A stretch of 64,000 bases of DNA from Arthrobacter gengyunqii. Its GTDB lineage: Bacteria; Actinomycetota; Actinomycetes; Actinomycetales; Micrococcaceae. Numbering within the stretch: position 1 is the first letter of the stretch; every line of letters begins with the position of its first letter. Positions 1 to 64,000 of the stretch are shown piece after piece. A model generated the notes under the pieces. The model did not search any database, had not been told where the DNA came from, and saw nothing but the letters and a program-made list of their open reading frames with translations. Both the position numbers and the translations under genes were made by a program. The stretch covers positions 682,001-746,000 of the forward strand of contig NZ_CP095461.1 of NCBI RefSeq assembly GCF_023022985.1, written 5' to 3'.

Positions 1-2
1 CG

Positions 3-1946
3 CAAAGATTCAATTATCAGCAACGCGTTGGCCGAGCAGGCCGAGCCGGCCAAGCCTTCAGCTTCGCCATTACATCGTGCCGTGACTCCGCGCACGATGA
101 GTACTACTTCAACCACGCGGAGCGGATAACCGGCGACTTGGCACCTCAACCTTTCCTGGATCTGGGGCGTATGCGGATCGCCCAGCGAGTCGTGGCAGCA
201 GAACTGTTGAAAAGGGCCTTTCTCTCGTTGCCCGGGAGCCCCGAATGGAGCAGTGAAAGCCTGCACGGATCCTTCGGCAAGACGAGGGATTGGCCAAGGT
301 ACAGGAGCGGGGTGGAACACTGGCTGGCTACGAGCTCGCAGATCGCCCCCACTATTCGGAGGCTCACGGCCTACACGAAGCTCACGGAAACTGAGGTTGA
401 GGATCTCATCTCTTGGGCACGCACCTCCCTGTGTGAACGAATCGATTTCATCCTGAAACAGCCGCATGTCACTGAGGAGGAACTAAGTCAGGCGTTGGCT
501 TTGGGCGGCGTCCTGCCAATGTTTGGCTTTCCCACCCGAGTCCGGAACCTCTATCGGGACCTTCCGAAACGTAAACTTGACGATCAAGTCGTATCGGACC
601 GGCCGCTGGGCATGGCCATAACGAATTATGCTCCCGGGTCGCAGGTAGTCCGGGACCAGCTTGTTCATACCTCCGCAGGGTTTGCGCATTACGTACGGAA
701 GGGCAACGGCTGGGTCGCGGCAGATCCGCTGGGACCCAATCACCATGTCTCCCTCTGCCAGGAATGTGCCACGACCTTCATCGACAAGACTGTTGCCGCG
801 TGCCCCACGTGTGCTGCGCCCATGCAGCAATTCCGCATGTACGAGCCGCTGGGGTTCAGAACTACCTATGTGGAACGCCCGTTCAGAATCGACCAGTCAC
901 GTACCCATGCCAAAAGCATGCCGACTTTCGTATCGGAGCAGGAAATGAGCCTGCAGTCCCGCGTTTGCGACGTGGATCTTCGACTGTATGAGCAGGGAAA
1001 GCTGGTGCAGTACAACGACAATAAGACGAAACTGTTCAAGTTGTTGCGGCAAGCAGACCAATCTGTTGTGGCTTCAGACAAGAACCTGTACCCCTCGGGA
1101 TGGCGGGACATGCCTGAGACCGGACAGGATCTTGGGAGTGCGGCCATTGGAGAAATCCGGACCACCGATGCCCTGACTGTGGACTTCCTCCCGTTGCGGA
1201 CGGCCGACGGCGGCATTCCCATCCAGCAGTCAGTTTTGCCAGCTGGGCACGCGGCGCTTTGGTCGCTGGCGGAAGTTCTTCGAGTCGGCGCAAGGGAGCA
1301 GCTCGACATCGATCCTCAGGAGATCCAAGCAGGTCTTCAGTACATCACCGCGGGAGCTACTCCCACGGCGCGGGTCTTCTTAGCTGATTCCTTGGAGAAC
1401 GGTGCCGGGTACGCAGTCGAAATTGCCAAGCCTGACGTTTTTAATGAATTGCTGAGAAACACGAGGAAAGTCCTTCGCAACCAGTATGAGGACCGTTCGC
1501 ATATTTCCTGCTCCGCTTCCTGTCCTGACTGTCTGCGATCCTGGGATAACCAGCGGCTTCACGGTGCCCTGGACTGGAGACTGGCACTCGACATGTTGGA
1601 CCTCTGTTCAGGGGCTCCGATAAATGCTGAACGTTGGTTCGGCCGTAGAACCGAACTGGAATCAATGATTAACAGCATTAGCCCGGACGTCGGCATCACC
1701 TACGATGACAGCGGCATTCCACTCGTGAGCATTCCCGAAGCTCAGACGACAATTATGGTTAGTCATCCCTTGTGGTCCCGAAGCCCGGAACGGTTCAACA
1801 ACGAGCAGACGCATGCCATTGAGTCCATCCGACATGCCCACCCCGGACACAGGATCGCAGTCAGCGACTTCTATGACATCACTCGTCGGCCACTTCCTGT
1901 GCTGCTGGCTGCCTACAACGGGGCTGCAAACTACCTGAACGTGTAG
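3..1946 (+). CDS. Large DEAD/DEAH-type helicase with DUF1998 C-terminus (5' end cut by window edge)
   Basis: The frame is open from base 3, so the gene begins outside the window; the TTG at 138 is only an internal codon. The first visible residues read QQRVGRAGRAGQAF, which is superfamily 2 helicase motif VI, so the missing part should hold the ATPase lobes. Further on are two CxxC pairs (CQEC, CPTC near 760-830) that look like a zinc ribbon. Near 1507-1600 the segment CSASCPDCLRSWDN followed by LHGALDWRLALD is the typical DUF1998 (MrfA/DrmB-like) zinc-binding end. Such helicase-DUF1998 proteins occur in DNA repair (MrfA) and in phage-defence loci (DISARM drmA/drmB, Dpd). The setting beside BREX favours defence, but the exact system cannot be named without the upstream sequence. 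Confidence 0.8.
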   Translation, partial: QRFNYQQRVGRAGRAGQAFSFAITSCRDSAHDEYYFNHAERITGDLAPQPFLDLGRMRIAQRVVAAELLKRAFLSLPGSPEWSSESLHGSFGKTRDWPRYRSGVEHWLATSSQIAPTIRRLTAYTKLTETEVEDLISWARTSLCERIDFILKQPHVTEEELSQALALGGVLPMFGFPTRVRNLYRDLPKRKLDDQVVSDRPLGMAITNYAPGSQVVRDQLVHTSAGFAHYVRKGNGWVAADPLGPNHHVSLCQECATTFIDKTVAACPTCAAPMQQFRMYEPLGFRTTYVERPFRIDQSRTHAKSMPTFVSEQEMSLQSRVCDVDLRLYEQGKLVQYNDNKTKLFKLLRQADQSVVASDKNLYPSGWRDMPETGQDLGSAAIGEIRTTDALTVDFLPLRTADGGIPIQQSVLPAGHAALWSLAEVLRVGAREQLDIDPQEIQAGLQYITAGATPTARVFLADSLENGAGYAVEIAKPDVFNELLRNTRKVLRNQYEDRSHISCSASCPDCLRSWDNQRLHGALDWRLALDMLDLCSGAPINAERWFGRRTELESMINSISPDVGITYDDSGIPLVSIPEAQTTIMVSHPLWSRSPERFNNEQTHAIESIRHAHPGHRIAVSDFYDITRRPLPVLLAAYNGAANYLNV

Positions 1947-1954
1947 GCCATTTG

Positions 1955-1985
1955 GGTGGCGTGGGCGCGCTGCGCGCACGCCACC
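1955..1985 (+). terminator. Hairpin after the DUF1998 helicase gene
   Basis: GGTGGCGTG at 1955-1963 pairs with CACGCCACC at 1977-1985. Additional GC pairing inside gives a long, very stable stem with a short loop. It starts 9 bases after the stop codon. There is no T-run, as is common in high-G+C actinobacteria. Confidence 0.55.
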
Positions 1986-2527
1986 CCTGGCGGCAGCCCT
2001 TCTCATTCCGCAATCTCCTGTTGCCTTTTGTTATTCACGTCGTCTCACGGATGAGGTGACACAGCCGATTGTCTAGAGCAGGCTGATTTTGTCAGCCGAG
2101 CAAGAAAGTGTCCTTCTCAGTCTCGGCTCATATTGGGGTAGCAGTGGTGCGGCACACGTATGGGCGAACTTCCCGATTATCCTCCCGGAAGCTGATTCAT
2201 CAACATACAGGCCACATGTGATGCCGGCGTATACCGGCACGCCCAGGCCTGGATCTCGGGAACCGCTGAATCAACAGAGTCCATTGTCTTTCGGCGGTTA
2301 ATCTGATGGAATCCAGGGTGACCTGATTACCTCGACAGGGTTGGGGACGGGACTCCAGCACAGGGCGCCACATACCTGACCAGCAACTTATTCAGGGTAA
2401 TCCCGACTTAGTCCACAACTATTAGCTGCGGCGAGCCGTTCGGGTTCTGATCATAGAGCCGGGTATTGACCAGAAACTAGAAGGACAGCCGGTATAGCTA
2501 CCTCAGGTTGCTTATTGTGACTTGACC
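1986..2527. other. Intergenic stretch of about 540 bp without a convincing gene
   Basis: Short open frames here (for example 2089-2301) have no ribosome site and no coding bias. The stretch is less G+C-rich than most of the window. A small inverted repeat, TGCCGG-CGTATA-CCGGCA, lies at 2222-2239. It presumably carries the promoter of the following gene, but I could not assign a clear -35/-10 pair. Confidence 0.4.
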
Positions 2528-5014
2528 ATGTCGCCCACGGCACTTACATCACGGTTGCGTAGAATGTCGACGGTGATCAATGATGCAAAAATAGAAAACA
2601 TACGGACCGATACGCATGTTGAGGAATGGCGCAAACGACTAATTCAAGGTATTGAGTCTGGAGAGAGAGTCCAACCTGTGGATCAGGTGGGCTCCACTCC
2701 AACCGGAGAGGATAAGTATCCCGTCAGTACAGATTCGCTGCCTACTCTAGATGCAGCCGTGCTGAGAGATATCCTCGTCAACTTCGTTGGAAAACACGAT
2801 CCCCGTGGTCTAACTATTACCAACGTGAGGATTGTGGGGGAACTTGATCTCGAACATCTGGTCCTGGATTTCCCAATCGCATTCGAGCATGTCCACATGG
2901 ATAGTGACCTCAACCTGAACGGATTCAACTCGCCACAGCTTGATTTCTACAAATCCGGATTCCAAAGCATCAGACTCGAGCACGCGAGCTTCAATAAGAA
3001 TCTGATAATCCAAGAATGCTCGATAGAGGAGCAGCTCGATATCGGGAAGGTTAGTTGCGGAGAACTATGTCTAGATTCCACCACTATATTCGCTCGCACG
3101 GCTTCTGAATGGCCTGCTCTAAAGGCTCAAGGTCTAACAGTTTGCGGGCCGGTCAACGCATATAATATTGAATGCCGGGGTGAAGTCAGCTTCGTCGGGG
3201 CAAAAGTTGGTGGACACCTCGCCCTTAGTGGCGCAAAGGTAACTAAAAAATGTGGAACCAGCGAACGGCATTTGACTACCCAGGAAGATATGCCGTACAA
3301 GCATTGCACGGATAACGCAATTTGCATGGACTCGGTGGAAGTGGGGGGAGTGCTTGAATTACGAGACCTCGATTGCGGATGCAGTGTTCGCTTGCGGGGA
3401 GCAAAGATTGGGGGGCAGTTAATACTTACAAATTCTAAGATTGGCCGCCGTAATCCTGTCACGAGTAAGGGCCGGTCTGTTTCTTCTTGTCAGCTGGATT
3501 TAACAGGCGCGTACATAGGGCATAACTCCATATTGCAGGGACTTATAACGGGGAACGTGACGCTTCACGACGCCACGATGAAAGACCTTGATTTAGATAA
3601 TGCCCAAGTGGGAAGTTCTGAAGGTAAAAGTATCGAAGCGACGGGGGCGTCGTTAGCTTCGGTATCCCTTACCGGGGGCCGCCTCCAGGGGGTCGCAGAC
3701 TTCCAGCAATCCACAATCGCGGGATCCATAACTTCAAGACCTTCAAATCCACGGACCGTGCTGGCTGGTCTCAATATTTCCCGTGCGGTGATTGAAGGAG
3801 GCGTTGATCTGGGGTATATCCAGATTACCAAGTATGGGGTCAGTGCCGAACACGCCAACATTACGGGACAGTTTGTCATTCACCTGAACTCTTCTGTGGC
3901 TACGGCGGTCCCCGCTTCCCCAGCGATCGACGCAGCCAACTCCCGTATGCAAAATTTCCGGACTACTGGCAGCACGGCATTGGGCGGCTCCATGAATTTT
4001 GATGGTGCTACCGTTGCACATCTGCAGCTCGGAGGCACGTCTTCCCGAGAGAATGAGTATGCGTCCAATAAATCTGGTTCAGTGATTGCTAAACATGAAA
4101 TGACTTCGATGCGGGCACGCAACGCAAACATCTTGCATTTACAAGTTCACAACGACTCGGCATGGCAGGGCGGTCTGATATTAAGCGGTTCCGCCATTGG
4201 GCACTTGAACTTCGAGTCTGGAAGCTCAAGTGCGCCCTCTGTTACAGGGACCACAGCTTTTACGCTCACGAATGTTTCAGGATTGCCGTTCACTGATTGG
4301 AAGGCGAGCCTTTCATGGCTTCAGGCCAGTACCGAGGCTTCCTCACTGCCGTATGAGATAGATGCCCATGAATCGGGGCCCTTAACGCCTACAGATTCAC
4401 ATCCTCGCAGCTTTCGTGCCCAACCTTGGTTGGAAGTAGCTAGGGTATTCGAATCCAGTGGCCAGGAGTCAGATGGAAGGAGATTGAGGTACGAGGCGGC
4501 TGACCGACTTCTCAGAACTCGAAAGAGTTGGTTTTCCAACACCGTCTGGCGTCACATCTCAAAATGGACAATCGGACATGGATTTTACTCCCAGGCAGCA
4601 ATAGCCTGGCTGGGAATTCTGTGGGTCATATCCACATTGCTGGTCGGAATGAATGCCGCAGCTTTTACGCCAACGGATCGGTCGGCCGCATTTATTATTA
4701 CGTCGGAAGATGCGTCTGCTGCCGCCATAAGACCAACCGTAGAAGAACCCGCTGCCTCCGACTCCACGCCCACGGCCGAATCTAAAGTTGCAACAGCGGT
4801 TACAACGCCAGCTCCGCTTGCATACCCTAGCCTTATCCCTCCGCTTTATGCGGTTGACGTGGTTCTTTCTCCTTTGGGGACCGGCCAATCGACCGCGTGG
4901 CAGGTAAGCACAGATGCTTGGCTAAGCGTGGGGCTGACGATCATAAAAATGATGTCCTGGGCATTGCTTGGTCTGTTTATCACTGGAATCTCGGGCCTCC
5001 TCGGCAAGAAATAG
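2528..5014 (+). CDS. Long beta-helix-like repeat protein with C-terminal membrane segments
   Basis: About 828 residues. From roughly residue 95 to 590 the protein repeats a loose 20-25 residue pattern of short hydrophobic strands separated by Gly/Ala-Lys-Val/Ile-Gly-Gly turns (for example SFVGAKVGGHLALSGAKV, VRLRGAKIGGQLILTNSKI). This is like the pentapeptide or right-handed beta-helix proteins often auto-named membrane-associated oxidoreductase in Streptomyces. A segment with PWLEVARVFESSGQESDGRR matches the conserved junction of that family. Two membrane helices follow (near residues 690-710 and 805-825), so the helix domain is probably membrane-anchored. I see no catalytic motif. The start is uncertain: TTG 2522, ATG 2528 or ATG 2564, none with a good ribosome site. 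The gene is clearly A+T-richer than its neighbours, suggesting separate acquisition. Confidence 0.65.
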   Translation: MSPTALTSRLRRMSTVINDAKIENIRTDTHVEEWRKRLIQGIESGERVQPVDQVGSTPTGEDKYPVSTDSLPTLDAAVLRDILVNFVGKHDPRGLTITNVRIVGELDLEHLVLDFPIAFEHVHMDSDLNLNGFNSPQLDFYKSGFQSIRLEHASFNKNLIIQECSIEEQLDIGKVSCGELCLDSTTIFARTASEWPALKAQGLTVCGPVNAYNIECRGEVSFVGAKVGGHLALSGAKVTKKCGTSERHLTTQEDMPYKHCTDNAICMDSVEVGGVLELRDLDCGCSVRLRGAKIGGQLILTNSKIGRRNPVTSKGRSVSSCQLDLTGAYIGHNSILQGLITGNVTLHDATMKDLDLDNAQVGSSEGKSIEATGASLASVSLTGGRLQGVADFQQSTIAGSITSRPSNPRTVLAGLNISRAVIEGGVDLGYIQITKYGVSAEHANITGQFVIHLNSSVATAVPASPAIDAANSRMQNFRTTGSTALGGSMNFDGATVAHLQLGGTSSRENEYASNKSGSVIAKHEMTSMRARNANILHLQVHNDSAWQGGLILSGSAIGHLNFESGSSSAPSVTGTTAFTLTNVSGLPFTDWKASLSWLQASTEASSLPYEIDAHESGPLTPTDSHPRSFRAQPWLEVARVFESSGQESDGRRLRYEAADRLLRTRKSWFSNTVWRHISKWTIGHGFYSQAAIAWLGILWVISTLLVGMNAAAFTPTDRSAAFIITSEDASAAAIRPTVEEPAASDSTPTAESKVATAVTTPAPLAYPSLIPPLYAVDVVLSPLGTGQSTAWQVSTDAWLSVGLTIIKMMSWALLGLFITGISGLLGKK

Positions 5015-5100
5015 TCTGCTTGCTTTTGTTGATGGTGACGCGATCAGGAGTCGCGGGTATCCATACAGGCGGAAGGCTGGGGTCTTCTTGCTGAACTACA

Positions 5101-5136
5101 CGGGTCCCTGGCTTGGGCTGGCAAGCTAGAGACCCG
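5101..5136. terminator. Hairpin between two convergent genes
   Basis: CGGGTC at 5101-5106 pairs with GACCCG at 5131-5136, and inside it GCTTG at 5111-5115 pairs with CAAGC at 5122-5126. It lies in the gap between the convergent repeat-protein gene and brxHI, so it could serve both. Confidence 0.4.
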
Positions 5137-5194
5137 GAGAGGCGATGCGTTGCTAGATTTCCTGAATCCGAACTAGTGACAAAATTCTGTCTGT

Positions 5195-7318
5195 TTACCC
5201 AGAGACCAGACCCATCCCAGCAACCCGCGCGGCATGGTTAGGATCCCCGTTTCTTGCTCCAACGACGTTCAGCGCCAAGCCAGCGGGCAGAAGCTCAGAG
5301 AATTTTAGGGCCTTCAGCGCACGGGCGTCCACCTGGGGCGAGAAACGAGTTGGGGAACTTTCCAGGGCCGCACTAATGGAGTTGAGTGCTTTGCCAAGGG
5401 CTCCTACGGTGGCGTCCCGATGTAGCCCAATCTGCCAGTTATTGAAGTGGCGCGTTTCGTCCAGCAGCTCGGGAGCAACCTCAAGCAGACCAGCCACCAG
5501 CACAGCGTTGGCACGGGCACCGGCCCATGTCCACCAGCGCAGCTGACCGTTGTCCTCATGGACCAGTGCTGTTCTGCCCGCAGTCACCCGTAGCGCGTAC
5601 TCATCACGCAGCTGGTCGAGTTGGGCTACAGCGCGTTTGGACAGACGAACGCAGGGTAAATCCGCACCTAAAAGGACTCTCCGGGTAGCGTCGCTGAGCT
5701 CGAAGGATTCGGGCTGGGGCATCCCCGACCACCGAGAATCGGCGGCAGCCCGTGAAGGCTCCACAAAGGCACGGCGGCGTTTCCAATCGACATAGGTGAC
5801 CTGCCAGGCCCTGCCACCAAGAGTCAGGAGCCGCGGACCATCTACCTTGCGCTGAAACAGCATTGGGTCAACAGAACCGATTTCTTCTCGACCCTGCAAA
5901 ACGGTAATTTGTGGGTCAGCAGTGAACACGGCCATCAGGTCGCGATAGTGGATACCACCGTACTTGCGTTCTGACTCAGGCCCCATGAAGAGCATGCCCT
6001 GATCGGAATCGAGATGACCGGTCTCCACCAGCCACTCGGCGATACGGTTCCATTCGTCCGGTGAAGCGAGGGGCAATCCGTCGAACCATTCTGACCAGCT
6101 TTGATCCCCGACGCGTCGTTCCTGCAGCGTCAGTCCAAGCAGCTGCTGTGCAGCCACGTGAAGCGGCAGGGGAGGAGCCTTCACCGGTTCGACGTAGCCT
6201 TCCGACCACAACAGAAGAAGGCCGCAGGCGCGCAGAAACTGTGCATCGTCCGTGCTGAGGAACAGCATATTGCGGGACGTGCCTGGACGCCGTCCCGTGC
6301 GTCCCAGCCGCTGTAAAAGTGAGGCCACCGTTCGCGGAGCACCGATCTGAATGGTGCGGTCCAGGTCACCGACATCAATCCCCAGCTCCAAGGTCGAGGT
6401 AGAGACAATGACGCAATCACGGGCTTCGGAGAAAGCCGTCTCGGCCTGTCGCCTCGCATCCACTGACAACGAAGAATGCGACACGAAAGTCTCCGTTCCG
6501 CGGTCACGCAGAGACAGGGCAACCTTCTCAACTGTCCGCCGTGAGTCCGTAAACACCAGGCGCTTTTCACCATGATGCAGCGCGGAGATCACCTTAGCGG
6601 CGTTCGCCTCATTGCCCACAAAGTCCAGCTGCAGGTCGGGCACAGGACCACTGCCTGCCTCCGGTGCGACCACAGTGGACTTCACGCCACGAGACTTGTT
6701 ACTGCCCTGCAGCCAGGACAAAAGCTCGGGAGCATTGCCTACTGTGGCAGACAGCCCAACACGCTGAATACTCCGACCCGCAAGCCCCGAGATACGCTCA
6801 AGAACGCTGAGCAGGTGCCATCCGCGGTCGTCCCCGGCGAACGCATGCACCTCATCCACCACCACGGCGCGGACATCAGCGAACAGCTTGCGCGGATCGG
6901 CGAGGGTGGAAACGAGCATCGATTCCAGGGACTCCGGGGTGGTCAGGAGAATGTCCGGCCGGGCAAGCACCTGCCGCTTCCTGGCACCGGCACCAGTGTC
7001 ACCGTGACGCACTGACGCCGTTCTGCCCAGCCATGAAGCGTATGAGCCCACACGCGGTTCAAGGTTGTTCAGCAGTGCCCGGAGCGGGCACACATACAGC
7101 AGGGACGTGCCGGACCAAGACTCGTCCGCCATGCGGGTAAGCAGCGGAAACATAGCCGCCTCCGTTTTACCGCCCGCGGTCGGTGCCAACAGCAGCGCGT
7201 CATCGCCACCAAGGACGGGCTGTATGGCCTGTGATTGCAGCGGGCGCAGGCTGTCCCACCCCAGCGAGTTCACGATGTTGTACTGAACCACCTGGTTCAG
7301 CGAATCGAAGTCCGACAT
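5195..7318 (-). CDS. brxHI: BrxHI, Lhr-like superfamily 2 helicase of type 2 BREX
   Basis: 707 residues with a full helicase motif set: Walker A APTAGGKTE (residues 45-53), DEVH box (155-158), SAT motif (190-192) and motif VI LLQRLGRTGRRPG (around 340). The Lhr-like layout and length fit BrxHI, the helicase that closes type 2 BREX operons. It is the last gene of the operon here. Its ATG lies 5 bases after the brxD stop, with GAAGG immediately before it. The biochemical role within BREX is unknown; it may remodel DNA or DNA-protein complexes during restriction of incoming phage. The identity rests on motifs plus gene order. Confidence 0.88.
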   Translation of the reverse strand: MSDFDSLNQVVQYNIVNSLGWDSLRPLQSQAIQPVLGGDDALLLAPTAGGKTEAAMFPLLTRMADESWSGTSLLYVCPLRALLNNLEPRVGSYASWLGRTASVRHGDTGAGARKRQVLARPDILLTTPESLESMLVSTLADPRKLFADVRAVVVDEVHAFAGDDRGWHLLSVLERISGLAGRSIQRVGLSATVGNAPELLSWLQGSNKSRGVKSTVVAPEAGSGPVPDLQLDFVGNEANAAKVISALHHGEKRLVFTDSRRTVEKVALSLRDRGTETFVSHSSLSVDARRQAETAFSEARDCVIVSTSTLELGIDVGDLDRTIQIGAPRTVASLLQRLGRTGRRPGTSRNMLFLSTDDAQFLRACGLLLLWSEGYVEPVKAPPLPLHVAAQQLLGLTLQERRVGDQSWSEWFDGLPLASPDEWNRIAEWLVETGHLDSDQGMLFMGPESERKYGGIHYRDLMAVFTADPQITVLQGREEIGSVDPMLFQRKVDGPRLLTLGGRAWQVTYVDWKRRRAFVEPSRAAADSRWSGMPQPESFELSDATRRVLLGADLPCVRLSKRAVAQLDQLRDEYALRVTAGRTALVHEDNGQLRWWTWAGARANAVLVAGLLEVAPELLDETRHFNNWQIGLHRDATVGALGKALNSISAALESSPTRFSPQVDARALKALKFSELLPAGLALNVVGARNGDPNHAARVAGMGLVSG

Positions 7319-7323
7319 CCTTC

Positions 7324-8679
7324 TCAGAGGTCCAGATCCACGTCATCCGCAATGGAAACAAAGCCGGCAGGAGAAGCCGCCCGTGATGAACCCGCAGCGT
7401 TACGCTCCTCCGGACTCAATTCCTCCGTGCTGAGCGTGGGCGCATAGTGCTTGCGGGGATCGAAGTCAGGGAACTGATCCACACGGTCCAGCACATCACC
7501 CACCAGTTTCTTGAGAAAGATCCGGGGAGCCAACCCGACTTTTCCACCGAGCCCGCCGGCAACCGCACCAGCCAGATCACCGATGTAGACGTCGTCGACC
7601 AGCGACCGAACACGGGCTGGTTCACTCGCCCCGTCAGCGTAAAGGTCCCGTACCTTGGCGCCTAGCGACTCCAACGAGGCACGGTTAAACCCGGCCAGCC
7701 GGATCTGGACTGCCCTCGGGTTGTCGAAACGGGAGTCCGTGCCGAAATCCGTCGCCAGCCGCTGGGCCAAGGGAGCCAGCCGCGGCACCCCGGACGGCCC
7801 TTCGAAAAACGCAGGGGTGCCGGTCAGCACCAGGTACAGTCCGGGGAACCTCCCGGAGTCCACTTCATCCATCAGCTGACGGAGGGCGTTGAGCGCTTTG
7901 TCCCGGACATCGGACCGCATCCGCTGCAGAGTTTCCACCTCGTCCAGAACGACCAATAGCCCGGGATGCCCGGCGTCGCGGAGGATCAGTAACAATCCCT
8001 GCAAAAAACCGAGCGCACCAAAGTGGTCGAGGTCACCACGAACCCCGGCCGAGCGCTTGGCGGCAGCACCAACGTGGGGTTGTCCCGCCAACCATGCTGC
8101 CAGCCCATCAGCTGTGGCCGTGTCGCCTGCTGCCACGGCCGAGCGGTAACCTCGCAGGGCCTGAGCGAAGGCCGGGGTTTTCGAGCTGACTGCAGCCAGC
8201 CGCCGGTCCAGCAGCTCGTCGGCGGCGGTGGCCAAAGCTGCAGCTGAACCGTCAGCCAGGGTGGGATCGGCAGCCAGAACGTCGTCTTCCAAAGTGAAGA
8301 GCCACGCATCCAGCACGGAGCGGAAGGCACTCGGAGGAACCGACGCTGTTCGGAGGGACTCGGTAATCCTCCGGTAGACGGTCTCCAGCTTATGCAGAGG
8401 AGTCTCCGTCTCCGAGATCTGAACTTCAGCCGAGGCGAAACCGCGGCGCATGGCTTTTTCGGCGAGGTGTCGGGTGTAGAAAGTCTTGCCGGTCCCGTAT
8501 TCACCGCGAACGGCTTTGACCACCGCGCCGCCGCCGGCTACAGAATCGAGTTCCTCCTCGACGGACTGATGGAAGCGTTCCAACCCGACGGCCAGTATGT
8601 CCAAACCATTTGCGGGGACCGTACCGCGGCGCAGCGCGTCAATGACCTCACGGCGTCGCCGAGGAGAGATTTCAGCCAC
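7324..8679 (-). CDS. brxD: BrxD, P-loop ATPase of type 2 BREX
   Basis: 451 residues. Walker A reads GEYGTGKTF (59-67) and Walker B LLVVLDEVE (241-249), the pattern of the BrxD family of AAA-like ATPases (DUF2791-type). It starts with GTG, overlaps the end of pglZ by 8 bases, and is followed at once by brxHI, which is the canonical brxD-brxHI tail of type 2 BREX. It probably forms a functional pair with BrxHI, since the two genes occur together. The sequence after about residue 425 is acidic and probably flexible. Confidence 0.88.
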   Translation of the reverse strand: MAEISPRRRREVIDALRRGTVPANGLDILAVGLERFHQSVEEELDSVAGGGAVVKAVRGEYGTGKTFYTRHLAEKAMRRGFASAEVQISETETPLHKLETVYRRITESLRTASVPPSAFRSVLDAWLFTLEDDVLAADPTLADGSAAALATAADELLDRRLAAVSSKTPAFAQALRGYRSAVAAGDTATADGLAAWLAGQPHVGAAAKRSAGVRGDLDHFGALGFLQGLLLILRDAGHPGLLVVLDEVETLQRMRSDVRDKALNALRQLMDEVDSGRFPGLYLVLTGTPAFFEGPSGVPRLAPLAQRLATDFGTDSRFDNPRAVQIRLAGFNRASLESLGAKVRDLYADGASEPARVRSLVDDVYIGDLAGAVAGGLGGKVGLAPRIFLKKLVGDVLDRVDQFPDFDPRKHYAPTLSTEELSPEERNAAGSSRAASPAGFVSIADDVDLDL

Positions 8680-11425
8680 GTGCTTTCACCCCGAACTGTT
8701 CCGTAAGCAGTTGTTTGTCGAGAATCACCAGGGGACCGTCGATGCGCAACACCCCGTAGCCTTCCACGTTGAGCAGTTTCTGTGCCTGGGCGACGGCGCC
8801 GTTGATGCGTGCGGCAGGGACCTGGAGCACGACGGCGGCAGCGTCTCGCGGCATCCGTGTACCGGGCGCTGAGACCAAGGCATCCAGGAGAGCAGCTACC
8901 TGCTGATCGGACAATCCCACACGGCCGGAAACTGTCTTCTGGGCCTTGAACGTCTGCGAGGACACCACTGCGGCTCCGATCGAGGTTTCTCCATCGGAGG
9001 GCTGCTCAGCACCGAGCTCTTCCAGCAAGGACGGTGTGTGGTCCTTGGATGACTCTGTCAGCTTTCCGTTCCGGGCAGGAAGGGGAGCATCGCTACGGTC
9101 GGAAACGGCGATGGACCACCAAAGCGGCTCCTGCGGTGCGGCCAGCTTCCAACCCTCGGGAATGTCGTCTCCGGAGACAAGCACAACAATGGGGACTACT
9201 ACCTCTGCAGGGCTGGCACCACCGTGGTAGCCGGCTTTCACAGGACCGTACCGCAGTGTTTCGTCAACAGCGAGGACGGCACGTCCTCCCTCGGCCAGTA
9301 CGCGGCGGCCCGCCACCAGCACTTCATCTGCACTGACGGTACCTTCATCGGCCGAACGCGACCTGGCGCTGCTGACCGATCCGAAGCTCCGCAGCTCTCC
9401 ACGCCGGCGTTCCACGATGTGTCCGTGGTCGGAGGTCAGGACTACGGTTCGGCCGGCGGACTGGGCGGCAGCCAAGAGAGGTCGCAGGTGACGGATTGTC
9501 TCAGGCGTCCACGTGGTGCCGGCGGGATCGCTCTTATCGAGAGCATCGTCAATGGTATTCAGGACACAGGCCACCAGCTTGGTCTCCGGATCGGCAATCG
9601 CCGTCGCTATGTCGTCCTGCAGAGCCAGACCAGGCCTCGAAGAGTCAAGCGGAGCCTTATGGAAGAGCGCATGTCGAGCAATCCCATGACTCTTCGCGAC
9701 CGTTGCCAGCCCAGACGCTTCCACTGATTGGCCGCCGCTGATCAGCCTTCCGTTGAGCAATGATGCACGGCTGAGCGTAGTCAGGGTCGGCAGGACGGCG
9801 ACCGCTGCCATGCGGTGTTCTGAAGATTGGGGAAGAATCTCCTCCCAGCCCTCATTGCTCCGAAGGATCCCGGAGGCCAGCTCTGCTGCGGTGGCTGCAC
9901 TCATGCCATCAAGCACCAGGAGCAGGGTATTGTGGCTGGCTGCCAAGGGTGCGATAACCCCTGGGAGCAGGTTTTCGAGGGGCCAGACGTGCTTCTCCTT
10001 CGTGACTGCCTTCGCGCCAGGGATGCTGCTATCTGCGGAAGTCCAAGCAGCCAGGAGCGAGGCAAACGCTCGGTCGTATGATCTCCGACGTTCCTCGGTC
10101 AGCCGGAGAATATTCCCCAGGCCCTCGGCGAGTTCTTCGTCGCTGACCCCGGCCGCGGCATCGTTGTAGGCGACGTCGACCCACGCGTATTCGCGCGCCT
10201 GAAGAAGCACCGCTTGGGCGAAGCCAGCAGGTGTTGCCTCCGCGGCATTCAACCAGCGGGCAAGACGGACTGCCGAGTGGAATACCTCGACTCGGGAATC
10301 CTGGGCATCGGCTCGAACCGGGTAGGCCAGGGCATGGTCTTGAACAACAGCCCATGCTGACTCCACGGCCCCAATGCCTGAAGCGGGGAAAGAACGCAGC
10401 GCGCCTGCCAGTTTGCGCAGAGCTTTGGTGAGACCTGCGGGAAGCACGGCCGAGTTTGCAGCCAAATCAGACGCTTGGGCCTTGCCCAGCAGCCGCTCTG
10501 CGGCTTGCAGTGCCGCATGGCTCTCCTGCCATGTTGCGGGCCGTCCCAGCATCGTCTTCACCAGGCTCATTGAGGCAGTGCCCAATGCGGCAAGGTTGTT
10601 GCGCGAAACGGGACTCGGGGAACCCTGCCACAGGTGCTCCAGACGTGCGAGCCCAAGATCGGCCGCTTGACGCTCTCTGGGAGTTGCCGTGGTGAGCGTA
10701 TGCAGCGCCAGCCCCAAGGGAAGAACGTCTTTTCCCTGCCCTGCGCGCAGCAGTTCCCTCAGCGGTGCCTGAGCCTGACCAGCCTTCGCCGTCAGCCAGT
10801 CCAATACGGCATCCGCCAGCTCGCTCCCGGCAAGATCGCGGAGTTCGGTCAGGCGGGCCTCCGCGTTGTTTTGGAAGGTCCAGGCGAGGAGGCTGACAAC
10901 GTCGAGAGGACCTGCGGGCAGACCGAGCTTCCTGGTGGCGACCGCCCCGAAGGCATGGTCTTTGGTCAGGACAGACCCGGGAGCGGCCGGCCACCCGTCG
11001 TCGGGCGTAATGGTCAGCAGACCTTGGGCCACAGCCATCCGGTGGGGGACCTGGGCCAGGGCTCTGTCCAACCGATCCGCGCTGAAACGCTCTCGAACAG
11101 CGTCCCAGGCGCCTGGTGCCTGGATCCGTTGAAAGGCGAAATGGCTGAGCAGCCCGGGCCCGAGATCCTCCTCAGACCGGTCGGTCACGATCACAAGCCA
11201 TTCTTCAGGGGTGTGCTGGTACAGCGCATCTCTCATGGCCAGCGCGGATACGCAGGGCAGAACATGGATTGTCTGGCCTGCGTCGGTCAGCCGCCGTTCG
11301 ATGTCGGGGGCAGGTTCACCGCGCACAGCAAGCACCCGCTGATTGCTGTGCTTGCGTGCGTTGGCGACCAGCGAGCGGACGACGGCGTTGCTCACCGCAC
11401 CGGTTTGGCCTACCGCAATGCTCAT
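8672..11425 (-). CDS. pglZ: PglZ, alkaline-phosphatase-superfamily protein of BREX
   Basis: 917 residues. The N-terminal third is helical. The core holds alkaline-phosphatase-type metal motifs: LLLVLDGMSA (near 507), LTSDHGHIVERR (near 670) and GYHGGASPAEVVVP (near 733). PglZ is the signature protein of BREX; its enzymatic role is not settled. I place the start at ATG 11425. It overlaps the pglY stop as ATGA and has GGAAGG seven bases upstream, whereas the in-frame GTG at 11440 has no such site. The C-terminal region (after about 850) resembles a small winged-helix-like domain. PglZ must act with PglX, which has been reported to bind it in other BREX types. Confidence 0.9.
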   Translation of the reverse strand: MSIAVGQTGAVSNAVVRSLVANARKHSNQRVLAVRGEPAPDIERRLTDAGQTIHVLPCVSALAMRDALYQHTPEEWLVIVTDRSEEDLGPGLLSHFAFQRIQAPGAWDAVRERFSADRLDRALAQVPHRMAVAQGLLTITPDDGWPAAPGSVLTKDHAFGAVATRKLGLPAGPLDVVSLLAWTFQNNAEARLTELRDLAGSELADAVLDWLTAKAGQAQAPLRELLRAGQGKDVLPLGLALHTLTTATPRERQAADLGLARLEHLWQGSPSPVSRNNLAALGTASMSLVKTMLGRPATWQESHAALQAAERLLGKAQASDLAANSAVLPAGLTKALRKLAGALRSFPASGIGAVESAWAVVQDHALAYPVRADAQDSRVEVFHSAVRLARWLNAAEATPAGFAQAVLLQAREYAWVDVAYNDAAAGVSDEELAEGLGNILRLTEERRRSYDRAFASLLAAWTSADSSIPGAKAVTKEKHVWPLENLLPGVIAPLAASHNTLLLVLDGMSAATAAELASGILRSNEGWEEILPQSSEHRMAAVAVLPTLTTLSRASLLNGRLISGGQSVEASGLATVAKSHGIARHALFHKAPLDSSRPGLALQDDIATAIADPETKLVACVLNTIDDALDKSDPAGTTWTPETIRHLRPLLAAAQSAGRTVVLTSDHGHIVERRRGELRSFGSVSSARSRSADEGTVSADEVLVAGRRVLAEGGRAVLAVDETLRYGPVKAGYHGGASPAEVVVPIVVLVSGDDIPEGWKLAAPQEPLWWSIAVSDRSDAPLPARNGKLTESSKDHTPSLLEELGAEQPSDGETSIGAAVVSSQTFKAQKTVSGRVGLSDQQVAALLDALVSAPGTRMPRDAAAVVLQVPAARINGAVAQAQKLLNVEGYGVLRIDGPLVILDKQLLTEQFGVKARG

Positions 11426-14400
11426 TCGATTACCTTCCACGTAACCTCAACGCGCTTGCCGGGGTGCTGCCGGATAAACTGCTGTACCTTGCGGGCGGCG
11501 TCATGGGCATCATCCCCCAGCCAAGTGCCGTTATTGGGACCGGGCCCGGGCTCAACCGGACCGGGCCCGGGGTCAACCGGACCGGGCCCGGGGTCAACCG
11601 GACCGGGCCCGGGGTCAACCGGACCGGGCCCGGGGTCGACGGGGCCGGGCCCGGGGTCGACGGGGCCGGGCCCGGGGTCGACGGGGCCGGGATCAACCAC
11701 GATGGCGGAGAGCCAAGCAATCATTTCGTCGACGGCATTCTTCAGAACTACCGTGGCTCGCTGTGCCTGTTCGTGGGAACGGAGCCCCTGTGTCAGGCGA
11801 TCCAGGATCGCCTGGGCGCCGTCGGCTCGGGCGTCGTGGCTCTTCGCAGCGTTGAAAGCCGGGGCAAGCCGGGTCCAATCAAAGTTCCGGAGTGCCGTCG
11901 TTACTTCCTTAGCCTTTGCCAAAGATGCAGCGGCTTCCGGCGCAGTGGCCCCGAAGTCCAACTTCGCCAGAGACTGAATCAATGTGACACCACTCTGGTG
12001 CTGCAGTATTTCCAAGGCGTTCGCCATTTGTTGGGCGAGCTTGAGCCGCGGCCCGCCATCCGATCCCAGACGGGGTACTGACTCCTCAAGCACCTGGACG
12101 AGACCGGCGGCATCCGGCAATGCGCGTCTAACTGCAGCATGGACGGCATCAGTCAGGTTGGCTACCGCCGCTGGCGTTCGGTATTTATTAGCTTCGATTC
12201 CGAAAACCCCGCCGGCGACGGTTCGTGCAGCTTCCCATTCCTCGGCCGTAGGCATGGGCTGGGCGCGCAGCTCCATGGAGGGCTGCACCTTGCCAGGCAA
12301 CGGCGTGGTGGGAAGGGGACTTCCATACTGGAACCAGGCACGCTGGCGGAGCAGGCCCCATCCGATAACGATGAGGTCGGAGACATCGTTGTGAAGCCCA
12401 TGAGCGGGTTCAACGGAGTCGATAATTTCCCGCAGTTTGGCGACATTCACCGGATCGTTGTCCTGTACGCCGGCCTTGGACAGGCCGCGCTCAATTGTGG
12501 CTCCCCACGGGCCGAACCGGCCATCTCCGAAGAGAAAATGGGTTTCCCCGGCATAACCAACTTCGAGGGGATTCGCGATCCGACGGATCGGGCGCGGGTC
12601 CGTGGTGTATTCCACCCGCCCTTCCGGATCTGCCGATGCGGCCTCAAGAATCGTTGCGACAGCTTTCAGCTCGCCGGAGGTGACTTCCTTGTCCTCAGGT
12701 TCGAAGCGCGGATGCCCGGGGAAGCTGGATTCGAAGGCACGGCTTACCAGTTGTCGGAAAGCAGCCCCAAGCGTCGCGCCGACGGGTGGTTGCGGCGCGT
12801 ATTCGGCGTCCAGAGAGTACAGAACTTTAACGTGCGATGGGTCATCCACCAGCGCACCCGGAGCCGGTGTAGCGGCACCGTACGCTTGCTGGACAACACG
12901 AAGGAGGCTCTCACGGAGGGCCGCCTGCTGGGATTCGAGGATGCCCCGAGCCTGCTGGCGGTCTACCTCGCTCAGGTGGTTGGCATGGCTGTTCCAACGT
13001 TCCCCGCTCGCGTCCAGGAGCCAGTCCAGAACCACCAAACGGCGGAGGTCCCGCATGGAATCGGGGGAGAGGAAACGGGGAACCCATACAACGGTCTGGG
13101 ATGTGAAGTTCCGGGCCAGGAGGTTCTCGATACGCTCAACATCCTCGGCGGCCGAGTGCTGCTGTTCGTCAAAGGGGTGGTCGACCACAAAGCGCCATGC
13201 CCCTGCAGATGCTCGGAAGTGGTCGTCGGTCAACCAGCCGGCGTCACGCACGTTGCCAAAGACCAGTTCCACCTCCCGCCGGGAACCGCGCCACACGACG
13301 GTGTGACGGTAAACGTTCCAGGAATCAGGCTCCCCGAGGTCCAGGCCGAGACCCTCGGCCACAAGTTTGCGGATCAGTTCGCGCTGGCGGCCGGGGTTGT
13401 CTTCACCTTTGGCCTTGTCGACGATGGACTCGTAATCCACGTTCGAGAGCTGAACCCGGATGATGGGGTTGAGCGGTTCGCTGCTGACATGGATTTCGGG
13501 GATCTCACGCGCCCAGGTCTTCACCTTGGACAGCACAATGTTGGCTTCTCCCCCGGGGAGGGGGGAGGCGATGGAGCCGTGATTCAAGGCGGCCAGCCGC
13601 GATGCTGTGAGCGCTTTGAGTGCGGGGACATTAGGAGCAACAGCCGAGAGGAGCAGCGTCTTCGCCAGCCGGTCGTCTGCGTGGAAGGCAGGTGTCTGCC
13701 GGGCGGGGTCATCGAGATCTGACGCGACCATATTGTTGCTGGCCAAAATCTTCGGAAGCAGCTTTTCCTGATATAGCTGGTTGGCTGCCCGGAACAGAGC
13801 AGCAGCCTGCGCGTCAAGAGCAGCCCCTGCCTGGCCCTTCACGATGTAGTCGAAGCTGTCTCCGACCGGAATGACGTCTTCAATGCCCATGCTGCTTCGC
13901 CGGTCCACCAGCATCTGCTGCATGACCTTGAGTGCAGTGCGGTCACGCTGCATAACGCTGGAGAGGGAGCGAAGTGTGGAGACTAAAGCAGGAGCGAAGG
14001 GGTATGTGAGTCGGAAAGCCTTTTCATCCGAACCGCGGTGCCGATCGTCTGCATTGACCCCGTCCAGAAGAACGTCCCAGACCTTGGGATTGCGGTCCAG
14101 CCGCACGAACGCATCATTGATCGCTGCCTGCGCATCGGCATCACGGGGTTTGAGCAGCCGCTTGCTGGCTACGAAGGGCAGGTTATCGTCGCCCAACTCG
14201 ATGCGGGCAAACCGGCCCTCCTGGTGCCGGAAGGCGGACTCCAGCGCCTCCTGCTGGGCGCCGTTTGCACCGGCGTCGGCGAACCACTTTCGGAGGTCCA
14301 TCTGCCGTGCAACGAAGGAGACGAGCGGCGCCGGCAGGCTTCCATAGGAACCCTCGACGAGCTTTGTCAGTTTCTGTGACTCGCGGCGGAAGAAGGCCGG

Positions 14401-15231
14401 CTCATGCATACCGAATGCGAGCCAGAGAACCAGTTCATCCAGGAACAAAACGACGGCGTCGTAGCCCAGGGCTTTTGCATGAGCAGACATCGCCGCCAGC
14501 CCTGTGTCCAGGTCCACGTATTCACCCGACCGGACGTAGGAGCCGTAATAAGCCTGAACCAAGGCGCTGACCAGAGCCTGCCGTTCGGAACTCTGTGGGG
14601 CGGCCGTGCGGGCAGCCTCATATCGCTCCAGGTCCCAGCCGGTTGAGCCGAGAACTCCGGCCCAGACATCGTCGTCGGAGCCGCCGCCGAGTCCCTGAAG
14701 GAACTGCTGGTCTCCCATTGTCTGCCGCAGTTTATCTGCGTCCTGCAGCAGGGCATCCGAGGCAAAGAGTCCGGGCAGAGGCGCGTCTGGATGAACGGCT
14801 TGAATCCGTTTGATGTAGGCGTCAAAAATGACCTGCTCCATGGACTTGCCGTCCAGGAAGTGGAATGCCAGGGGCAGGATTTTCTTGTCGCGCAGAACCG
14901 GGTCGTGCCTGAGCACCGTTTCCTGCAGCTCGGGGACGGCCCGTGCCTGCGGGTCCTGGAGCAAGAGGGCATGGAGGACCGCCATGAAGTGCGACTTACC
15001 GGAGCCGAAGGAACCCGTCAGGAAGGCACCCCGGTTGATGCCTGTGGTTACCGCATCGGACACGAGGTCCAGTGCCTGCTCGAAGGCATCGACCAGGGAC
15101 GGCGTGACAACGTAGTCGTCAAGGGCATGTTGTGCCCCCGTGCCGCTGACGGCGTCAGTGAGACGAAGGACGTAGTCTTCGACGCCCGCCCGGTCAGGGA
15201 TATCGAAAACGTCGCGAAGCAGGATGGTCAT
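11422..15231 (-). CDS. pglY: PglY, large P-loop ATPase of type 2 BREX
   Basis: 1269 residues, the usual size of PglY (the type 2 counterpart of BrxC). Walker A is GSFGSGKSHF (73-82) and a Walker B-like VVLFLDEL lies near residue 257. A long helical middle follows. Near the C-terminus (about 1178-1230) is a Pro-Gly-Pro-Val-Asp repeat linker, listed separately, and then a conserved tail of about 35 residues. The gene starts ATGA-overlapped with the second pglX, whose last codons carry the ribosome site AAGGAG. It also ends ATGA-overlapped with pglZ, so translation of the three is coupled. ATPase activity was shown for PglY of the Streptomyces Pgl system, as I recall. Confidence 0.9.
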   Translation of the reverse strand: MTILLRDVFDIPDRAGVEDYVLRLTDAVSGTGAQHALDDYVVTPSLVDAFEQALDLVSDAVTTGINRGAFLTGSFGSGKSHFMAVLHALLLQDPQARAVPELQETVLRHDPVLRDKKILPLAFHFLDGKSMEQVIFDAYIKRIQAVHPDAPLPGLFASDALLQDADKLRQTMGDQQFLQGLGGGSDDDVWAGVLGSTGWDLERYEAARTAAPQSSERQALVSALVQAYYGSYVRSGEYVDLDTGLAAMSAHAKALGYDAVVLFLDELVLWLAFGMHEPAFFRRESQKLTKLVEGSYGSLPAPLVSFVARQMDLRKWFADAGANGAQQEALESAFRHQEGRFARIELGDDNLPFVASKRLLKPRDADAQAAINDAFVRLDRNPKVWDVLLDGVNADDRHRGSDEKAFRLTYPFAPALVSTLRSLSSVMQRDRTALKVMQQMLVDRRSSMGIEDVIPVGDSFDYIVKGQAGAALDAQAAALFRAANQLYQEKLLPKILASNNMVASDLDDPARQTPAFHADDRLAKTLLLSAVAPNVPALKALTASRLAALNHGSIASPLPGGEANIVLSKVKTWAREIPEIHVSSEPLNPIIRVQLSNVDYESIVDKAKGEDNPGRQRELIRKLVAEGLGLDLGEPDSWNVYRHTVVWRGSRREVELVFGNVRDAGWLTDDHFRASAGAWRFVVDHPFDEQQHSAAEDVERIENLLARNFTSQTVVWVPRFLSPDSMRDLRRLVVLDWLLDASGERWNSHANHLSEVDRQQARGILESQQAALRESLLRVVQQAYGAATPAPGALVDDPSHVKVLYSLDAEYAPQPPVGATLGAAFRQLVSRAFESSFPGHPRFEPEDKEVTSGELKAVATILEAASADPEGRVEYTTDPRPIRRIANPLEVGYAGETHFLFGDGRFGPWGATIERGLSKAGVQDNDPVNVAKLREIIDSVEPAHGLHNDVSDLIVIGWGLLRQRAWFQYGSPLPTTPLPGKVQPSMELRAQPMPTAEEWEAARTVAGGVFGIEANKYRTPAAVANLTDAVHAAVRRALPDAAGLVQVLEESVPRLGSDGGPRLKLAQQMANALEILQHQSGVTLIQSLAKLDFGATAPEAAASLAKAKEVTTALRNFDWTRLAPAFNAAKSHDARADGAQAILDRLTQGLRSHEQAQRATVVLKNAVDEMIAWLSAIVVDPGPVDPGPGPVDPGPGPVDPGPGPVDPGPGPVDPGPGPVDPGPGPVEPGPGPNNGTWLGDDAHDAARKVQQFIRQHPGKRVEVTWKVIE
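11537..11699 (-). repeat. 21-bp tandem repeat inside pglY coding a PGPGPVD linker
   Basis: Seven copies of a 21-bp unit centred on GGGCCCGGG, plus a truncated eighth. Each encodes PGPGPVD or PGPGPVE. Four spacers read TCAACCGG and three read TCGACGGG, so the array splits into two sub-blocks, which suggests recent duplication by slippage. The frame is kept, so copy-number changes would only lengthen or shorten a stiff proline-rich linker. Confidence 0.9.
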
Positions 15232-18200
15232 GCGTTCTCCTTCAGGGTGCGGCGGCCGCGGGGGGCCGCCGCTGGGCGCCAGGCTTTGAGGTCAGCGGCG
15301 GTGAGGTTGAGTTGGGTCATGCGTTCTTCGAGCTGGCCGGTGCAGAAATCGGCCATGCTCATGCCAAAGGACGGGTCCAGGTCGGCGTGCCATTGTTTGA
15401 CCCAGGGCAGGACTTCGGCCATCCCCGCCACGAGGGGCACCAATTGGGCGTCGTCGGCACCTTCGGAGCGGCGTTCGTCCATGAGGGTAGCCAGGACCAG
15501 GAACTGCTGCACATGGTCCCACCCCGCCCACCCCAGCAGCAGGGTCGGATCGGTGGAACGCCCGGCACCCGGGTAAAGGATGAACCGCTCCTTAGGGACA
15601 TCGAGTTTCCCGCGGGCCTGCCACCAGGATGCTTTCCGGAAGTCGGTGTTGGTGTATTTGGGCGGAACCGGGATTTTGCCGACGTCTTCACCATTGTCTT
15701 CCCGGCGCTGCAGCTCCCAGGTCTCTTCCCAGGCTTCTCGTTTGCGCAGCCCGGGTTCCTTCAGCCGCTGGGCGGCGAGGTAGGGGACAGCCTCATCGGT
15801 GAGCAGGCGGGTGAGGGCCTTGACGACGTCGACGTCCACGGTCCCGTCCCAGAGAGCGAGGACACCGACCAGGTCCGTATCCCGGGTGACCATGTCCGCG
15901 AGCTGGGAGATGCTGCGGGCAGCCGGTCGTCCCTGGGCGTCGAACCAGTAGGAGCGGTCCTCGAGTCGGTTCAGCAGCCAGGTCCGCAGGGCGCGTTCTT
16001 CCTGCTTCTCCCACGGCTCAGTGGCCCACCGGCGTTTGTATTCGGGTTTTTCCAGCAGTCGGATGTTCGGGTTGGACTCGATGATGTCCAGACGTCGCTG
16101 CACGAGGTCCCGGTACGCTTCGGGCCACTCCTCCGGCAAGAAGGTAATAGGTGTGGAGCCGTGCCGCTGGAACCATGTGGACGTCGATTCCCCGGCGGCG
16201 AGCTGCCGTGCGAGGACGATTTCGGACGTGCGCTGGCCCAGCACGAGTTCGGGCAGGTCTTCACCGTGGTAGGTCAGGTCCTCATCGGTCAGGCCGTAGA
16301 GGCGGTAGGTTTCCCAGTCCAGTTCTTCCTGTGCCGCTACCATCTGGCCGAGGATGCTCTGCGATTGCTTGTGTGCCTCTTCGATTGCGGAGGCGGTTGG
16401 AGTGCCGTCCATAACGAGTGCTGCGGGTGTGGAAACAGCAAGCGACTGGGCGAGTGAGTCCAGCTGGCTGCCGCGCTTCAACGGCAGCACAGAAGGGAGA
16501 GGGAAGTCCTGGAGCGTCGTCCCCGTGAACTCGTAACGGTCGGACCAGGGCTGCTGCGAAACGCGCGCACCGTCCTTACCCACCGGGTCCCCTCCCTTCG
16601 GGTAGCTGTTTTGCTTCAGCCAGAAACACGCCGTGGAGGAATTTAGCACACCAAGCAGGGCAAGATGTTCTTCTTCCGTGGCACCTTCGGGCAACTTGAT
16701 CACCGGAGCGGACCTGTTGAAGACCTTCCCGCCCCGGTCGAGCACGAAGTGGTTATGCGTCGCAACGAAGGCAAAGGTGATGGACAGCGGTGACCTGTAG
16801 GGGGCCAGGGTGTATTGCATGTATTCCCACCAAGACAAACCGGCATCAGCCATGTTGCCTTGGAATGTACTGCGCGACACGAGGGTCGCTCGCCAGGGCC
16901 ACAACTCCTGGCGGATGCCGTCATCGATCACCTTCTTTGTCCCGTACTCGTACGGGAAAATCAGTTGGGTGTCGAGCGTCGATACCCAATCTCGCAAGTT
17001 GTCGCCCATAACGAAAGGCCGCAATGCGGCAACGGTTTTTTCGTTACGAGGCCTCCACCCAATGGGGCGCATGAATGCTTCGTCGGCGCCTGCTCGGATG
17101 GCTCCACCGATTTGCCCGGAAACCCTCTGGCCAAGGCTTGCCTTGGACGATCCCTCGATACGCTTGGCAACTTCTGAAACCCCGCCGCCTGAGAGGCTCC
17201 AAGGGTGGGTGGACAGTCGGTCCCGTGGAAGGTCAACAACGGTGACCCATTGTCCGTCGTGGCCCGGGGCTTCGAGGTTGTCGATGATGGAGCGCCAGAC
17301 TTTGCCCGCTGCGGGGTTTTCCGGTCGTCCTGGTTCGCCCTGGACACCGAGAACGGCACGCACGGTTTCTGTCCTGGGCTGCTGGTGTTTGCCGATGAGA
17401 ATGACAGTCGGGGTGCCATGCCCGGGAATGTAGGCACCGGACGTGTCAATCACCGCACGCAGGTCCTGCCGGACGAGGTATTCCTCGATCAGCTTGGTCC
17501 CGAATTCCCGTTTCATGAACGAGTTGGAGGTGATCTGCCCCGTCCAACCGGCGGGCTGGGTATCGGTTCCATGTTTGGCGAGACCGAAGAAGCGTTCCAT
17601 GAACGGCACGGTCAACGCGTACGTGCCTTTACAGGTCGAGTAAAGCTTCCGGTACGCGGCATTGAGGGTTTTGTCCTTGACGGTGATGTAGGGCGGGTTG
17701 CCCACGACCACGTCGTACTGACCGGGCGAGAGGATGGATTTGAGCTGGTCCAGGTCCTCGGTGGCGTATGTGAAACCGGAAAGCTTGGCGTCGCCGTCGA
17801 AGCCCTCGAACTGGAATTCGCGCTGGGCTTGCCCGTGCAGCAGGGAGTCGCCGGCGGCGAGGTGGAACGGGAAATCCGGTGCCATCTCGAGGTTCAGCTC
17901 ACCGGTCGCTTTCAGCGCAGCGATGGTCAGGCGGAACCGTGCAATCGCCACCGCCGCGGGGTTCAAATCCACTCCGTGCACGGCGTCGAGAGCCTTGCTT
18001 ACTCGTTCCCGGGTTTCCAGGTTCGGCGCCTTCGCATCCCAGGCGTCCAGGAGCCGTTCGAAGGCACCCAACAGGAAGTGGCCCGATCCGCAGGTCGGGT
18101 CAATGAGTTTGAAGCCCTCCAGAGGACGCTCCGCCAGGGCAGGGTTGAGGGTCTGGTCGAGGATGAACTCCTCTACAAACTCCGGGGTCTGCAGCAGGGC

Positions 18201-18791
18201 GAAGGTCTTCTTCGCGTATTCGGACAGGTCCTGGTACAGGTCACCCAGGAAACGGGTGGAAAGTTCCTTATCTGCAAAGTTGTAGAGCAGGTTGTCGTTC
18301 TCATCGGTGGCACGCCAGAAATCCAGGATTTCCTTGGCCATCCCGCCCGAGGGGGAGACCTGCCAAAGGGCTGCATGTTCTCCGACCAAGCCGGCGGTGG
18401 CGGGGAACCGGCGCAGGTGCTTCACGCCTTCGAGGATCCATTCCCGCCAGGTCGACTCCGGGTGGGCACGGAAGAACGCGTTTTCGGCGTCGAACGCTTC
18501 CTGCCTGCGGGGGCCGGGACCGGAAATCCAAACCTTGGAGAGCAGCGAATTGTCTTCGCAGAAGCGCAGGAACACAGTGGTCAGGACCCAGCCGACCGCG
18601 GACTGGGTGATACGGTCATCGCGCCAGGACACCCAGGCGGAGGAGGTCCGTCCGGCGTCCAGTGCTGCCTGGTGTTCCTGCTGCCAACGTGCCTTCCGCT
18701 CAGTGTCGTCCTGAAGCCGAACCCGCAGGTCATCCTCCACCCGCAGCACGAGCTTCTGCAGCTTCGGGGTGAGGTCCTTGCCAATGGTCAT
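15228..18791 (-). CDS. pglX: PglX copy 2, adenine-specific DNA methyltransferase of BREX
   Basis: 1187 residues. Methyltransferase motif I is [10 protein letters not shown] (231-240) and the catalytic motif IV is NPPYIT (365-370), as in N6-adenine methylases. BREX PglX marks host DNA and lets the system recognise unmarked phage DNA. This copy lies directly behind an almost equal one and overlaps it by ATGA at 18788-18791. It differs from it mainly at residues about 536-665 and 725-754, which lie where target recognition is expected. The last 215 or so codons are identical at DNA level by eye. Both motif sets are intact, so neither copy looks dead. Confidence 0.92.
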
Positions 18792-21700
18792 GCGTTCTCC
18801 TTCAGGGTGCGGCGGCCGCGGGGGGCCGCCGCTGGGCGCCAGGCTTTGAGGTCAGCGGCGGTGAGGTTGAGTTGGGTCATGCGTTCTTCGAGCTGGCCGG
18901 TGCAGAAATCGGCCATGCTCATGCCAAAGGACGGGTCCAGGTCGGCGTGCCATTGTTTGACCCAGGGCAGGACTTCGGCCATCCCCGCCACGAGGGGCAC
19001 CAATTGGGCGTCGTCGGCACCTTCGGAGCGGCGTTCGTCCATGAGGGTAGCCAGGACCAGGAACTGCTGCACATGGTCCCACCCCGCCCACCCCAGCAGC
19101 AGGGTCGGATCGGTGGAACGCCCGGCACCCGGGTAAAGGATGAACCGCTCCTTAGGGACATCGAGTTTCCCGCGGGCCTGCCACCAGGATGCTTTCCGGA
19201 AGTCGGTGTTGGTGTATTTGGGCGGAACCGGGATTTTGCCGACGTCTTCACCATTGTCTTCCCGGCGCTGCAGCTCCCAGGTCTCTTCCCAGGCTTCTCG
19301 TTTGCGCAGCCCGGGTTCCTTCAGCCGCTGGGCGGCGAGGTAGGGGACAGCCTCATCGGTGAGCAGGCGGGTGAGGGCCTTGACGACGTCGACGTCCACG
19401 GTCCCGTCCCAGAGAGCGAGGACACCGACCAGGTCCGCGTCGCGGGTGACCATGTCCGCGAGCTGGGAGATGCTGCGGGCAGCGGGACGTCCCTGGGCGT
19501 CGAACCAGTAGGAGCGGTCCTCGAGTCGGTTCAGCAGCCAGGTCCGCAGGGTACGTTCTTCCTGCTTCTCCCACGGCTCAGTGGCCCACCGGCGTTTGTA
19601 TTCGGGTTTTTCCAGTAGCCGGATGTTCGGGTTCGACTCAATCAGGTCCAGACGCCGCTGGACAAGGTCCCGGTACCCTGACGACCACTCCTGGGGCAGG
19701 GCGGTAATTGGGGTGGAACCGTGCCGCTGGAACCACTCAGGCGCCTGCTCACCCACGGCTATGTTGCGGGCGAGGACGATCTCGAAGGCTCGCTGGCCCA
19801 GCAGGAGTTCGGGCAGGTCCTCACCGTGGTAAGTCAGGTCCTCATCAGTCAGGCCGTAGAGGCGGTAAGTTTCCCAGTCCAGTTCCTCCTGCATCACCAC
19901 CATCTGACCCAGAATGCTCTGGGAGGTCTTGCGTGCTTCTTCAAGGGCTGAAGCGGTGGGGGTGCCATCCTCGGTGAGCGCTGCAGGTGCGGAAGCTGCA
20001 AACGACTGAGCGAGAGCATCCAGCTGGCTGCCGCGCTTCAAAGGCAGCGCAGCAGGGAGCGGGAAGTCTTTGAGCGTCGTCCCAGTGAACTCAAAGAAGC
20101 GTTCCCACTCGCTGCTGGCGATTCCTCCGCCAATACCGCCGTTTCCCTTGTCGTGGCTGTTTTGCTTGAGCCAGAAACAAGCGGTAGAGGAATTCAGGAC
20201 CCCGAGCAGGGCAAGGTGTTCCTCTTCCGTCGCACCTTCCGGAAGCTTGATAACGGGTGCGGACCTATTGAAGACTTTCCCGCCGCGGTCGAGCACGAAG
20301 TGGTTGTGCGTCGCCACGAATGCGAAAGCTATCGAAAGGGGGTTGCGGTATCTTGCAGGAAAGAACATTGAGTGGTCAAACCAGCGTAACCCGCGCTCCG
20401 CCTTAGTTTGCTGGAAGTCCAGCTGGGTTTCGAGCCCCCGCCGAACCCGCCAAAGGTACCGTTGTGCAGCGACAGTTAGCTCTTTCGGTGCACCCTGAGA
20501 GTCATACGGAAAGACAGTGCAGTTGGCAGGTTGCAGTCGGAAATCCCGCACTTCCTCGCCCAGGACAACAGGCACCGTGTCCGCGTCGAGTTTTCGCACT
20601 CCACGACTGGAGAGGGGAAGGAAGAATGCCTCGTCGTTACCCGTGTGGGTGGTTCGTCCTATTTCCGCAATCGCTCGGCGCAGAGCTCTGTGGTGATACT
20701 CATTCATGAGCGCGAGGAGTCCGCTGGCACCGCCGCCGGTGAGACTCCAAGGATGGGTGGCCAGCCTGTCCCGAGGGAGGTCAACGACGGTGACCCATTG
20801 TCCGTCGTGTCCGGGGGAATCGACGTTGTCGACGATTGCGCTCCAGACCTTTCCCTGAGCAGGGTCTTCCGGTCGTTCGGGTTCGCCCTGGACGCCGAGT
20901 ACAGCGCGCACTGGTCCGGGGGTCGGCTGCTGGTGTTTGCCGATGAGAATGACAGTCGGGGTGCCATGCCCGGGGATGTAGGCGCCGGAGGTGTCGATCA
21001 CGGCACGGAGGTCCTGCCGGACGAGGTATTCCTCGATCAGCTTGGATCCGAATTCGCGTTTCATGAACGAGTTGGAGGTGATCTGCCCCGTCCAACCGGC
21101 GGGCTGGGTATCGGTTCCATGTTTGGCGAGACCGAAGAAGCGTTCCATGAACGGCACGGTCAACGCGTACGTGCCTTTACAGGTCGAGTAGAGCTTGCGG
21201 TAGGCAGCATTGAGGGTTTTGTCCTTGACGGTGATGTAGGGCGGGTTGCCCACGACCACGTCGTACTGACCGGGCGAGAGGATGGATTTGAGCTGGTCCA
21301 GGTCCTCGGTGGCGTATGTGAAACCGGAAAGCTTGGCGTCGCCGTCGAAGCCCTCGAACTGGAATTCGCGCTGGGCTTGCCCGTGCAGCAGGGAGTCGCC
21401 GGCGGCGAGGTGGAACGGGAAATCCGGTGCCATCTCGAGGTTCAGCTCACCGGTCGCTTTCAGCGCAGCGATGGTCAGGCGGAACCGTGCAATCGCCACC
21501 GCCGCGGGGTTCAAATCCACTCCGTGCACGGCGTCGAGAGCCTTGCTTACTCGTTCCCGGGTTTCCAGGTTCGGCGCCTTCGCATCCCAGGCGTCCAGGA
21601 GCCGTTCGAAGGCACCCAACAGGAAGTGGCCCGATCCGCAGGTCGGGTCGATAAGTTTGAAGCCCTCCAGAGGACGCTCCGCCAGGGCAGGGTTGAGGGT

Positions 21701-22339
21701 CTGGTCGAGGATGAACTCCTCTACAAACTCCGGGGTCTGCAGCAGGGCGAAGGTCTTCTTCGCGTATTCGGACAGGTCCTGGTACAGGTCACCCAGGAAA
21801 CGGGTCGAGAGCTCTTCGTCCTGGAAGTTGTAGAGCTGGTTCCCGTTTTCGTCGGTGGCGCGCCAGAAGTCCAGGATTTCCTTGGCCATCGAACCCGAGG
21901 GGGAGACCTGCCACAGGGCCGCGTGTTCCCCGACCAGTCCGGAGGTGGCGGGGAACCGACGCAGGTGCTGGACGCCTTCGAGGATCCATTCCCGCCAGGT
22001 CGACTCCGGGTGGGCACGGAAGAACGCGTTTTCGGCGTCGAACGCTTCCTGCCTGCGGGGGCCGGGACCGGAAATCCACACTTTGGAGAGCAGCGAGTTA
22101 TCTTCGCAGAACCGCAGGAAAACGGTGGTCAGGACCCAGCCCACCGCGGACTGGGTGATGCGGTCATCGCGCCAGGACACCCAGGCAGAGGAGGTCCGCC
22201 CGGCATCCAGCGCTGCCTGATGTTCCTGCTGCCAGCGGCTCTTCCGCTCGGTTTCGTCCTGAAGCCTTACCCGCAGGTCGTCCTCCACCCGCAGCACCAG
22301 CTTCTGCAGCTTCGAGGTGAGGTCCTTACCAATGGTCAT
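18788..22339 (-). CDS. pglX: PglX copy 1, adenine-specific DNA methyltransferase of BREX
   Basis: 1183 residues, with [10 protein letters not shown] (231-240) and NPPYIT (365-370). The start ATG overlaps the pglW stop (ATGA) and has AAGGAG upstream. The N-terminal 530 residues and the C-terminal part match copy 2 closely; the central block (about 535-665) is unrelated-looking or strongly diverged. The small loop after KQNS (about 725-753) also differs, HDKGNGGIGG here against [10 protein letters not shown] in copy 2. I infer the two methylases recognise different DNA sequences. An alternative is a recent duplication where one copy is being lost, but no stop or frameshift supports that. Confidence 0.92.
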   Translation of the reverse strand: MTIGKDLTSKLQKLVLRVEDDLRVRLQDETERKSRWQQEHQAALDAGRTSSAWVSWRDDRITQSAVGWVLTTVFLRFCEDNSLLSKVWISGPGPRRQEAFDAENAFFRAHPESTWREWILEGVQHLRRFPATSGLVGEHAALWQVSPSGSMAKEILDFWRATDENGNQLYNFQDEELSTRFLGDLYQDLSEYAKKTFALLQTPEFVEEFILDQTLNPALAERPLEGFKLIDPTCGSGHFLLGAFERLLDAWDAKAPNLETRERVSKALDAVHGVDLNPAAVAIARFRLTIAALKATGELNLEMAPDFPFHLAAGDSLLHGQAQREFQFEGFDGDAKLSGFTYATEDLDQLKSILSPGQYDVVVGNPPYITVKDKTLNAAYRKLYSTCKGTYALTVPFMERFFGLAKHGTDTQPAGWTGQITSNSFMKREFGSKLIEEYLVRQDLRAVIDTSGAYIPGHGTPTVILIGKHQQPTPGPVRAVLGVQGEPERPEDPAQGKVWSAIVDNVDSPGHDGQWVTVVDLPRDRLATHPWSLTGGGASGLLALMNEYHHRALRRAIAEIGRTTHTGNDEAFFLPLSSRGVRKLDADTVPVVLGEEVRDFRLQPANCTVFPYDSQGAPKELTVAAQRYLWRVRRGLETQLDFQQTKAERGLRWFDHSMFFPARYRNPLSIAFAFVATHNHFVLDRGGKVFNRSAPVIKLPEGATEEEHLALLGVLNSSTACFWLKQNSHDKGNGGIGGGIASSEWERFFEFTGTTLKDFPLPAALPLKRGSQLDALAQSFAASAPAALTEDGTPTASALEEARKTSQSILGQMVVMQEELDWETYRLYGLTDEDLTYHGEDLPELLLGQRAFEIVLARNIAVGEQAPEWFQRHGSTPITALPQEWSSGYRDLVQRRLDLIESNPNIRLLEKPEYKRRWATEPWEKQEERTLRTWLLNRLEDRSYWFDAQGRPAARSISQLADMVTRDADLVGVLALWDGTVDVDVVKALTRLLTDEAVPYLAAQRLKEPGLRKREAWEETWELQRREDNGEDVGKIPVPPKYTNTDFRKASWWQARGKLDVPKERFILYPGAGRSTDPTLLLGWAGWDHVQQFLVLATLMDERRSEGADDAQLVPLVAGMAEVLPWVKQWHADLDPSFGMSMADFCTGQLEERMTQLNLTAADLKAWRPAAAPRGRRTLKENA

Positions 22340-25300
22340 GCGGTTGCTCCTTGAGCGGCGGTGGTGTCGGTTTCAGCAGCGGCGTCAATCCATGTGGGGT
22401 CAACGCGGATGAACTGGTTGGGGGAAGACTGAACGGAAAAACCGTCCAGCAACGGACCCTGGTTGGCGCCGAATTGCGGCAGCACAATCCATACGGCCTG
22501 GCCCCGTGGCGTGGCGAGGTCGCTCCACCGCCGGATGAGGTCTCCATGGCCGTACCGGACCAAGGGAGCAGCTTCCACAATCAGAACAGGACGGAGCCTG
22601 CCGTCGGCACTGTTGCTCGCGGCATCCGTAATCGCTGCCTCTACGGCAGGGAGTGCCATGCCGACCAGAGCAGCCAGGCCACGGGTTGCGCGTTGGTCAT
22701 CCGTCTGCGCGTCCGCCTGCACCAGAACGTCCCAGGACGGGAAACGGTCCTGCTGCGTAAGCTTCTTCAACTCGTCCAACAGCAGTGCCGTGACGTCCAC
22801 CCGGCGGGCATTGAACTCGGTTTCCAGCCGGCGGGCCAACGCTTCACACCTGTCAGCCCGGGCGCCCAACGCCAGGAAGGACCGGAGAGTTGCGCTTTCC
22901 CGGAGGCGAGAATCCAAAGCGGAACCACTGCTGACAACCGAACCGGTGTGGGTTGCAGTCGAGAGCCGGGATGAGGAGCCCGATCCGGTTTCGAAGCGTG
23001 TAGGCACACCGTATGTTCCTGAGGTGGGGTCCTGCACGAGATCGAGTTGAGCTTCGCGCAGAAGTTCAGCCAACCTGCCGGCGGCGGGCAGGGGCGGCAC
23101 CGCAGGGAAGCGGACCCGGACACGGTCCGCTATTTCCCGTGCGGAGAGCCGCTGCGGACCGGAGACCCCGCTGAGGGCAAGACGCAGCGCATCCGGCTGA
23201 GAGAGGGAGCGGGGATGCAGCTCGCCGGTGCCCGACGCCGCTGCATCATGGGACAGGCCCGCGGACAGCTTCGTGAGGCGGAGCACGTCGCGAAGCTGCG
23301 GGGATTCAATCCCCGCCGTTTCGAGGACAGCGGTGAGTCGCTGGCGTGCCCGCTCGGCCGGGACAATAGCGGGTTCCATGGGGGTTTCCTGCAGCAATGC
23401 ATCAGCTTCACGGCCGAGCCGCTCGGCGGCATCAAGCAGGGCAGTTTCCTTAGCAACTGCGACCACGATGCCCTCGCGCCGACGAATCTCCAGTGCGCCG
23501 TCGTCGTCGGCATCCGCGCGCCGCAGTGCCCGACCGCGGTCAATCACGAGGCGGAGCAGGCCCCGGGCGATCCGCTCGTTTTTCTCCGTGTGTTCTGATT
23601 CCACCGTTGTAATCGCCAGGATTTCGGACGCCAGTTCGGAGACGCTCGCAACGTTTCCAAGAGCCTCGAGCCGGTCGGAGATCCTCTGCGACAGGGTGGT
23701 GAGAGCGTTCAGCGTGTGGGGATTCTCAGCCCATGTGTTCTGGAGTTTGGTGACGATTTGATTCGCGCGGGCGGCGCTAGTCCGATTGGGAAGGTGCGCT
23801 CCGAGTTTCGCCTGGGTGGCAAAAGCATCAATCGTCCCGTTTACGCCCAGAAGCAGTTCTGCTGCAGAGCGCTGCTGAACCGCCTTGCGGGTTCCCGCGG
23901 TTTCAATCAGCATCTCAGCGAGCGCCATGACGGAAGGAAGAAGGGCGCCGCCAGCTGTTGCGCGCGGAGTGGATTCACCGAACTTCTGGCGCCATGTCTT
24001 GGCTCTGAGGGAGACTTCACGCCGGGTTGACTGTGCTACGCCGCTGAGGTTCGTGAGTCGGACAGGATCAACCGCCAGAAGTTCGCCTACTGTGGCGACG
24101 CCCAGCGGTTCAACGGCCGATAGTGCTCGGGCGGACAAACCTGACCGCTCCAAGAGAGTGGCTACGGTAGCGGCTGCTACCAGCTCGTCAGCGTTGGCTG
24201 GAGCGGTGGTGACATCGGTCGGGAAGACCAATCGCCATTGCTCCAGCATCTCGGTGGCGGTGTCGTGGCGCTGCTTCGCGTCCCTTGCCAATGCGGTACG
24301 GAAGAATGTCTCGAGGCGGGACGAGACAGCAGGATCGAAGTCGCCGGGAGCGATGGTGACCTCGTCGGTGACTGAGGCAGGGTCAGCGAGCGGATCCCCG
24401 TAGTACGGGCTGTGCCCCGACGCCATTTCGAACAGGACTACCGCCGCAGAGTATCGCTCAGCAGCGGAATCAAACCTGCTGCGCACTCCGCCTAGGAATG
24501 GGTCGAGGTACGGCGGAGTTCCCGCTGTCACATCCGATGCAGCGGCGCGGGAAAGGGAAAAGTCGAACAGGACAAGGTGCTTTCCGCTTCGTTCCGCGCG
24601 CACGCCCAAGTTGCCAGGCTTGATGTCGCGGTGATCGATGCCTGCCTTGTCCAGCTGCACCAGCGACTCCAGCAGATCGCGTCCGAACCGCTCCAGCAGA
24701 TCGAGGGAGAGACGTTTGCGGCTGCGAAGCAGTTCGCTGAGCGTTTCCTCACCGGCGCTCTCAAGCAGGAGGGCGCTGCGGTCCCCCACCATGAGCGGGC
24801 CTTCCAAGATCCGGACCAGCCGGGAGCCGGTGAGCGCGCGGAGCACTGCGGCTTCGTCGTGGAGCCGCTGTGCGGCTTTGGCATCCAGTGCCACTTTAAG
24901 GACACGCTGGGTGCCGCCGTCGTTCGCGTCTTCAACGAGCAGACCGACGGCAGTGGAACCCTTGCCCAGACGGCGGAGGACTTTGAAGCGTCCGTGGGCC
25001 AGTACTGCGCCGGGGACGGCGTCGACGGCGTCAACGTCCTCATCGGGAATCTGTTGGGTCTGCGGTGAAGAAAAGATCTCGTCGACGAATTTGCTGACCG
25101 CGTCCAGCCGCTGGCCGGGAGCCGGCCGGGTGGCATCGAGTACAGCGCTGCGGATGCTGGCTGAGACCTCCGGGAGGTCGAGCGACAAATCCAGCCCGTG
25201 CTGGGTCCGGAGCCGCTCCTTCAGAGCAGAGGACGAGACGGACGGTGCCTTGCCGGTAAGAATGTAGTAGGCCAACGCGCCGAGCGAGAATAGGTCGGCT

Positions 25301-26559
25301 TTGATCCGGTCAGCTGATTCCGGACGCCAACGCCCTTCGGGCGCCTCGAAGGCTTCAGTTAGCCAGGCATCAGCAGCGTTCGGGTTGTGTTGCGCGGCGT
25401 CGAACAGGGACGTAACCCCGGCGCCGCCGAGCCTGCTCGCAGCTTCCTGTGAGGCGAGCCCCGCGCTCTGCCAGCCACCAATGAGTACCTTCGGCTGGCC
25501 GTGGCTCATTTTGACCCAGACGGCTTTCGGGCTAAGGCCACGGTGGACAACCTGGTTGCGGTGCGCATAGTCCAGGGCTTCGGATAGCTGGCGGATCATG
25601 GACAAACGGTCCTCCAAGGGCAGACCGTTTGTCTGTTCGGCCATCCAAAGGTCCAGCCGCTGCATATCGTCGGAGTGGTCATACACGAGCCCGACGCCGA
25701 GTTCTGAGTCCACCAGGTCTCGGGGACGGAGCAAGCCGTCATGGGAGAGTCGGCTCATGAGCCTGTATTCATGCTCGGCGATGCGGTAGTTTCGGCTCGC
25801 CTGTGACTGGGCAGCACCCGGACTGGTCATCTGGAAGCGGATACGGACCGGTTCCTCTTTCGCAACCTTGTGGTAGCCGCGCCAGTCCTGCCAATCGGGT
25901 CCTTCGTCCAGGGCGCCGTCCTCAATGATCCAGGACCCGGCTTCGCGTTCGCGGCGCTGCACAAATCCGATGCGCTCCATCAGGTGAACCAGGAGTATCT
26001 CCTGGTTCTGACCGATGGCTGCACCGCGCGGAGGTTCGTTGATCAGCGTGCTGATACCGGGGAGGTGGCTGGTGTTTTCGTTTTCATCCAGCCCGTAAAG
26101 GCCGAGAGCGGACGATGCCGGGAGCTCGCTGCTGAACCCCGGGTGATGGAGGAAGACAGCCTGATTAACGAAGGGAACGATCGCCTTTGGATCGACCGTC
26201 ACGCCTTTTTCGCGGCCCCAGTCGAGCGATGCGGTCTTGAGCTTTGATGCTAGGTACTGTGCTTTCCGCCTGGCCAGCAGAAGCGGGGAAGCCTCGGCTC
26301 GTTTGCCGGCACGCAGCCATTGCGTGTCGTTACCCGTGAGTCGTCCGGAGTAGTACTTCAGCTCAAGGAGGTGAAGCGCACCGCGGCCAAGCAGGAGGGC
26401 GTCAACTTCATGCCAGCCTCCGCGCTCATCGCGGAACTCAAAGTTGCTCCATACCCGGTACGGGCTGGTGTCGGGAAGCTTGGCTTTTAGGTAGTGCAGG
26501 CCTTCGGTCTCATGTGCGAATTGAGACGGGCTGACTTCTACCCAGCGGTTCTGCTCCAC
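22336..26559 (-). CDS. pglW: PglW, NERD-domain protein with two kinase-like domains, type 2 BREX
   Basis: About 1407 residues. The N-terminus has a NERD-type nuclease-like core (EVDALLLG ... LLELKYYSG). A first kinase-like domain follows, with HRGLSP where HRDLKP is expected (near 340), so it is probably inactive. The second kinase has a glycine loop (GKGSTAVG), a lysine in RVLKVALD, HRDIKPGN (near 643) and DFS instead of DFG. A helix-hairpin-helix-like segment and a long helical end follow. PglW is the serine/threonine kinase of the Streptomyces Pgl system. I prefer GTG 26559, preceded by AGGGGG and giving MEQNRWVEVSPSQF; a GTG at 26598 would add 13 residues but lacks a ribosome site. It is the first gene of the BREX operon proper. 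Confidence 0.9.
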   Translation of the reverse strand: MEQNRWVEVSPSQFAHETEGLHYLKAKLPDTSPYRVWSNFEFRDERGGWHEVDALLLGRGALHLLELKYYSGRLTGNDTQWLRAGKRAEASPLLLARRKAQYLASKLKTASLDWGREKGVTVDPKAIVPFVNQAVFLHHPGFSSELPASSALGLYGLDENENTSHLPGISTLINEPPRGAAIGQNQEILLVHLMERIGFVQRREREAGSWIIEDGALDEGPDWQDWRGYHKVAKEEPVRIRFQMTSPGAAQSQASRNYRIAEHEYRLMSRLSHDGLLRPRDLVDSELGVGLVYDHSDDMQRLDLWMAEQTNGLPLEDRLSMIRQLSEALDYAHRNQVVHRGLSPKAVWVKMSHGQPKVLIGGWQSAGLASQEAASRLGGAGVTSLFDAAQHNPNAADAWLTEAFEAPEGRWRPESADRIKADLFSLGALAYYILTGKAPSVSSSALKERLRTQHGLDLSLDLPEVSASIRSAVLDATRPAPGQRLDAVSKFVDEIFSSPQTQQIPDEDVDAVDAVPGAVLAHGRFKVLRRLGKGSTAVGLLVEDANDGGTQRVLKVALDAKAAQRLHDEAAVLRALTGSRLVRILEGPLMVGDRSALLLESAGEETLSELLRSRKRLSLDLLERFGRDLLESLVQLDKAGIDHRDIKPGNLGVRAERSGKHLVLFDFSLSRAAASDVTAGTPPYLDPFLGGVRSRFDSAAERYSAAVVLFEMASGHSPYYGDPLADPASVTDEVTIAPGDFDPAVSSRLETFFRTALARDAKQRHDTATEMLEQWRLVFPTDVTTAPANADELVAAATVATLLERSGLSARALSAVEPLGVATVGELLAVDPVRLTNLSGVAQSTRREVSLRAKTWRQKFGESTPRATAGGALLPSVMALAEMLIETAGTRKAVQQRSAAELLLGVNGTIDAFATQAKLGAHLPNRTSAARANQIVTKLQNTWAENPHTLNALTTLSQRISDRLEALGNVASVSELASEILAITTVESEHTEKNERIARGLLRLVIDRGRALRRADADDDGALEIRRREGIVVAVAKETALLDAAERLGREADALLQETPMEPAIVPAERARQRLTAVLETAGIESPQLRDVLRLTKLSAGLSHDAAASGTGELHPRSLSQPDALRLALSGVSGPQRLSAREIADRVRVRFPAVPPLPAAGRLAELLREAQLDLVQDPTSGTYGVPTRFETGSGSSSRLSTATHTGSVVSSGSALDSRLRESATLRSFLALGARADRCEALARRLETEFNARRVDVTALLLDELKKLTQQDRFPSWDVLVQADAQTDDQRATRGLAALVGMALPAVEAAITDAASNSADGRLRPVLIVEAAPLVRYGHGDLIRRWSDLATPRGQAVWIVLPQFGANQGPLLDGFSVQSSPNQFIRVDPTWIDAAAETDTTAAQGATA

Positions 26560-26666
26560 GCGACCCCCTATGTCGATGTGTTCCCAGTCAGGGGACACTT
26601 CAGATTAGCAGCGCGGGCCGACAACCCAGGGCTGTTGGCCTGCGGAGCGACCCGTGCTTCCTATTG

Positions 26667-26984
26667 CTACAGCTTGTCGATCCAGGTGTCTTCATCCCGG
26701 TTGTCCCAGGCGGAGCCTGTCACAGGACCTTTACTTTGCTGCTGGTCGCTGATGCGTTGAAGGATTCGGCGGACATCCCTTGCCTGCAGCTCTCGGAGGC
26801 GGGCAACTGGACGGACCACGCAGGACTCGATGAGTTGCTGGCGCTGCTCCATGGACGTGATTCCGGCTTCTTCGAAGGCTTGCCGAATGGATGCGATTTG
26901 CTGGTCCGTAATTGCTGGTTCTTCGAAAGCCTGCGGTGCGGCTTCATCTTCGAGGTCAAAGAGGCCAGGCTCGTTGGGCTGCAT
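26667..26984 (-). CDS. Small acidic protein upstream of pglW, unknown function
   Basis: 105 residues, with ATG and AAGGA upstream. The first 25 residues are acidic (PNEPGLFDLEDEAAP). The middle is predicted helical (QIASIRQAFEEAGI ... RLRELQARDVRRILQRI), followed by a polar tail. Codon use is normal for the island. It lies about 110 bases before pglW on the same strand and could share its transcript. I do not recognise the family. It is not one of the six core type 2 BREX genes, so it may be an accessory or regulator, or simply a neighbour. Confidence 0.65.
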   Translation of the reverse strand: MQPNEPGLFDLEDEAAPQAFEEPAITDQQIASIRQAFEEAGITSMEQRQQLIESCVVRPVARLRELQARDVRRILQRISDQQQSKGPVTGSAWDNRDEDTWIDKL

Positions 26985-27096
26985 GCTTCGGTGGTCCTTA
27001 AAAGTGCTAGCGGTTGCCCTTTGAGGATACCCCGTTGGTGCCTTTGGAGGCGCGTCACATCGGATGTGTGCTCTCTTTGCAGACCTCAGCAGCCGA

Positions 27097-27143
27097 GACC
27101 ATGCCTTGGATCACCTCTGAACGGTCCATTAGGCGGCATGGTC
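27097..27143. promoter_or_regulatory. Inverted repeat in the divergent promoter region upstream of the BREX operon
   Basis: GACCATGCC at 27097-27105 and GGCATGGTC at 27135-27143 form 9-bp arms separated by 29 bases. They lie in the 353-bp gap between the small pre-pglW gene and the divergent DUF1643-like gene. The gap is A+T-richer around 27145-27160 (CATTCATAAAATG). This is a plausible operator or promoter element for the defence operon, but I could not assign -35/-10 boxes. Confidence 0.35.
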
Positions 27144-27337
27144 TGGCATTCATAAAATGTCGGGTGAGCTAGGATTCTCTCGTCCCGGAAGAAGCACATG
27201 CTTCGGGGGTGGGGAAGGGGGAAGTTGGATAGCTCCACCTTCCGAAGATGCGGCTAATCGTGATTCACATCGGAGCATACGGCTGGGACGCTGATACTGT
27301 CCTCTGCCAGGATCAAGACCGCACGACATTATAGAGA

Positions 27338-27892
27338 GTGAAAATCGAAGAGCTACCTGAGCCAGGGCTGCTATTGGCGATCTGCAGCAGTCCACCGAAA
27401 ACAAGCGGGACACGGACCCTGAACCGAGTTGAAATGGCCAGGAAAGTCCTTCGTTACGAGAATGCCCGAGTGGCTAACATGTTCCCGCTGCCGACTCAAT
27501 CATCTGGAGAGCTGAAGATTCTCGGGGTTCATCGAGCGCCGTGGATGATGTCCCGGGAAGAAATCGAGTCTGGGATTTCCCTGGCAGATGGCATATTGCT
27601 CGCGTATGGGACCTCTGCTCCGACAGGTCCCGCAAGGGTCCATTGGAAGGAACAGATTTCTTGGTTATTCAGCAAGCTTGAGCCTTTGAACATTCCCATT
27701 TGGTCGGTAAGCGATGAGCCCAGACACCCTTCACGCTGGCACCGTCACACATTCCGGGAGCACCCCGGCATGCCTTTTGAAAATGCACTTTCCCTTGTGC
27801 TGCGGGAACGGCAAGTATCCGCAAACAACCTACTGTCGGCAATGGGCTGCGATAACGAGGACGTCGGTGCAAAGAACAGGGCATCGACGTAG
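27338..27892 (+). CDS. DUF1643-like protein
   Basis: 184 residues from GTG 27338. The N-terminus reads LLLAICSSPPKTSGTRTLNR, then a VANMFPLPT segment, an ILLAYGTSAP segment, and near the end DEPRHPSRWHRHT. The order (Ser-Pro-Pro segment, Asn-x-Phe-Pro, [A/G]xG, PRHPSRW) matches DUF1643, a small family of unknown function often found in mobile or defence regions. It is divergent from the BREX operon and convergent with the GIY-YIG gene. No catalytic role is known to me. The ribosome site is weak (GAGAG close to the start). Confidence 0.6.
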   Translation: MKIEELPEPGLLLAICSSPPKTSGTRTLNRVEMARKVLRYENARVANMFPLPTQSSGELKILGVHRAPWMMSREEIESGISLADGILLAYGTSAPTGPARVHWKEQISWLFSKLEPLNIPIWSVSDEPRHPSRWHRHTFREHPGMPFENALSLVLRERQVSANNLLSAMGCDNEDVGAKNRAST

Positions 27893-27938
27893 CACTGCAA
27901 CCGTTATCAATCGGATTGCGGGATTGAATAACGCAGAT

Positions 27939-28877
27939 TCACTTCGCGCCGCGGGTGAGCTCTATTTCCTGGTTCTGCCAAGCTCCATAGGTCAAACCGG
28001 TCGACTGGACCTTCCACTCCATACGGCCGTTCGAATTCCGCCCGGACACGATCGCCGATGCCGCCGAGGGGGAGGCAAACACTTGGTCGCGGGCGAAGAC
28101 CGCCAATTTGCCGTCTTGGGTCGGGACCAAGGTGCCGTCCTGAACCAGCTTGTCCCGCAGCCTCCCGTAACCGTCCTCTACCCCGACCCACGAGGCCCTC
28201 GCGAGCGATGCTTTCAGCACCGTGAACTCGCCATCGACTTCCTGAGCGGTCGCAACAATGCCATGCCTGGCAAGGCGCATTTCGAACAGCGGGGAGACAA
28301 GCGACTGAACCGGAGGCAGGGGATCGGCAGCATTCGAAGATGCTGTGGTGACCGTTGTGTTACGGAACAAATTAACCCCGAGCACGGGCAGCGCGATCTT
28401 GACTTGGGCAATGAAGTACTCCATGTCCGAGATGTCCGCCTCCGGCAGAGGCAATGGCACTGGCGCAGTGCCATTCGTGAGGCGGGCCCGGTTGGCCTGC
28501 TGCGCCAGAGTGATCAGACGAGACTCAAGATAGCGGGCGTGTGCCTTGGTCAGGTTGGCATCCTTGCTCGTGAGGATGATCGCACGTTCCCAAAAATCCT
28601 TGCCGCCCTGCTCTTCCGGTCGGGAATGCTGATAAAGCCGCCTGCTGACGTCGTCACCTTCGCCAATGTAGGCCAAGGAACCGCCCATGCTGTCAGGATC
28701 ATCACCAAGCAAAATGTAGATGCCTGTCCGGCTGGCCTCCGGCCGTTTGAGGAGCGCTCCGAGATCCGACCGCGGAGCCGCGACGACATGCCCCGTCCAA
28801 TTCATAATTTCGGCAGTCAACAAGCCACCAGGGGTGCCGTCCGCGAGAAACAAGCGGACGGATTTTCCGATACTCAT
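27939..28877 (-). CDS. GIY-YIG nuclease with DUF4357-like C-terminus
   Basis: 312 residues. GIYILLG (52-58) and AYIGEGDDVSRRLYQH (69-84) are the two halves of the GIY-YIG core with the following Arg. A candidate Glu of the nuclease lies in ARYLESRLI (about 114-122). The C-terminus (about 253-305) has FASPSAASAIVSGRNSNGRMEWK and YGAWQ, typical of DUF4357. A GIY-YIG plus DUF4357 architecture is known in bacterial nucleases of unclear role. A good ribosome site (GGAGG) precedes ATG 28877, and the start overlaps a 22-codon ORF. It lies downstream of the helicase gene on the same strand and may belong to that operon as an extra DNA-cutting effector. Confidence 0.85.
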   Translation of the reverse strand: MSIGKSVRLFLADGTPGGLLTAEIMNWTGHVVAAPRSDLGALLKRPEASRTGIYILLGDDPDSMGGSLAYIGEGDDVSRRLYQHSRPEEQGGKDFWERAIILTSKDANLTKAHARYLESRLITLAQQANRARLTNGTAPVPLPLPEADISDMEYFIAQVKIALPVLGVNLFRNTTVTTASSNAADPLPPVQSLVSPLFEMRLARHGIVATAQEVDGEFTVLKASLARASWVGVEDGYGRLRDKLVQDGTLVPTQDGKLAVFARDQVFASPSAASAIVSGRNSNGRMEWKVQSTGLTYGAWQNQEIELTRGAK

Positions 28878-28942
28878 GACAAACCCTCCAACTCTGAGGT
28901 TTTCGATAGCTCGTAGTCGACATCAGGTTCTTTGAGTGCCAT
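28874..28942 (-). CDS. 22-residue ORF translationally coupled to the GIY-YIG gene
   Basis: ATG at 28942 is preceded by AAAGGG, and the frame encodes MALKEPDVDYELSKTSELEG and two more residues. Its TGA overlaps the nuclease ATG as ATGA (28874-28877). The ribosome site of the nuclease (GGAGG) is inside this ORF. The arrangement is that of a coupled leader peptide or micro-protein. The product is acidic and polar, with no known domain. Confidence 0.5.
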   Translation of the reverse strand: MALKEPDVDYELSKTSELEGLS

Positions 28943-29002
28943 AGTTTGTATCCCTTTGCTTTAGGTTAGTTGAAACGTGCGGGCTGCCAGCGAGGCATTG
29001 CA

Positions 29003-32000
29003 TTAGGTCGACTCTGCGGTCACTGCACGGGGCCTGAGATTCAGTGCACGAACCTCGCTGTTGTCCGGGATCAATCCCAGCAAGTCATCCTGCCGTGCCT
29101 GACCCAATGCGAGACGGTAGGTTGCGAGACCCGACAGCATCTGCTTGGTCCGCGCCACATCCCGGCTCAGTGGGTGGTCGAGTAACCGCCGCTCAACCTT
29201 GTTGGCACCCGGGTGGATCCAGTGCGGAGAGAATTCCGTGGCGGCATTGTCCGGCGCGGCTGAAATTGACGCGGCGGCAGCATCAAACACGGTGGCCCAG
29301 GGGCTGGTTGCCCGCGACGTGAAAACCGCGACCCCATGCTCCTGGGCGACATTCTTCCTGACTGCATGGCCGAGGTAGCGGTGCACTCTCCCTTCCCGCT
29401 GTTCAAAATCCACCGGATTGGACGGCACATTCCAATGCATCACTGAGTGAGACCACCAATGGAAATCAATCCCTTCCTGGCCGACCGAAGTGGACGCCAG
29501 AACAAACGGCCAGAAGGGACTGTTGAATGACCGCCGGACTTCGGGCATGCGGGCGGAGTCGCCATCCTCGGAGCGTGAGTTGCTGTACCGAACTGCGAAG
29601 CGAACCCCCATCCGGAGATCGTCATGCGAGCCATCCGGATACTTCGCCTGCATGGGTGCGGGGCGCAGAGTGAGTGCCCCCCGAATGTCGTTCGCCAGCA
29701 GCATGAGCTGGGCACTGGTCAGTTCACCGGGAGGCTGCTGGCTCCGCAGCTGGAACACATACTCGTCCAGCAGCGACTGCAGATTTCCGGCCTCGCAATA
29801 CCGCAGCACCCGTTGCCATGGTTCACCCTCCGGATACAGCTGGCCCAAGAGTTCCGCCACATCAAGACGGTTAAAGAGTGAGCGGAGGCCCGAAACACCG
29901 ATCAAGGCAGCCCGGAAGATATCGCTTTGCTCCATGCCAGCCGGAGCTATTCGCTGAAGTGAGCGGTACATGCAGTTGGCGGGAGAATTTGCCGTCAAAT
30001 CGGCCACATCAGCATCCCATCCCAGGAAGCCCGCAGTCGCGATGTCGAGCATGCGTTCAACGTGCTGGAGGTAGGCGGTGTCTTCGCGTCCGCCGTCGTC
30101 GTTTTTGCTGGACTCAGCAGCGTCCTCTGCGCCGGAGAACCGCACGATGACGTCGGCTGTGTCTCGGAATCCCTGCGCGGCCGCACCCGTTTCAGCCCAG
30201 CGGTCGGGCAGGGCACCCGGAACACTGAAATACGAAGCCCAGGAGCCCAGCCGTCCCGCGTCTCCAACCGCCGGACCGGTGATTGTCTGACCTGTCGCGG
30301 CGGCGTATTCCCTGAGCTCCTCGCCCGTCACTCGGCCGCCGGACGACCGTGCGGCGGACAAGGGATCGCCCGCGGCGCTGAGAGCAACGTGGGGTACAAA
30401 CAATGCCAGCGTCGACATTCGCTGCGGCTCCCCGTCCTTAACCGCGTACCGGAACCTGCCGCGGAATCTCCGCCGGGCCTCTGGAGAGTTCTCACCGTGT
30501 TCGGACCCTTCGAGAATTTCCCGCTCCGCCTCATAGGAGAGCAGCGTGGTGAGCGCTGTGGGAGCGGCGTTCCACGAGGTGAAAACTAGCTGTTTGGTCA
30601 CGGCCGAGTGCCCGGTGTAGGGTCCGGATGGTTCCACATATGGCAACGACGGCGGAATCCACAGCAGTCGCCACCAGCCCTCGCCGACAGTGTGATCCCG
30701 GACAGCACGGAACTTTGCGCTGTCGGTGTCCAGCGGTTTGTAGCGGCGGTATTTGTCAGCGTCTATGGTCGCCAAGCTGGACAACAGCGGCCGCAGAGTT
30801 TCGCTGTGCTGTGCGGTCACACGGCCGATTTTGTAGCCGCTGAGGAAATGAGCGAAATAGGGGATGGATTTCCAGTACTCCAGCACGTTGCCCGATTTTG
30901 TTGCCCGTGAGACTTCGGCGAGGGAGCGGTAGCTCGTAAGGTCTCCGGGCTTCACTTTGGTCGGCGCCATGTTGATGACCTCAAGCATGTCGTCCCCGCC
31001 CAGCTGGGGCCTCTCGGTCCGCGACATGAACCGAAGCAGTGATTCTTCGATGCGGTCAGTCACGTCCTCTTCGACGGATTGGCCGGTCAGTTGCCGGCGC
31101 CGCGTTTCGAAGTCGGCAGTCAGAGCGCTCAAGTAGCCGTCTTCGCCGCGGCTCAGGAAATCCAGCAGCTGAAGGAAGTCCGAGGAATGGTCATCCCCGT
31201 CGACGTCTCCCGCAGTGGTGTGTGCCTTGTAAGGCGTGGCGGAGAGCAAAAGCAGCTTCGCGCCGTCGTACTCCAGGAATTGCCGGGCCAGTTCATTGGC
31301 CTCGTCGATCTGGTCATCGACCGCCGGCGGGCGGAGCAGATCCCGAAAGCGCTGAAACTCGTCCAGGATGATCAGATCCGGTTCCAGACAGTTCAGACCG
31401 GCCCGCGCCAAGTCAGAGCGCAAACCGCCAATAATGCCGTTCATGGTTTTCCGCTGATCGTCCCAATCAGCTGTGTCGTTGAACAGCTCGCGTTTCAGCG
31501 CCTGCAGATTTCCGCTCTGCGTGGCAAGGTCGGAAAACTCATTTGCTATGCGGGGAACGAAGCCGCCGGGGTTCCTGGCCTTGGCGCGTCCCAGATGCCA
31601 CTCAAACGAGCCCGCCCCAGCGGTAGCGCGGAGCAGTTCCACTGCATGGTCACGGTTCTCCGCCGTGATGACATCGAGTTGTTCCAGGAGTGCGAAGAGG
31701 ACGGCCCGTTCCGGAATCTGTCCGGTGGCATGGGTGACTTTGAACGAGGTGCCCGGCGTCAGTGAGATGAAGTTGACCCGTTTGTTCATGCCTTCGGCTG
31801 GCTCACCCTGCAGCAGATCCAGTTGTCCGGGGAGCAGGGTCAGCCGTCCGGATTCGATAATGTCCGGCTGGCCGGTGACGTTCAGGCGAGCCAAGTTCTG
31901 TTTGGCCAGATCAGCATTGGAACAGACGTAGACGACGTCGATGCGTTCGACGCCCGAGTCGGGCTGGTCCAGTTCAGCGATGACCTTGGCAATGACCCCG

Positions 32001-32155
32001 CGGGCAACCATGCTCTTCCCCAGACCGGTTTCGTCCGCAACCAGGAAGCGATCTGCCGGCTGGGTGTCGTGGTAAAGCCGGTTGAAAACATGGTCCACGG
32101 TGCGGCGTTGAAAGCCCCGCAGGCTGTTCAATGCTGGCAGCGGGTCAAAGGCCAT
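29003..32155 (-). CDS. Large SNF2/DEAD-like helicase of the DUF6361-PLD operon
   Basis: 1050 residues. Walker A is ADETGLGKSM (near 45), the DExx box is ILDEFQRF (near 266), and a SATPYKAH motif III follows. The C-terminal lobe ends with QEGIDFHWW and QREGRVHRYLGHA (near 924), a clear motif VI. The GLGKS and DE-x-Q patterns place it among SNF2/DEAD-type translocases such as those in DISARM (DrmD) and other defence systems. It overlaps the PLD gene by 11 bases, so the two are translated together. I infer that it moves on or opens foreign DNA for the neighbouring nuclease. There is no methylase in the operon. Confidence 0.85.
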   Translation of the reverse strand: MAFDPLPALNSLRGFQRRTVDHVFNRLYHDTQPADRFLVADETGLGKSMVARGVIAKVIAELDQPDSGVERIDVVYVCSNADLAKQNLARLNVTGQPDIIESGRLTLLPGQLDLLQGEPAEGMNKRVNFISLTPGTSFKVTHATGQIPERAVLFALLEQLDVITAENRDHAVELLRATAGAGSFEWHLGRAKARNPGGFVPRIANEFSDLATQSGNLQALKRELFNDTADWDDQRKTMNGIIGGLRSDLARAGLNCLEPDLIILDEFQRFRDLLRPPAVDDQIDEANELARQFLEYDGAKLLLLSATPYKAHTTAGDVDGDDHSSDFLQLLDFLSRGEDGYLSALTADFETRRRQLTGQSVEEDVTDRIEESLLRFMSRTERPQLGGDDMLEVINMAPTKVKPGDLTSYRSLAEVSRATKSGNVLEYWKSIPYFAHFLSGYKIGRVTAQHSETLRPLLSSLATIDADKYRRYKPLDTDSAKFRAVRDHTVGEGWWRLLWIPPSLPYVEPSGPYTGHSAVTKQLVFTSWNAAPTALTTLLSYEAEREILEGSEHGENSPEARRRFRGRFRYAVKDGEPQRMSTLALFVPHVALSAAGDPLSAARSSGGRVTGEELREYAAATGQTITGPAVGDAGRLGSWASYFSVPGALPDRWAETGAAAQGFRDTADVIVRFSGAEDAAESSKNDDGGREDTAYLQHVERMLDIATAGFLGWDADVADLTANSPANCMYRSLQRIAPAGMEQSDIFRAALIGVSGLRSLFNRLDVAELLGQLYPEGEPWQRVLRYCEAGNLQSLLDEYVFQLRSQQPPGELTSAQLMLLANDIRGALTLRPAPMQAKYPDGSHDDLRMGVRFAVRYSNSRSEDGDSARMPEVRRSFNSPFWPFVLASTSVGQEGIDFHWWSHSVMHWNVPSNPVDFEQREGRVHRYLGHAVRKNVAQEHGVAVFTSRATSPWATVFDAAAASISAAPDNAATEFSPHWIHPGANKVERRLLDHPLSRDVARTKQMLSGLATYRLALGQARQDDLLGLIPDNSEVRALNLRPRAVTAEST

Positions 32156-34019
32156 GAGGAGTTTCTTTCATTTGCAGGGCTTCGGTGGCGGCGGACCAGA
32201 GGGCGTGAAGCTGGAGAACGTCGTCGCTTTCCCCGTTCAGCTTTACCAACCGTTGAATCACCGGTTCCAGCTCGCTGAAAATTTCCGAGGCGTTGGGATT
32301 CTCCAGTGCGGTGACCAGGGTTTCGAAGAGCCCGGCCGATGCACCCGCCTGATACCCCGCACCGAAACGCCACGGCAGCCCGGCAAAGCCTGCGCCGGGT
32401 GGGGCATCTTCCGGCGACAGGAACAGAAGCAGAAATTGCCGCAGCTTGTCGGGATTGTCCAGCTGCCGGGCAACGATCTCGTCTAGGCGGCCGTCTGGAT
32501 CGGTGCGCAGAACCCCCTGCACAACGGCCGTTGCCGTCAGCTCGGACTCCGGGTCGGTGAGGCTTAGGACGAGATATGGGGTCACATCCGCCAGCGGTAC
32601 GTTTCGGTAGCGCAAGCTACTGGCCCCCGGCTCGGATGGTCCGCCGACCTCGAAGACCGGTGTTCGAAGGGTCACCAGCCGCACGGTGGCGCTGAGCCGT
32701 GCTGGAGGTGTCCAGTCGTGCTCCAGCGTTACCGCATACAGTCCGGAAGTGTCGGGGCCCTGTTCCGGGACGGCATCAAGGAGGAAGATTCTGGCTGCTG
32801 CTTCCCTCAGCTTGCTGTCCAGATGGAAGCGCATCTCGTCATCGTCGCTGCGTTGCTGGCCTCCGGTGCCCGAATAATCGTTGAAGGGAACGTCTTCGAG
32901 GCTCGTCAGGATCGTGTCCACGCCGATTTTGGACTTGAGGCCCCGCATCTCAACCAGGAATTCGACGTTCTTGTTGAATCCCGCGTTGGTGGCATTGCTG
33001 GAGCCGAGGAGCACATGGGTCTGGAATCCGTAATCGCAGAAATAGGCCTTGGCGTGCAGCCCGGTGAGGTCGTCCCCCGAGGTGGAAGCGCCGTCGTCGC
33101 CCATCTCAGGGGTGATGGTGTCGTCGAAGGAGCGGAAGCAGAAGCGCTTGTTGGAGATTGTGTTGGGGGCGATGAGGTCCAGCTGGTCTGCACGGGAAAA
33201 GACGTGAGTCTTGTCAGTGCGGGTGGTGTCGAGAATGCGCCCGAGCAGGATGTCATCCAGGAAAGGGGAGATCACCAGCTTTTTGTAACCGATGGTTTTT
33301 GCGGCGGCAGGGTCGGGATTCAAGCCGGCTGCGGTCTGCGGATTACGGAGGTAGCTGACCAAGGACTCGGGTTCGGGGTCGGTTTGAACACCGAGTGGCC
33401 GGAAGGCCAGTAACGAAATGTGCTCCGGAAGCTCCCACTCAACAGTGGCGATCCGGTCGGCAAGGCTATGGATTCGGTTGACCCGTGATTGTTCCGGCGG
33501 CACTGATGCCAGGGGGCAAAGCGCTGTCAGGAATTCCTGCAGGGGAGTGTTGCCTGGTTGGACGGTGTCCGTGGGCGCTCCGTCCAGACGCACCAGGAGG
33601 TCCCAGCTGGTGTCCGGGGTGAGGTTGCGGCTGCCGCACAGGAACCGGTAACGGCGCTCGCCGTCGTCGTTTTCAAACTCCAGTACCCAAACCTTCGGAT
33701 GAAAAAGTCCGCCGCCCCTCACACTGACCTGGTGCACCATTGGTTCCAGCAACGCCAGCAAATCCGATGCACCCTGCGGAACCCGGATATTGCCCGCCTG
33801 ACAGAAGATATCGACACGGTCGGAGACCTTTCGGAGTGCGGTAAGCACCGCCACCGGATTGGTGAACTGCTCTCCGGACCCGGCCACAAAGCTCAGCGGC
33901 ACCGACAGGGCGCTGGTCATGTCCAGAGTGAACGTAGTGCCCACGGCGTGAACCAGTCGAAAACCGGCCGGTGGACGCAGCTGCTGGGTAAGGGCCTGCC
34001 TGTTGCCGGCATCAAGCAT
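32145..34019 (-). CDS. Phospholipase D-type nuclease with two HKD motifs
   Basis: 624 residues from ATG 34019, which has CCGGAG upstream and overlaps the DUF6361 stop by 8 bases; a longer frame from 34052 is less likely. Two complete PLD half-motifs are visible: HPKVWVLE with CGSRNLT (near 106-125) and HAKAYFCD with LGSSNAT (near 321-340). Having both in one chain predicts an active pseudo-dimer. The PLD family includes nucleases such as Nuc and the DISARM protein DrmC. The C-terminal half has no motif I recognise. Given helicase and DUF6361 partners, nuclease activity on foreign DNA is the natural guess. Confidence 0.85.
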   Translation of the reverse strand: MLDAGNRQALTQQLRPPAGFRLVHAVGTTFTLDMTSALSVPLSFVAGSGEQFTNPVAVLTALRKVSDRVDIFCQAGNIRVPQGASDLLALLEPMVHQVSVRGGGLFHPKVWVLEFENDDGERRYRFLCGSRNLTPDTSWDLLVRLDGAPTDTVQPGNTPLQEFLTALCPLASVPPEQSRVNRIHSLADRIATVEWELPEHISLLAFRPLGVQTDPEPESLVSYLRNPQTAAGLNPDPAAAKTIGYKKLVISPFLDDILLGRILDTTRTDKTHVFSRADQLDLIAPNTISNKRFCFRSFDDTITPEMGDDGASTSGDDLTGLHAKAYFCDYGFQTHVLLGSSNATNAGFNKNVEFLVEMRGLKSKIGVDTILTSLEDVPFNDYSGTGGQQRSDDDEMRFHLDSKLREAAARIFLLDAVPEQGPDTSGLYAVTLEHDWTPPARLSATVRLVTLRTPVFEVGGPSEPGASSLRYRNVPLADVTPYLVLSLTDPESELTATAVVQGVLRTDPDGRLDEIVARQLDNPDKLRQFLLLFLSPEDAPPGAGFAGLPWRFGAGYQAGASAGLFETLVTALENPNASEIFSELEPVIQRLVKLNGESDDVLQLHALWSAATEALQMKETPHGL

Positions 34020-35235
34020 GTGCGTGCTCCGGCCCGAGGGCAAGCCCGTCATGGATGTCGCGAACGGTGCGGCGGACCTGAGCCCAGCGGTACGTAAGGG
34101 CGGCGACGCCCCGCTCCGGCGGTGCCCAGGCGCGGAGGCGCTGGTGGTTACGGAAGCGCGAGTTGGCTTTTTTCATGAGGCGTTCCCTGTCTTCGACGGC
34201 GCGACGAAGCTCGGGATTGTCCGCGAGTGGTATTGAAAAGGTTTGAGCTGCTGCGGCCATGGTTCGGGCGAAGTCCACTGTGCTGCCGCGGATGGCGGGG
34301 TTAGCCTCCCGGATTCTGTCGAGGAAGGCGTCAACGTTCCAGCTAGCAAGCAGGTGTTTTTTGGCATCCCGCTCTGTTTCCCATTCTTGGAGCAGTTCAT
34401 TGGTTGTCTCGGTGGTGATGCCGCTGTCCGGCAGGTTCTTGGCAGACAGTTCAGCAAGCAAATGCTGGTACAGGATGTTGGCGCCGTTGTGCACAAAGGA
34501 AAAGAGTTCAGCGTCCCGGACCCACTGGACGGTTCGTGCATCTGCTGTGTGGGATATCGGGTCCTGCCACGGACCGGTGGTGTTCTGCGCCAGCGGATCC
34601 CGGGACACTACGAAGTGCGCGAGCAGGGTTCCGCGGCAGGAGGCGAGCAGCCGTTCCTGCAGCCACGATGCTTCGGCATGCGTGAGCGCCAGGCCGTTCT
34701 CTTCGGTGTAGGGGAAGCCTTCGGGCGGCTGGGGCAGGGATGGCGCCCAGACCGCTGCGGTTTCGGCGTTCTCGTTGCTGCTGGAATTGGCTCGGGCAGC
34801 GCACATGGCCTCGGCTATGCCCGCGCGGTCGATATCGGGATGCACGATTTCGTAACGGCGAAGTGCGGACCAGTAGGCCGCTGAGGGAAGCTGGCGTACC
34901 TTGTTGCCGGCCGAGCTGCCGATGAATCCGGTCGTCGAGATTTCTCCAAGCCTGTCGATCAGAGCTCGCTCGGACTTCTCAGCCCTGGACTTCAGAACGT
35001 CCGGTTGGGATGTTCCGGCTGCGGCGGTCAGATAGGCCCAGGGAACGAGCAGAAGGTATCGGGCTCCGGCGTGCAGGACGGAGGTCCCGGGGAAGAGGCT
35101 GTTGCTGATGACGTCCCGTATTTGGCCGATGCCCAGATCATCGATGGTTTCGGGTGTGGAGAAGAGTTTGACGAGTTCCCGCATGCGGTTGTTCTCGTCG
35201 GTGTTGGCGTCAAGCCAAGAGATATGAGAAGTCAT
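34012..35235 (-). CDS. DUF6361-family protein
   Basis: 407 residues. The N-terminus (MTSHISWLDAN, then DLGIGQIRDVISNSLFPGTS and LLVPWAYL) fits DUF6361, a family of unknown function that I recall next to helicase and PLD genes in actinobacteria. The rest is mostly helical, with many Trp and Arg residues, and no catalytic motif is evident. It is the first gene of the operon, so it could be the sensor or structural platform. The ribosome site is weak and the promoter must lie in 35236-35300. Confidence 0.7.
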   Translation of the reverse strand: MTSHISWLDANTDENNRMRELVKLFSTPETIDDLGIGQIRDVISNSLFPGTSVLHAGARYLLLVPWAYLTAAAGTSQPDVLKSRAEKSERALIDRLGEISTTGFIGSSAGNKVRQLPSAAYWSALRRYEIVHPDIDRAGIAEAMCAARANSSSNENAETAAVWAPSLPQPPEGFPYTEENGLALTHAEASWLQERLLASCRGTLLAHFVVSRDPLAQNTTGPWQDPISHTADARTVQWVRDAELFSFVHNGANILYQHLLAELSAKNLPDSGITTETTNELLQEWETERDAKKHLLASWNVDAFLDRIREANPAIRGSTVDFARTMAAAAQTFSIPLADNPELRRAVEDRERLMKKANSRFRNHQRLRAWAPPERGVAALTYRWAQVRRTVRDIHDGLALGPEHAHA

Positions 35236-35457
35236 CGTCAGATCGAGTGAGCGCTTTCAGGTGCGGCTGGCTGGCTTACGGTAATTACAGGCTACCTTCA
35301 CGCTGCTCTATGCCCGTGCAGACCGGAGTAGGCGTTGTTCTCGGCGAGCACCTTCTCGAAGTTGCTGAGCTATGGAGCGCATTTGCTTCATTCGCGATGA
35401 CGAACGACGTGTTGGAGCGGCGCCGGTCCGGATTCGGCCCCCGCCCCACGTTCTGCA

Positions 35458-35492
35458 AAGATGGTAGTAAGGCTACTGATAAAGGAGATCCC
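35458..35492 (+). promoter_or_regulatory. Leader motif before the LRV-like gene, repeated in degenerate form near 37.45 kb
   Basis: The leader contains GGTAGTAAGGCTACTGATAA, where GTAG and CTAC can pair, followed by the ribosome site AAAGGAG. A near copy lies at 37444-37490 with ATAG/CTAT in the arms, so the outer base pair changes on both sides. It may be a short RNA hairpin or part of a promoter. Confidence 0.4.
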
Positions 35493-35849
35493 ATGCAGAA
35501 CGAAATGCAGGAACATCCCGCTGACGAGAACACCCCGTCAAGCCGGCGGACCACCCCGCTGATGAACATCCCGGCGGCAGACATCGTTGACGCCGGAGCA
35601 TCAGCAGCCAGGCCGCGGGACGTGGATCCAGCCGAGGTCGCCATCCTGGCCGAGGCCGAAGACCCGGGAACGCCCGGCCTGCGGCTGCAGGAACTCGCCA
35701 CCGACGAGCCCAAGGCCCGCCCCGCCGTCGCCGCCAATCCCGCCGCCGGACCCGAACTGCTCAAATGGCTCGGCGCGCTCGACGATCCCGCCGTGAACGA
35801 GGCGCTCCGGCGCCGCGAACAGGCCCAGCAAACAGAGCACGGACACTAA
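35493..35849 (+). CDS. Small LRV-like (variant leucine-rich repeat) protein
   Basis: 118 residues from ATG 35493, with AAAGGAG six bases upstream. The N-terminal half is Pro/Ala-rich and probably unstructured. The end carries two helical repeats: ADPEDP-type AEDPGTPGLRLQELATD and PAVAANPAAGPELLKWLGALDDPAVNEAL. The pattern AxNPAxxxELLxWLxxLxDPxVxxAL is typical of LRV-like repeats in actinobacterial small proteins. Its function is unknown. It stands alone between the defence island and arcA and is followed by a strong terminator. Confidence 0.75.
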   Translation: MQNEMQEHPADENTPSSRRTTPLMNIPAADIVDAGASAARPRDVDPAEVAILAEAEDPGTPGLRLQELATDEPKARPAVAANPAAGPELLKWLGALDDPAVNEALRRREQAQQTEHGH

Positions 35850-35854
35850 TTTCT

Positions 35855-35900
35855 AAGCTGGTGGAGGGACGGACAAACAGTCCGCCCCTCCACCAGCTTT
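35855..35900 (+). terminator. Strong hairpin after the LRV-like gene
   Basis: AAGCTGGTGGAGGGACGGAC (35855-35874) pairs with GTCCGCCCCTCCACCAGCTT (35880-35899) with one mismatch, around the loop AAACA. It begins 5 bases after the stop. Part of the right arm (CGCCCCTCCAC) recurs in the scar at 37444-37516. Confidence 0.8.
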
Positions 35901-35983
35901 GTCAGCACCACCCGCACCGATGAAGTCCCGCCGACAGCAACCCCGGCTGCAAAGAAGCAGCCAGACAACCCAAGGAGAACCAC

Positions 35984-37246
35984 ATGCTTCCCGCACCCTC
36001 CGCACCCAACGCGGCCGACTACGGGGTGTATTCGGAGGTCGGCAAACTGCGCAAGGTCCTGGTCTGCGCCCCGGGCCTGGCCCACGAACGGCTCACCCCC
36101 ACTAACCGCGAAGACCTGCTCTTCGACGACGTGATGTGGGTGGAGAACGCCCAGCGCGACCATGCCGACTTCGTTGCAAAGATGACCAGCCGCGGCGTCG
36201 ATGTCGTCGAACTCCACGACCTGCTCGGCTCTACCATGGATATCCCTGAAGCCCGGACCTGGCTGCTGGACCGCAAGATCATCGCCAACCGGGTGGGGCT
36301 GGGACTGGTTGCCGGCACCCGGGCATTCCTGGATTCGCTGACCGGGGCGGAACTGGCACGGATCCTCATCGGCGGGTTGACGACGTCGGACCTGCCCAAC
36401 GACTATCTCAGCGGCTACGTGGGCCTGGTCCGGGAATCCACCGGCCGGCCCGAGTACCTGCTACCGCCGCTGCCCAACACCCTCTACACCCGGGACACCA
36501 CCTGCTGGATCGGCGGCGGGCTGACCCTGAACCCGCTGTACTGGCCGGCCCGGCACGACGAAACCCTGCTGATGCAGGCCATCTATCGGTTCCATCCGGA
36601 CTACACGGGCTCGAAAATCTGGTGGGGCGACGCGGAAAAGGACTGGAGCCAGGCCTATCTGGAGGGCGGCGACGTCATGCCCGTGGGCAATGGCACCGTG
36701 CTGCTCGGCATGGGGGAGCGGACCTCCCGGCAGGCCATCACCCAGCTCGCGCAGGCCCTGTTCAAAGACGGAGCCGCCGAACGGATCGTCGTCGCCGGCA
36801 TGCCGAAACTGCGCGCCGCGATGCACCTGGACACCGTGTTTACCTTCGCGGACCGGGACCTGGCCACCATTCACCCGGCCATCGTGGACGGCATCCACCC
36901 CTTCACCATCCATCCCTCGGACAAACCCCTGGGCCTGGAGGTGCGGGACCACCGCGACCGGCGGTTTGTGGACGTGGTGGCCGAATCCATGGGCTACAAG
37001 AAACTGCGGCTGGTGGAGACCGCCGGGGACTACTCAGCCTCCGAACGCCAGCAGTGGGACAGTGCGAACAATGCCGTCGCCCTGGAACCGGGCGTGGTGT
37101 TCACCTACGACCGCAACACCCAGACCAACGCGGCGCTCCGGAACGCCGGCGTGGAGGTGATTCCCATTGTCGGGGCCGAGCTGGGCCGGGGACGCGGCGG
37201 CGGGCACTGCATGACCTGCCCGATCATCCGCGACGGGATCGAGTAA
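35984..37246 (+). CDS. arcA: Arginine deiminase
   Basis: 420 residues, the usual length. It hydrolyses arginine to citrulline and ammonia (EC 3.5.3.6) in the cytoplasm. Family marks are the N-terminal [31 protein letters not shown], the EGGDVMPVG segment and the C-terminal [12 protein letters not shown], with the catalytic Cys near residue 408. A good ribosome site (AAGGAG) precedes ATG 35984. The antiporter gene arcD follows, but ornithine carbamoyltransferase (arcB) and carbamate kinase (arcC) are not in the window, so ATP generation needs genes elsewhere. Alternatively, the pair serves acid resistance by ammonia release. Confidence 0.95.
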
Positions 37247-37264
37247 CCGACGACGGCGTGCGGG

Positions 37265-37444
37265 ATGAGGCGACTGGCATTTGACCGCATTCACGCTCGC
37301 CATCGGAATCCCGGCTGCGGTTTCGGCGTGGACCCCAGCGAACGCGCCGCCCTTGACGGGTACACGCCTTTCCACTGCACCGCCCCCTTCGGCAACCGCC
37401 TCCGGGTGCGGGCCGCCGATTCGGACCCCGCCGTCTCCTTCTGA
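37265..37444 (+). CDS. Possible 59-residue ORF after arcA
   Basis: ATG 37265 to TGA 37444 on the same strand as arcA, with third-position G/C bias like a real gene. The product reads MRRLAFDRIHARHRNPGCGF then FGVDPSERAALDGYTPF and so on. No strong ribosome site and no family recognised. It could be the end of an eroded gene, since the degenerate leader scar begins right at its stop. Confidence 0.3.
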   Translation: MRRLAFDRIHARHRNPGCGFGVDPSERAALDGYTPFHCTAPFGNRLRVRAADSDPAVSF

Positions 37445-37516
37445 GACGATAGTGCCGAGGCTATTGACGAAGGAAGATCCCAGGCAGGAAGCGGCCCGCC
37501 CCTCCACTGTTGTCTA
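37444..37516 (+). repeat. Scar resembling the leader and terminator of the LRV-like gene
   Basis: GACGATAGTGCCGAGGCTATTGACGAAGGAAGATCCCAGGCAG matches the leader at 35458-35499 with a few changes; the start codon has become AGG. About ten bases later CGCCCCTCCAC matches the terminator arm at 35883-35893. The coding part between is missing. I read this as a deleted second copy of the LRV-like gene. Confidence 0.45.
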
Positions 37517-37561
37517 ACCCGTGTTGCCTCAGCGGCCGCCACACCCGATTGGAAAAGAACC

Positions 37562-39010
37562 ATGTCTAATCCGCCTGTTTCGGGGGAGAAGGCTCCAGCG
37601 GCCAAACTCTCCCTACTGACCCTCACCACTGTGGTGATCGGGTCCATGGTTGGGGCCGGGGTGTTTTCCCTGCCCCAGCGCTTCGCCGAGGAAACCGGGG
37701 TGTGGGGTGCGCTGGTCGCCTGGCTGATTGCGGGTTCCGGCATGATGATGCTGGCCTTTGTGTTCCAGCGGCTGTCCATGCGCAAGCCGGCGCTTGATGC
37801 GGGGATCTTTGCCTACGCCAAGGCCGGCTTCGGAAATTACGTGGGGTTCTTCTCCGCAGCGGGTTACTGGGCCAGTGCCTGCGTGGGAAACGTCACCTAC
37901 TGGGTGCTCACCATGTCCACGCTGGGAGTCCTGTTTCCGCAGTTGGGCGCAGGGGACACCCTCCTCGCCGTCGTGCTCTCCTCGGCCGGGCTGTGGGGAT
38001 TCTTCTTCCTGATCAGGCGCGGCATCAGGGAAGCCACGGCCATTAACCGGATAGTCACGATCGCCAAGGTTGTTCCCATCCTGGTCTTCGTGCTGTTTGC
38101 CGTCTTCCTGTTCGACCCCGCCGTCTTCGCGGGAAACCTTACCGGGGCGGAGTACACGGGGCCGCTGTTTGAGCAGGTCAGCAACACGATGCTGGTGACG
38201 GTCTTTGTGTTCCTCGGGGTTGAAGGTGCCAGCGTGTATTCGCGCCATGCCCGACGGCGGGAGGACGTTGGCAGGGCCACCATCCTCGGCTTTCTGAGCG
38301 TCTTTGCCATCTTTGCCTCGGTCACGATCGTTTCCTACGGAGTCCTGCCGATGGAGCAGCTCGCCGGGCTGCGTCAACCATCCATGGCGGGCGTCCTGGA
38401 ATCGGGAGTAGGGACCTGGGGGCTGGTGTTCGTCAGCGCAGGCCTGATCATTTCGGTGATGGGCGCCTACCTGGCCTGGAGCCTGATGGCAGCGGAGGTC
38501 CTGTACGTGGCGGCCACGGAGAAGGACATGCCGCGGTTCCTGTCCCGGGTCAGTGATGCCGATGTCCCGGTCAACGCCCTGCTGCTGAGCACCCTGCTCA
38601 GCCAGCTGGTCATGGTCATCACCTACTTCTCCGAGGACGCCTTCGACTTTGCACTGGACATGACCGCGGTCCTGACGTTGTTTTCCCTCCTGTTCGCGGC
38701 CCTCTACGCCCTCAAGCTCGGCTGGAGCGGCGAAACGTATGAAGGAGCCCCGAGCCGCATCCGGCGGGGCGACCTGACCATTGCCGTCATTGCCACCATT
38801 TACTCGGTGTTCCTGGTCTACGCCGCCGGGCTGCCTCTGGTGCTGCTGTCGTTGATCTTCTACGCCCCCGCCACCGTCCTGTTTGTGATCGCGCGCCGTG
38901 AACAAGGGCAGCGCGTCTTCCGGGGAGGAGAGCTGTTCCTTTTCCTCATGACCTTGGCAGGAGCCGTTGCAGGCGTTCTCGCCCTGACCCGGGGCTGGAT
39001 AGAGCTCTGA
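37562..39010 (+). CDS. arcD: Arginine/ornithine antiporter, APC superfamily
   Basis: 482 residues with about 12-13 membrane segments. The N-terminus LTLTTVVIGSMVGAGVFSLPQ is the conserved first helix of basic amino-acid antiporters (GSMVGAGVFSLP), and the length and ending match the ArcD type of the APA family. It should exchange external arginine for ornithine across the membrane, feeding arcA. It lies 315 bases behind arcA, with a possible small ORF and a scar between, so it may have its own promoter. The ribosome site is weak (GGAAAAG). Related lysine or agmatine exchangers cannot be excluded. Confidence 0.85.
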   Translation: MSNPPVSGEKAPAAKLSLLTLTTVVIGSMVGAGVFSLPQRFAEETGVWGALVAWLIAGSGMMMLAFVFQRLSMRKPALDAGIFAYAKAGFGNYVGFFSAAGYWASACVGNVTYWVLTMSTLGVLFPQLGAGDTLLAVVLSSAGLWGFFFLIRRGIREATAINRIVTIAKVVPILVFVLFAVFLFDPAVFAGNLTGAEYTGPLFEQVSNTMLVTVFVFLGVEGASVYSRHARRREDVGRATILGFLSVFAIFASVTIVSYGVLPMEQLAGLRQPSMAGVLESGVGTWGLVFVSAGLIISVMGAYLAWSLMAAEVLYVAATEKDMPRFLSRVSDADVPVNALLLSTLLSQLVMVITYFSEDAFDFALDMTAVLTLFSLLFAALYALKLGWSGETYEGAPSRIRRGDLTIAVIATIYSVFLVYAAGLPLVLLSLIFYAPATVLFVIARREQGQRVFRGGELFLFLMTLAGAVAGVLALTRGWIEL

Positions 39011-39081
39011 GCTAGAGGACCCGCCGCGTCCTGCGGTACGGGATCGATTGAGGACTGACGACGACGGCGGCCCGTCGCCAC

Positions 39082-39095
39082 TAGACTGGCGGCTG
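39082..39095 (+). promoter_or_regulatory. -10 box of a candidate leaderless promoter for the LacI-type gene
   Basis: TAGACT at 39082-39087 fits the actinobacterial TAnnnT -10 pattern, and transcription would begin 7-8 bases on, at the GTG start at 39095. No ribosome site precedes that GTG. The -35 box is not clear (TGACGA at a long spacing). Confidence 0.35.
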
Positions 39096-40120
39096 TGCGC
39101 AATAGTCCGTCCTCCCGTCAACCCGGCCCGCCAAGAGTCACCATGGCCGACATCGCTCTGGCGAGCAAGTCGGATATCTCCACGGTGTCCCGCACCCTCC
39201 GCAAAGCTGAGGATCAGGTGAGGACAGAAAAAGGGCGGGCCATTTGGCGTATCGCAGCGGAAATGGGCTACCGGCCCAACCTCACCGCGGCGTCGCTGAG
39301 AACCAATTCATCCCGGCTGATTACTGTGTTTGTGCCTAGGCTTCGTGACGAAGTGCTGGCCCTGATGCATGAGGGAATTGATCAGGTTCTGGCCGCGGCC
39401 GGATATCAGAGCATTGTGGTGCCTACCGGGGATGACCCCGCGGAGCAGGTGGCGAAGCTGGAGATGGCTATCCAGCGGGGCGTGGACGGCATCCTGATCG
39501 GCGACGCCCGCAGCGATTCGGATTTCATGGATAACGTCCGGCGCCTGGGCCTGCCGTTTTTTCTCTTCAACCGTCCGCTGGACGGTTATGCCTCGGTAAC
39601 CAGCGGTGACTATCAGGGCGGAATGCTCGCAGCCGGACACCTGGCGCAGATGTGTCCCGGCCCGGTTGCCGTGTACGGGGGGATGCCGTACGCCCAGAAC
39701 CTGGCCAGACGGGTACAGGGTTTCCGGGACGGGTTTGAAGCTGCGGGACGCACCCTCCCGCCGAATCTGGTTCTCGACGGCGGCCTGTATGCCGAAGACG
39801 GAGCGATGGCTGCCCATCAGCTCATGCAGCAACTGGAACCTCCGTTCGGGCTTTTCGCGGTCAACGACACCGCAGCCATCGGTGCCCTGGGAGAGTTCTA
39901 TCGGGCCGGACTGCGAGCCGGCAGAGATGTCTTCGTAGTCGGGTTCAATGACATTTCGCTGGCCGGGGCCATTCCTGTGGGGCTCACGACCATCCGCTCC
40001 TCCATGGCTGAGGTCGGCTCACGCGCAGCGGAAGCACTTTTGGGCCGCATCAGCGGGGAAAACCCCGGCTCCAGAACGGTGCCCGTGGATTTGATGATCC
40101 GCGAGTCCACGCAAAACTAG
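39095..40120 (+). CDS. LacI-family transcription regulator
   Basis: 341 residues from GTG 39095. The helix-turn-helix is VTMADIALASKSDISTVSRTL (about 15-35), followed by the hinge segment GYRPNLTAASLRT. The rest is a periplasmic-binding-like effector domain, with VFVPRL, an aspartate-rich GDDPAEQV, and the terminal NDTAAIGALGEFYRAGLRAG and VVGFNDISLA segments of the family. It lies just upstream, on the same strand, of an MFS-amidase operon whose promoter contains a perfect LacI-type operator. I infer that it represses that operon. The inducer is unknown, presumably an amide or the transported substrate. Confidence 0.9.
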   Translation: MRNSPSSRQPGPPRVTMADIALASKSDISTVSRTLRKAEDQVRTEKGRAIWRIAAEMGYRPNLTAASLRTNSSRLITVFVPRLRDEVLALMHEGIDQVLAAAGYQSIVVPTGDDPAEQVAKLEMAIQRGVDGILIGDARSDSDFMDNVRRLGLPFFLFNRPLDGYASVTSGDYQGGMLAAGHLAQMCPGPVAVYGGMPYAQNLARRVQGFRDGFEAAGRTLPPNLVLDGGLYAEDGAMAAHQLMQQLEPPFGLFAVNDTAAIGALGEFYRAGLRAGRDVFVVGFNDISLAGAIPVGLTTIRSSMAEVGSRAAEALLGRISGENPGSRTVPVDLMIRESTQN

Positions 40121-40163
40121 CAGCGGCAGCAGCTCCCGGGACGAGTATCTTTCGTCACACGTC

Positions 40164-40201
40164 TGCAATCGATTGCATTTCGCGGAATGCACCCCTAGGA
40201 T
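40164..40201 (+). promoter_or_regulatory. LacI-type operator overlapping the MFS-amidase promoter; leaderless start
   Basis: TGCAATCGATTGCA at 40164-40177 is a perfect 14-bp palindrome with the central CG of LacI/GalR operators. It overlaps the -35 box TTGCAT (40173-40178). After a 17-base spacer comes the -10 box TAGGAT (40196-40201), putting the transcript start at about 40208-40210, on the ATG itself. No ribosome site exists, so the mRNA is probably leaderless. Confidence 0.65.
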
Positions 40202-40209
40202 CCTGTGAC

Positions 40210-41589
40210 ATGGATAATAAGACAGCTCCGCGCGTGAGCAACGTGAACCCGGCAAGCCGGGGACTCTTCGTCAATCGGTTCCGGTGGGTCGTTTTGTTCG
40301 GCATCGTCGTCATCACCGTTGTGAATTACATCGACCGGGGTGCCATCTCATACGCAGCCGACGGAATCATCAGCGAATACGATCTGGACCCCGCCGACTG
40401 GGGCAAGGTCCTGGGCTTCTTCGGGTATGGCTACATGTTCGGTGCCCTCATTGGCGGCGTACTGGCGGATAAGAAGGGTCCCCGCTGGACGTGGACTGTT
40501 TCCTGCCTCTCCTGGTCAATCCTCGTGATGTGCGTGGTCTTTGCCGGTGACGTGGGTGTCGCCCTCGCCGGCTCCGCCCTGATCGGCTTCGCGTTGTTCC
40601 GCATCACCTTCGGGCTGGCCGAAGGGCCGGCCTATGCCACGGTCAACCGGACCGTTGCCAACTGGGCAACCGTTAAGGAACGCGGCTTTATGTCCGCCGT
40701 CGGACTGCTCGGAACCCCGCTCGGCGCGCTGCTTACCGCTCCCGTGGCGGTGGGGCTGATTGCCCTCACCGGGTCATGGCGCTGGGTCTTCATCATTCTG
40801 GGCGTCGTCGGACTCGTATGGCTGGCATGGTGGCTGCGCATTTTCACCAACACCCCGGAAGAAAACCCGCGCGTGTCCGCCGAGGAACTGGCAGTGATCC
40901 GGGACCAGTCAGACACCCTGGCTGGGGAAACAACAGTGGACCAGGCCGCCCGTCAGCTCAAATGGTGGAACTTCTTCCAGAGCCGCACGCTTGTCTGCAA
41001 CGCCATCGGTTACTTCTCGTTCATGTACGTAAACTTCATGATTCTCACATGGACGCCCCGTTATCTTCAGGCCGAGTTTGGTTTCTCCTTGGGATCGCTT
41101 TGGTACCTGGGCATGATTCCGTGGATCGGTGCCTGCTTCACCGTTCTTTTGGGCGGCCGTATCAGCGACTGGCTCCGCCGGCGCACGGGCAGCCTGTGGA
41201 TCGCCCGCAGCGGCTTTGCCATGGGATCCCTCGCCCTGACGACGCTGTGCTTCTGCCTCATCCCCACCCTGGACTCCGTTGCCATGATCCTTTTGGTGAT
41301 GGCGGTCGGCAACGCCCTGAACTCGCTGCCCAACGCCGTCTACTGGACAGTTGTCATTGACACGGTTCCGGAACGCACGGGCACCTTCGGAGGCATGACC
41401 CACTTCATCGCCAACATTGCAGCTGTTGCCGCCCCCACGCTTACCGGATTCCTGGTCAGCGCGCACGGCTTCGGCTCAATGTTCATCGCCACTGCCATCG
41501 CCACCGGCATCGGCGTCGTTGCCATGGCCTTCGTGAAGCCGGGTCACCTGAGCCGCCGGCTTTCCCCGGCGCAGGACGTGCGCGGATGA
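40210..41589 (+). CDS. MFS transporter (anion:cation symporter-like)
   Basis: 459 residues with 12 predicted membrane segments. The first loop holds NYIDRGAISYA and FGYGYMFGALIGGVLADKKGPR, which fits the ACS family of the major facilitator superfamily (transporters of organic anions, sugar acids and similar). It starts at ATG 40210 directly behind the -10 box and ends ATGA-overlapped with the amidase gene, so both are one unit. The likely role is uptake of the amidase substrate. The substrate cannot be read from the sequence. Confidence 0.88.
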   Translation: MDNKTAPRVSNVNPASRGLFVNRFRWVVLFGIVVITVVNYIDRGAISYAADGIISEYDLDPADWGKVLGFFGYGYMFGALIGGVLADKKGPRWTWTVSCLSWSILVMCVVFAGDVGVALAGSALIGFALFRITFGLAEGPAYATVNRTVANWATVKERGFMSAVGLLGTPLGALLTAPVAVGLIALTGSWRWVFIILGVVGLVWLAWWLRIFTNTPEENPRVSAEELAVIRDQSDTLAGETTVDQAARQLKWWNFFQSRTLVCNAIGYFSFMYVNFMILTWTPRYLQAEFGFSLGSLWYLGMIPWIGACFTVLLGGRISDWLRRRTGSLWIARSGFAMGSLALTTLCFCLIPTLDSVAMILLVMAVGNALNSLPNAVYWTVVIDTVPERTGTFGGMTHFIANIAAVAAPTLTGFLVSAHGFGSMFIATAIATGIGVVAMAFVKPGHLSRRLSPAQDVRG

Positions 41590-42911
41590 CACAGCAGGCC
41601 TCCCCGGTGAACGTGACGATGGATGATGCGATGTCGCTTCTGGGCGGGCCGGTCGATCTGGTTGATCCGCCGGCCGCGGGATCCCTGGCAAGGGCATTGG
41701 AGTTAAACGCCTTCGCGTCCATCGACGCATCGCAAATTGATGCGGGCGGCATTTCACGTGCGGAACGTATGGGGTCTGCGCTGGCGGGCCGGCTGGTCGG
41801 AATAAAGGACATGATCGATGTTGCGGGCGTGCCCAGCCGATACGGCTCAGCATGGGGCAGCGATGCACCCAAGACGGCGGACGCCCCGGTAGTGCATGCG
41901 CTGCGGCAAGCCGGGGCCGTCCCCGCAGTCAAGACCCAGACCCACGAATATGCTTACGGTCCCACCGGCGACGTTACCTCCACAGGGCCGGTGAGGAACC
42001 CGCATAATCCGACGTTGATGTCAGGCGGATCCAGTGCCGGCTCAGCGGCGGCCATCGGCTGCGGGGCGCTGGGCCTGGCCTTGGGGACGGACACGGGAGG
42101 TTCCGGGAGGACGCCCGCGGCGTTTTGCGGCATCTACGGCCTGCGGCCCACCCATGGATCGACCAGCATCGAGGGAATCTTCCCGCTGTCTCCGTCCCTG
42201 GACACTGTCAGTCCGATGGCGAACAGCATCCAGGGCATTGCTGATCTATGGGGCGCTCTCAGCTCGGAAATGCCGGCCCCCCAGCCAGCGGTGGACTCGT
42301 TGAGCATAGGCCTGCTCTCCGGATCGCCCTGGTCGCAGGTGACTGACAGCGTCAGCAGTGCACTTGAGGAAGTCCGCGCCGCACTGAGCGCACTGGGACA
42401 TACGATTTCCAGCTACGAGCCGTCATGGACAGAACTGACGCACCAGCTGTATCCCAGGATTCAGGGGCCCGAAGCTGCCTCCATTCACGCGGACAACCTG
42501 GAGCAGGACCCGGCCCGTTACCAGCCGGAAGTGCTTGCCCGGCTCTGCGGTGCGCAGGAGGTGCCCGGGTGGGAGTACCGTCGTGCCCTTCAGCAGATGG
42601 AGGCCCTCCGCGCTGATGTGCCAGCTGCTTTTGGCAACCACGATCTGCTGCTCTGTGCCACCTCGCCTGTGACGGCTCCAAGGATTGGTCAACGTGTTGC
42701 ATTCGGCGCAGGGTGGAACACCGTGTGGGATGTGGCGCTGGCCTTCACCGTCCCCTTCAGTGTGCTGGGCGTGCCGGCCTTATCCATTCCCGTCTGGAAG
42801 GAAGAGGAGCCAATGCCCGCAGGGGTCCAGCTAGTAGGCCGCCCCGGTGCTGAATTTCAGCTCATCGGTGTGGCGCAGAAGCTCGGTGAGATGCGGGTCG
42901 GCAAACGCTAA
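41586..42911 (+). CDS. Amidase-signature hydrolase
   Basis: 441 residues. The catalytic triad of the amidase signature family is visible: Lys in GIKDMIDVAG (near 78), the cis-Ser in GGSSAGSAAAI (near 150) and the nucleophile Ser in GTDTGGSGRTPAAF (near 173). The enzyme should hydrolyse a carboxylic amide in the cytoplasm. The ATG overlaps the stop of the MFS gene (41586-41589) and has AGGA upstream. The pairing with an MFS importer under a LacI-type repressor suggests a small catabolic unit. GatA or AtzF-like roles are less likely, as no partner genes are present. Confidence 0.9.
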   Translation: MTQQASPVNVTMDDAMSLLGGPVDLVDPPAAGSLARALELNAFASIDASQIDAGGISRAERMGSALAGRLVGIKDMIDVAGVPSRYGSAWGSDAPKTADAPVVHALRQAGAVPAVKTQTHEYAYGPTGDVTSTGPVRNPHNPTLMSGGSSAGSAAAIGCGALGLALGTDTGGSGRTPAAFCGIYGLRPTHGSTSIEGIFPLSPSLDTVSPMANSIQGIADLWGALSSEMPAPQPAVDSLSIGLLSGSPWSQVTDSVSSALEEVRAALSALGHTISSYEPSWTELTHQLYPRIQGPEAASIHADNLEQDPARYQPEVLARLCGAQEVPGWEYRRALQQMEALRADVPAAFGNHDLLLCATSPVTAPRIGQRVAFGAGWNTVWDVALAFTVPFSVLGVPALSIPVWKEEEPMPAGVQLVGRPGAEFQLIGVAQKLGEMRVGKR

Positions 42912-42919
42912 GGGGCGGT

Positions 42920-42947
42920 GCGGCCCCGGACGACAGGCCGGGGCCGC
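42920..42947 (+). terminator. Hairpin after the MFS-amidase operon
   Basis: GCGGCCCCGG (42920-42929) pairs perfectly with CCGGGGCCGC (42938-42947) around an 8-base loop, starting 9 bases after the stop. There is no T-run. Confidence 0.75.
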
Positions 42948-43268
42948 CGGTGGGTTGCGGCGCTGTGCTCCAGCCCCTGCTCAACCGGGACATGACATGG
43001 CTGCTTTGCCGGGATCCTGGTGCTTAACCGCCGGTGTCCCGTCAGTGAATCACTAGCGGACAGCCCGTTGCTTGAAATCCGAGGAAGAGCGTTTCTCGCA
43101 TTTATATGTCTTTGTTACAAAACCTTATCGATTATGCCCCTGGAAATTAGCTGTTAGTAGGCCATGCTAATTAACAGATAATTAATCCGAATACAAACCC
43201 GCATAATCTTGGCGCCGTTAATCCTGAAGCCACTCGGGGGACCATGACGGTTGTCATAAAGTAGACCG
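42948..43268 (+). promoter_or_regulatory. A+T-rich promoter region of the YkvI-like gene with an inverted repeat
   Basis: The stretch 43090-43210 is far richer in A+T than its surroundings. CTGTTA (43151-43156) and TAACAG (43172-43177) form an inverted repeat, with CTAAT and TTAG inside improving the symmetry. A loose TTGTTA near 43114 followed by TATGCC could be a promoter. No other gene is visible in the gap. Confidence 0.4.
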
Positions 43269-44432
43269 ATGACTCAGAAAGCATCGAAAAAAATTCGTAT
43301 AGGTACGGTCATCACCATCATGGGCGCTATTGTCGCCTACCTGATCGGCTCCGGGTTCGCCAAAGGCCAGGAAGGACTGCAGTACTTCGCGTCCTTCGGG
43401 ACGGCCGGTGCGGCTGGCGCGCTCGTGATTACTTTTGTTCTCTATTGCTACGTCACGGCCATTGTTCTCCGTGATGGCCGGAACCTTCGGTTGCAGTCCG
43501 GTAACAAAATCTTTGAGTATTACTGCGGAAAGTACATTGGAAAATTCTTCGGTGTTTTTGCGCCATTGTTCTTCTTTTGCCTGTATGCCGTCATGCTCTC
43601 CGGAGCCGGTGCAACCCTGCACGAACAATTCGAATGGAACGGGCAGGTGGGAATCTTTGCCATGGCGGTCGCAGTGCTGGCGACGGTGATGCTGGGGCTG
43701 GACGGACTGGTGGCCATCCTGTCCAAACTCGGTCCCCTCATCGTTGCCCTGTGCCTCATCGTGGGGGTCACCGGCATCGTCAGGAGTCCGCAGGGCATAG
43801 CGGAATCGGCGGATACCCTCCCCACTATCGATGTTCTGCAGGCGGCGCCGCACTGGGCGCTCTCGGGATTCAACTTCCCGGCACTGGGGATCCTTATGCT
43901 GGTCCCGTTCCTGGCAAGTTTGAGCAGGAAGGTCCGGAACGACAGGGAAGCTGTCGCCGGCGGGCTGGCCGGAGCCATCACGTTAGTGGTGGCTGTTGCT
44001 GTGGTGGCATTCGGGCTGTTGGCAAACATCGGTGATGTCTATGACAAGCAGATCCCGATGCTGTGGATCGCAGATCAGGTCTTCTCCGGCGCGGCCGGCG
44101 TCTATTCAGTGATCCTCTTCGCCGGCATCTACACCACCGCCGTTCCTCTGCTGTGGGCGGTGGTCAACCGGGTTGAGACCAACGACAAGAGCAACCGGGC
44201 AAAGTTGTTCGCCTTCATTGCAACGGTAATCGCGGTCCTGCTGGCGCAGGTGCCGTTCGCGGAACTCGTCAACTTCCTCTATCCGGTCGCAGGTTATCTG
44301 GGACTCGTTCTGTTGGTCGGCATCGTCGTCCGGCACATCAGAAACTTCCGGAACCGGAAGCAGGGAACCGACCTCTACGCCGTCGAGTTCGAGCGTTTGC
44401 CCGAGGAGAAGACAGCGGCGGCAGCAAAGTAG
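43269..44432 (+). CDS. YkvI-like integral membrane protein, putative transporter
   Basis: 387 residues, about ten membrane segments. The N-terminus GAIVAYLIGSGFAKGQEGLQYF has the broken first helix (GSGFAxGQE) of the YkvI family, which is related to amino-acid and sodium symporters. The C-terminus is cytoplasmic and charged. It stands alone behind an A+T-rich promoter region and ends before a strong terminator. The substrate is unknown. The start has no clear ribosome site. Confidence 0.75.
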   Translation: MTQKASKKIRIGTVITIMGAIVAYLIGSGFAKGQEGLQYFASFGTAGAAGALVITFVLYCYVTAIVLRDGRNLRLQSGNKIFEYYCGKYIGKFFGVFAPLFFFCLYAVMLSGAGATLHEQFEWNGQVGIFAMAVAVLATVMLGLDGLVAILSKLGPLIVALCLIVGVTGIVRSPQGIAESADTLPTIDVLQAAPHWALSGFNFPALGILMLVPFLASLSRKVRNDREAVAGGLAGAITLVVAVAVVAFGLLANIGDVYDKQIPMLWIADQVFSGAAGVYSVILFAGIYTTAVPLLWAVVNRVETNDKSNRAKLFAFIATVIAVLLAQVPFAELVNFLYPVAGYLGLVLLVGIVVRHIRNFRNRKQGTDLYAVEFERLPEEKTAAAAK

Positions 44433-44476
44433 TGCTTTAGTGTTGTGACCCCCGGATGATCCCCCCTGTGATCCAA

Positions 44477-44516
44477 CCGTGAAGGGCATCCGCCTGCAGA
44501 CGGATGCCCTTCACGG
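44477..44516. terminator. Perfect 16-bp hairpin between convergent genes
   Basis: CCGTGAAGGGCATCCG (44477-44492) pairs with CGGATGCCCTTCACGG (44501-44516) around CCTGCAGA. It lies between the YkvI-like gene and the oppositely oriented isomerase gene, and its symmetry suits termination from both sides. Confidence 0.85.
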
Positions 44517-44523
44517 AGCCGAT

Positions 44524-45525
44524 CTACCGCGAGCTGAACGCCGCATCAAACGCAGCGTCCGGCGGATCCATCGCCAGCGACCGGACAAAGGCCAGCGCCT
44601 CCGGAGCGCCGACCAGCCGGTCCATCCCGGCGTCCTCCCACTCCACTGAGATGGGCCCCTGGTAGCCGATGCTGTTGAGCATCCGGAAGGCGTCCTCCCA
44701 CGGCACGTCCCCATGCCCGGTGGAGACGAAGTCCCAGCCGCGGCGCGGATCAGCCCAGGCCAGGTGCGAGCCCAGCCGGCCGTTGCGCCCGTTGGACATG
44801 CGCTTCTTCGTGTCCTTGCAGTCCACATGATAGATCCGGTCCTGAAAGTCCCAGAGGAAACTGACCGGATCCAGGTCCTGCCAGACAAAGTGGCTGGGAT
44901 CCCAGTTCAGCCCGAACGCCGGCCGGTGCCCGATGGCTTCCATAGCCCGGACCGTGGTCCAGTAGTCATAGGCAATTTCGCTGGGGTGCACCTCGTGCGC
45001 GAACCGCACCCCCACCTCGTCGAACACGTCCAGAATGGGATTCCAGCGGTCGGCGAAGTCCTGGTACCCGGCGTCGATCGCCTCGGCGGACACCGGCGGG
45101 AACATCGCCACGTACTTCCAGATGGCCGACCCGGTGAACCCCACCACGGTCTTCACGCCCAGCGCCGCGGCGAGCCGGGCGGTGTGCTTCATTTCCTCGG
45201 CGGCGCGCTGCCGCACCCCCTCGGGATCGCCGTCGCCCCACACCACATCCGGCAGGATGTCCCGGTGGCGCTGGTCGATGGGGTCATCACACACCGCCTG
45301 GCCCTTCAAATGGTTGGAGATGGCGTAAACCTTGAGCCGGTACTTCTCCAGGATGTCGCGGCGGCTCTGCACGTACTCCTCGTCATCCCACCGCCACGGG
45401 TCCAGATGGTCGCCCCAGCAGGCAATCTCCAGGCCGTCATACCCCCACTCCGAAGCAAGGCGCGCCACTTCCTCCAGCGGCAGGTCGGCCCACTGGCCGG
45501 TGAACAGGGTGACTGGACGGGGCAT
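44524..45525 (-). CDS. Sugar phosphate isomerase/epimerase-like TIM-barrel protein
   Basis: 333 residues from ATG 45525, with AAGGAG upstream; a longer frame to 45762 overlaps the next gene and is rejected. The barrel motifs of the xylose-isomerase-like family are present: [15 protein letters not shown] near the start, [17 protein letters not shown], the [11 protein letters not shown] metal-site segment, VDCKDTKKR and [10 protein letters not shown] near the end. The His, Asp and Glu residues are those that bind the metal. It lies behind a Gfo/Idh/MocA gene in the same direction, a pairing usual in inositol and rare-sugar catabolism. Confidence 0.88.
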
Positions 45526-45562
45526 GGCTGGCTCCTTCTCGGGATGGGACGGGGGAAACGAA

Positions 45563-46747
45563 TCAGGCGACGGGCGTCCAAACGCTGGACTTGCCGGCGC
45601 TGGCGGACACGGCGTCCAGGACTTCCTGGACCTGCAGGCCGTCAGCGAACGACGGCGAAGGCTGGGTTCCGGCGGCAATCGCCTCCACGAAGTCCTTGGC
45701 CTGGTGCACGAAACCGTGCTCGTAACCCAGCGAATGCCCGGCGGGCCACCAGGCGGAGACATACGGATGGGTGGGTTCGGTGACCATGATCCGGGTGAAC
45801 CCCTGCCGGACGGCGGGGGCGGTGTAGTCGTAGAACTCCAGGAAGTTCAGGTCCTCCAGATCGAAACTGAGCGCACCGAGCGTGCCGGAGACCTCCAGCC
45901 GCAGCGCGTTCTTGCGGCCGGTGGCCATCCGGCTGGCCTCGAATGAGCCCAGCACTCCGTCCTCGAAACGGCCGGTGAAGAGGGCGACGTCGTCCACCGT
46001 CACCGGGCCGCGCTCTCCGGTGCCGGGTGCACCTCCCAGCACTGCGCCGTCGGGGGATTCCGCCGCCAACGGACGGGTGGGAACCAGGGTTTCCAGGGTG
46101 CCGCTGACCTGGGTGAGTCGGTGTCCGGTGATGTACTGCGCCAGGTCAACGGCGTGGGCGGCCAGATCGCCGAGCACCCCGGAGCCGGCCTGTTCCTGCT
46201 GCAGCCGCCAGGTCAACGGGGCGTCGGGGTCCACCAGCCAGTCCTGCAGGTAGACCGCCCGCACCTGCCGCACCGTGCCCACGGCTCCGCCGGCCACCAG
46301 GTTCCGGGCGTGGGTGGTGGCCGGCAGTCGGCGGTAGGTGAATCCCACCATTGCCCGGACGCCGTTGGCTTCAGCGTCGGCCGCGGCGTCGGCCATGGCG
46401 CGGGCTTCCTCGGCCGTGTTGGCCAGCGGCTTTTCACACAGGACGTGTTTGCCGGCCTGCAGGGCGGCAATGGCAATCTCCGCATGGGCGGCACCGGGGG
46501 TGACAATGTCGATCACGTCAATGTCGTCCCGGGCAATCGCCTCCCGCCAGTCGGTGGAGGTCTCCGCCCACCCCCATTTGGACGCGGCGGCAGCGGTGCG
46601 CCCCGTGTCCCTGCCCACCAGGAGCGTCAGCTCCGGCTGCAGCGGCAGGTCAAAGAACCGCGGCGCCACCCGCCAGGCCTGGGAATGGGCGGCCCCCATA
46701 AACCCGTGGCCCACCATGGCCACCTTCAGAGACTTGTTGTCCTGCAT
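45563..46747 (-). CDS. Gfo/Idh/MocA-family NAD(P)-dependent oxidoreductase
   Basis: 394 residues. Rossmann nucleotide-binding motif [13 protein letters not shown] (about 12-24), the [15 protein letters not shown] segment with its conserved Glu-Lys-Pro (near 99-105), and the C-terminal sheet domain are typical. It should oxidise a cyclic polyol or sugar. An AGAGGAAA ribosome site precedes ATG 46747. It lies between the binding-protein gene upstream and the isomerase gene downstream in one leftward unit, so the three probably share a transcript. Confidence 0.9.
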
Positions 46748-46800
46748 GTTTTTTCCTCTTTCTCAGCCCCGGGTGTTTCTTGAGACCTGCACCTTGGCCG

Positions 46801-47847
46801 TCAGGACTCGAACGCGACGGGCAGGTACGTTTCCACGTTCTCGGAGGTGACCACCGGGGCGTTCAGGACCACCCGGTTGGGGACTTCGATCTCCACCAGA
46901 TCGCTCATCGCCTTGTCCTGCACCAGCAGCCGGGCCAGCCGGATACCGTCCGCGGCCTGGGTGTGCGGATAGATGATGGTGGCCTTCATGACGCCGTCGC
47001 CTTCCTGGATCTCGCGCATGGCGTTGGCAGAACCGGCACCACCCACCATGAAGAATTCATCGCGTCCGGCGGCGTCGATGGCGGCCAGGACGCCGATGCC
47101 CTGATCGTCGTCGTGGTTCCACAGCGCATCAATCTCCGGTGCGGCGGAGAGCAGCTGGGACGCTGCGATCTCGCCGCCCTGGACGGTGAAGTCCGCGGAC
47201 ACCCGGTTGTTGACCTCCAAACCGCATCCGGAGAGGGCGTCCTCGAAGCCCCGGCTGCGGTCCTGGGTGAGCGGCAGGGAGTCGATGCCGGCAATTTCTG
47301 CCACGACGGCGTCGGACTGGCCGCCCAGCTGCTCACAGATATAGGTGCCGGCGCTGACGCCCATGCCGTAGTTGTCGCCCAGCACAGTGGTGCGGGCCGC
47401 GAACGGGCTGGAGAATTCCCGGTCCACATTGATCACGGGAATTCCGGCTTCCATGGCGCGCGTGGCGACATCGGTGAGGGCGGCGCCGTCGGTAGGCAGC
47501 AGCACAATGGCATCCACCTGGTCATTGATGAACTGCTCCACCTGGCTGATCTGCAGGTTCGCGTCATTGGTGCCCTCGGCGACGCGCAGGTCGATGTCCG
47601 GGTACTTTTCGGCTTCCGCCAGGGCGGCGGAGTTGATGGCGCCGAGCCAGCCGTGGTCCGCGGCGGGACCGGAGAACCCGATGACCGCGGTGTCTCCTTC
47701 CGCCTGGTTTCCCTCCGAGGAATTGTTGGTGGGTTCGGTGTTGGTCTCTTCGCCGCTGGAGCATCCCGTGAGGACAAGCCCGCCGGCCGCGATAAACGCC
47801 GCCGTGGTTACAAGCTGCCTCCTGCCCGTCCTGCGTGCTGCCTGCAT
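46801..47847 (-). CDS. Sugar ABC transporter binding lipoprotein (ribose/inositol type)
   Basis: 348 residues. Lipoprotein signal peptide with twin Arg near the start and lipobox LTGC (residues about 26-29), then an Asn/Thr/Glu-rich linker. The mature part has the two-lobe pattern of class B binding proteins (VIGFSGPAADHGWLGAINSAA, VDAIVLLPTDGAALT, INVDREFSSPF, ALWNHDDDQGIGVLAAID). AAGGAGAAC precedes the ATG. The ATPase and permease genes are divergent, so the transporter is split over two transcripts from one promoter region. The ligand is a pentose, hexose or cyclitol, not determinable here. Confidence 0.9.
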   Translation of the reverse strand: MQAARRTGRRQLVTTAAFIAAGGLVLTGCSSGEETNTEPTNNSSEGNQAEGDTAVIGFSGPAADHGWLGAINSAALAEAEKYPDIDLRVAEGTNDANLQISQVEQFINDQVDAIVLLPTDGAALTDVATRAMEAGIPVINVDREFSSPFAARTTVLGDNYGMGVSAGTYICEQLGGQSDAVVAEIAGIDSLPLTQDRSRGFEDALSGCGLEVNNRVSADFTVQGGEIAASQLLSAAPEIDALWNHDDDQGIGVLAAIDAAGRDEFFMVGGAGSANAMREIQEGDGVMKATIIYPHTQAADGIRLARLLVQDKAMSDLVEIEVPNRVVLNAPVVTSENVETYLPVAFES

Positions 47848-47882
47848 GGTGTTCTCCTTTATGTGATTGGAGCGCTGCGGTG

Positions 47883-47960
47883 GTGATGCGCGTCACACTA
47901 ACAGAAGCCCGACGATAAAGCTGCAAGATACTACTGGTCGTCGACATAAGTGTGTAAGCT
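47883..47960. promoter_or_regulatory. Divergent promoter region of the ribose-type ABC locus
   Basis: A near-palindrome GTGATGCGCGTCAC lies at 47883-47896. TAAGCT at 47955-47960 is a TAnnnT box 7 bases before ATG 47968, which has no ribosome site, so this transcript may be leaderless. The sequence TGGTCG(TCG)A-ATAAG here resembles TGGTCGATATAAG at the start of the ROK gene (50604-50617), a possible shared regulator site. Confidence 0.35.
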
Positions 47961-47967
47961 CCGTCCC

Positions 47968-49500
47968 ATGACCGCCTCCAGCCCGCCTCCGGCCACCGCG
48001 CAGCCGCTGCTTCAAGTGCGGAATCTGAGCAAAAGCTTCGCCGGCGTCCGCGCCCTCAAGAAGGTGGACCTGCAGGTGCTGCCCGGCGAAGTGCACTGCG
48101 TGCTGGGCCAGAACGGCGCCGGAAAATCCACCCTCATCAAGGCACTCTCCGGCGTGCACCAACCGGACTCCGGAGAGATCCGGTGGAACGGCGAGGAGGT
48201 CCGGCCGGCCAGCCCCACGGCGGCACTGGAACTCGGCATCGCCACCATGTACCAGGAACTGGACGTGGTGGACGGGCTGAACATCACGGAGAACATCTTC
48301 CTGGGCCACGAGGATGCCCGTGCCGGCGTGCTGCGGGTGCGTGATGCCCGGCAGCGGACCCGGGAACTGCTGGCCCGGCTGGGGCACTCGGACCTCGCGC
48401 CCTCGGCCGAGGTGGGCGGGCTCTCGGCGGCAGGCAAGCAGATTGTCAGCCTGGCCCGCGCCCTGTCCCGCAACGCAAAGCTGATCATCATGGATGAACC
48501 CAGCGCCATCCTTGACGCCGGTGAAGTGGCCAACCTGTTCCGCGTCATCCGCGAACTCACCGCCCAGGGCATCGCGATTGTGTACATCTCGCACCGGCTG
48601 GAAGAAATCCGGCAGATCGGGGACCGCATTTCGGTCATCAAGGACGGCACCAGCACCGCCTCCTCGCTCCCCGTGGCGGCCACCACCCGCGCCGACTTGG
48701 TGAAGCTGATGACCGGCCGCGACGTCGCCCACGCCTTTCCGCGGCGGGTTCCGGTGCCCGACGCCGCGCCCGTGGTGCTGGAGGTCAGGGACCTGGGTCT
48801 GGCCGGCTCCTTCGCGGACATCAGTTTTGAGGTCCGGGCCGGGGAGATCTTCGGGCTGGCCGGGCTGGTGGGATCCGGCCGTTCCGAGATCCTGGAAACC
48901 ATTTACGGGGCACGCCGGGCCACCGCCGGCACCGTGGCCGTGCAGGGCAAAACGCTGCGCCCCGGTTCCGTGCCTGCCGCGATCGAGGCCGGAATGGGGC
49001 TCTCACCTGAAGAGCGGAAGAGTCAGGGCCTGCTGCTGGAAGAACCCATCTACCGGAACATCACCCTGTCCACCTTTCCCCGGTTTGCCGTCCGCGGCGT
49101 GCTGAAGGAACGCCGGGAGAAGGCCGCTGCCCGGGAACAGGCCGCGGCCCTGCAGCTGAGTCCGGCGGATCCGAACCGTCAGGCACGCACCCTGTCCGGC
49201 GGCAACCAGCAGAAGGTCCTGCTGGCCCGCTGGCTGCTGCACGGCACCCGCGTGCTGCTGCTCGATGAGCCCACCCGCGGCGTCGACGTCGGCGCCAAGA
49301 CAGAAATCTACGCGCTGATCCGCGCCCTGGCCGCCGACGGCGTCGCAGTGGTGGTGGTCTCCAGCGAGCTGGAGGAGGTGCTCGGGCTGGCGGACCGGGT
49401 GCTGGTGCTGGACGCAGGCCGGGCCCTCGCCACCGACAACGCCACCAACCTGGACGAGCACGCCGTGCTTGACCTCGTGCTGAAAGGAAACGCCCAGTGA
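47968..49500 (+). CDS. Sugar ABC transporter ATPase with two nucleotide-binding domains (RbsA-like)
   Basis: 510 residues from ATG 47968; the GTG at 47950 would add six residues. Domain 1 has GQNGAGKST, an atypical signature LSAAGKQIVSLARAL and LIIMDEPSAILD. Domain 2 has the degenerate Walker A GLVGSGRSE, the signature LSGGNQQKVLLARWL and LLLDEPTRGVDVGAK. This is the usual pattern of RbsA/MglA-type ATPases. It energises import of the sugar bound by the divergent lipoprotein. The stop overlaps the permease start by four bases (GTGA). Confidence 0.93.
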   Translation: MTASSPPPATAQPLLQVRNLSKSFAGVRALKKVDLQVLPGEVHCVLGQNGAGKSTLIKALSGVHQPDSGEIRWNGEEVRPASPTAALELGIATMYQELDVVDGLNITENIFLGHEDARAGVLRVRDARQRTRELLARLGHSDLAPSAEVGGLSAAGKQIVSLARALSRNAKLIIMDEPSAILDAGEVANLFRVIRELTAQGIAIVYISHRLEEIRQIGDRISVIKDGTSTASSLPVAATTRADLVKLMTGRDVAHAFPRRVPVPDAAPVVLEVRDLGLAGSFADISFEVRAGEIFGLAGLVGSGRSEILETIYGARRATAGTVAVQGKTLRPGSVPAAIEAGMGLSPEERKSQGLLLEEPIYRNITLSTFPRFAVRGVLKERREKAAAREQAAALQLSPADPNRQARTLSGGNQQKVLLARWLLHGTRVLLLDEPTRGVDVGAKTEIYALIRALAADGVAVVVVSSELEEVLGLADRVLVLDAGRALATDNATNLDEHAVLDLVLKGNAQ

Positions 49501-50555
49501 GTGAGTCCAAGACGACGGCGGTCCAGCCGCCACCCGCCGACGGCGCCACCGCCGCCCAGGCACCCCGGCCGAACCCGGTGCGGACCTGGCTGGGAGGTTC
49601 CGCCGGGCGCAACCTCGGCCTGGTGGTCGCGCTGCTGCTGCTGTGCGTGGTGGGCACGGTGACCAGCGGGGAACGGTTCCTGAACGTGGACAACCTGCTG
49701 ACCATCCTGCGCTACGCCTCGATCACCGGGGTGATCTGCGTGGGCATGACATTCGTCATCACCGCCGGCGGCATCGACCTCTCAGTGGGTTCGGTGATGG
49801 GGCTGACCACCGTAGTGGCATCCCTGGCCGCCGTGCAGCGCGCCGCCGAGGAGACCAGCTGGCTGCTGATGGTGGTGCTGGCACTCGCCGTCGGGATGTT
49901 CGCCGGGCTGATCAACGGAGTGATCATTGCCTACGGCAACGTGGTGGCCTTCATCGCCACCCTGGCCATGCTGGTGGCCGCCCGCGGCGCCGCGGAACTG
50001 ATCTCCGGGCGGCGCACGCAGATTGTTATCGAGCGGGACTTCCTGGCCGTGATGCGCTCGAACTTCCTGGGCGTGCCGCTGCTGATCTGGATCTTCGTCC
50101 TGGTGGCAGCGGCCGGCTGGTTCCTGCTCAACCGCACCACCTTCGGCCGCCGCACGGTGGCCATCGGCGGCAACCTGGAGGCCGCCCGGCTGGCCGGCAT
50201 CAAGGTGAAGCGGCACATCGTGTGGCTGTACGTGCTCTCCGGTACCACCGTGGGCATCGCCGGGATCATGATGATGGGCCGCACCACCGCCGGCACCTCC
50301 ACGCACGGGCTGCTGTTCGAGCTGGACGTTATCGCCGCCGTCGTGGTGGGCGGAACCCTGCTGGTCGGCGGGCGCGGCACCATTGTGGGCACCGTCCTGG
50401 GCGTGCTGCTGTTCAGCATCCTCATCAACGTGTTCACGCAGAACAACCTGGACACCTCGGTGCAGCAGGTCGCCAAGGGCGCAATCATTGTGGTGGCGGT
50501 GTTGCTGCAGCAGCGGTTCGCGGTGCGCGGAAACCGCCGCAAGGGTGCCCTGTGA
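49497..50555 (+). CDS. Sugar ABC transporter permease (RbsC-like)
   Basis: 352 residues from GTG 49497, overlapping the ATPase stop. Eight or more membrane segments. The segment FVITAGGIDLSVGSVMGLTTV (about 84-104) and the later GGNLEAARLAGIKVKRH and VVVGGTLLVGGRGTIVGTVLG are marks of the branched family of ribose-type permeases. It forms the membrane channel with the RbsA-like ATPase. The first 35 residues are Pro/Ala-rich and cytoplasmic. Confidence 0.93.
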   Translation: MSESKTTAVQPPPADGATAAQAPRPNPVRTWLGGSAGRNLGLVVALLLLCVVGTVTSGERFLNVDNLLTILRYASITGVICVGMTFVITAGGIDLSVGSVMGLTTVVASLAAVQRAAEETSWLLMVVLALAVGMFAGLINGVIIAYGNVVAFIATLAMLVAARGAAELISGRRTQIVIERDFLAVMRSNFLGVPLLIWIFVLVAAAGWFLLNRTTFGRRTVAIGGNLEAARLAGIKVKRHIVWLYVLSGTTVGIAGIMMMGRTTAGTSTHGLLFELDVIAAVVVGGTLLVGGRGTIVGTVLGVLLFSILINVFTQNNLDTSVQQVAKGAIIVVAVLLQQRFAVRGNRRKGAL

Positions 50556-50601
50556 GGTGCCGCCGGCAGAGTAACGGCGGTCACTGTGCTTCAATTGCTC
50601 A

Positions 50602-51801
50602 GTGGTCGATATAAGGAAAACGGCGTCTGCTTCGGCCGGCGCCAGCGAACTGTTCCAGCTGCTGCGCGACGGGCAGCCGCGTACCCGCAGTGAACTGGCC
50701 GACCTGGTGGGAGCGGCCCGTTCCACGGTGGCTCTTCGACTCGATGCGCTGATGGAACTGGGCCTGGTGGGGCCGGTGGACGACGCCGTTTCCACCGGCG
50801 GGCGGCCCTCGGCCCGGGTGGCGCTGCAGACCGAAACGCGGGTGGTGCTCGGGGTGGACATCGGCGCCTCGCACCTGCACGTGGGACTGACCGATCTGTC
50901 CGGCACCTCCCTCGCCGACACGCTCCGGGATGGGCTGCTGGTCAGCGCCGGACCGCAAACCGTGCTCGACGCCGTGGTGGAACTGGGCACCGGACTGCTG
51001 GCGGAAACCGGCCGGTCCGCCGCCGACCTGCTGGCGGTGGGCGTTGGATTGCCCGGGCCGGTGGAACACAGCACCGGCCGGCCGATCAATCCGCCGATCA
51101 TGCCCGGCTGGCACGGTTTCGACGTTCCCGGCTACCTGCACGAATACTTCGGCGTGCCGGTGCTGGTGGACAACGACGTGAACGTGATGTCCATGGGGGA
51201 GCGGGAAGCAGCCTGGCCGGACGTCGAAAACCTGATCTTCGTGAAGGTGGCCACCGGCATCGGCGCCGGCATCATATGCAACGGCGAACTGCTGCGCGGA
51301 GCGGACGGGGTGGCCGGGGACATCGGCCACATCCGCGTGTCCGGCGGCGGCGAGCAGCTGTGCCGGTGCGGGAACTTCGGCTGTTTGGAGGCGCTGGCCT
51401 CCGGTCCGGCGGTGGCGCTGAAGCTGCGGGACGCCGGATACGACGCCGAGGGCAGCCGCGACGTGGTGCAGCTGGTCAGCCAGGGAAACCGTGAGGCGCT
51501 GCGAGCGGTGCGGCAGGCCGGCCGGGACGTGGGCGAGGTGCTCTCCGCCTGCCTGAGCATGATGAATCCTGCGGTGATCGTGATTGGCGGGTCCATGGCG
51601 CTCACCGGCGAGCACTTCATTGCCGGAGTGCGGGAGGCGGTGTATTCGCGCAGCATGCCGCTGGCCACCCAGCACCTGCAGATTGTCCAGTCCGCGTCCG
51701 GGCTCGACGCCGGAATGCTGGGCGCCGGGATGCTGGCCCTGCATCATGCGCTCTCACCGGAAAGCGTGGACGGGATGCTGGCCGCGGCAGCGACCGCCTA
51801 G
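50602..51801 (+). CDS. ROK-family transcription regulator
   Basis: 399 residues from GTG 50602. An N-terminal winged helix-turn-helix (RSELADLVGAARSTVALRLDAL, about 33-54) is followed by a ROK sugar-kinase-like fold: LGVDIGASHLHVGL, GVGLPGPVEH, and the zinc motif CRCGNFGCLEALASG (about 254-268) with the preceding GHIRV. It sits at the end of the ribose-type ABC transcript and probably represses the locus in response to its sugar. Its stop shares CTAG with the stop of the convergent hydrolase gene. Confidence 0.9.
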   Translation: MVDIRKTASASAGASELFQLLRDGQPRTRSELADLVGAARSTVALRLDALMELGLVGPVDDAVSTGGRPSARVALQTETRVVLGVDIGASHLHVGLTDLSGTSLADTLRDGLLVSAGPQTVLDAVVELGTGLLAETGRSAADLLAVGVGLPGPVEHSTGRPINPPIMPGWHGFDVPGYLHEYFGVPVLVDNDVNVMSMGEREAAWPDVENLIFVKVATGIGAGIICNGELLRGADGVAGDIGHIRVSGGGEQLCRCGNFGCLEALASGPAVALKLRDAGYDAEGSRDVVQLVSQGNREALRAVRQAGRDVGEVLSACLSMMNPAVIVIGGSMALTGEHFIAGVREAVYSRSMPLATQHLQIVQSASGLDAGMLGAGMLALHHALSPESVDGMLAAAATA

Positions 51802-52979
51802 GCCTCCATGACTTCGCGGAGGGCATCGATGATGCGGGTGGCCCGCGTATCGTCGCCGGCCTCCATCCAGTTGGTCAGGAACGCAACGCTGAGCTCCAGC
51901 CCAGGTTCGGCAAACGCCACCTGGCCGCCCGCGCCGTCGTGCCCGAATCCGTCCGCGGAGACGAAGCGCCGCGCCGCCGAATCCAGCTGGAACCCGGCAC
52001 CCCACCGAGACCACGGCTCAGGGGCGGGGAACACGGGTGGGCCTTCACTGCGCACCTCGGTAGCCTGCTTGAGCACCGCGGGATCCAGCCGGCGGGTGGC
52101 GGCGGTGTCATGGACAACTGAGGACCACGCCGCCGACAATCCGTGGGCAGTGGCCACGGCGCCCGCACCGGGCCATTCTGCGGCGCGGACATCGGAGCGG
52201 TTGAACCCGTCGTCGTCGCCCACCAGTTCCTGCGGGAAGGCATGTCCCAGTGTCAGCGCGCGAGCGGGCCAGTCCGTGACGTCGGGCTGACGCTCCGCCT
52301 GCTGCGACCGCACGAGTTCCTGCAGGCTCTCGCCTGCTTCGAGATGCGCAATGTTGGCCTGCTCCGCTGCAGGCACACCAAGCTGGAGCTCGGCCAACAA
52401 CGGATCAGCCAGGGTTTCCCGGAGGAACTCACCGGGGGACTGTCCGGTGACCCGGCGGATGATTTCACCGGACAGCCAGCCGTGGGTCAACGCGTGGTAT
52501 CCGTAGCCGGAGCCCGGTTCCCACAGCGGTTCCTGCCCGGCGAGCAGGCCGGTCATCTGTTCCCAGTCGAGGGCTTCCGCCAGATCCACGGCCCTGCGCG
52601 GAGCCGATACCCCTGCGCGGTGGGCGAGCGCATCTCCGATGGTCACGCTGCCTTTCCCGCGGGCGCCGAACTCGGGCCAGATATCAGTGAGCAGCGCGTC
52701 GTAGTCCAGGCGGCCAGCTTCAACCAGGCGTGCCAGGAGGATGGACATGATCCCCTTGGTGCAGGAGAAGACAACGGTGGACGTGGCGCTGGTCCAGGGA
52801 ACAGCCGTGCGGGCATCCGCGACTCCGCCCCAGAGGTCGACGACGAGTTGTCCCTGATGGTGCACGGCCAGGGCCGCGCCCATCCGCGGCCTTCCCTCGA
52901 AGGCCGCCTCGAAAGCATTCCGCACCGGCAGAAAACGGGGTTCGAAGGTGCCGGAAATACCGGTCCGCTCGCCGATCAT
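51798..52979 (-). CDS. Serine hydrolase, class C beta-lactamase/esterase family
   Basis: 393 residues from ATG 52979, which overlaps the glycosidase stop as ATGA. The SxxK motif is SCTKG (near 71), the YxN-type motif appears as GYHALTHG (near 165), and the C-terminus has a GHDGAGG segment in place of the KTG box. This set is typical of EstB-like esterases rather than true beta-lactamases. No signal peptide is seen, so it works in the cytoplasm. It is the last gene of the oligosaccharide operon and could remove acyl groups from imported sugars. Confidence 0.85.
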   Translation of the reverse strand: MIGERTGISGTFEPRFLPVRNAFEAAFEGRPRMGAALAVHHQGQLVVDLWGGVADARTAVPWTSATSTVVFSCTKGIMSILLARLVEAGRLDYDALLTDIWPEFGARGKGSVTIGDALAHRAGVSAPRRAVDLAEALDWEQMTGLLAGQEPLWEPGSGYGYHALTHGWLSGEIIRRVTGQSPGEFLRETLADPLLAELQLGVPAAEQANIAHLEAGESLQELVRSQQAERQPDVTDWPARALTLGHAFPQELVGDDDGFNRSDVRAAEWPGAGAVATAHGLSAAWSSVVHDTAATRRLDPAVLKQATEVRSEGPPVFPAPEPWSRWGAGFQLDSAARRFVSADGFGHDGAGGQVAFAEPGLELSVAFLTNWMEAGDDTRATRIIDALREVMEA

Positions 52980-53950
52980 GCGCGCATTCCGGCCGATGCG
53001 AGGCAAAGACTGCCGTCAGGTGCCCACTCCAGGGGGAGGGGGTCCGAGATGCCGCTGATAAAGGTTCCCTCGGTGTCTACGTTTTCAAAGGCCAGCAGCA
53101 CCCACTCGCCGGAGCGGGTGCGCACTGCGCGTCCGGCGTAGAGGTCCTCGGAGGTCAGTCGGATGGCGGACGCGATGTCCAGGGGATGCTCCAGACGGTC
53201 CGACGCCAAAGGAAGCGCCCAGATCCCGCCCCCGGTTCCGTCTGCCTCCCGCTGCCCGGCAAGGTGGGCGGTGTCGCAGGAGAACAGCAGGACATGGCGG
53301 TCCTCGATGGTCACCAGCTGAAGCACCTCGAGGTGGGCGAAACCGGCTCCGGGTTCGCTGAGCGGAGGCTGTACGGTCCAGTTCTGGAGGTCAGAAGAGG
53401 TGGCGTGCCCGACGACGCCGCGGTCCCGTCCGGCGCCCTCGCGGGTCCGGGCGGTAATCAGCATGTGCCAGAGCCCCGCGGAATCACGGTGCAGCCAGGG
53501 ATCCCTCCACGCTTCCTCATGCCAGCTGCCGTCGCCGAGGGTCTCATACCAGCGGGGATCGGCGGGAATCTGCTCCGCCTGTTTGGTCCACGAACGCAGA
53601 TCGTCGGAGACGGCGCGGCCGACCGTTTCAACGTTGGTGATCTTCTCCGGGTGCAGGAAGCGCGTGCCGGTGTAGAACATGTGCCAGGCGCCGTTGTCGG
53701 CCCGGACCACACTGCCGGTCCACGTGGCGCTCGCATCAAAGTCTGCCGCCCCGCCCGGCTCAAGGACCACCCCGTGGTCGACCCACGTTGAAAGATCATC
53801 CGAGGTTGCAAGGCCGATCCGTGCGTTCCGGTGGCGAAGGCCGGGGTCTGCCAGTGACCGCGGCGCATGCAGATAGTAGAGGTGGTGCCGGTCGCCGTCG
53901 TCGGCATGCCAGAAATCCCAGACCCAGTGGTCGGTGAGGGCAAAGCTCAT
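52976..53950 (-). CDS. Five-bladed beta-propeller glycosidase (GH32/GH43/GH68-like)
   Basis: 324 residues, short for GH32 because it lacks the extra beta-sandwich. Candidate catalytic elements are the Asp in WVWDFWHADD near the start, the RDP motif in EEAWRDPWLH (near 150) and Glu in AHLEVLQL (near 207). The segments DASATWTGSVV and WHMFYTGTR repeat the propeller strands. No signal peptide, so the substrate is imported first, probably by the ABC transporter upstream in the operon. A beta-fructosidase-like activity is plausible but not proven. Confidence 0.75.
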   Translation of the reverse strand: MSFALTDHWVWDFWHADDGDRHHLYYLHAPRSLADPGLRHRNARIGLATSDDLSTWVDHGVVLEPGGAADFDASATWTGSVVRADNGAWHMFYTGTRFLHPEKITNVETVGRAVSDDLRSWTKQAEQIPADPRWYETLGDGSWHEEAWRDPWLHRDSAGLWHMLITARTREGAGRDRGVVGHATSSDLQNWTVQPPLSEPGAGFAHLEVLQLVTIEDRHVLLFSCDTAHLAGQREADGTGGGIWALPLASDRLEHPLDIASAIRLTSEDLYAGRAVRTRSGEWVLLAFENVDTEGTFISGISDPLPLEWAPDGSLCLASAGMRA

Positions 53951-53990
53951 GGTGCGTGGTCCTTAATCGGAGACTGGAGGCGTTGCGGGG

Positions 53991-54815
53991 TCAGCCCTTG
54001 ACGGCGCCCTGCAGCAGTGCGCGGACAAACTGGCGCTGGAAGATGAGGAACACGATGATGGCCGGCGTGATGATCAGCAGTGCTCCCGCGTTCAGGAGCG
54101 GAATGCTCAGGGAGTACTGTCCCTGGAAGAAGGTGAGCGCTCCCGCCACAGTGCGGTCAAGCGGATCGGCGATGAGCACCACGGGGAGCAGGAACTGGTT
54201 CCAGGTCCAGAGAAACAGGAGAATCGCCAGAGCCGAGAGTGCAGGCAGCGCGAGGGGAAGCTGGATCTGCCGGAACTCCTGGAAGACCGATGCGCCGTCC
54301 ACCCGGGCGGCTTCGGACAGCTCGCGGGGAACGTTGATGAAGTGGGCACGCATCCAGAAAACGCTGAAGGGCATGAAGAGCCCCAGCAGCGGGAAGATCA
54401 CTGCCCATTGGGTGTTGAGGGTCCCCATGGCCTGGGCCTGGTAATACAGCGGGATGATCAGGGCTTCAAACGGGATGGTCAGTCCGGCGACGAAGATGAT
54501 CAGGACCGCCCGGCCGCCCTTCGGGGCGAGCGCGCCGAGGGCATAGCCGGCGAGGGTGGCGATGAGCATCGCCGCGGGCACCACGCCCAGGACGATGAAT
54601 GCGCTGGAAGTCATCAGCCGCCAGACGTTGCCCACCTCAAAGGCCGTAACGAAGTTGCCCCACTGCGGGTCGGTGGGCCAGACAATGCCGGTGGGATTCC
54701 GGTCCGCCGGCTGCAGCGCTGCGGACAGCATGCTGATCAGGGGCAGGAGAGTCAGGATAAGTGCCGCCGCCAGCAGCAGCCGGCCGAGCAGGAGTTCACT
54801 GCGGCTGGTACGCAT
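53991..54815 (-). CDS. Carbohydrate ABC permease, MalG type
   Basis: 274 residues, six membrane segments. The N-terminal helix RLLLAAALILTLLPLISML and the EAA loop (ELSEAARVDGASVFQEFRQIQLPLALPAL, about 165-193) are those of MalG-type permeases. The start shares one base with the stop of the MalF-type gene (TGATG). Together with it, it forms the membrane channel of an oligosaccharide importer. No ATPase gene is in this operon; such systems often use a shared ATPase encoded elsewhere. Confidence 0.92.
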   Translation of the reverse strand: MRTSRSELLLGRLLLAAALILTLLPLISMLSAALQPADRNPTGIVWPTDPQWGNFVTAFEVGNVWRLMTSSAFIVLGVVPAAMLIATLAGYALGALAPKGGRAVLIIFVAGLTIPFEALIIPLYYQAQAMGTLNTQWAVIFPLLGLFMPFSVFWMRAHFINVPRELSEAARVDGASVFQEFRQIQLPLALPALSALAILLFLWTWNQFLLPVVLIADPLDRTVAGALTFFQGQYSLSIPLLNAGALLIITPAIIVFLIFQRQFVRALLQGAVKG

Positions 54816-55801
54816 CAGTCGTTCACCTTCGAAAGTCGCTGAATGGGAAGTACTACCAGCAGGACGAGGACCATCAGCACAATTCCAAAGGCCGATGCCA
54901 GGCCCACATCACTCTGGGTGAAGCCAATGCGGAAGATGGAAATGCCCGGAACGAGGGTGGTGCGGCCTGGGCCGCCCTGCGTGGAGGTGTAGATAATGTC
55001 GAAGCTGCTCAGGGCGGCAATGATGGTCAAGGTCGCCAGGACCGCGATTTCCTGCCGCAGCCCCGGCAGCGTGACGGTGAAGAATTCCCGCCACCAGCCG
55101 GCGCCGTCGAGCCTGACCGCTTCATAGAGGGAGGTATCGATTTTGCCGATGCCGGTCAGCAGCAGCACCGTGCACAGACCGGTGAGGACCCAGGAACCGA
55201 TGAGCCCGACGGCGGGAAGGGCCGTTCCGTAATCCGCCAGCCACGAACGGGTGATCCCGCCGAGCCCGACAGCACTGAGGAACTGATTGACCGTGCCTGT
55301 CTGCGCGTACATCCATGACCAGGCAATACCGGCCGCGGCAAGGGGCACAATCTGCGGCAGGAACAGGATGGTCTGTGCTGCCGAAGACATCAGGCCCTGG
55401 CGCATGGAGCGGATCAGGCTGGCCAGGATCAGCCCGACGCCGATGGGGATGAGCGTGAAGAACACGATCAGGGTGATGGCGTTGAGGATCGAACCGAGCA
55501 GAACGGGGTCCGTCAGAACCTTCGCGTAATTCTTGATCCCCACGAAGGTGGATGCTCCGACCCCGTTCCAGTCATAGAACGAGTACTGCAGCCCCATGGC
55601 CAGCGGAATCAGGACGAACCCGGCGTAGACGCCTATTGCCGGAAGCAGCATCAGCCAGGCGACATAGCCGGCGCGGCCCACGGACTTCCGTTTGCGCGGT
55701 TTGCGGGCGGCCACTGCCGGCCCTGCCGGAGTCGAACCCGCAGCTGCGTTTTCCTGCTGCCCGGAACGACGGCGGACAGGGCCGGTGGCGGCCTTTTGCA
55801 T
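54815..55801 (-). CDS. Carbohydrate ABC permease, MalF type
   Basis: 328 residues with a basic cytoplasmic N-terminus of about 45 residues and six or seven membrane segments. The EAA loop reads YEAVRLDGAGWWREFFTVTLPGL (about 225-247). The start shares one base with the binding-protein stop (TAATG). It partners the MalG-type permease. Substrate is inferred from the nearby glycosidase only. Confidence 0.92.
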   Translation of the reverse strand: MQKAATGPVRRRSGQQENAAAGSTPAGPAVAARKPRKRKSVGRAGYVAWLMLLPAIGVYAGFVLIPLAMGLQYSFYDWNGVGASTFVGIKNYAKVLTDPVLLGSILNAITLIVFFTLIPIGVGLILASLIRSMRQGLMSSAAQTILFLPQIVPLAAAGIAWSWMYAQTGTVNQFLSAVGLGGITRSWLADYGTALPAVGLIGSWVLTGLCTVLLLTGIGKIDTSLYEAVRLDGAGWWREFFTVTLPGLRQEIAVLATLTIIAALSSFDIIYTSTQGGPGRTTLVPGISIFRIGFTQSDVGLASAFGIVLMVLVLLVVLPIQRLSKVND

Positions 55802-57165
55802 TAGTCGTTCACTTCGCTCTCATAGAACGCCTGCACGCGGTTGACGAAGTCCTCGCCGGTGATCTTGCCTGTCACCAGCAGCTGCGACTCCGGGATGATC
55901 GATCCGGCGTAGATGCCGGAGGTGGTGTTGGACATGAAGTCCACCTGGCCGTTCTCCGCACCGATCTGTGCGGCCATATCCAGGGCGGACGCAATCAGCG
56001 AACCTTCCTCCACCGTGGGCTGCTCGAGCTCGGGGTCTCCGCCCGGGGACGCTCCGGTGACGTCGGAGATGATCTGGCGTGCGGCCGGATCCGTGTGGAT
56101 CCAGTCCAGGAAGTACGTGGTGGTGTCCAGATCATCAGAGCCCGCGGCCACCGAGAACGAGTTGGCGGCGCCCATGGCTACGTGGTCGCCTCCCTCTTCC
56201 AGCGGCGGAACGAGGAAGAAGTCGACGTTGTCGCCCAGCGCCTTCTGGTAGTTCGCGGCCTCCCAGTTGCCGTTGAAGGTAAACAGGCCGTCACCTTCCG
56301 AGAACCGGCTGACGAAGGTGAAGTAGTCAATGGCATTGATGTCGGAAGGGAAGTACCCCTTGTCGGCCCAGGTGCGGATGACTTCGGCACCCTGGATGTT
56401 GCCCTCGGTGGCATAGGAACTTCCGGGTTCGTTGAACATCCAGGAGAGGAACTCGTCCTTGTCCGCATACTGGTTCATCGCTGCCTGGATTGCGAAGTTC
56501 ACCACGCCGTCCTTGTCTCCGGCCATGATGGGCTGGACACCGCCGGCTTTCGCCGTTGCGAGGTCCTCCTCGAGCTCGGCCCAGGTTTGCGGAGGGCCGT
56601 CAATCCCCAGCTCGTCGGCAAGGGCGGTGTTCATGAAGATACCCGTGACGCTGTAGCCAAGGCCCACCTGGTAGAGCGGTCCGGAACCGCGCGTTCCTTC
56701 CTCATTCATCCGCAGCGGTGACAGCTGCGTCTCGGGCCAGGCATCCCATCCGTAGGCTTCGGCGTACGGATCGAGGTTTGCGAGCAGCCCGTCGCCGGCG
56801 GTGTCACCGATGGTGGGCAGCCGGATCAGGTCCGGAGGATTGTCCCCGGCCAACAGCTTGGGGGCGTTGGCGGTGAGGTTCTGGAAGGTGTCCCGCGTGA
56901 TCTCAAAGGTGACGTTGGGGTGCTGCTTGGTGAACTCCTCCGCCAGCTTGTCCGTCACGGGGAAGCCGGTTTCATCGGCGATGGTGATGGTGACGTCCTC
57001 TGATGTGAGCTCGGTGTTCACCTCGGCGCTGGTGACGTCCGAGGACTCGGTGTTGTCTCCGCCGCTGCCCGGAGCGCATCCGGCGAGGGCCAGACCGGCG
57101 GCGGCCATGAAAGTAACCACGGCAACTGGTTGACGGCGCCGCGAGCGCCCCAGGGATGAAAGCAT
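55801..57165 (-). CDS. Extracellular carbohydrate-binding lipoprotein (family 1)
   Basis: 454 residues. Twin-Arg-rich start and lipobox LAGC (about 27-30), then a Gly/Ser/Asp linker. The mature part has the family 1 pattern: ITIADETGFPVTDKLAEEFTKQHPNVTFE, GDNPPDLIRLPTIGD and GLYTF/FTFNGNWEA near residue 300. It should capture the oligosaccharide outside the membrane and deliver it to the two permeases. AAAGGAG precedes the ATG. It is the first gene of the operon and divergent to the LacI-type gene. Confidence 0.92.
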   Translation of the reverse strand: MLSSLGRSRRRQPVAVVTFMAAAGLALAGCAPGSGGDNTESSDVTSAEVNTELTSEDVTITIADETGFPVTDKLAEEFTKQHPNVTFEITRDTFQNLTANAPKLLAGDNPPDLIRLPTIGDTAGDGLLANLDPYAEAYGWDAWPETQLSPLRMNEEGTRGSGPLYQVGLGYSVTGIFMNTALADELGIDGPPQTWAELEEDLATAKAGGVQPIMAGDKDGVVNFAIQAAMNQYADKDEFLSWMFNEPGSSYATEGNIQGAEVIRTWADKGYFPSDINAIDYFTFVSRFSEGDGLFTFNGNWEAANYQKALGDNVDFFLVPPLEEGGDHVAMGAANSFSVAAGSDDLDTTTYFLDWIHTDPAARQIISDVTGASPGGDPELEQPTVEEGSLIASALDMAAQIGAENGQVDFMSNTTSGIYAGSIIPESQLLVTGKITGEDFVNRVQAFYESEVND

Positions 57166-57190
57166 TGTTGACTCCTTTGTCGCTGCTTGT

Positions 57191-57297
57191 GTGACAGGTC
57201 ACTTGGCGCTGTGCGCTAAATCCATTCAGCACACACCCTGTCCCTTATCCGGCAATACCGCAAGTGAATTTGCCAAGTCGTTACAGGCGGTTAGCAT
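57191..57297. promoter_or_regulatory. Divergent promoter region between the oligosaccharide operon and its LacI-type gene
   Basis: GTGAC-AG-GTCAC at 57191-57202 is an imperfect dyad. For the rightward gene, TTGCCA (57270-57275) and TAGCAT (57292-57297) with a 16-base spacer form a plausible promoter. The SD sequence AGGAGGAA follows before ATG 57313. ACTTGGC (57201) and GCCAAGT (57272) form a distant inverted pair. Confidence 0.35.
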
Positions 57298-57312
57298 CGA
57301 GCAGGAGGAATT

Positions 57313-58344
57313 ATGGCCACCAGCAAGCGTGTGACCCTTGCCGACGTCGCACGTCGGGCAGGTTTGTCGTCTTCCGCGGCGTCCATGATTCTCAACGGCC
57401 GTCCGGATACCCGGTTGTCCAAAGATGCCCATGACCGGGTGAACCGCGCCGCTGCCGAGCTCGGTTACCGGCCGAATGTGGCGGCGCGCAGCCTGCGCAT
57501 GGATAAGACCCAAACCATTGGATTTGTCTCCGACACTGTCGCCACAACACGATTCGCCAGCGGGCTGATCAAGGGCGCCCTGGCGGCAGCGGAACGGGCC
57601 GGGCACGTCATTCTGTTGGCCGAGACCGGCGGAGACCATGCGCGTGAAACCGAAGCAATTGCCGCGCTGCTGGATCGACAGGTTGACGGCATAGTTTTCG
57701 CCGCGACCCGGGCCCGTGAACTGTTTATCCCCGCTCTGCAGGAAAACGTCCCCGTGGTTCTGCTCAACGCCATCAACGAGCACTTCCCGGTGTCGGTTCT
57801 GCCCGACGAAGAACGCGGCGGCCGGGCAGCCGTGTCACTGCTGGCAGACGCCGGCCACAAAGAGGGCATATTCCTTATCGGGCATGACGGGGTGAAAGAG
57901 CGGAATGTTTTCCGGTCGACCACGGTGGCCCGGCGGCTGGACGGAATACGGGCGGAAATGAAGGACCGGGGACTGTCCTTTGAACGCGAAGAATCCATCT
58001 GGGATTGGGAACCGCAGAACGGCTACGCCTGCGTGCATGAACTCCTGAACGAAGTGCCCCAGCCACGGGCATTGATCTGTTTGAATGATCCGCTGGCATT
58101 CGGTGCCTATCAGGCGTTGACGGAGAAGGGCCTCCGGGTGCCGGAGGATGTTTCCATTGTTTCCTTCGACAATGACGAAATAGCGTCCTATCTTCGGCCC
58201 GGACTGACGACGATCGGACTTCCCCACGAGGAGATGGGCCGCCTCGCCGTTGAATTGCTTTTGGACGGCGCCAAGGGCGGCGAGCACCTCGTGGACATGC
58301 CCGTCATTGTCCGCGCCTCCATCAAGAAGCGAGACCAGCCATGA
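57313..58344 (+). CDS. LacI-family transcription regulator of the oligosaccharide locus
   Basis: 343 residues from ATG 57313 with a strong ribosome site (AGGAGG). The helix-turn-helix is VTLADVARRAGLSSSAASMIL (about 7-27), with the hinge GYRPNVAARSLRM. The effector domain has IGFVSDTVATTRF, VDGIVFAATR, and the terminal SIVSFDNDEIASYLRPGLTTI. It is divergent from the binding-protein gene, so it probably represses that operon. Its TGA overlaps the ATG of a broken dehydrogenase gene, so it once headed a two-gene unit. Confidence 0.92.
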   Translation: MATSKRVTLADVARRAGLSSSAASMILNGRPDTRLSKDAHDRVNRAAAELGYRPNVAARSLRMDKTQTIGFVSDTVATTRFASGLIKGALAAAERAGHVILLAETGGDHARETEAIAALLDRQVDGIVFAATRARELFIPALQENVPVVLLNAINEHFPVSVLPDEERGGRAAVSLLADAGHKEGIFLIGHDGVKERNVFRSTTVARRLDGIRAEMKDRGLSFEREESIWDWEPQNGYACVHELLNEVPQPRALICLNDPLAFGAYQALTEKGLRVPEDVSIVSFDNDEIASYLRPGLTTIGLPHEEMGRLAVELLLDGAKGGEHLVDMPVIVRASIKKRDQP

Positions 58345-58463
58345 AACGCAGAATTCCCCAATCAAAGAACTCCGCGACCTGGCCCGGTTCAAGCCTCTTG
58401 ACCTCGACCGGTGCCGGGCACGGCTGGCGAAGGCCACCAATGCGTGGGAACTGCGCGCAGGCG
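58341..58463 (+). pseudogene. N-terminal stump of an FMN-dependent 2-hydroxyacid dehydrogenase (LldD-like)
   Basis: ATG at 58341 overlaps the LacI stop and gives MKRRIPQ. One base then appears to be missing, and the +1 frame continues as IKELRDLARFKPLDLDR, CRARLAKATNAWELR and then AGA. This matches the N-terminus of lactate-oxidising FMN dehydrogenases (MKRRIPQ-KELRDL-FK-R-LxxAxTIxDLR). Only about 42 codons remain; the rest, including the FMN barrel, is absent, and the permease gene on the other strand begins at once. This is a deletion scar plus frameshift. Confidence 0.55.
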
Positions 58464-59267
58464 CTACTTCTTGTCATCTCCGGTGAGCCGCTGGGAAAGA
58501 TAGACCGGGATCATTGAGGCCACGATCAGGACGGCGGCGATCACGTTGACGATCGGTGCCTGGTTGGGCCGGGCCATGTTGTTGAAGATCCAGATCGGCA
58601 GGGTTTCGGTGCCCGGCGGAGCGGTGAAAGTAGTCACCACCACCTCGTCGAAGCTAAGCGCAAAGGCGAGCAGGCCACCGGCCACAAACGCCGAGCGGAA
58701 GCCCGGGAACGTCACGCCGAAGAAGGTCTTCACCACATTGGCTCCCATGTCCATCGCAGCCTCTTCCAGTCCGCGGTTCATCCGCCCCAACCGGGCCTGC
58801 ACGTTGTTGAACACCATCACGATGCAGAAGGTGGCGTGGCCCACGATCACGGAAAACAGGCCCAGCCCGATCCCGAGGGGTTCAAGCACGGTCTTGAAGG
58901 TGTTGTTAAGCGCGACGCCGGTGACGATGCCCGGCAGGGCGATTGGCAGGACCACCAGCAGATTGATGGTGTTCTTTCCGAAGAAGTCGTAGCGGGACAG
59001 GGCAAAGGCCACCATGGAACCCAGCAGCAGCGCGATCACGGTGGCGACGGATGCCACTTTGAGCGAGGTCCAGAGGGCCTCGCGGACGCCTTCGTTGTGC
59101 CAGGCTGCCACCCACCAGCGGGTGGTGAATTCCTTGATGGGGAACGCGCCGGAGGTGGTGGCGTTGAACGAGTTGGCGATCACCAGCAGCAGCGGCAGGT
59201 AGATCGCGGCCATCACCAGCCCGGCGAAAACGCGCAGGGTGATCTTGGCGGAAGCGGAAAGCCTCAT
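58464..59267 (-). CDS. Polyamine-type ABC permease (PotC-like)
   Basis: 267 residues, six membrane segments. The first helix ITLRVFAGLVMAAIYLPLLLVIANSF and the EAA loop (LEEAAMDMGANVVKTFFGVTFPGF, about 168-191) are those of PotC/YdcV permeases. AGGAG lies before the ATG, 9 bases behind the PotB-like stop. It is the last gene of the leftward operon potA-potD-potB-potC. The importer should take up a polyamine or related cationic compound. Confidence 0.9.
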   Translation of the reverse strand: MRLSASAKITLRVFAGLVMAAIYLPLLLVIANSFNATTSGAFPIKEFTTRWWVAAWHNEGVREALWTSLKVASVATVIALLLGSMVAFALSRYDFFGKNTINLLVVLPIALPGIVTGVALNNTFKTVLEPLGIGLGLFSVIVGHATFCIVMVFNNVQARLGRMNRGLEEAAMDMGANVVKTFFGVTFPGFRSAFVAGGLLAFALSFDEVVVTTFTAPPGTETLPIWIFNNMARPNQAPIVNVIAAVLIVASMIPVYLSQRLTGDDKK

Positions 59268-59276
59268 GGCAGTCTC

Positions 59277-60203
59277 CTACAGTTGCTTCAGGGCGCCGGA
59301 CTTGCGGGCCAGGAACAGATAAAGCACGACGACGATGATCGGCACGGTGCCGAATGCTGCGGCGAGCGGCGGGTTCAGGTTGATGTTCGAGGCGATGACG
59401 GTGCCGATGACCTGGGTCTTACCGCCGACAAACTGGGCTGCGATGTAGTCGCCCAGGCTCAGCGAAAAGGTGAAGATGGACCCGGCTACGAAGGCCGGCT
59501 TCAGCAGTGGAACGGCCACGGTCCAGACCGTGGACCACGCTTTGGCGCCGAGGTCAGCGGAGGCATCAAAGAGGCTGTCGGGGATCTGCCGGAACGCATT
59601 GTAGACCGGCACTGCCATATAAGGGAACCAGAGATAGGCCAGCGTGACGATCAACGCGGCGGTGCCGTAGCCGGGACCGGTCATGCCCAGCGGTGCCAGC
59701 AGCCAGTCCAGCGGTCCGCCGGAGGAAAACGTGATGCGCCAGGAGAAGACCTTGACCAGGTAGCCGGCCCAGAGCGGCAACGTGATTCCGATAGCCAGAG
59801 CGGCCCGCATCCGCGGCGAGGCGACCTTGGCCATGTACAGGCCCAGCGGCAGCGCAAGTGCCGCGCAGAGTACCGTCACTGCCAGGGCGATTCCGATGGT
59901 CCGCAATGCAGTCTGCTGGTAGGCCGGGACGGTGATGATCTCAATGAAGTTTTCCAGCGTGAACGCGGGAATGACCTTCGAGGTGAAGCTGTCCGTGGTC
60001 CAGAACGCCGTGATGAACAGAAGGATCAGGGAGCCGATGTAGAGCACGCCGAGCCAGCCGAGCGGAAGCAGCAGCAGGCCGGCCAGTCGGGCCTTCGGCC
60101 GGGCATAGAGCATTCGGGAGAGCCGGTCGCCCGGACTGTTCCGGGGGTGTGCCTGGGACGCGCCGGGGGCGGGCGGGGACGGTGTTTCTTGGATTACTGC
60201 CAT
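59277..60203 (-). CDS. Polyamine-type ABC permease (PotB-like)
   Basis: 308 residues from ATG 60203, with GGAAAG upstream; the longer frame to 60326 runs through an intercistronic hairpin and is rejected. About 45 cytoplasmic residues precede the first helix (LAGLLLLPLGWLGVLYIGSLILLF). The EAA loop is LFDASADLGAKAWSTVWTVAVPLLKPA (about 223-249). It pairs with the PotC-like permease. The gap from the binding-protein gene holds a hairpin, so the permeases may be made in lower amount than the binding protein. Confidence 0.9.
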   Translation of the reverse strand: MAVIQETPSPPAPGASQAHPRNSPGDRLSRMLYARPKARLAGLLLLPLGWLGVLYIGSLILLFITAFWTTDSFTSKVIPAFTLENFIEIITVPAYQQTALRTIGIALAVTVLCAALALPLGLYMAKVASPRMRAALAIGITLPLWAGYLVKVFSWRITFSSGGPLDWLLAPLGMTGPGYGTAALIVTLAYLWFPYMAVPVYNAFRQIPDSLFDASADLGAKAWSTVWTVAVPLLKPAFVAGSIFTFSLSLGDYIAAQFVGGKTQVIGTVIASNINLNPPLAAAFGTVPIIVVVLYLFLARKSGALKQL

Positions 60204-60290
60204 GGCGCTTTCCGGCGGGTTCCGCCGATTCTCCTCTTGGGCCGGGCCTGTGGGACATGTCGCCGCGGTGTGCGGCGGGGAGGGTTGGTA

Positions 60291-60329
60291 CTGGTGGGGG
60301 CGGAGGTCGTTCAATCCGCCGCCCACCAG
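60291..60329 (-). terminator. Intercistronic hairpin between the binding-protein and PotB-like genes
   Basis: CTGGTGGGGGCGGA (60291-60304) pairs with TCCGCCGCCCACCAG (60315-60329) with one bulge. It lies just after the binding-protein stop inside the operon. Such hairpins often stabilise the upstream mRNA or partly terminate, giving more binding protein than permease. Confidence 0.55.
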
Positions 60330-60348
60330 CGGTCACTGCAGGGCCTGG

Positions 60349-61548
60349 CTAGCCCTTGATCTCGGTCCAGGCCTTGGTCCAGTCCTGGTAGTTAGTGCAG
60401 GTCACGTCCGTGCGGCCGTCAACGCACTGCTCAACCGGGGTGGTCCACATCCAAACCTGCTTGTAGTACTCCTCGTCCGTGGCGTGGAAGGTCTCGCAGT
60501 GCGCGGTGTTCGCCTCGGAACCTTCACAGGCAAGGGCGTTGGCAGGGGCCATGCCGAAGTTCTGCGATATCTGCGCGTTGACCTCGGCGGAAGACGCGTA
60601 GTCCATCCACTTGTAGGCACAGTTCGGGTTCTTCGACTCTGCGGCGATCATCCAGGTATCGGACCAGCCGGTAGCGCCTTCCTTGGGCAGAACGGACTCG
60701 ACCTTGCCGCCGTCGCCCTGTGCCAGGTTCACGATTACCTGCCAGCCGCTGCCCATGTGCACGGTGCCGGAGGAGATGGAGCTGACAGCCTTCAGGGCAT
60801 CGTTCCAGTACTCGCCCACCAGCCCGTTCTGGGTCTTGAGCAGTTCGACGGCGGCAGCGAGCTGCTCTTCGTCGAGGGCGTAGGGGCTGGTGATGCCCAG
60901 GTCCGGCTGCGTCGCCATCAGGTACACGGCGGCGTCGGCGATGTAGATCGGGGAGTCGTACGCCATGGTCTTGCCGGCGTAGTCAGTGTCCTCTTCCCAC
61001 AGCGGCGCCCAGGAGTCCGGGGCTTCGGCTACGTGGTCGGTGTTGTACATCAGCACGTTGGCGCCGCGGCCGATCGGAACGCCGTAGCTCTTGCCGTTCA
61101 GCGTGTCATAGACCTGGCCCTTGAGGCCGTCCACAATGTTGCCGAAGTTAGGGATCAGATCGGTGTTGATCGGGGCAACGTCGCCGCCTGCGATCAGGCG
61201 CAGGGACGCGTCGCCCGACGCGGATACGAGGTCGTATTCCCCGCTGCGCATCAGCTGGACCATTTCATCCGAGGTAGCGCCGACCTTGCGGTTCACCTGG
61301 CATTTGGTCTCTTCCTCGAATGCGGAAACCCAGTCGGCGTCGGGGTTGGTCGAGCCGTCTTCCACGAAGCCAGCCCAGGCGATGATGTTGACCTGGCCTT
61401 CGCTTTCGCCAACTTCGGACGCCGTCGGCAGATCGGGGACCTGGATGCCGGTTGAGGATGAATCAGAGGCTGCTCCGCCTCCGCATCCGGCCAGGACCAG
61501 CGAGAGCGAGGCGAGGGCTGCCAGGGGCAGCGCCTTGGAGATCTTCAT
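60349..61548 (-). CDS. Polyamine-type binding lipoprotein (PotD-like)
   Basis: 399 residues from ATG 61548, with AAAGG seven bases upstream; in-frame starts further out lack a site. The signal peptide is MKISKALPLAALASLSLVLAGC, with lipobox LAGC. The mature part shows VNIIAWAGFVEDGS, GEYDLVSASGDASLRLI and GVPIGRGANVLMYNTDHV, all typical of the PotD/spermidine-putrescine family, and CAYKWMDYASSAEVNAQI near the end. Ligand may be a polyamine, an amino-sugar or a related compound. It is the second gene behind the PotA-like ATPase. Confidence 0.9.
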   Translation of the reverse strand: MKISKALPLAALASLSLVLAGCGGGAASDSSSTGIQVPDLPTASEVGESEGQVNIIAWAGFVEDGSTNPDADWVSAFEEETKCQVNRKVGATSDEMVQLMRSGEYDLVSASGDASLRLIAGGDVAPINTDLIPNFGNIVDGLKGQVYDTLNGKSYGVPIGRGANVLMYNTDHVAEAPDSWAPLWEEDTDYAGKTMAYDSPIYIADAAVYLMATQPDLGITSPYALDEEQLAAAVELLKTQNGLVGEYWNDALKAVSSISSGTVHMGSGWQVIVNLAQGDGGKVESVLPKEGATGWSDTWMIAAESKNPNCAYKWMDYASSAEVNAQISQNFGMAPANALACEGSEANTAHCETFHATDEEYYKQVWMWTTPVEQCVDGRTDVTCTNYQDWTKAWTEIKG

Positions 61549-61625
61549 AAGGGAACCTTTCATAGTGGGTGCGGGTGGAGCCTGTGAGCGGGTGGAGAGT
61601 GAATCGGCCGGGGCGGGCCCGAGGC

Positions 61626-62690
61626 CTAAAGGACGGTGAAGTTGAAGCGGGAGGGCCACTGCAGTTCGACGGCGTCTCCGCGGCTGGCGGCGGTGGCACG
61701 GGAGTCGTTCTGCTCCTGCACAATCAGCCGGTCCCCGGTTTCCGTGGCGGCGATGTACCGCGTGGTGGGCCCGGTGTAGACGATCTCCTCGATGGTTGCG
61801 GAGACAGCGGAGAAATCCTCCGGTGCCGCAGTGCCGGGGGAGACGAGGTGGATGCGCTCGGGCCGGATGCTGACCAGCCCGCGGGAGCCGGTCAGGCGGC
61901 GGGCGAGCTCGCCTTCGATCAGGTTGGTGCTGCCCAGGAAGGTCGCAACGAACCGGGTGGCCGGACGCTCGTAAAGGTCCTCCGGGGTGCCCACCTGTTC
62001 GATTCCGCCGTCATTGAACACCGCGATCCGGTCCGAGAGGGTCAGCGCTTCCTCCTGGTCGTGGGTGACAAAGACGAAGGTGATGCCGACTTCGCGCTGA
62101 ATCTGCTTGAGCTCGATCTGCATCTGTTCACGCAGCTGCTTGTCCAGAGCGCCCAGCGGCTCGTCCAGCAGGAGGACCTGCGGGCGCAGAATCAGAGCCC
62201 GGGCCAGGGCGATGCGCTGGCGTTGGCCGCCGGAGAGCTGGGAGGGCAGTCGGTCGGCCACCTGCGGCAGCCGGACCATCTCCAGTGCTTCGGCGACGCG
62301 GCGCTGCCGTTCGGCCCGGGGCGTTTTGCGCAGCTTCAGCCCGTAACCGACGTTCTGGGCAACCGTGAGGTGGGGGAACAGGGCGTAGTCCTGGAACACT
62401 GTGTTGACGTTGCGTTCGAACGGCGCCTTATTGGTGACATCGGTGCCGTGGAGTGCAATGGTGCCGCTGGTCACCGGCTCGAAACCTGCCACCATGCGCA
62501 GCACCGTGGTTTTTCCGGAACCCGAGGGACCAAGCAGGGAGAAGAACTCGCCCGAGTGGATGTCCAGGTCCAAGTTCTTGACCGCGGAGAAATCGCCGAA
62601 GCTCTTTGTCACCTGGGACAGGCTGATGGCGTTGCCGGAGGGAGCCTGCTCCTGGGCGGCGGTGGAGTCGGTTGCTGCACTGGCTCGCAC
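61626..62690 (-). CDS. Polyamine-type ABC transporter ATPase (PotA-like)
   Basis: 354 residues from GTG 62690, with AAAGGAA upstream. Walker A GPSGSGKTT (about 54-62), signature LSGGQRQRIALARAL (about 155-169), Walker B VLLLDEPLGALD (about 174-185) and a switch His in VFVTHDQEEA. The C-terminal 100 residues form a TOBE-type regulatory domain. It is the first gene of the operon and energises the PotB/PotC-like channel. Divergent from the FadR/GntR-type gene, which probably controls it. Confidence 0.93.
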   Translation of the reverse strand: MRASAATDSTAAQEQAPSGNAISLSQVTKSFGDFSAVKNLDLDIHSGEFFSLLGPSGSGKTTVLRMVAGFEPVTSGTIALHGTDVTNKAPFERNVNTVFQDYALFPHLTVAQNVGYGLKLRKTPRAERQRRVAEALEMVRLPQVADRLPSQLSGGQRQRIALARALILRPQVLLLDEPLGALDKQLREQMQIELKQIQREVGITFVFVTHDQEEALTLSDRIAVFNDGGIEQVGTPEDLYERPATRFVATFLGSTNLIEGELARRLTGSRGLVSIRPERIHLVSPGTAAPEDFSAVSATIEEIVYTGPTTRYIAATETGDRLIVQEQNDSRATAASRGDAVELQWPSRFNFTVL

Positions 62691-62758
62691 GTTTGGTTCC
62701 TTTCACTTCAGCTGGGGGGCGCCGAAGCGCTTCAGGTAGTAAAGCTATAAAACCAGAT

Positions 62759-62788
62759 GTTATATGTAATTTAGGTCACTTCATGTAA
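62759..62788 (-). promoter_or_regulatory. Promoter of the polyamine-type operon with a repeated ATGTAA(A)TTT element
   Basis: Read on the minus strand, TTACAT (62788-62783) and TATAAC (62764-62759) with an 18-base spacer form a good promoter about 70 bases before the PotA-like start. On the plus strand ATGTAATTT (62764-62772) and ATGTAAATTT (62783-62792) repeat about two helical turns apart, a likely site for the divergent FadR/GntR regulator. Confidence 0.5.
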
Positions 62789-62859
62789 ATTTCTTGTTAC
62801 GGATGCGCGGCCCGGCCTCTTGGCATCATCGGTGCCGCCAAGCTGGAAAGATCGTGTAT

Positions 62860-63648
62860 ATGCCCCAAAACACCACTCCGCAGAAACGCCTGCTCACCGC
62901 TGTCTTCGCTCCGCTGGGCGACGCAGGCAAAGCCAGCCGCGTCGAAGAACGCATAGTTCAGGGGATCTCTGCGGGTGCCCTGCTCGACGGCGACAGGCTC
63001 CCCACCGAACTGGAACTGGCGGCTTCCATGGGCGTTGCCACCGTCACCGCGCGCGAAGCGCTGGCCGGGCTGCGAAACCGCGGTTTGGTGGAGACCCGGC
63101 GCGGACGTGAAGGCGGCACCTTTGTTACGTTGCCCTCCGGCGACAGATCGGAGTTGGTCAGACGCAGGCTGGCCGCCATGAGCCGGGTGGAACTGCGGGA
63201 CCTGGCCATCCACTATTCAGCGATCGCGGCCACTGCCGCGGAGCTCGCCACCGATGCTGCGGATGGTGAAGATATCGCCGCGCTCGCACACCTGCTCGAT
63301 GCTCCCATGGGCGGTAACCGCGCCGTCGGGAATTTCCTGCTCGAACTCGCAGCCTTGAGCCAATCTGCTCGGCTGACCCGTGAGTATGTCCGTCTGCACA
63401 CCGACTACGGGTCGCTGCTTGGCCTGGCCCATGCCGACCCCGCCTTCGATGCCTCCATGGTCAGCCTGTGCCGGAGCATCTGCGCCGCCATGGGCGCGGA
63501 GGATGCTTCGACTGCCCGGGCGCTCGTCCGTGAGTATGTCCAGACCTCAGTGGCCTGGCTGATCGATGAACACACCCGTCTTCACTCCTCTGCCGAAGTC
63601 ACTACGGCAGAGAACCCACACCCCGCACCCGCCAGGAGGAAAGCATGA
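62860..63648 (+). CDS. FadR/GntR-family transcription regulator
   Basis: 262 residues from ATG 62860, with GGAAAG upstream; the longer frame from 62794 has no site. The winged helix (DRLPTELELAASMGVATVTAREALAGLRNRGLVETRRG, about 41-78) is clear. The helical C-terminal domain is of the FCD type. It is divergent from the PotA-like operon and its stop overlaps the next gene as ATGA, so it probably controls both. Confidence 0.88.
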   Translation: MPQNTTPQKRLLTAVFAPLGDAGKASRVEERIVQGISAGALLDGDRLPTELELAASMGVATVTAREALAGLRNRGLVETRRGREGGTFVTLPSGDRSELVRRRLAAMSRVELRDLAIHYSAIAATAAELATDAADGEDIAALAHLLDAPMGGNRAVGNFLLELAALSQSARLTREYVRLHTDYGSLLGLAHADPAFDASMVSLCRSICAAMGAEDASTARALVREYVQTSVAWLIDEHTRLHSSAEVTTAENPHPAPARRKA

Positions 63649-64000
63649 GCATTTCCCGCAGTGAGTCCCTGCCGTCCGGAGCGGCGCCGCCCGCGTCAGC
63701 ACTGGGCAGTTTCTTTGAGAATGTCCTGGGCCTCCTTGAGGCCTGGACGCCGGAACTGGCCCTTCTCTTCGACGATCCGGCGGCGCCGCCCGATCGTCGG
63801 GACGTTGACGCCGTCGTCGAACCCCTGACCGCCTCCCTGCTGGCGCAGGAGGACTATCCGCTGGCCGGCGGCGGATTCGTGGCTGCCCATCAGGTACTCG
63901 GCGATGCCCCCTGGCACATGGCGTGGTGGCAGGGACGGAGCAAGGAACTGCTGGTGCTCTCCTCTGTGGAGTCCATGGGGGAGGCATACTCGCGGCGCGA
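63645..64000 (+). CDS. Start of a gene co-transcribed with the FadR/GntR regulator (cut by window edge)
   Basis: ATG 63645 overlaps the regulator stop, with AGGAGGAAAG upstream. About 118 residues are visible, helical at first (ALGSFFENVLGLLEAW), then FVAAHQVLGDAPWHMAWWQG. I recall similar proteins (GFV...APWHxAWWQ) next to GntR regulators in actinobacteria, auto-named cache or PDC-sensor-like; this is recall, not proof. It could sense the ligand of the polyamine-type transporter. Confidence 0.6.
   Translation, partial: MSISRSESLPSGAAPPASALGSFFENVLGLLEAWTPELALLFDDPAAPPDRRDVDAVVEPLTASLLAQEDYPLAGGGFVAAHQVLGDAPWHMAWWQGRSKELLVLSSVESMGEAYSRR

Follow-up and report, generated by a model that had tools for sequence, protein, structure and literature searches.

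Two pglX genes with a shared frame and divergent recognition cassettes lie in tandem in a type 2 BREX operon of Arthrobacter gengyunqii

The window analysed here, a 64,000-nucleotide stretch of contig NZ_CP095461.1 of Arthrobacter gengyunqii, carries on its minus strand (26598-5195) a complete type 2 BREX operon, identified with PADLOC and Pfam and arranged as pglW-pglX1-pglX2-pglY-pglZ-brxD-brxHI. The operon opens with pglW (22336..26598; PADLOC PglW, 1268 bits), whose product carries NERD and kinase domains (Pfam NERD, Pkinase), and this gene is followed by pglX1 (18788..22339) and pglX2 (15228..18791). Downstream lie pglY/brxC (11422..15231; BrxC-PglY, 1429 bits), pglZ (8672..11440; PglZ, 789 bits), brxD (7324..8679; BrxD, 674 bits, and PF10923) and the helicase gene brxHI (5195..7318; BrxHI, 954 bits). 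The core genes of type 2 BREX (Pgl), namely pglX, pglY/brxC and pglZ, are all present with PADLOC matches spanning nearly the whole proteins, and the type 2-specific pglW, brxD and brxHI reside in the same minus-strand cluster, consistent with the six-gene composition, including PglW, BrxD and BrxHI, outlined in PMC12839542. Overlaps of four bases join pglW to pglX1, pglX1 to pglX2 and pglX2 to pglY, and an identical leader, AAGGAGAACGC, precedes both pglX2 and pglY.

The products of pglX1 and pglX2, hereafter X1 (1183 aa) and X2 (1187 aa), are full-length PglX methylases, each with an Eco57I/MmeI-type methylase domain and DUF7008 in Pfam. The best PADLOC match of X1 is PglX (1723 bits), while X2 scores 1760 bits for REase_MTase_IIG and 1699 bits for PglX. 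That top score of X2 (PDLC03617) denotes a type IIG restriction enzyme-methylase, an assignment rejected on two grounds: neither protein has a nuclease domain among its Pfam matches at E <= 0.001, and the genes lie inside the BREX operon. Both proteins display the features of PglX: a SAM-binding motif I (DPTCGSGH) and an NPPY motif, intact and identical in the two, together with a target-recognition domain (TRD) and a C-terminal DUF7008. Neither reading frame is interrupted by a stop or frameshift, so that open reading frames, PADLOC and Pfam matches and the alignment all agree with a first-pass annotation that had described two full-length, head-to-tail BREX methylase genes with intact catalytic motifs. 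Across the single-contig 3.69-Mb genome, X1 and X2 are the sole matches at E <= 0.001, which speaks against silent cassettes elsewhere in the genome.

The two genes resemble one another in a strikingly uneven manner. The longest identical run, 647 nt, ends at the last sense codon and occupies 18791..19437 in pglX1 and 15231..15877 in pglX2, with none of 128 fourfold-degenerate sites differing. The second longest, 443 nt (21207-21649 and 17659-18101, respectively), surrounds motif I and NPPY and forms part of a near-identical core tract (21057..21805 in pglX1, 17509..18257 in pglX2) that in pglX1 is made up of runs of 152, 443 and 134 nt and differs at one of 84 fourfold sites (residues 231-378); the next identical runs overall measure 152, 134 and 107 nt. 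At the protein level, identity is 94% over residues 1-180, 100% over 181-440 and 99% over 911-1183, with intermediate values in a link (441-537, 85%) and a spacer (756-910, 81%). It is lowest in two blocks of the predicted reader, TRD1 (20342..20719 in pglX1, 16791..17171 in pglX2; residues 538-668, 26%) and the TRD2 loop (20081..20152 and 16521..16601; residues 731-755, 39%). These measurements reproduce closely what had been estimated by eye, that is, about 645 bp of identical 3′ sequence, about 440 bp around the catalytic region, and strong divergence at residues of about 535-665 and 725-754.

Successive blocks of 258 sites contain 25, 22, 11, 0, 5, 38, 47, 48, 47, 7, 0 and 0 differences. 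When fourfold-degenerate sites outside the two variable blocks were shuffled, 0 of 10000 shuffles yielded an identical run as long as that at the 3′ end (128 sites), and 0 of 10000 matched the run of 83 sites once the 3′ block was left out. The mosaic is far beyond chance, and the nucleotide alignment, block counts and shuffles together rule out uniform divergence, as the first-pass annotation had anticipated. Between TRD1 and TRD2, 19 of 33 fourfold sites differ and dN/dS is 0.03; this stretch is conserved in protein only, and thus in DNA the differing part is one contiguous unit. In the N-terminus, link and spacer, dN/dS is 0.08-0.18 and about 26-37% of fourfold sites have diverged. Over all frame segments with enough changes dN/dS is 0.03-0.18, values by which the shared frame is seen to be under purifying selection.

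The location of the main variable block can be related to a methylase solved with DNA. In a comparison with solved chains by sequence homology, a profile of 53 PglX proteins matches CamA (PDB 7lni and others) with E of about 7e-12 for the whole sequence and 2.6e-7 for residues 358-730, and on this alignment the block falls on the CamA target-recognition domain. Of the DNA contacts named in PMC8187626, TRD positions 346, 349, 425, 438, 439 and 441 align inside TRD1, and X1 and X2 differ at five of these six. Ten aligned TRD positions in all are named there, and X1 and X2 agree at five of them: 346 (an invariant Gly), the wedge positions 455-456 (F674, V675) and 472-473 (N691/R692). The motifs read by the two proteins may therefore overlap in part; if there are two, they would be expected to differ in the 5′ bases that TRD1 reads and might have in common a base closer to the methylated adenine, given the shared N691/R692. 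The CamA alignment stops at residue 730, and TRD2 is placed by position, without a scored alignment. An hhalign comparison with E. coli HS BrxX is confident over residues 224-426, the methylase core, only, and so the published TRD contacts of BrxX were not transferred.

The same modular organization is apparent among relatives. In a set of 117 non-redundant proteins (from 122 sequences, comprising X1, X2 and the best 120 of 8000 matches), identity in the frame correlates poorly with identity in TRD1 (0.10) and TRD2 (0.21), as does TRD1 with TRD2 (0.01), and 57 complete four-combination squares are found. By this measure, the identity of each reader module among these near relatives is nearly independent of the frame and of the other module. 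The X2 TRD1 is 99% identical to that of a metagenome protein, P0001, and 95% to that of P0003, and its TRD2 loop is 100% identical to those of P0002 (Arthrobacter koreensis), P0004 and P0019. P0001 combines the X2-type TRD1 with an X1-type TRD2 (96%), and P0002 combines the TRD2 of X2 with a third TRD1; P0001, a single metagenome sequence, could be an assembly chimera. No protein is common to the TRD1 matches listed for X1 (best 120 of 280) and for X2 (108 of 108). Both TRD1 types match 268 of 313 fetched proteins at 1e-6 (BLAST, small database); judged by similarity, the two are distant homologues, and “different” here refers to the identity given rather than to unrelated folds. A tally of TRD2 types by regular expression left many loops unclassed and was set aside. 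In a further metagenome ORF, P0122, a DUF6079 (PglY-like) beginning is fused to the closing part of a PglX (99% identity to P0055), probably through an anomaly of assembly or recombination.

A survey of type 2 BREX loci yielded no second tandem of this kind among 172 other DUF7008-positive genomes and 27 named loci. G050, whose pglX is partial and lies on a 3.5-kb contig, stands outside the count of 172. Near-identical tandems are prone to collapse in draft assemblies, several matches are fragments at contig ends, the genomes represent one strain per species, and only four of the first-look candidates among the larger genomes were scored; consequently, the tandem may be more frequent than the survey shows. 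Plasmids contributed 33 records with one place each, of which six cover at least 80% and one of those six (H2) has a split pglX, and viral contigs contributed one relative. Three BREX-2 loci of another genus (G1333, G1187 and G1121) likewise combine one pglW and pglY with two full-length pglX genes. However, these pairs are not tandem: the second, far more diverged copy lies upstream of pglW, which separates the two, and in G1121 it is on the opposite strand. Their members are 40-44% (methylase) and 36-41% (C-terminus) identical and are not homogenised.

Known routes to phase variation were also considered. No site-specific recombinase was detected among 33 window proteins scanned with Pfam, a set exclusive of short ORFs and of six larger ORFs right of 52.9 kb. 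Within that set, the recombinase beside the copies that marks recombinase-driven phase-variable pglX pairs is absent, and the earlier description of an operon without recombinase is borne out as far as the search extended. Slippage is likewise rejected: the longest homopolymers in pglX1 and pglX2 are 6 nt, and no unit of 2-5 nt is repeated four times in either gene.

The distribution of divergence informs the history of the pair. Homogenisation looks to have covered two tracts (aa about 179-428 and 914-1188) that bracket the divergent reader cassette. It had been proposed that gene conversion keeps the ends of the genes alike; the likeness extends to the 3′ end and the catalytic core, but not to the 5′ end, where 24 of 93 fourfold sites differ. 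Similarly, the notion of specificity modules set in a homogenised frame stands with regard to the shared frame, the recognition-domain block and the occurrence of the modules on relatives' frames, but homogenisation does not extend to the 5′ end or the spacer. Outside the homogenised tracts, dS is about 0.4-0.6 across the frame, on which ground a recent duplication with only the middle swapped is rejected; with dS of about 0.4-0.5 at the 5′ end and spacer, the pair is not a fresh duplication. The pattern points instead to two long-separated pglX alleles brought together. The data are best accounted for by a history in which an already diverged second allele was added beside the resident one by homologous recombination, and later exchange between the copies produced near-identical tracts on both sides of the cassette, which would have been kept different probably since converting it would cost a specificity. 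The identical tracts constitute direct repeats about 3.55 kb apart, and a RecA crossover could therefore shrink the pair to one gene. A crossover in the core tract would retain the X2 cassette, and one in the 3′ tract that of X1.

BREX distinguishes self from non-self by one short motif per PglX. On balance, we favor the interpretation that this operon encodes two working PglX methylases with a shared scaffold and different reading cassettes, and thereby has two specificities and marks and guards two motifs. In type 1 systems, specificity is conferred by PglX/BrxX, with TRD residues setting the motif (PMC11341690; PMC11842806). The shared scaffold would include the surfaces that meet other BREX proteins, so that the same PglW, PglY, PglZ, BrxD and BrxHI machinery would be served by two specificities. 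We infer that X1 and X2 are each expressed, join the complex and recognise different motifs, and that a cassette could be lost or switched by recombination. The type 1 rules applied here may not carry over to type 2, as suggested by the type 2 host Streptomyces coelicolor, for which PMC4365076 describes methylation as not detectable. An extra pglX also need not mean a second motif, given that the second BREX methylase of Lacticaseibacillus paracasei Zhang adds no 6mA methylation in the account of PMC10164179. A more speculative extension, which we regard as doubtful, is that the pair behaves as a two-slot store of specificities in which TRD1 and TRD2 recombine as units. Cells would then mark two motifs and could drop to either, or make new TRD1/TRD2 combinations, via homologous recombination between homogenised, RecA-sized repeats and without a dedicated recombinase; P0001 would be such a product.

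The absence of the tandem from the other 172 genomes and 27 named loci is also what would be expected of a short-lived state, in which a single-crossover allele addition has left a tandem that awaits collapse, with only one copy of consequence and no selected function for the other. The ease with which long identical direct repeats collapse is in keeping with such a neutral intermediate, but the level of fourfold divergence (about 26-37%), the low dN/dS (0.08-0.18) and the uninterrupted frames indicate that both alleles have been selected, perhaps mostly in separate genomes, and we judge this explanation unlikely. Less probable still is an artefact in which two pglX alleles of a mixed culture were assembled as a tandem. 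The junction does sit in identical 3′ sequence, and assemblers err at near-identical repeats; nevertheless, the genome is a single 3.69-Mb contig with 100% completeness and 0.2% contamination, the N-termini of X1 and X2 differ at many sites, and the genes meet in a clean 4-base overlap that would presumably be absent from a single-copy allele, all of which render misassembly very improbable.

Alternatively, the second PglX could act not as another writer but as a regulator or partner, in a mixed complex or with one protein tuning the other, and one motif methylated. Precedent exists in L. paracasei Zhang, whose second BREX methylase is assigned a regulatory role by the authors (PMC10164179). 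The S. coelicolor Pgl system is described as toxin/antitoxin with PglZ as antitoxin (PMC4365076), so that PglX dosage could matter. Yet X1 and X2 both retain motif I, NPPY, a full-length TRD and the C-terminus, their protein difference is strongest in the reader, and E. coli BrxX is monomeric when bound to DNA (PMC11842806), making this reading improbable.

If two readers do operate in one operon, BREX discrimination would be widened for the price of one gene, and the BREX machinery would be shown to accept interchangeable PglX subunits. As a natural pair that differs most in the reader, X1 and X2 offer a ready test for residues that set type 2 BREX motifs, and a means of asking if host DNA is marked by type 2 systems in the first place.

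All six type 2 genes are present here, as in the pglWXYZ-type BREX of S. coelicolor, although there are two pglX genes rather than one, and the slippable G tract through which S. coelicolor pglX phase-varies (PMC4365076) is absent. The methylase-plus-TRD plan and position-wise base readers are shared with MmeI-family (type IIL) enzymes and CamA (PMC4833311, PMC8187626), whereas PglX lacks a Pfam nuclease domain and is encoded within a BREX operon. Like type I HsdS, the pair joins a conserved frame to variable recognition domains (PMC12707154), but here reader and methylase reside in one protein and two whole enzymes lie in tandem. With duplicated or phase-variable pglX loci (Goldfarb et al. 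2015, as cited in PMC11842806), the operon has in common more than one pglX in one BREX cluster. It departs from them in having two intact same-strand copies, a cassette between identical tracts and no recombinase in the scanned set of 33 proteins. Those earlier cases are said to be mostly type 1, with inverted or truncated pglX copies accompanied by recombinases. As regards this layout, the papers searched bear out the earlier remark that such a pair is not well described. Duplications of pglX in BREX clusters, however, are already in print and have been proposed to help change specificity (PMC11842806, citing Goldfarb 2015). The tandem is a new form of an already known phenomenon, the duplication of pglX in BREX.

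The operon runs along the minus strand from window position 26598 to 5195 in the order PglW-PglX1-PglX2-PglY/BrxC-PglZ-BrxD-BrxHI, a content that matches the type 2 BREX/Pgl gene set as described in passages of PMC12839542. PglX1 (18788-22339, minus) and PglX2 (15228-18791, minus) are both full-length Eco57I/MmeI-type methylases with DUF7008 and are the only pglX matches in the whole genome, a single contig of 3.69 Mb. The closest named relative of PglX1, among the matches listed, is an A. koreensis protein. Overlaps of 4 bases mark the pglW/pglX1, pglX1/pglX2 and pglX2/pglY junctions, and because the 3′ ends of both pglX genes are identical, pglX2 and pglY are preceded by the same leader.

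The two genes form a mosaic with three layers of divergence. The lowest (dS 0 to 0.13) comprises the core, a near-identical tract with motif I and NPPY, and the 3′ end; fourfold-degenerate sites differ at 0/128 in the 3′ block and, across the core, at 1/25 and 1/84. Directly after the core, 5/31 differ. The second layer (dS about 0.4-0.6) includes the N-terminus (24/93 sites), the link at residues 441-537 (19/51) and the spacer at residues 756-910 (36/99). The third (dS above 1.2) consists of TRD1, the variable reader block at residues 538-668 (11/17), TRD2, the variable loop at 731-755 (3/7), and the stretch separating them (19/33). This last stretch is under purifying selection, with a dN/dS of 0.03 that indicates a protein kept constant there over a long time. 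The codon alignment contains identical runs of 647, 443, 152, 134 and 107 nt, and such runs were reached in 0 of 10000 shuffles in each of two tests on fourfold-degenerate sites outside both TRD blocks. The first-pass annotation had pictured specificity modules within a frame whose ends are homogenised; this description fits the 3′ end, but not the divergent 5′ end.

Reader modules have been exchanged within the PglX family. The set compared comprises 122 sequences (117 non-redundant): PglX1, PglX2 and the 120 relatives listed of 8000 matches, which are therefore close to PglX1. Across the 117, identity in the frame, the rest of PglX, correlates at 0.10 with identity in TRD1 and at 0.21 with that in TRD2, and the two blocks correlate with each other at 0.01; the frames of 15 pairs reach 90% identity or more, and in 13 of these TRD1 is less than 40% identical. 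Single-linkage clustering of TRD1 at 50% and TRD2, which is short, at 80%, thresholds of our own choosing, yields 57 complete four-combination squares. One relative (P0001) combines a TRD1 of PglX2 type (99%) with a TRD2 of PglX1 type (96%), and another, from A. koreensis (P0002), joins a TRD2 of PglX2 type (100%) to another TRD1. Proteins from Arthrobacter sp. YN (P0015) and Pseudarthrobacter sp. NBSH8 (P0016) are 87% identical in TRD1 but 35% in TRD2. Searches with TRD1 alone returned 280 proteins of 761 candidates for PglX1 and 108 of 255 for PglX2, with no protein common to the 120 and 108 listed. On this evidence, the readers resemble ancient modules that have passed from one frame to another, and the tandem pair holds two such modules. 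The metagenome ORF P0122 (1405 aa) combines a DUF6079 (PglY-like) match with a PglX end sharing 99% identity with P0055 across 732 residues, an oddity that probably stems from assembly or recombination.

A profile built from 53 PglX sequences (PglX1 and PglX2 plus 51 relatives taken from the listed 120) finds CamA, a methylase of Clostridioides difficile, with its best match over residues 358-730; the CamA TRD spans residues 320-577 according to passages of PMC8187626. Of the CamA TRD residues that those passages describe as touching DNA or as part of the interface or wedge, ten can be aligned with PglX1 and PglX2. The two proteins differ at CamA 349 (H/R in PglX1/PglX2), 425 (L/S), 438 (S/M), 439 (M/Q) and 441 (F/T). 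Both have F-V at 455-456 and N-R at 472-473, where other relatives have mostly K-Q or N-R. Both also have an invariant Gly at 346, adjoining an alignment gap; this CamA residue is Asn in the cited passages but Gln in the aligned chain. CamA 514, 517 and 521 fall past the alignment end, and His171/Lys172 of the catalytic domain lie outside the mapped positions. In MmeI, passages of PMC4833311 assign Glu751/Asn773 to position 3, Arg810/Ala774 to position 4 and Glu806/Arg808 to position 6; TRD2, placed by position only, sits where such late-TRD readers would be expected. In type 1 BREX, PglX sets the specificity of both methylation and defence, mainly via its TRD (passages of PMC11341690; PMC11842806). 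We infer that PglX1 and PglX2 recognise different motifs, which may have one or more bases in common.

The survey of loci and genomes turned up no second tandem of this kind. All 27 relatives' loci on genome contigs contain a single pglX, interrupted or partial in two (L030, L037); in the former (Pseudonocardia oceani, 10001-15636), about 2 kb splits the gene between residues 882 and 885 in PglX1 numbering. On plasmid pTs417 of Candidatus Thiodictyon syntrophicum (L058, 11196-16157), the annotation splits pglX into two CDS on either side of a hypothetical gene, and CopG-like and PemK/MazF-like genes separate pglX from pglW. DUF7008 (PF22654, E <= 1e-20) was detected in 12/396 genomes of the order, 8/396 of the phylum, 8/295 of the family, 102/392 of the genus of surveyed genome G592 and 50/397 of the order of G706. 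Among the resulting 172 distinct positive genomes, with repeats removed and this genome excluded, none has two DUF7008 genes within 5 kb; the two matches in G1145 are one gene split in two pieces. None of the 28 other same-genus genomes matches PglX1 (E <= 1e-20). Three genomes of the G592 genus (G1333, G1187 and G1121) have type 2 BREX loci (L062, L063 and L064, respectively) in which an additional pglX lies upstream of pglW, on the same strand in the first two and on the opposite strand in G1121. The extra and main copies are 40-44% identical in the methylase; between genomes, TRD1 is similar among the upstream copies (75% and 65%) and dissimilar among the main copies after pglW (26% and 28%).

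The operon lies in a defence island. To its left is Druantia (DruF, DruE; window 1-1946), and to its right ZacA-B-C with a PDC-S14 (DUF4357) gene (27939-35235); ordinary genes begin beyond this block, at arginine deiminase. Between Druantia and BREX, an 830-aa ORF (2522-5014, plus) matches neither Pfam nor PADLOC models. Four same-genus genomes were compared at this site; one of them, G001, lacks any PglX1 match and carries a PDC-S14/Zac block (L066) 94% identical to window 27958-35307 and adjoining the same arginine deiminase gene; the block is absent at that site in the other three. BREX and Zac thus seem to come and go separately here.

We propose that both enzymes would be made, each with its own motif, and that crossover or conversion tracts may flank the cassette, the divergent reader part, on both sides, with selection preserving the difference between the cassettes. 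Given the direct repeats, collapse to a single copy is plausible, and the crossover location would decide which reader remains. Duplications of pglX in BREX are mentioned in PMC11842806, which cites Goldfarb 2015. No description of a tandem TRD-swapped pglX pair in type 2 BREX was found in titles, abstracts and passages from open-licence PubMed Central.
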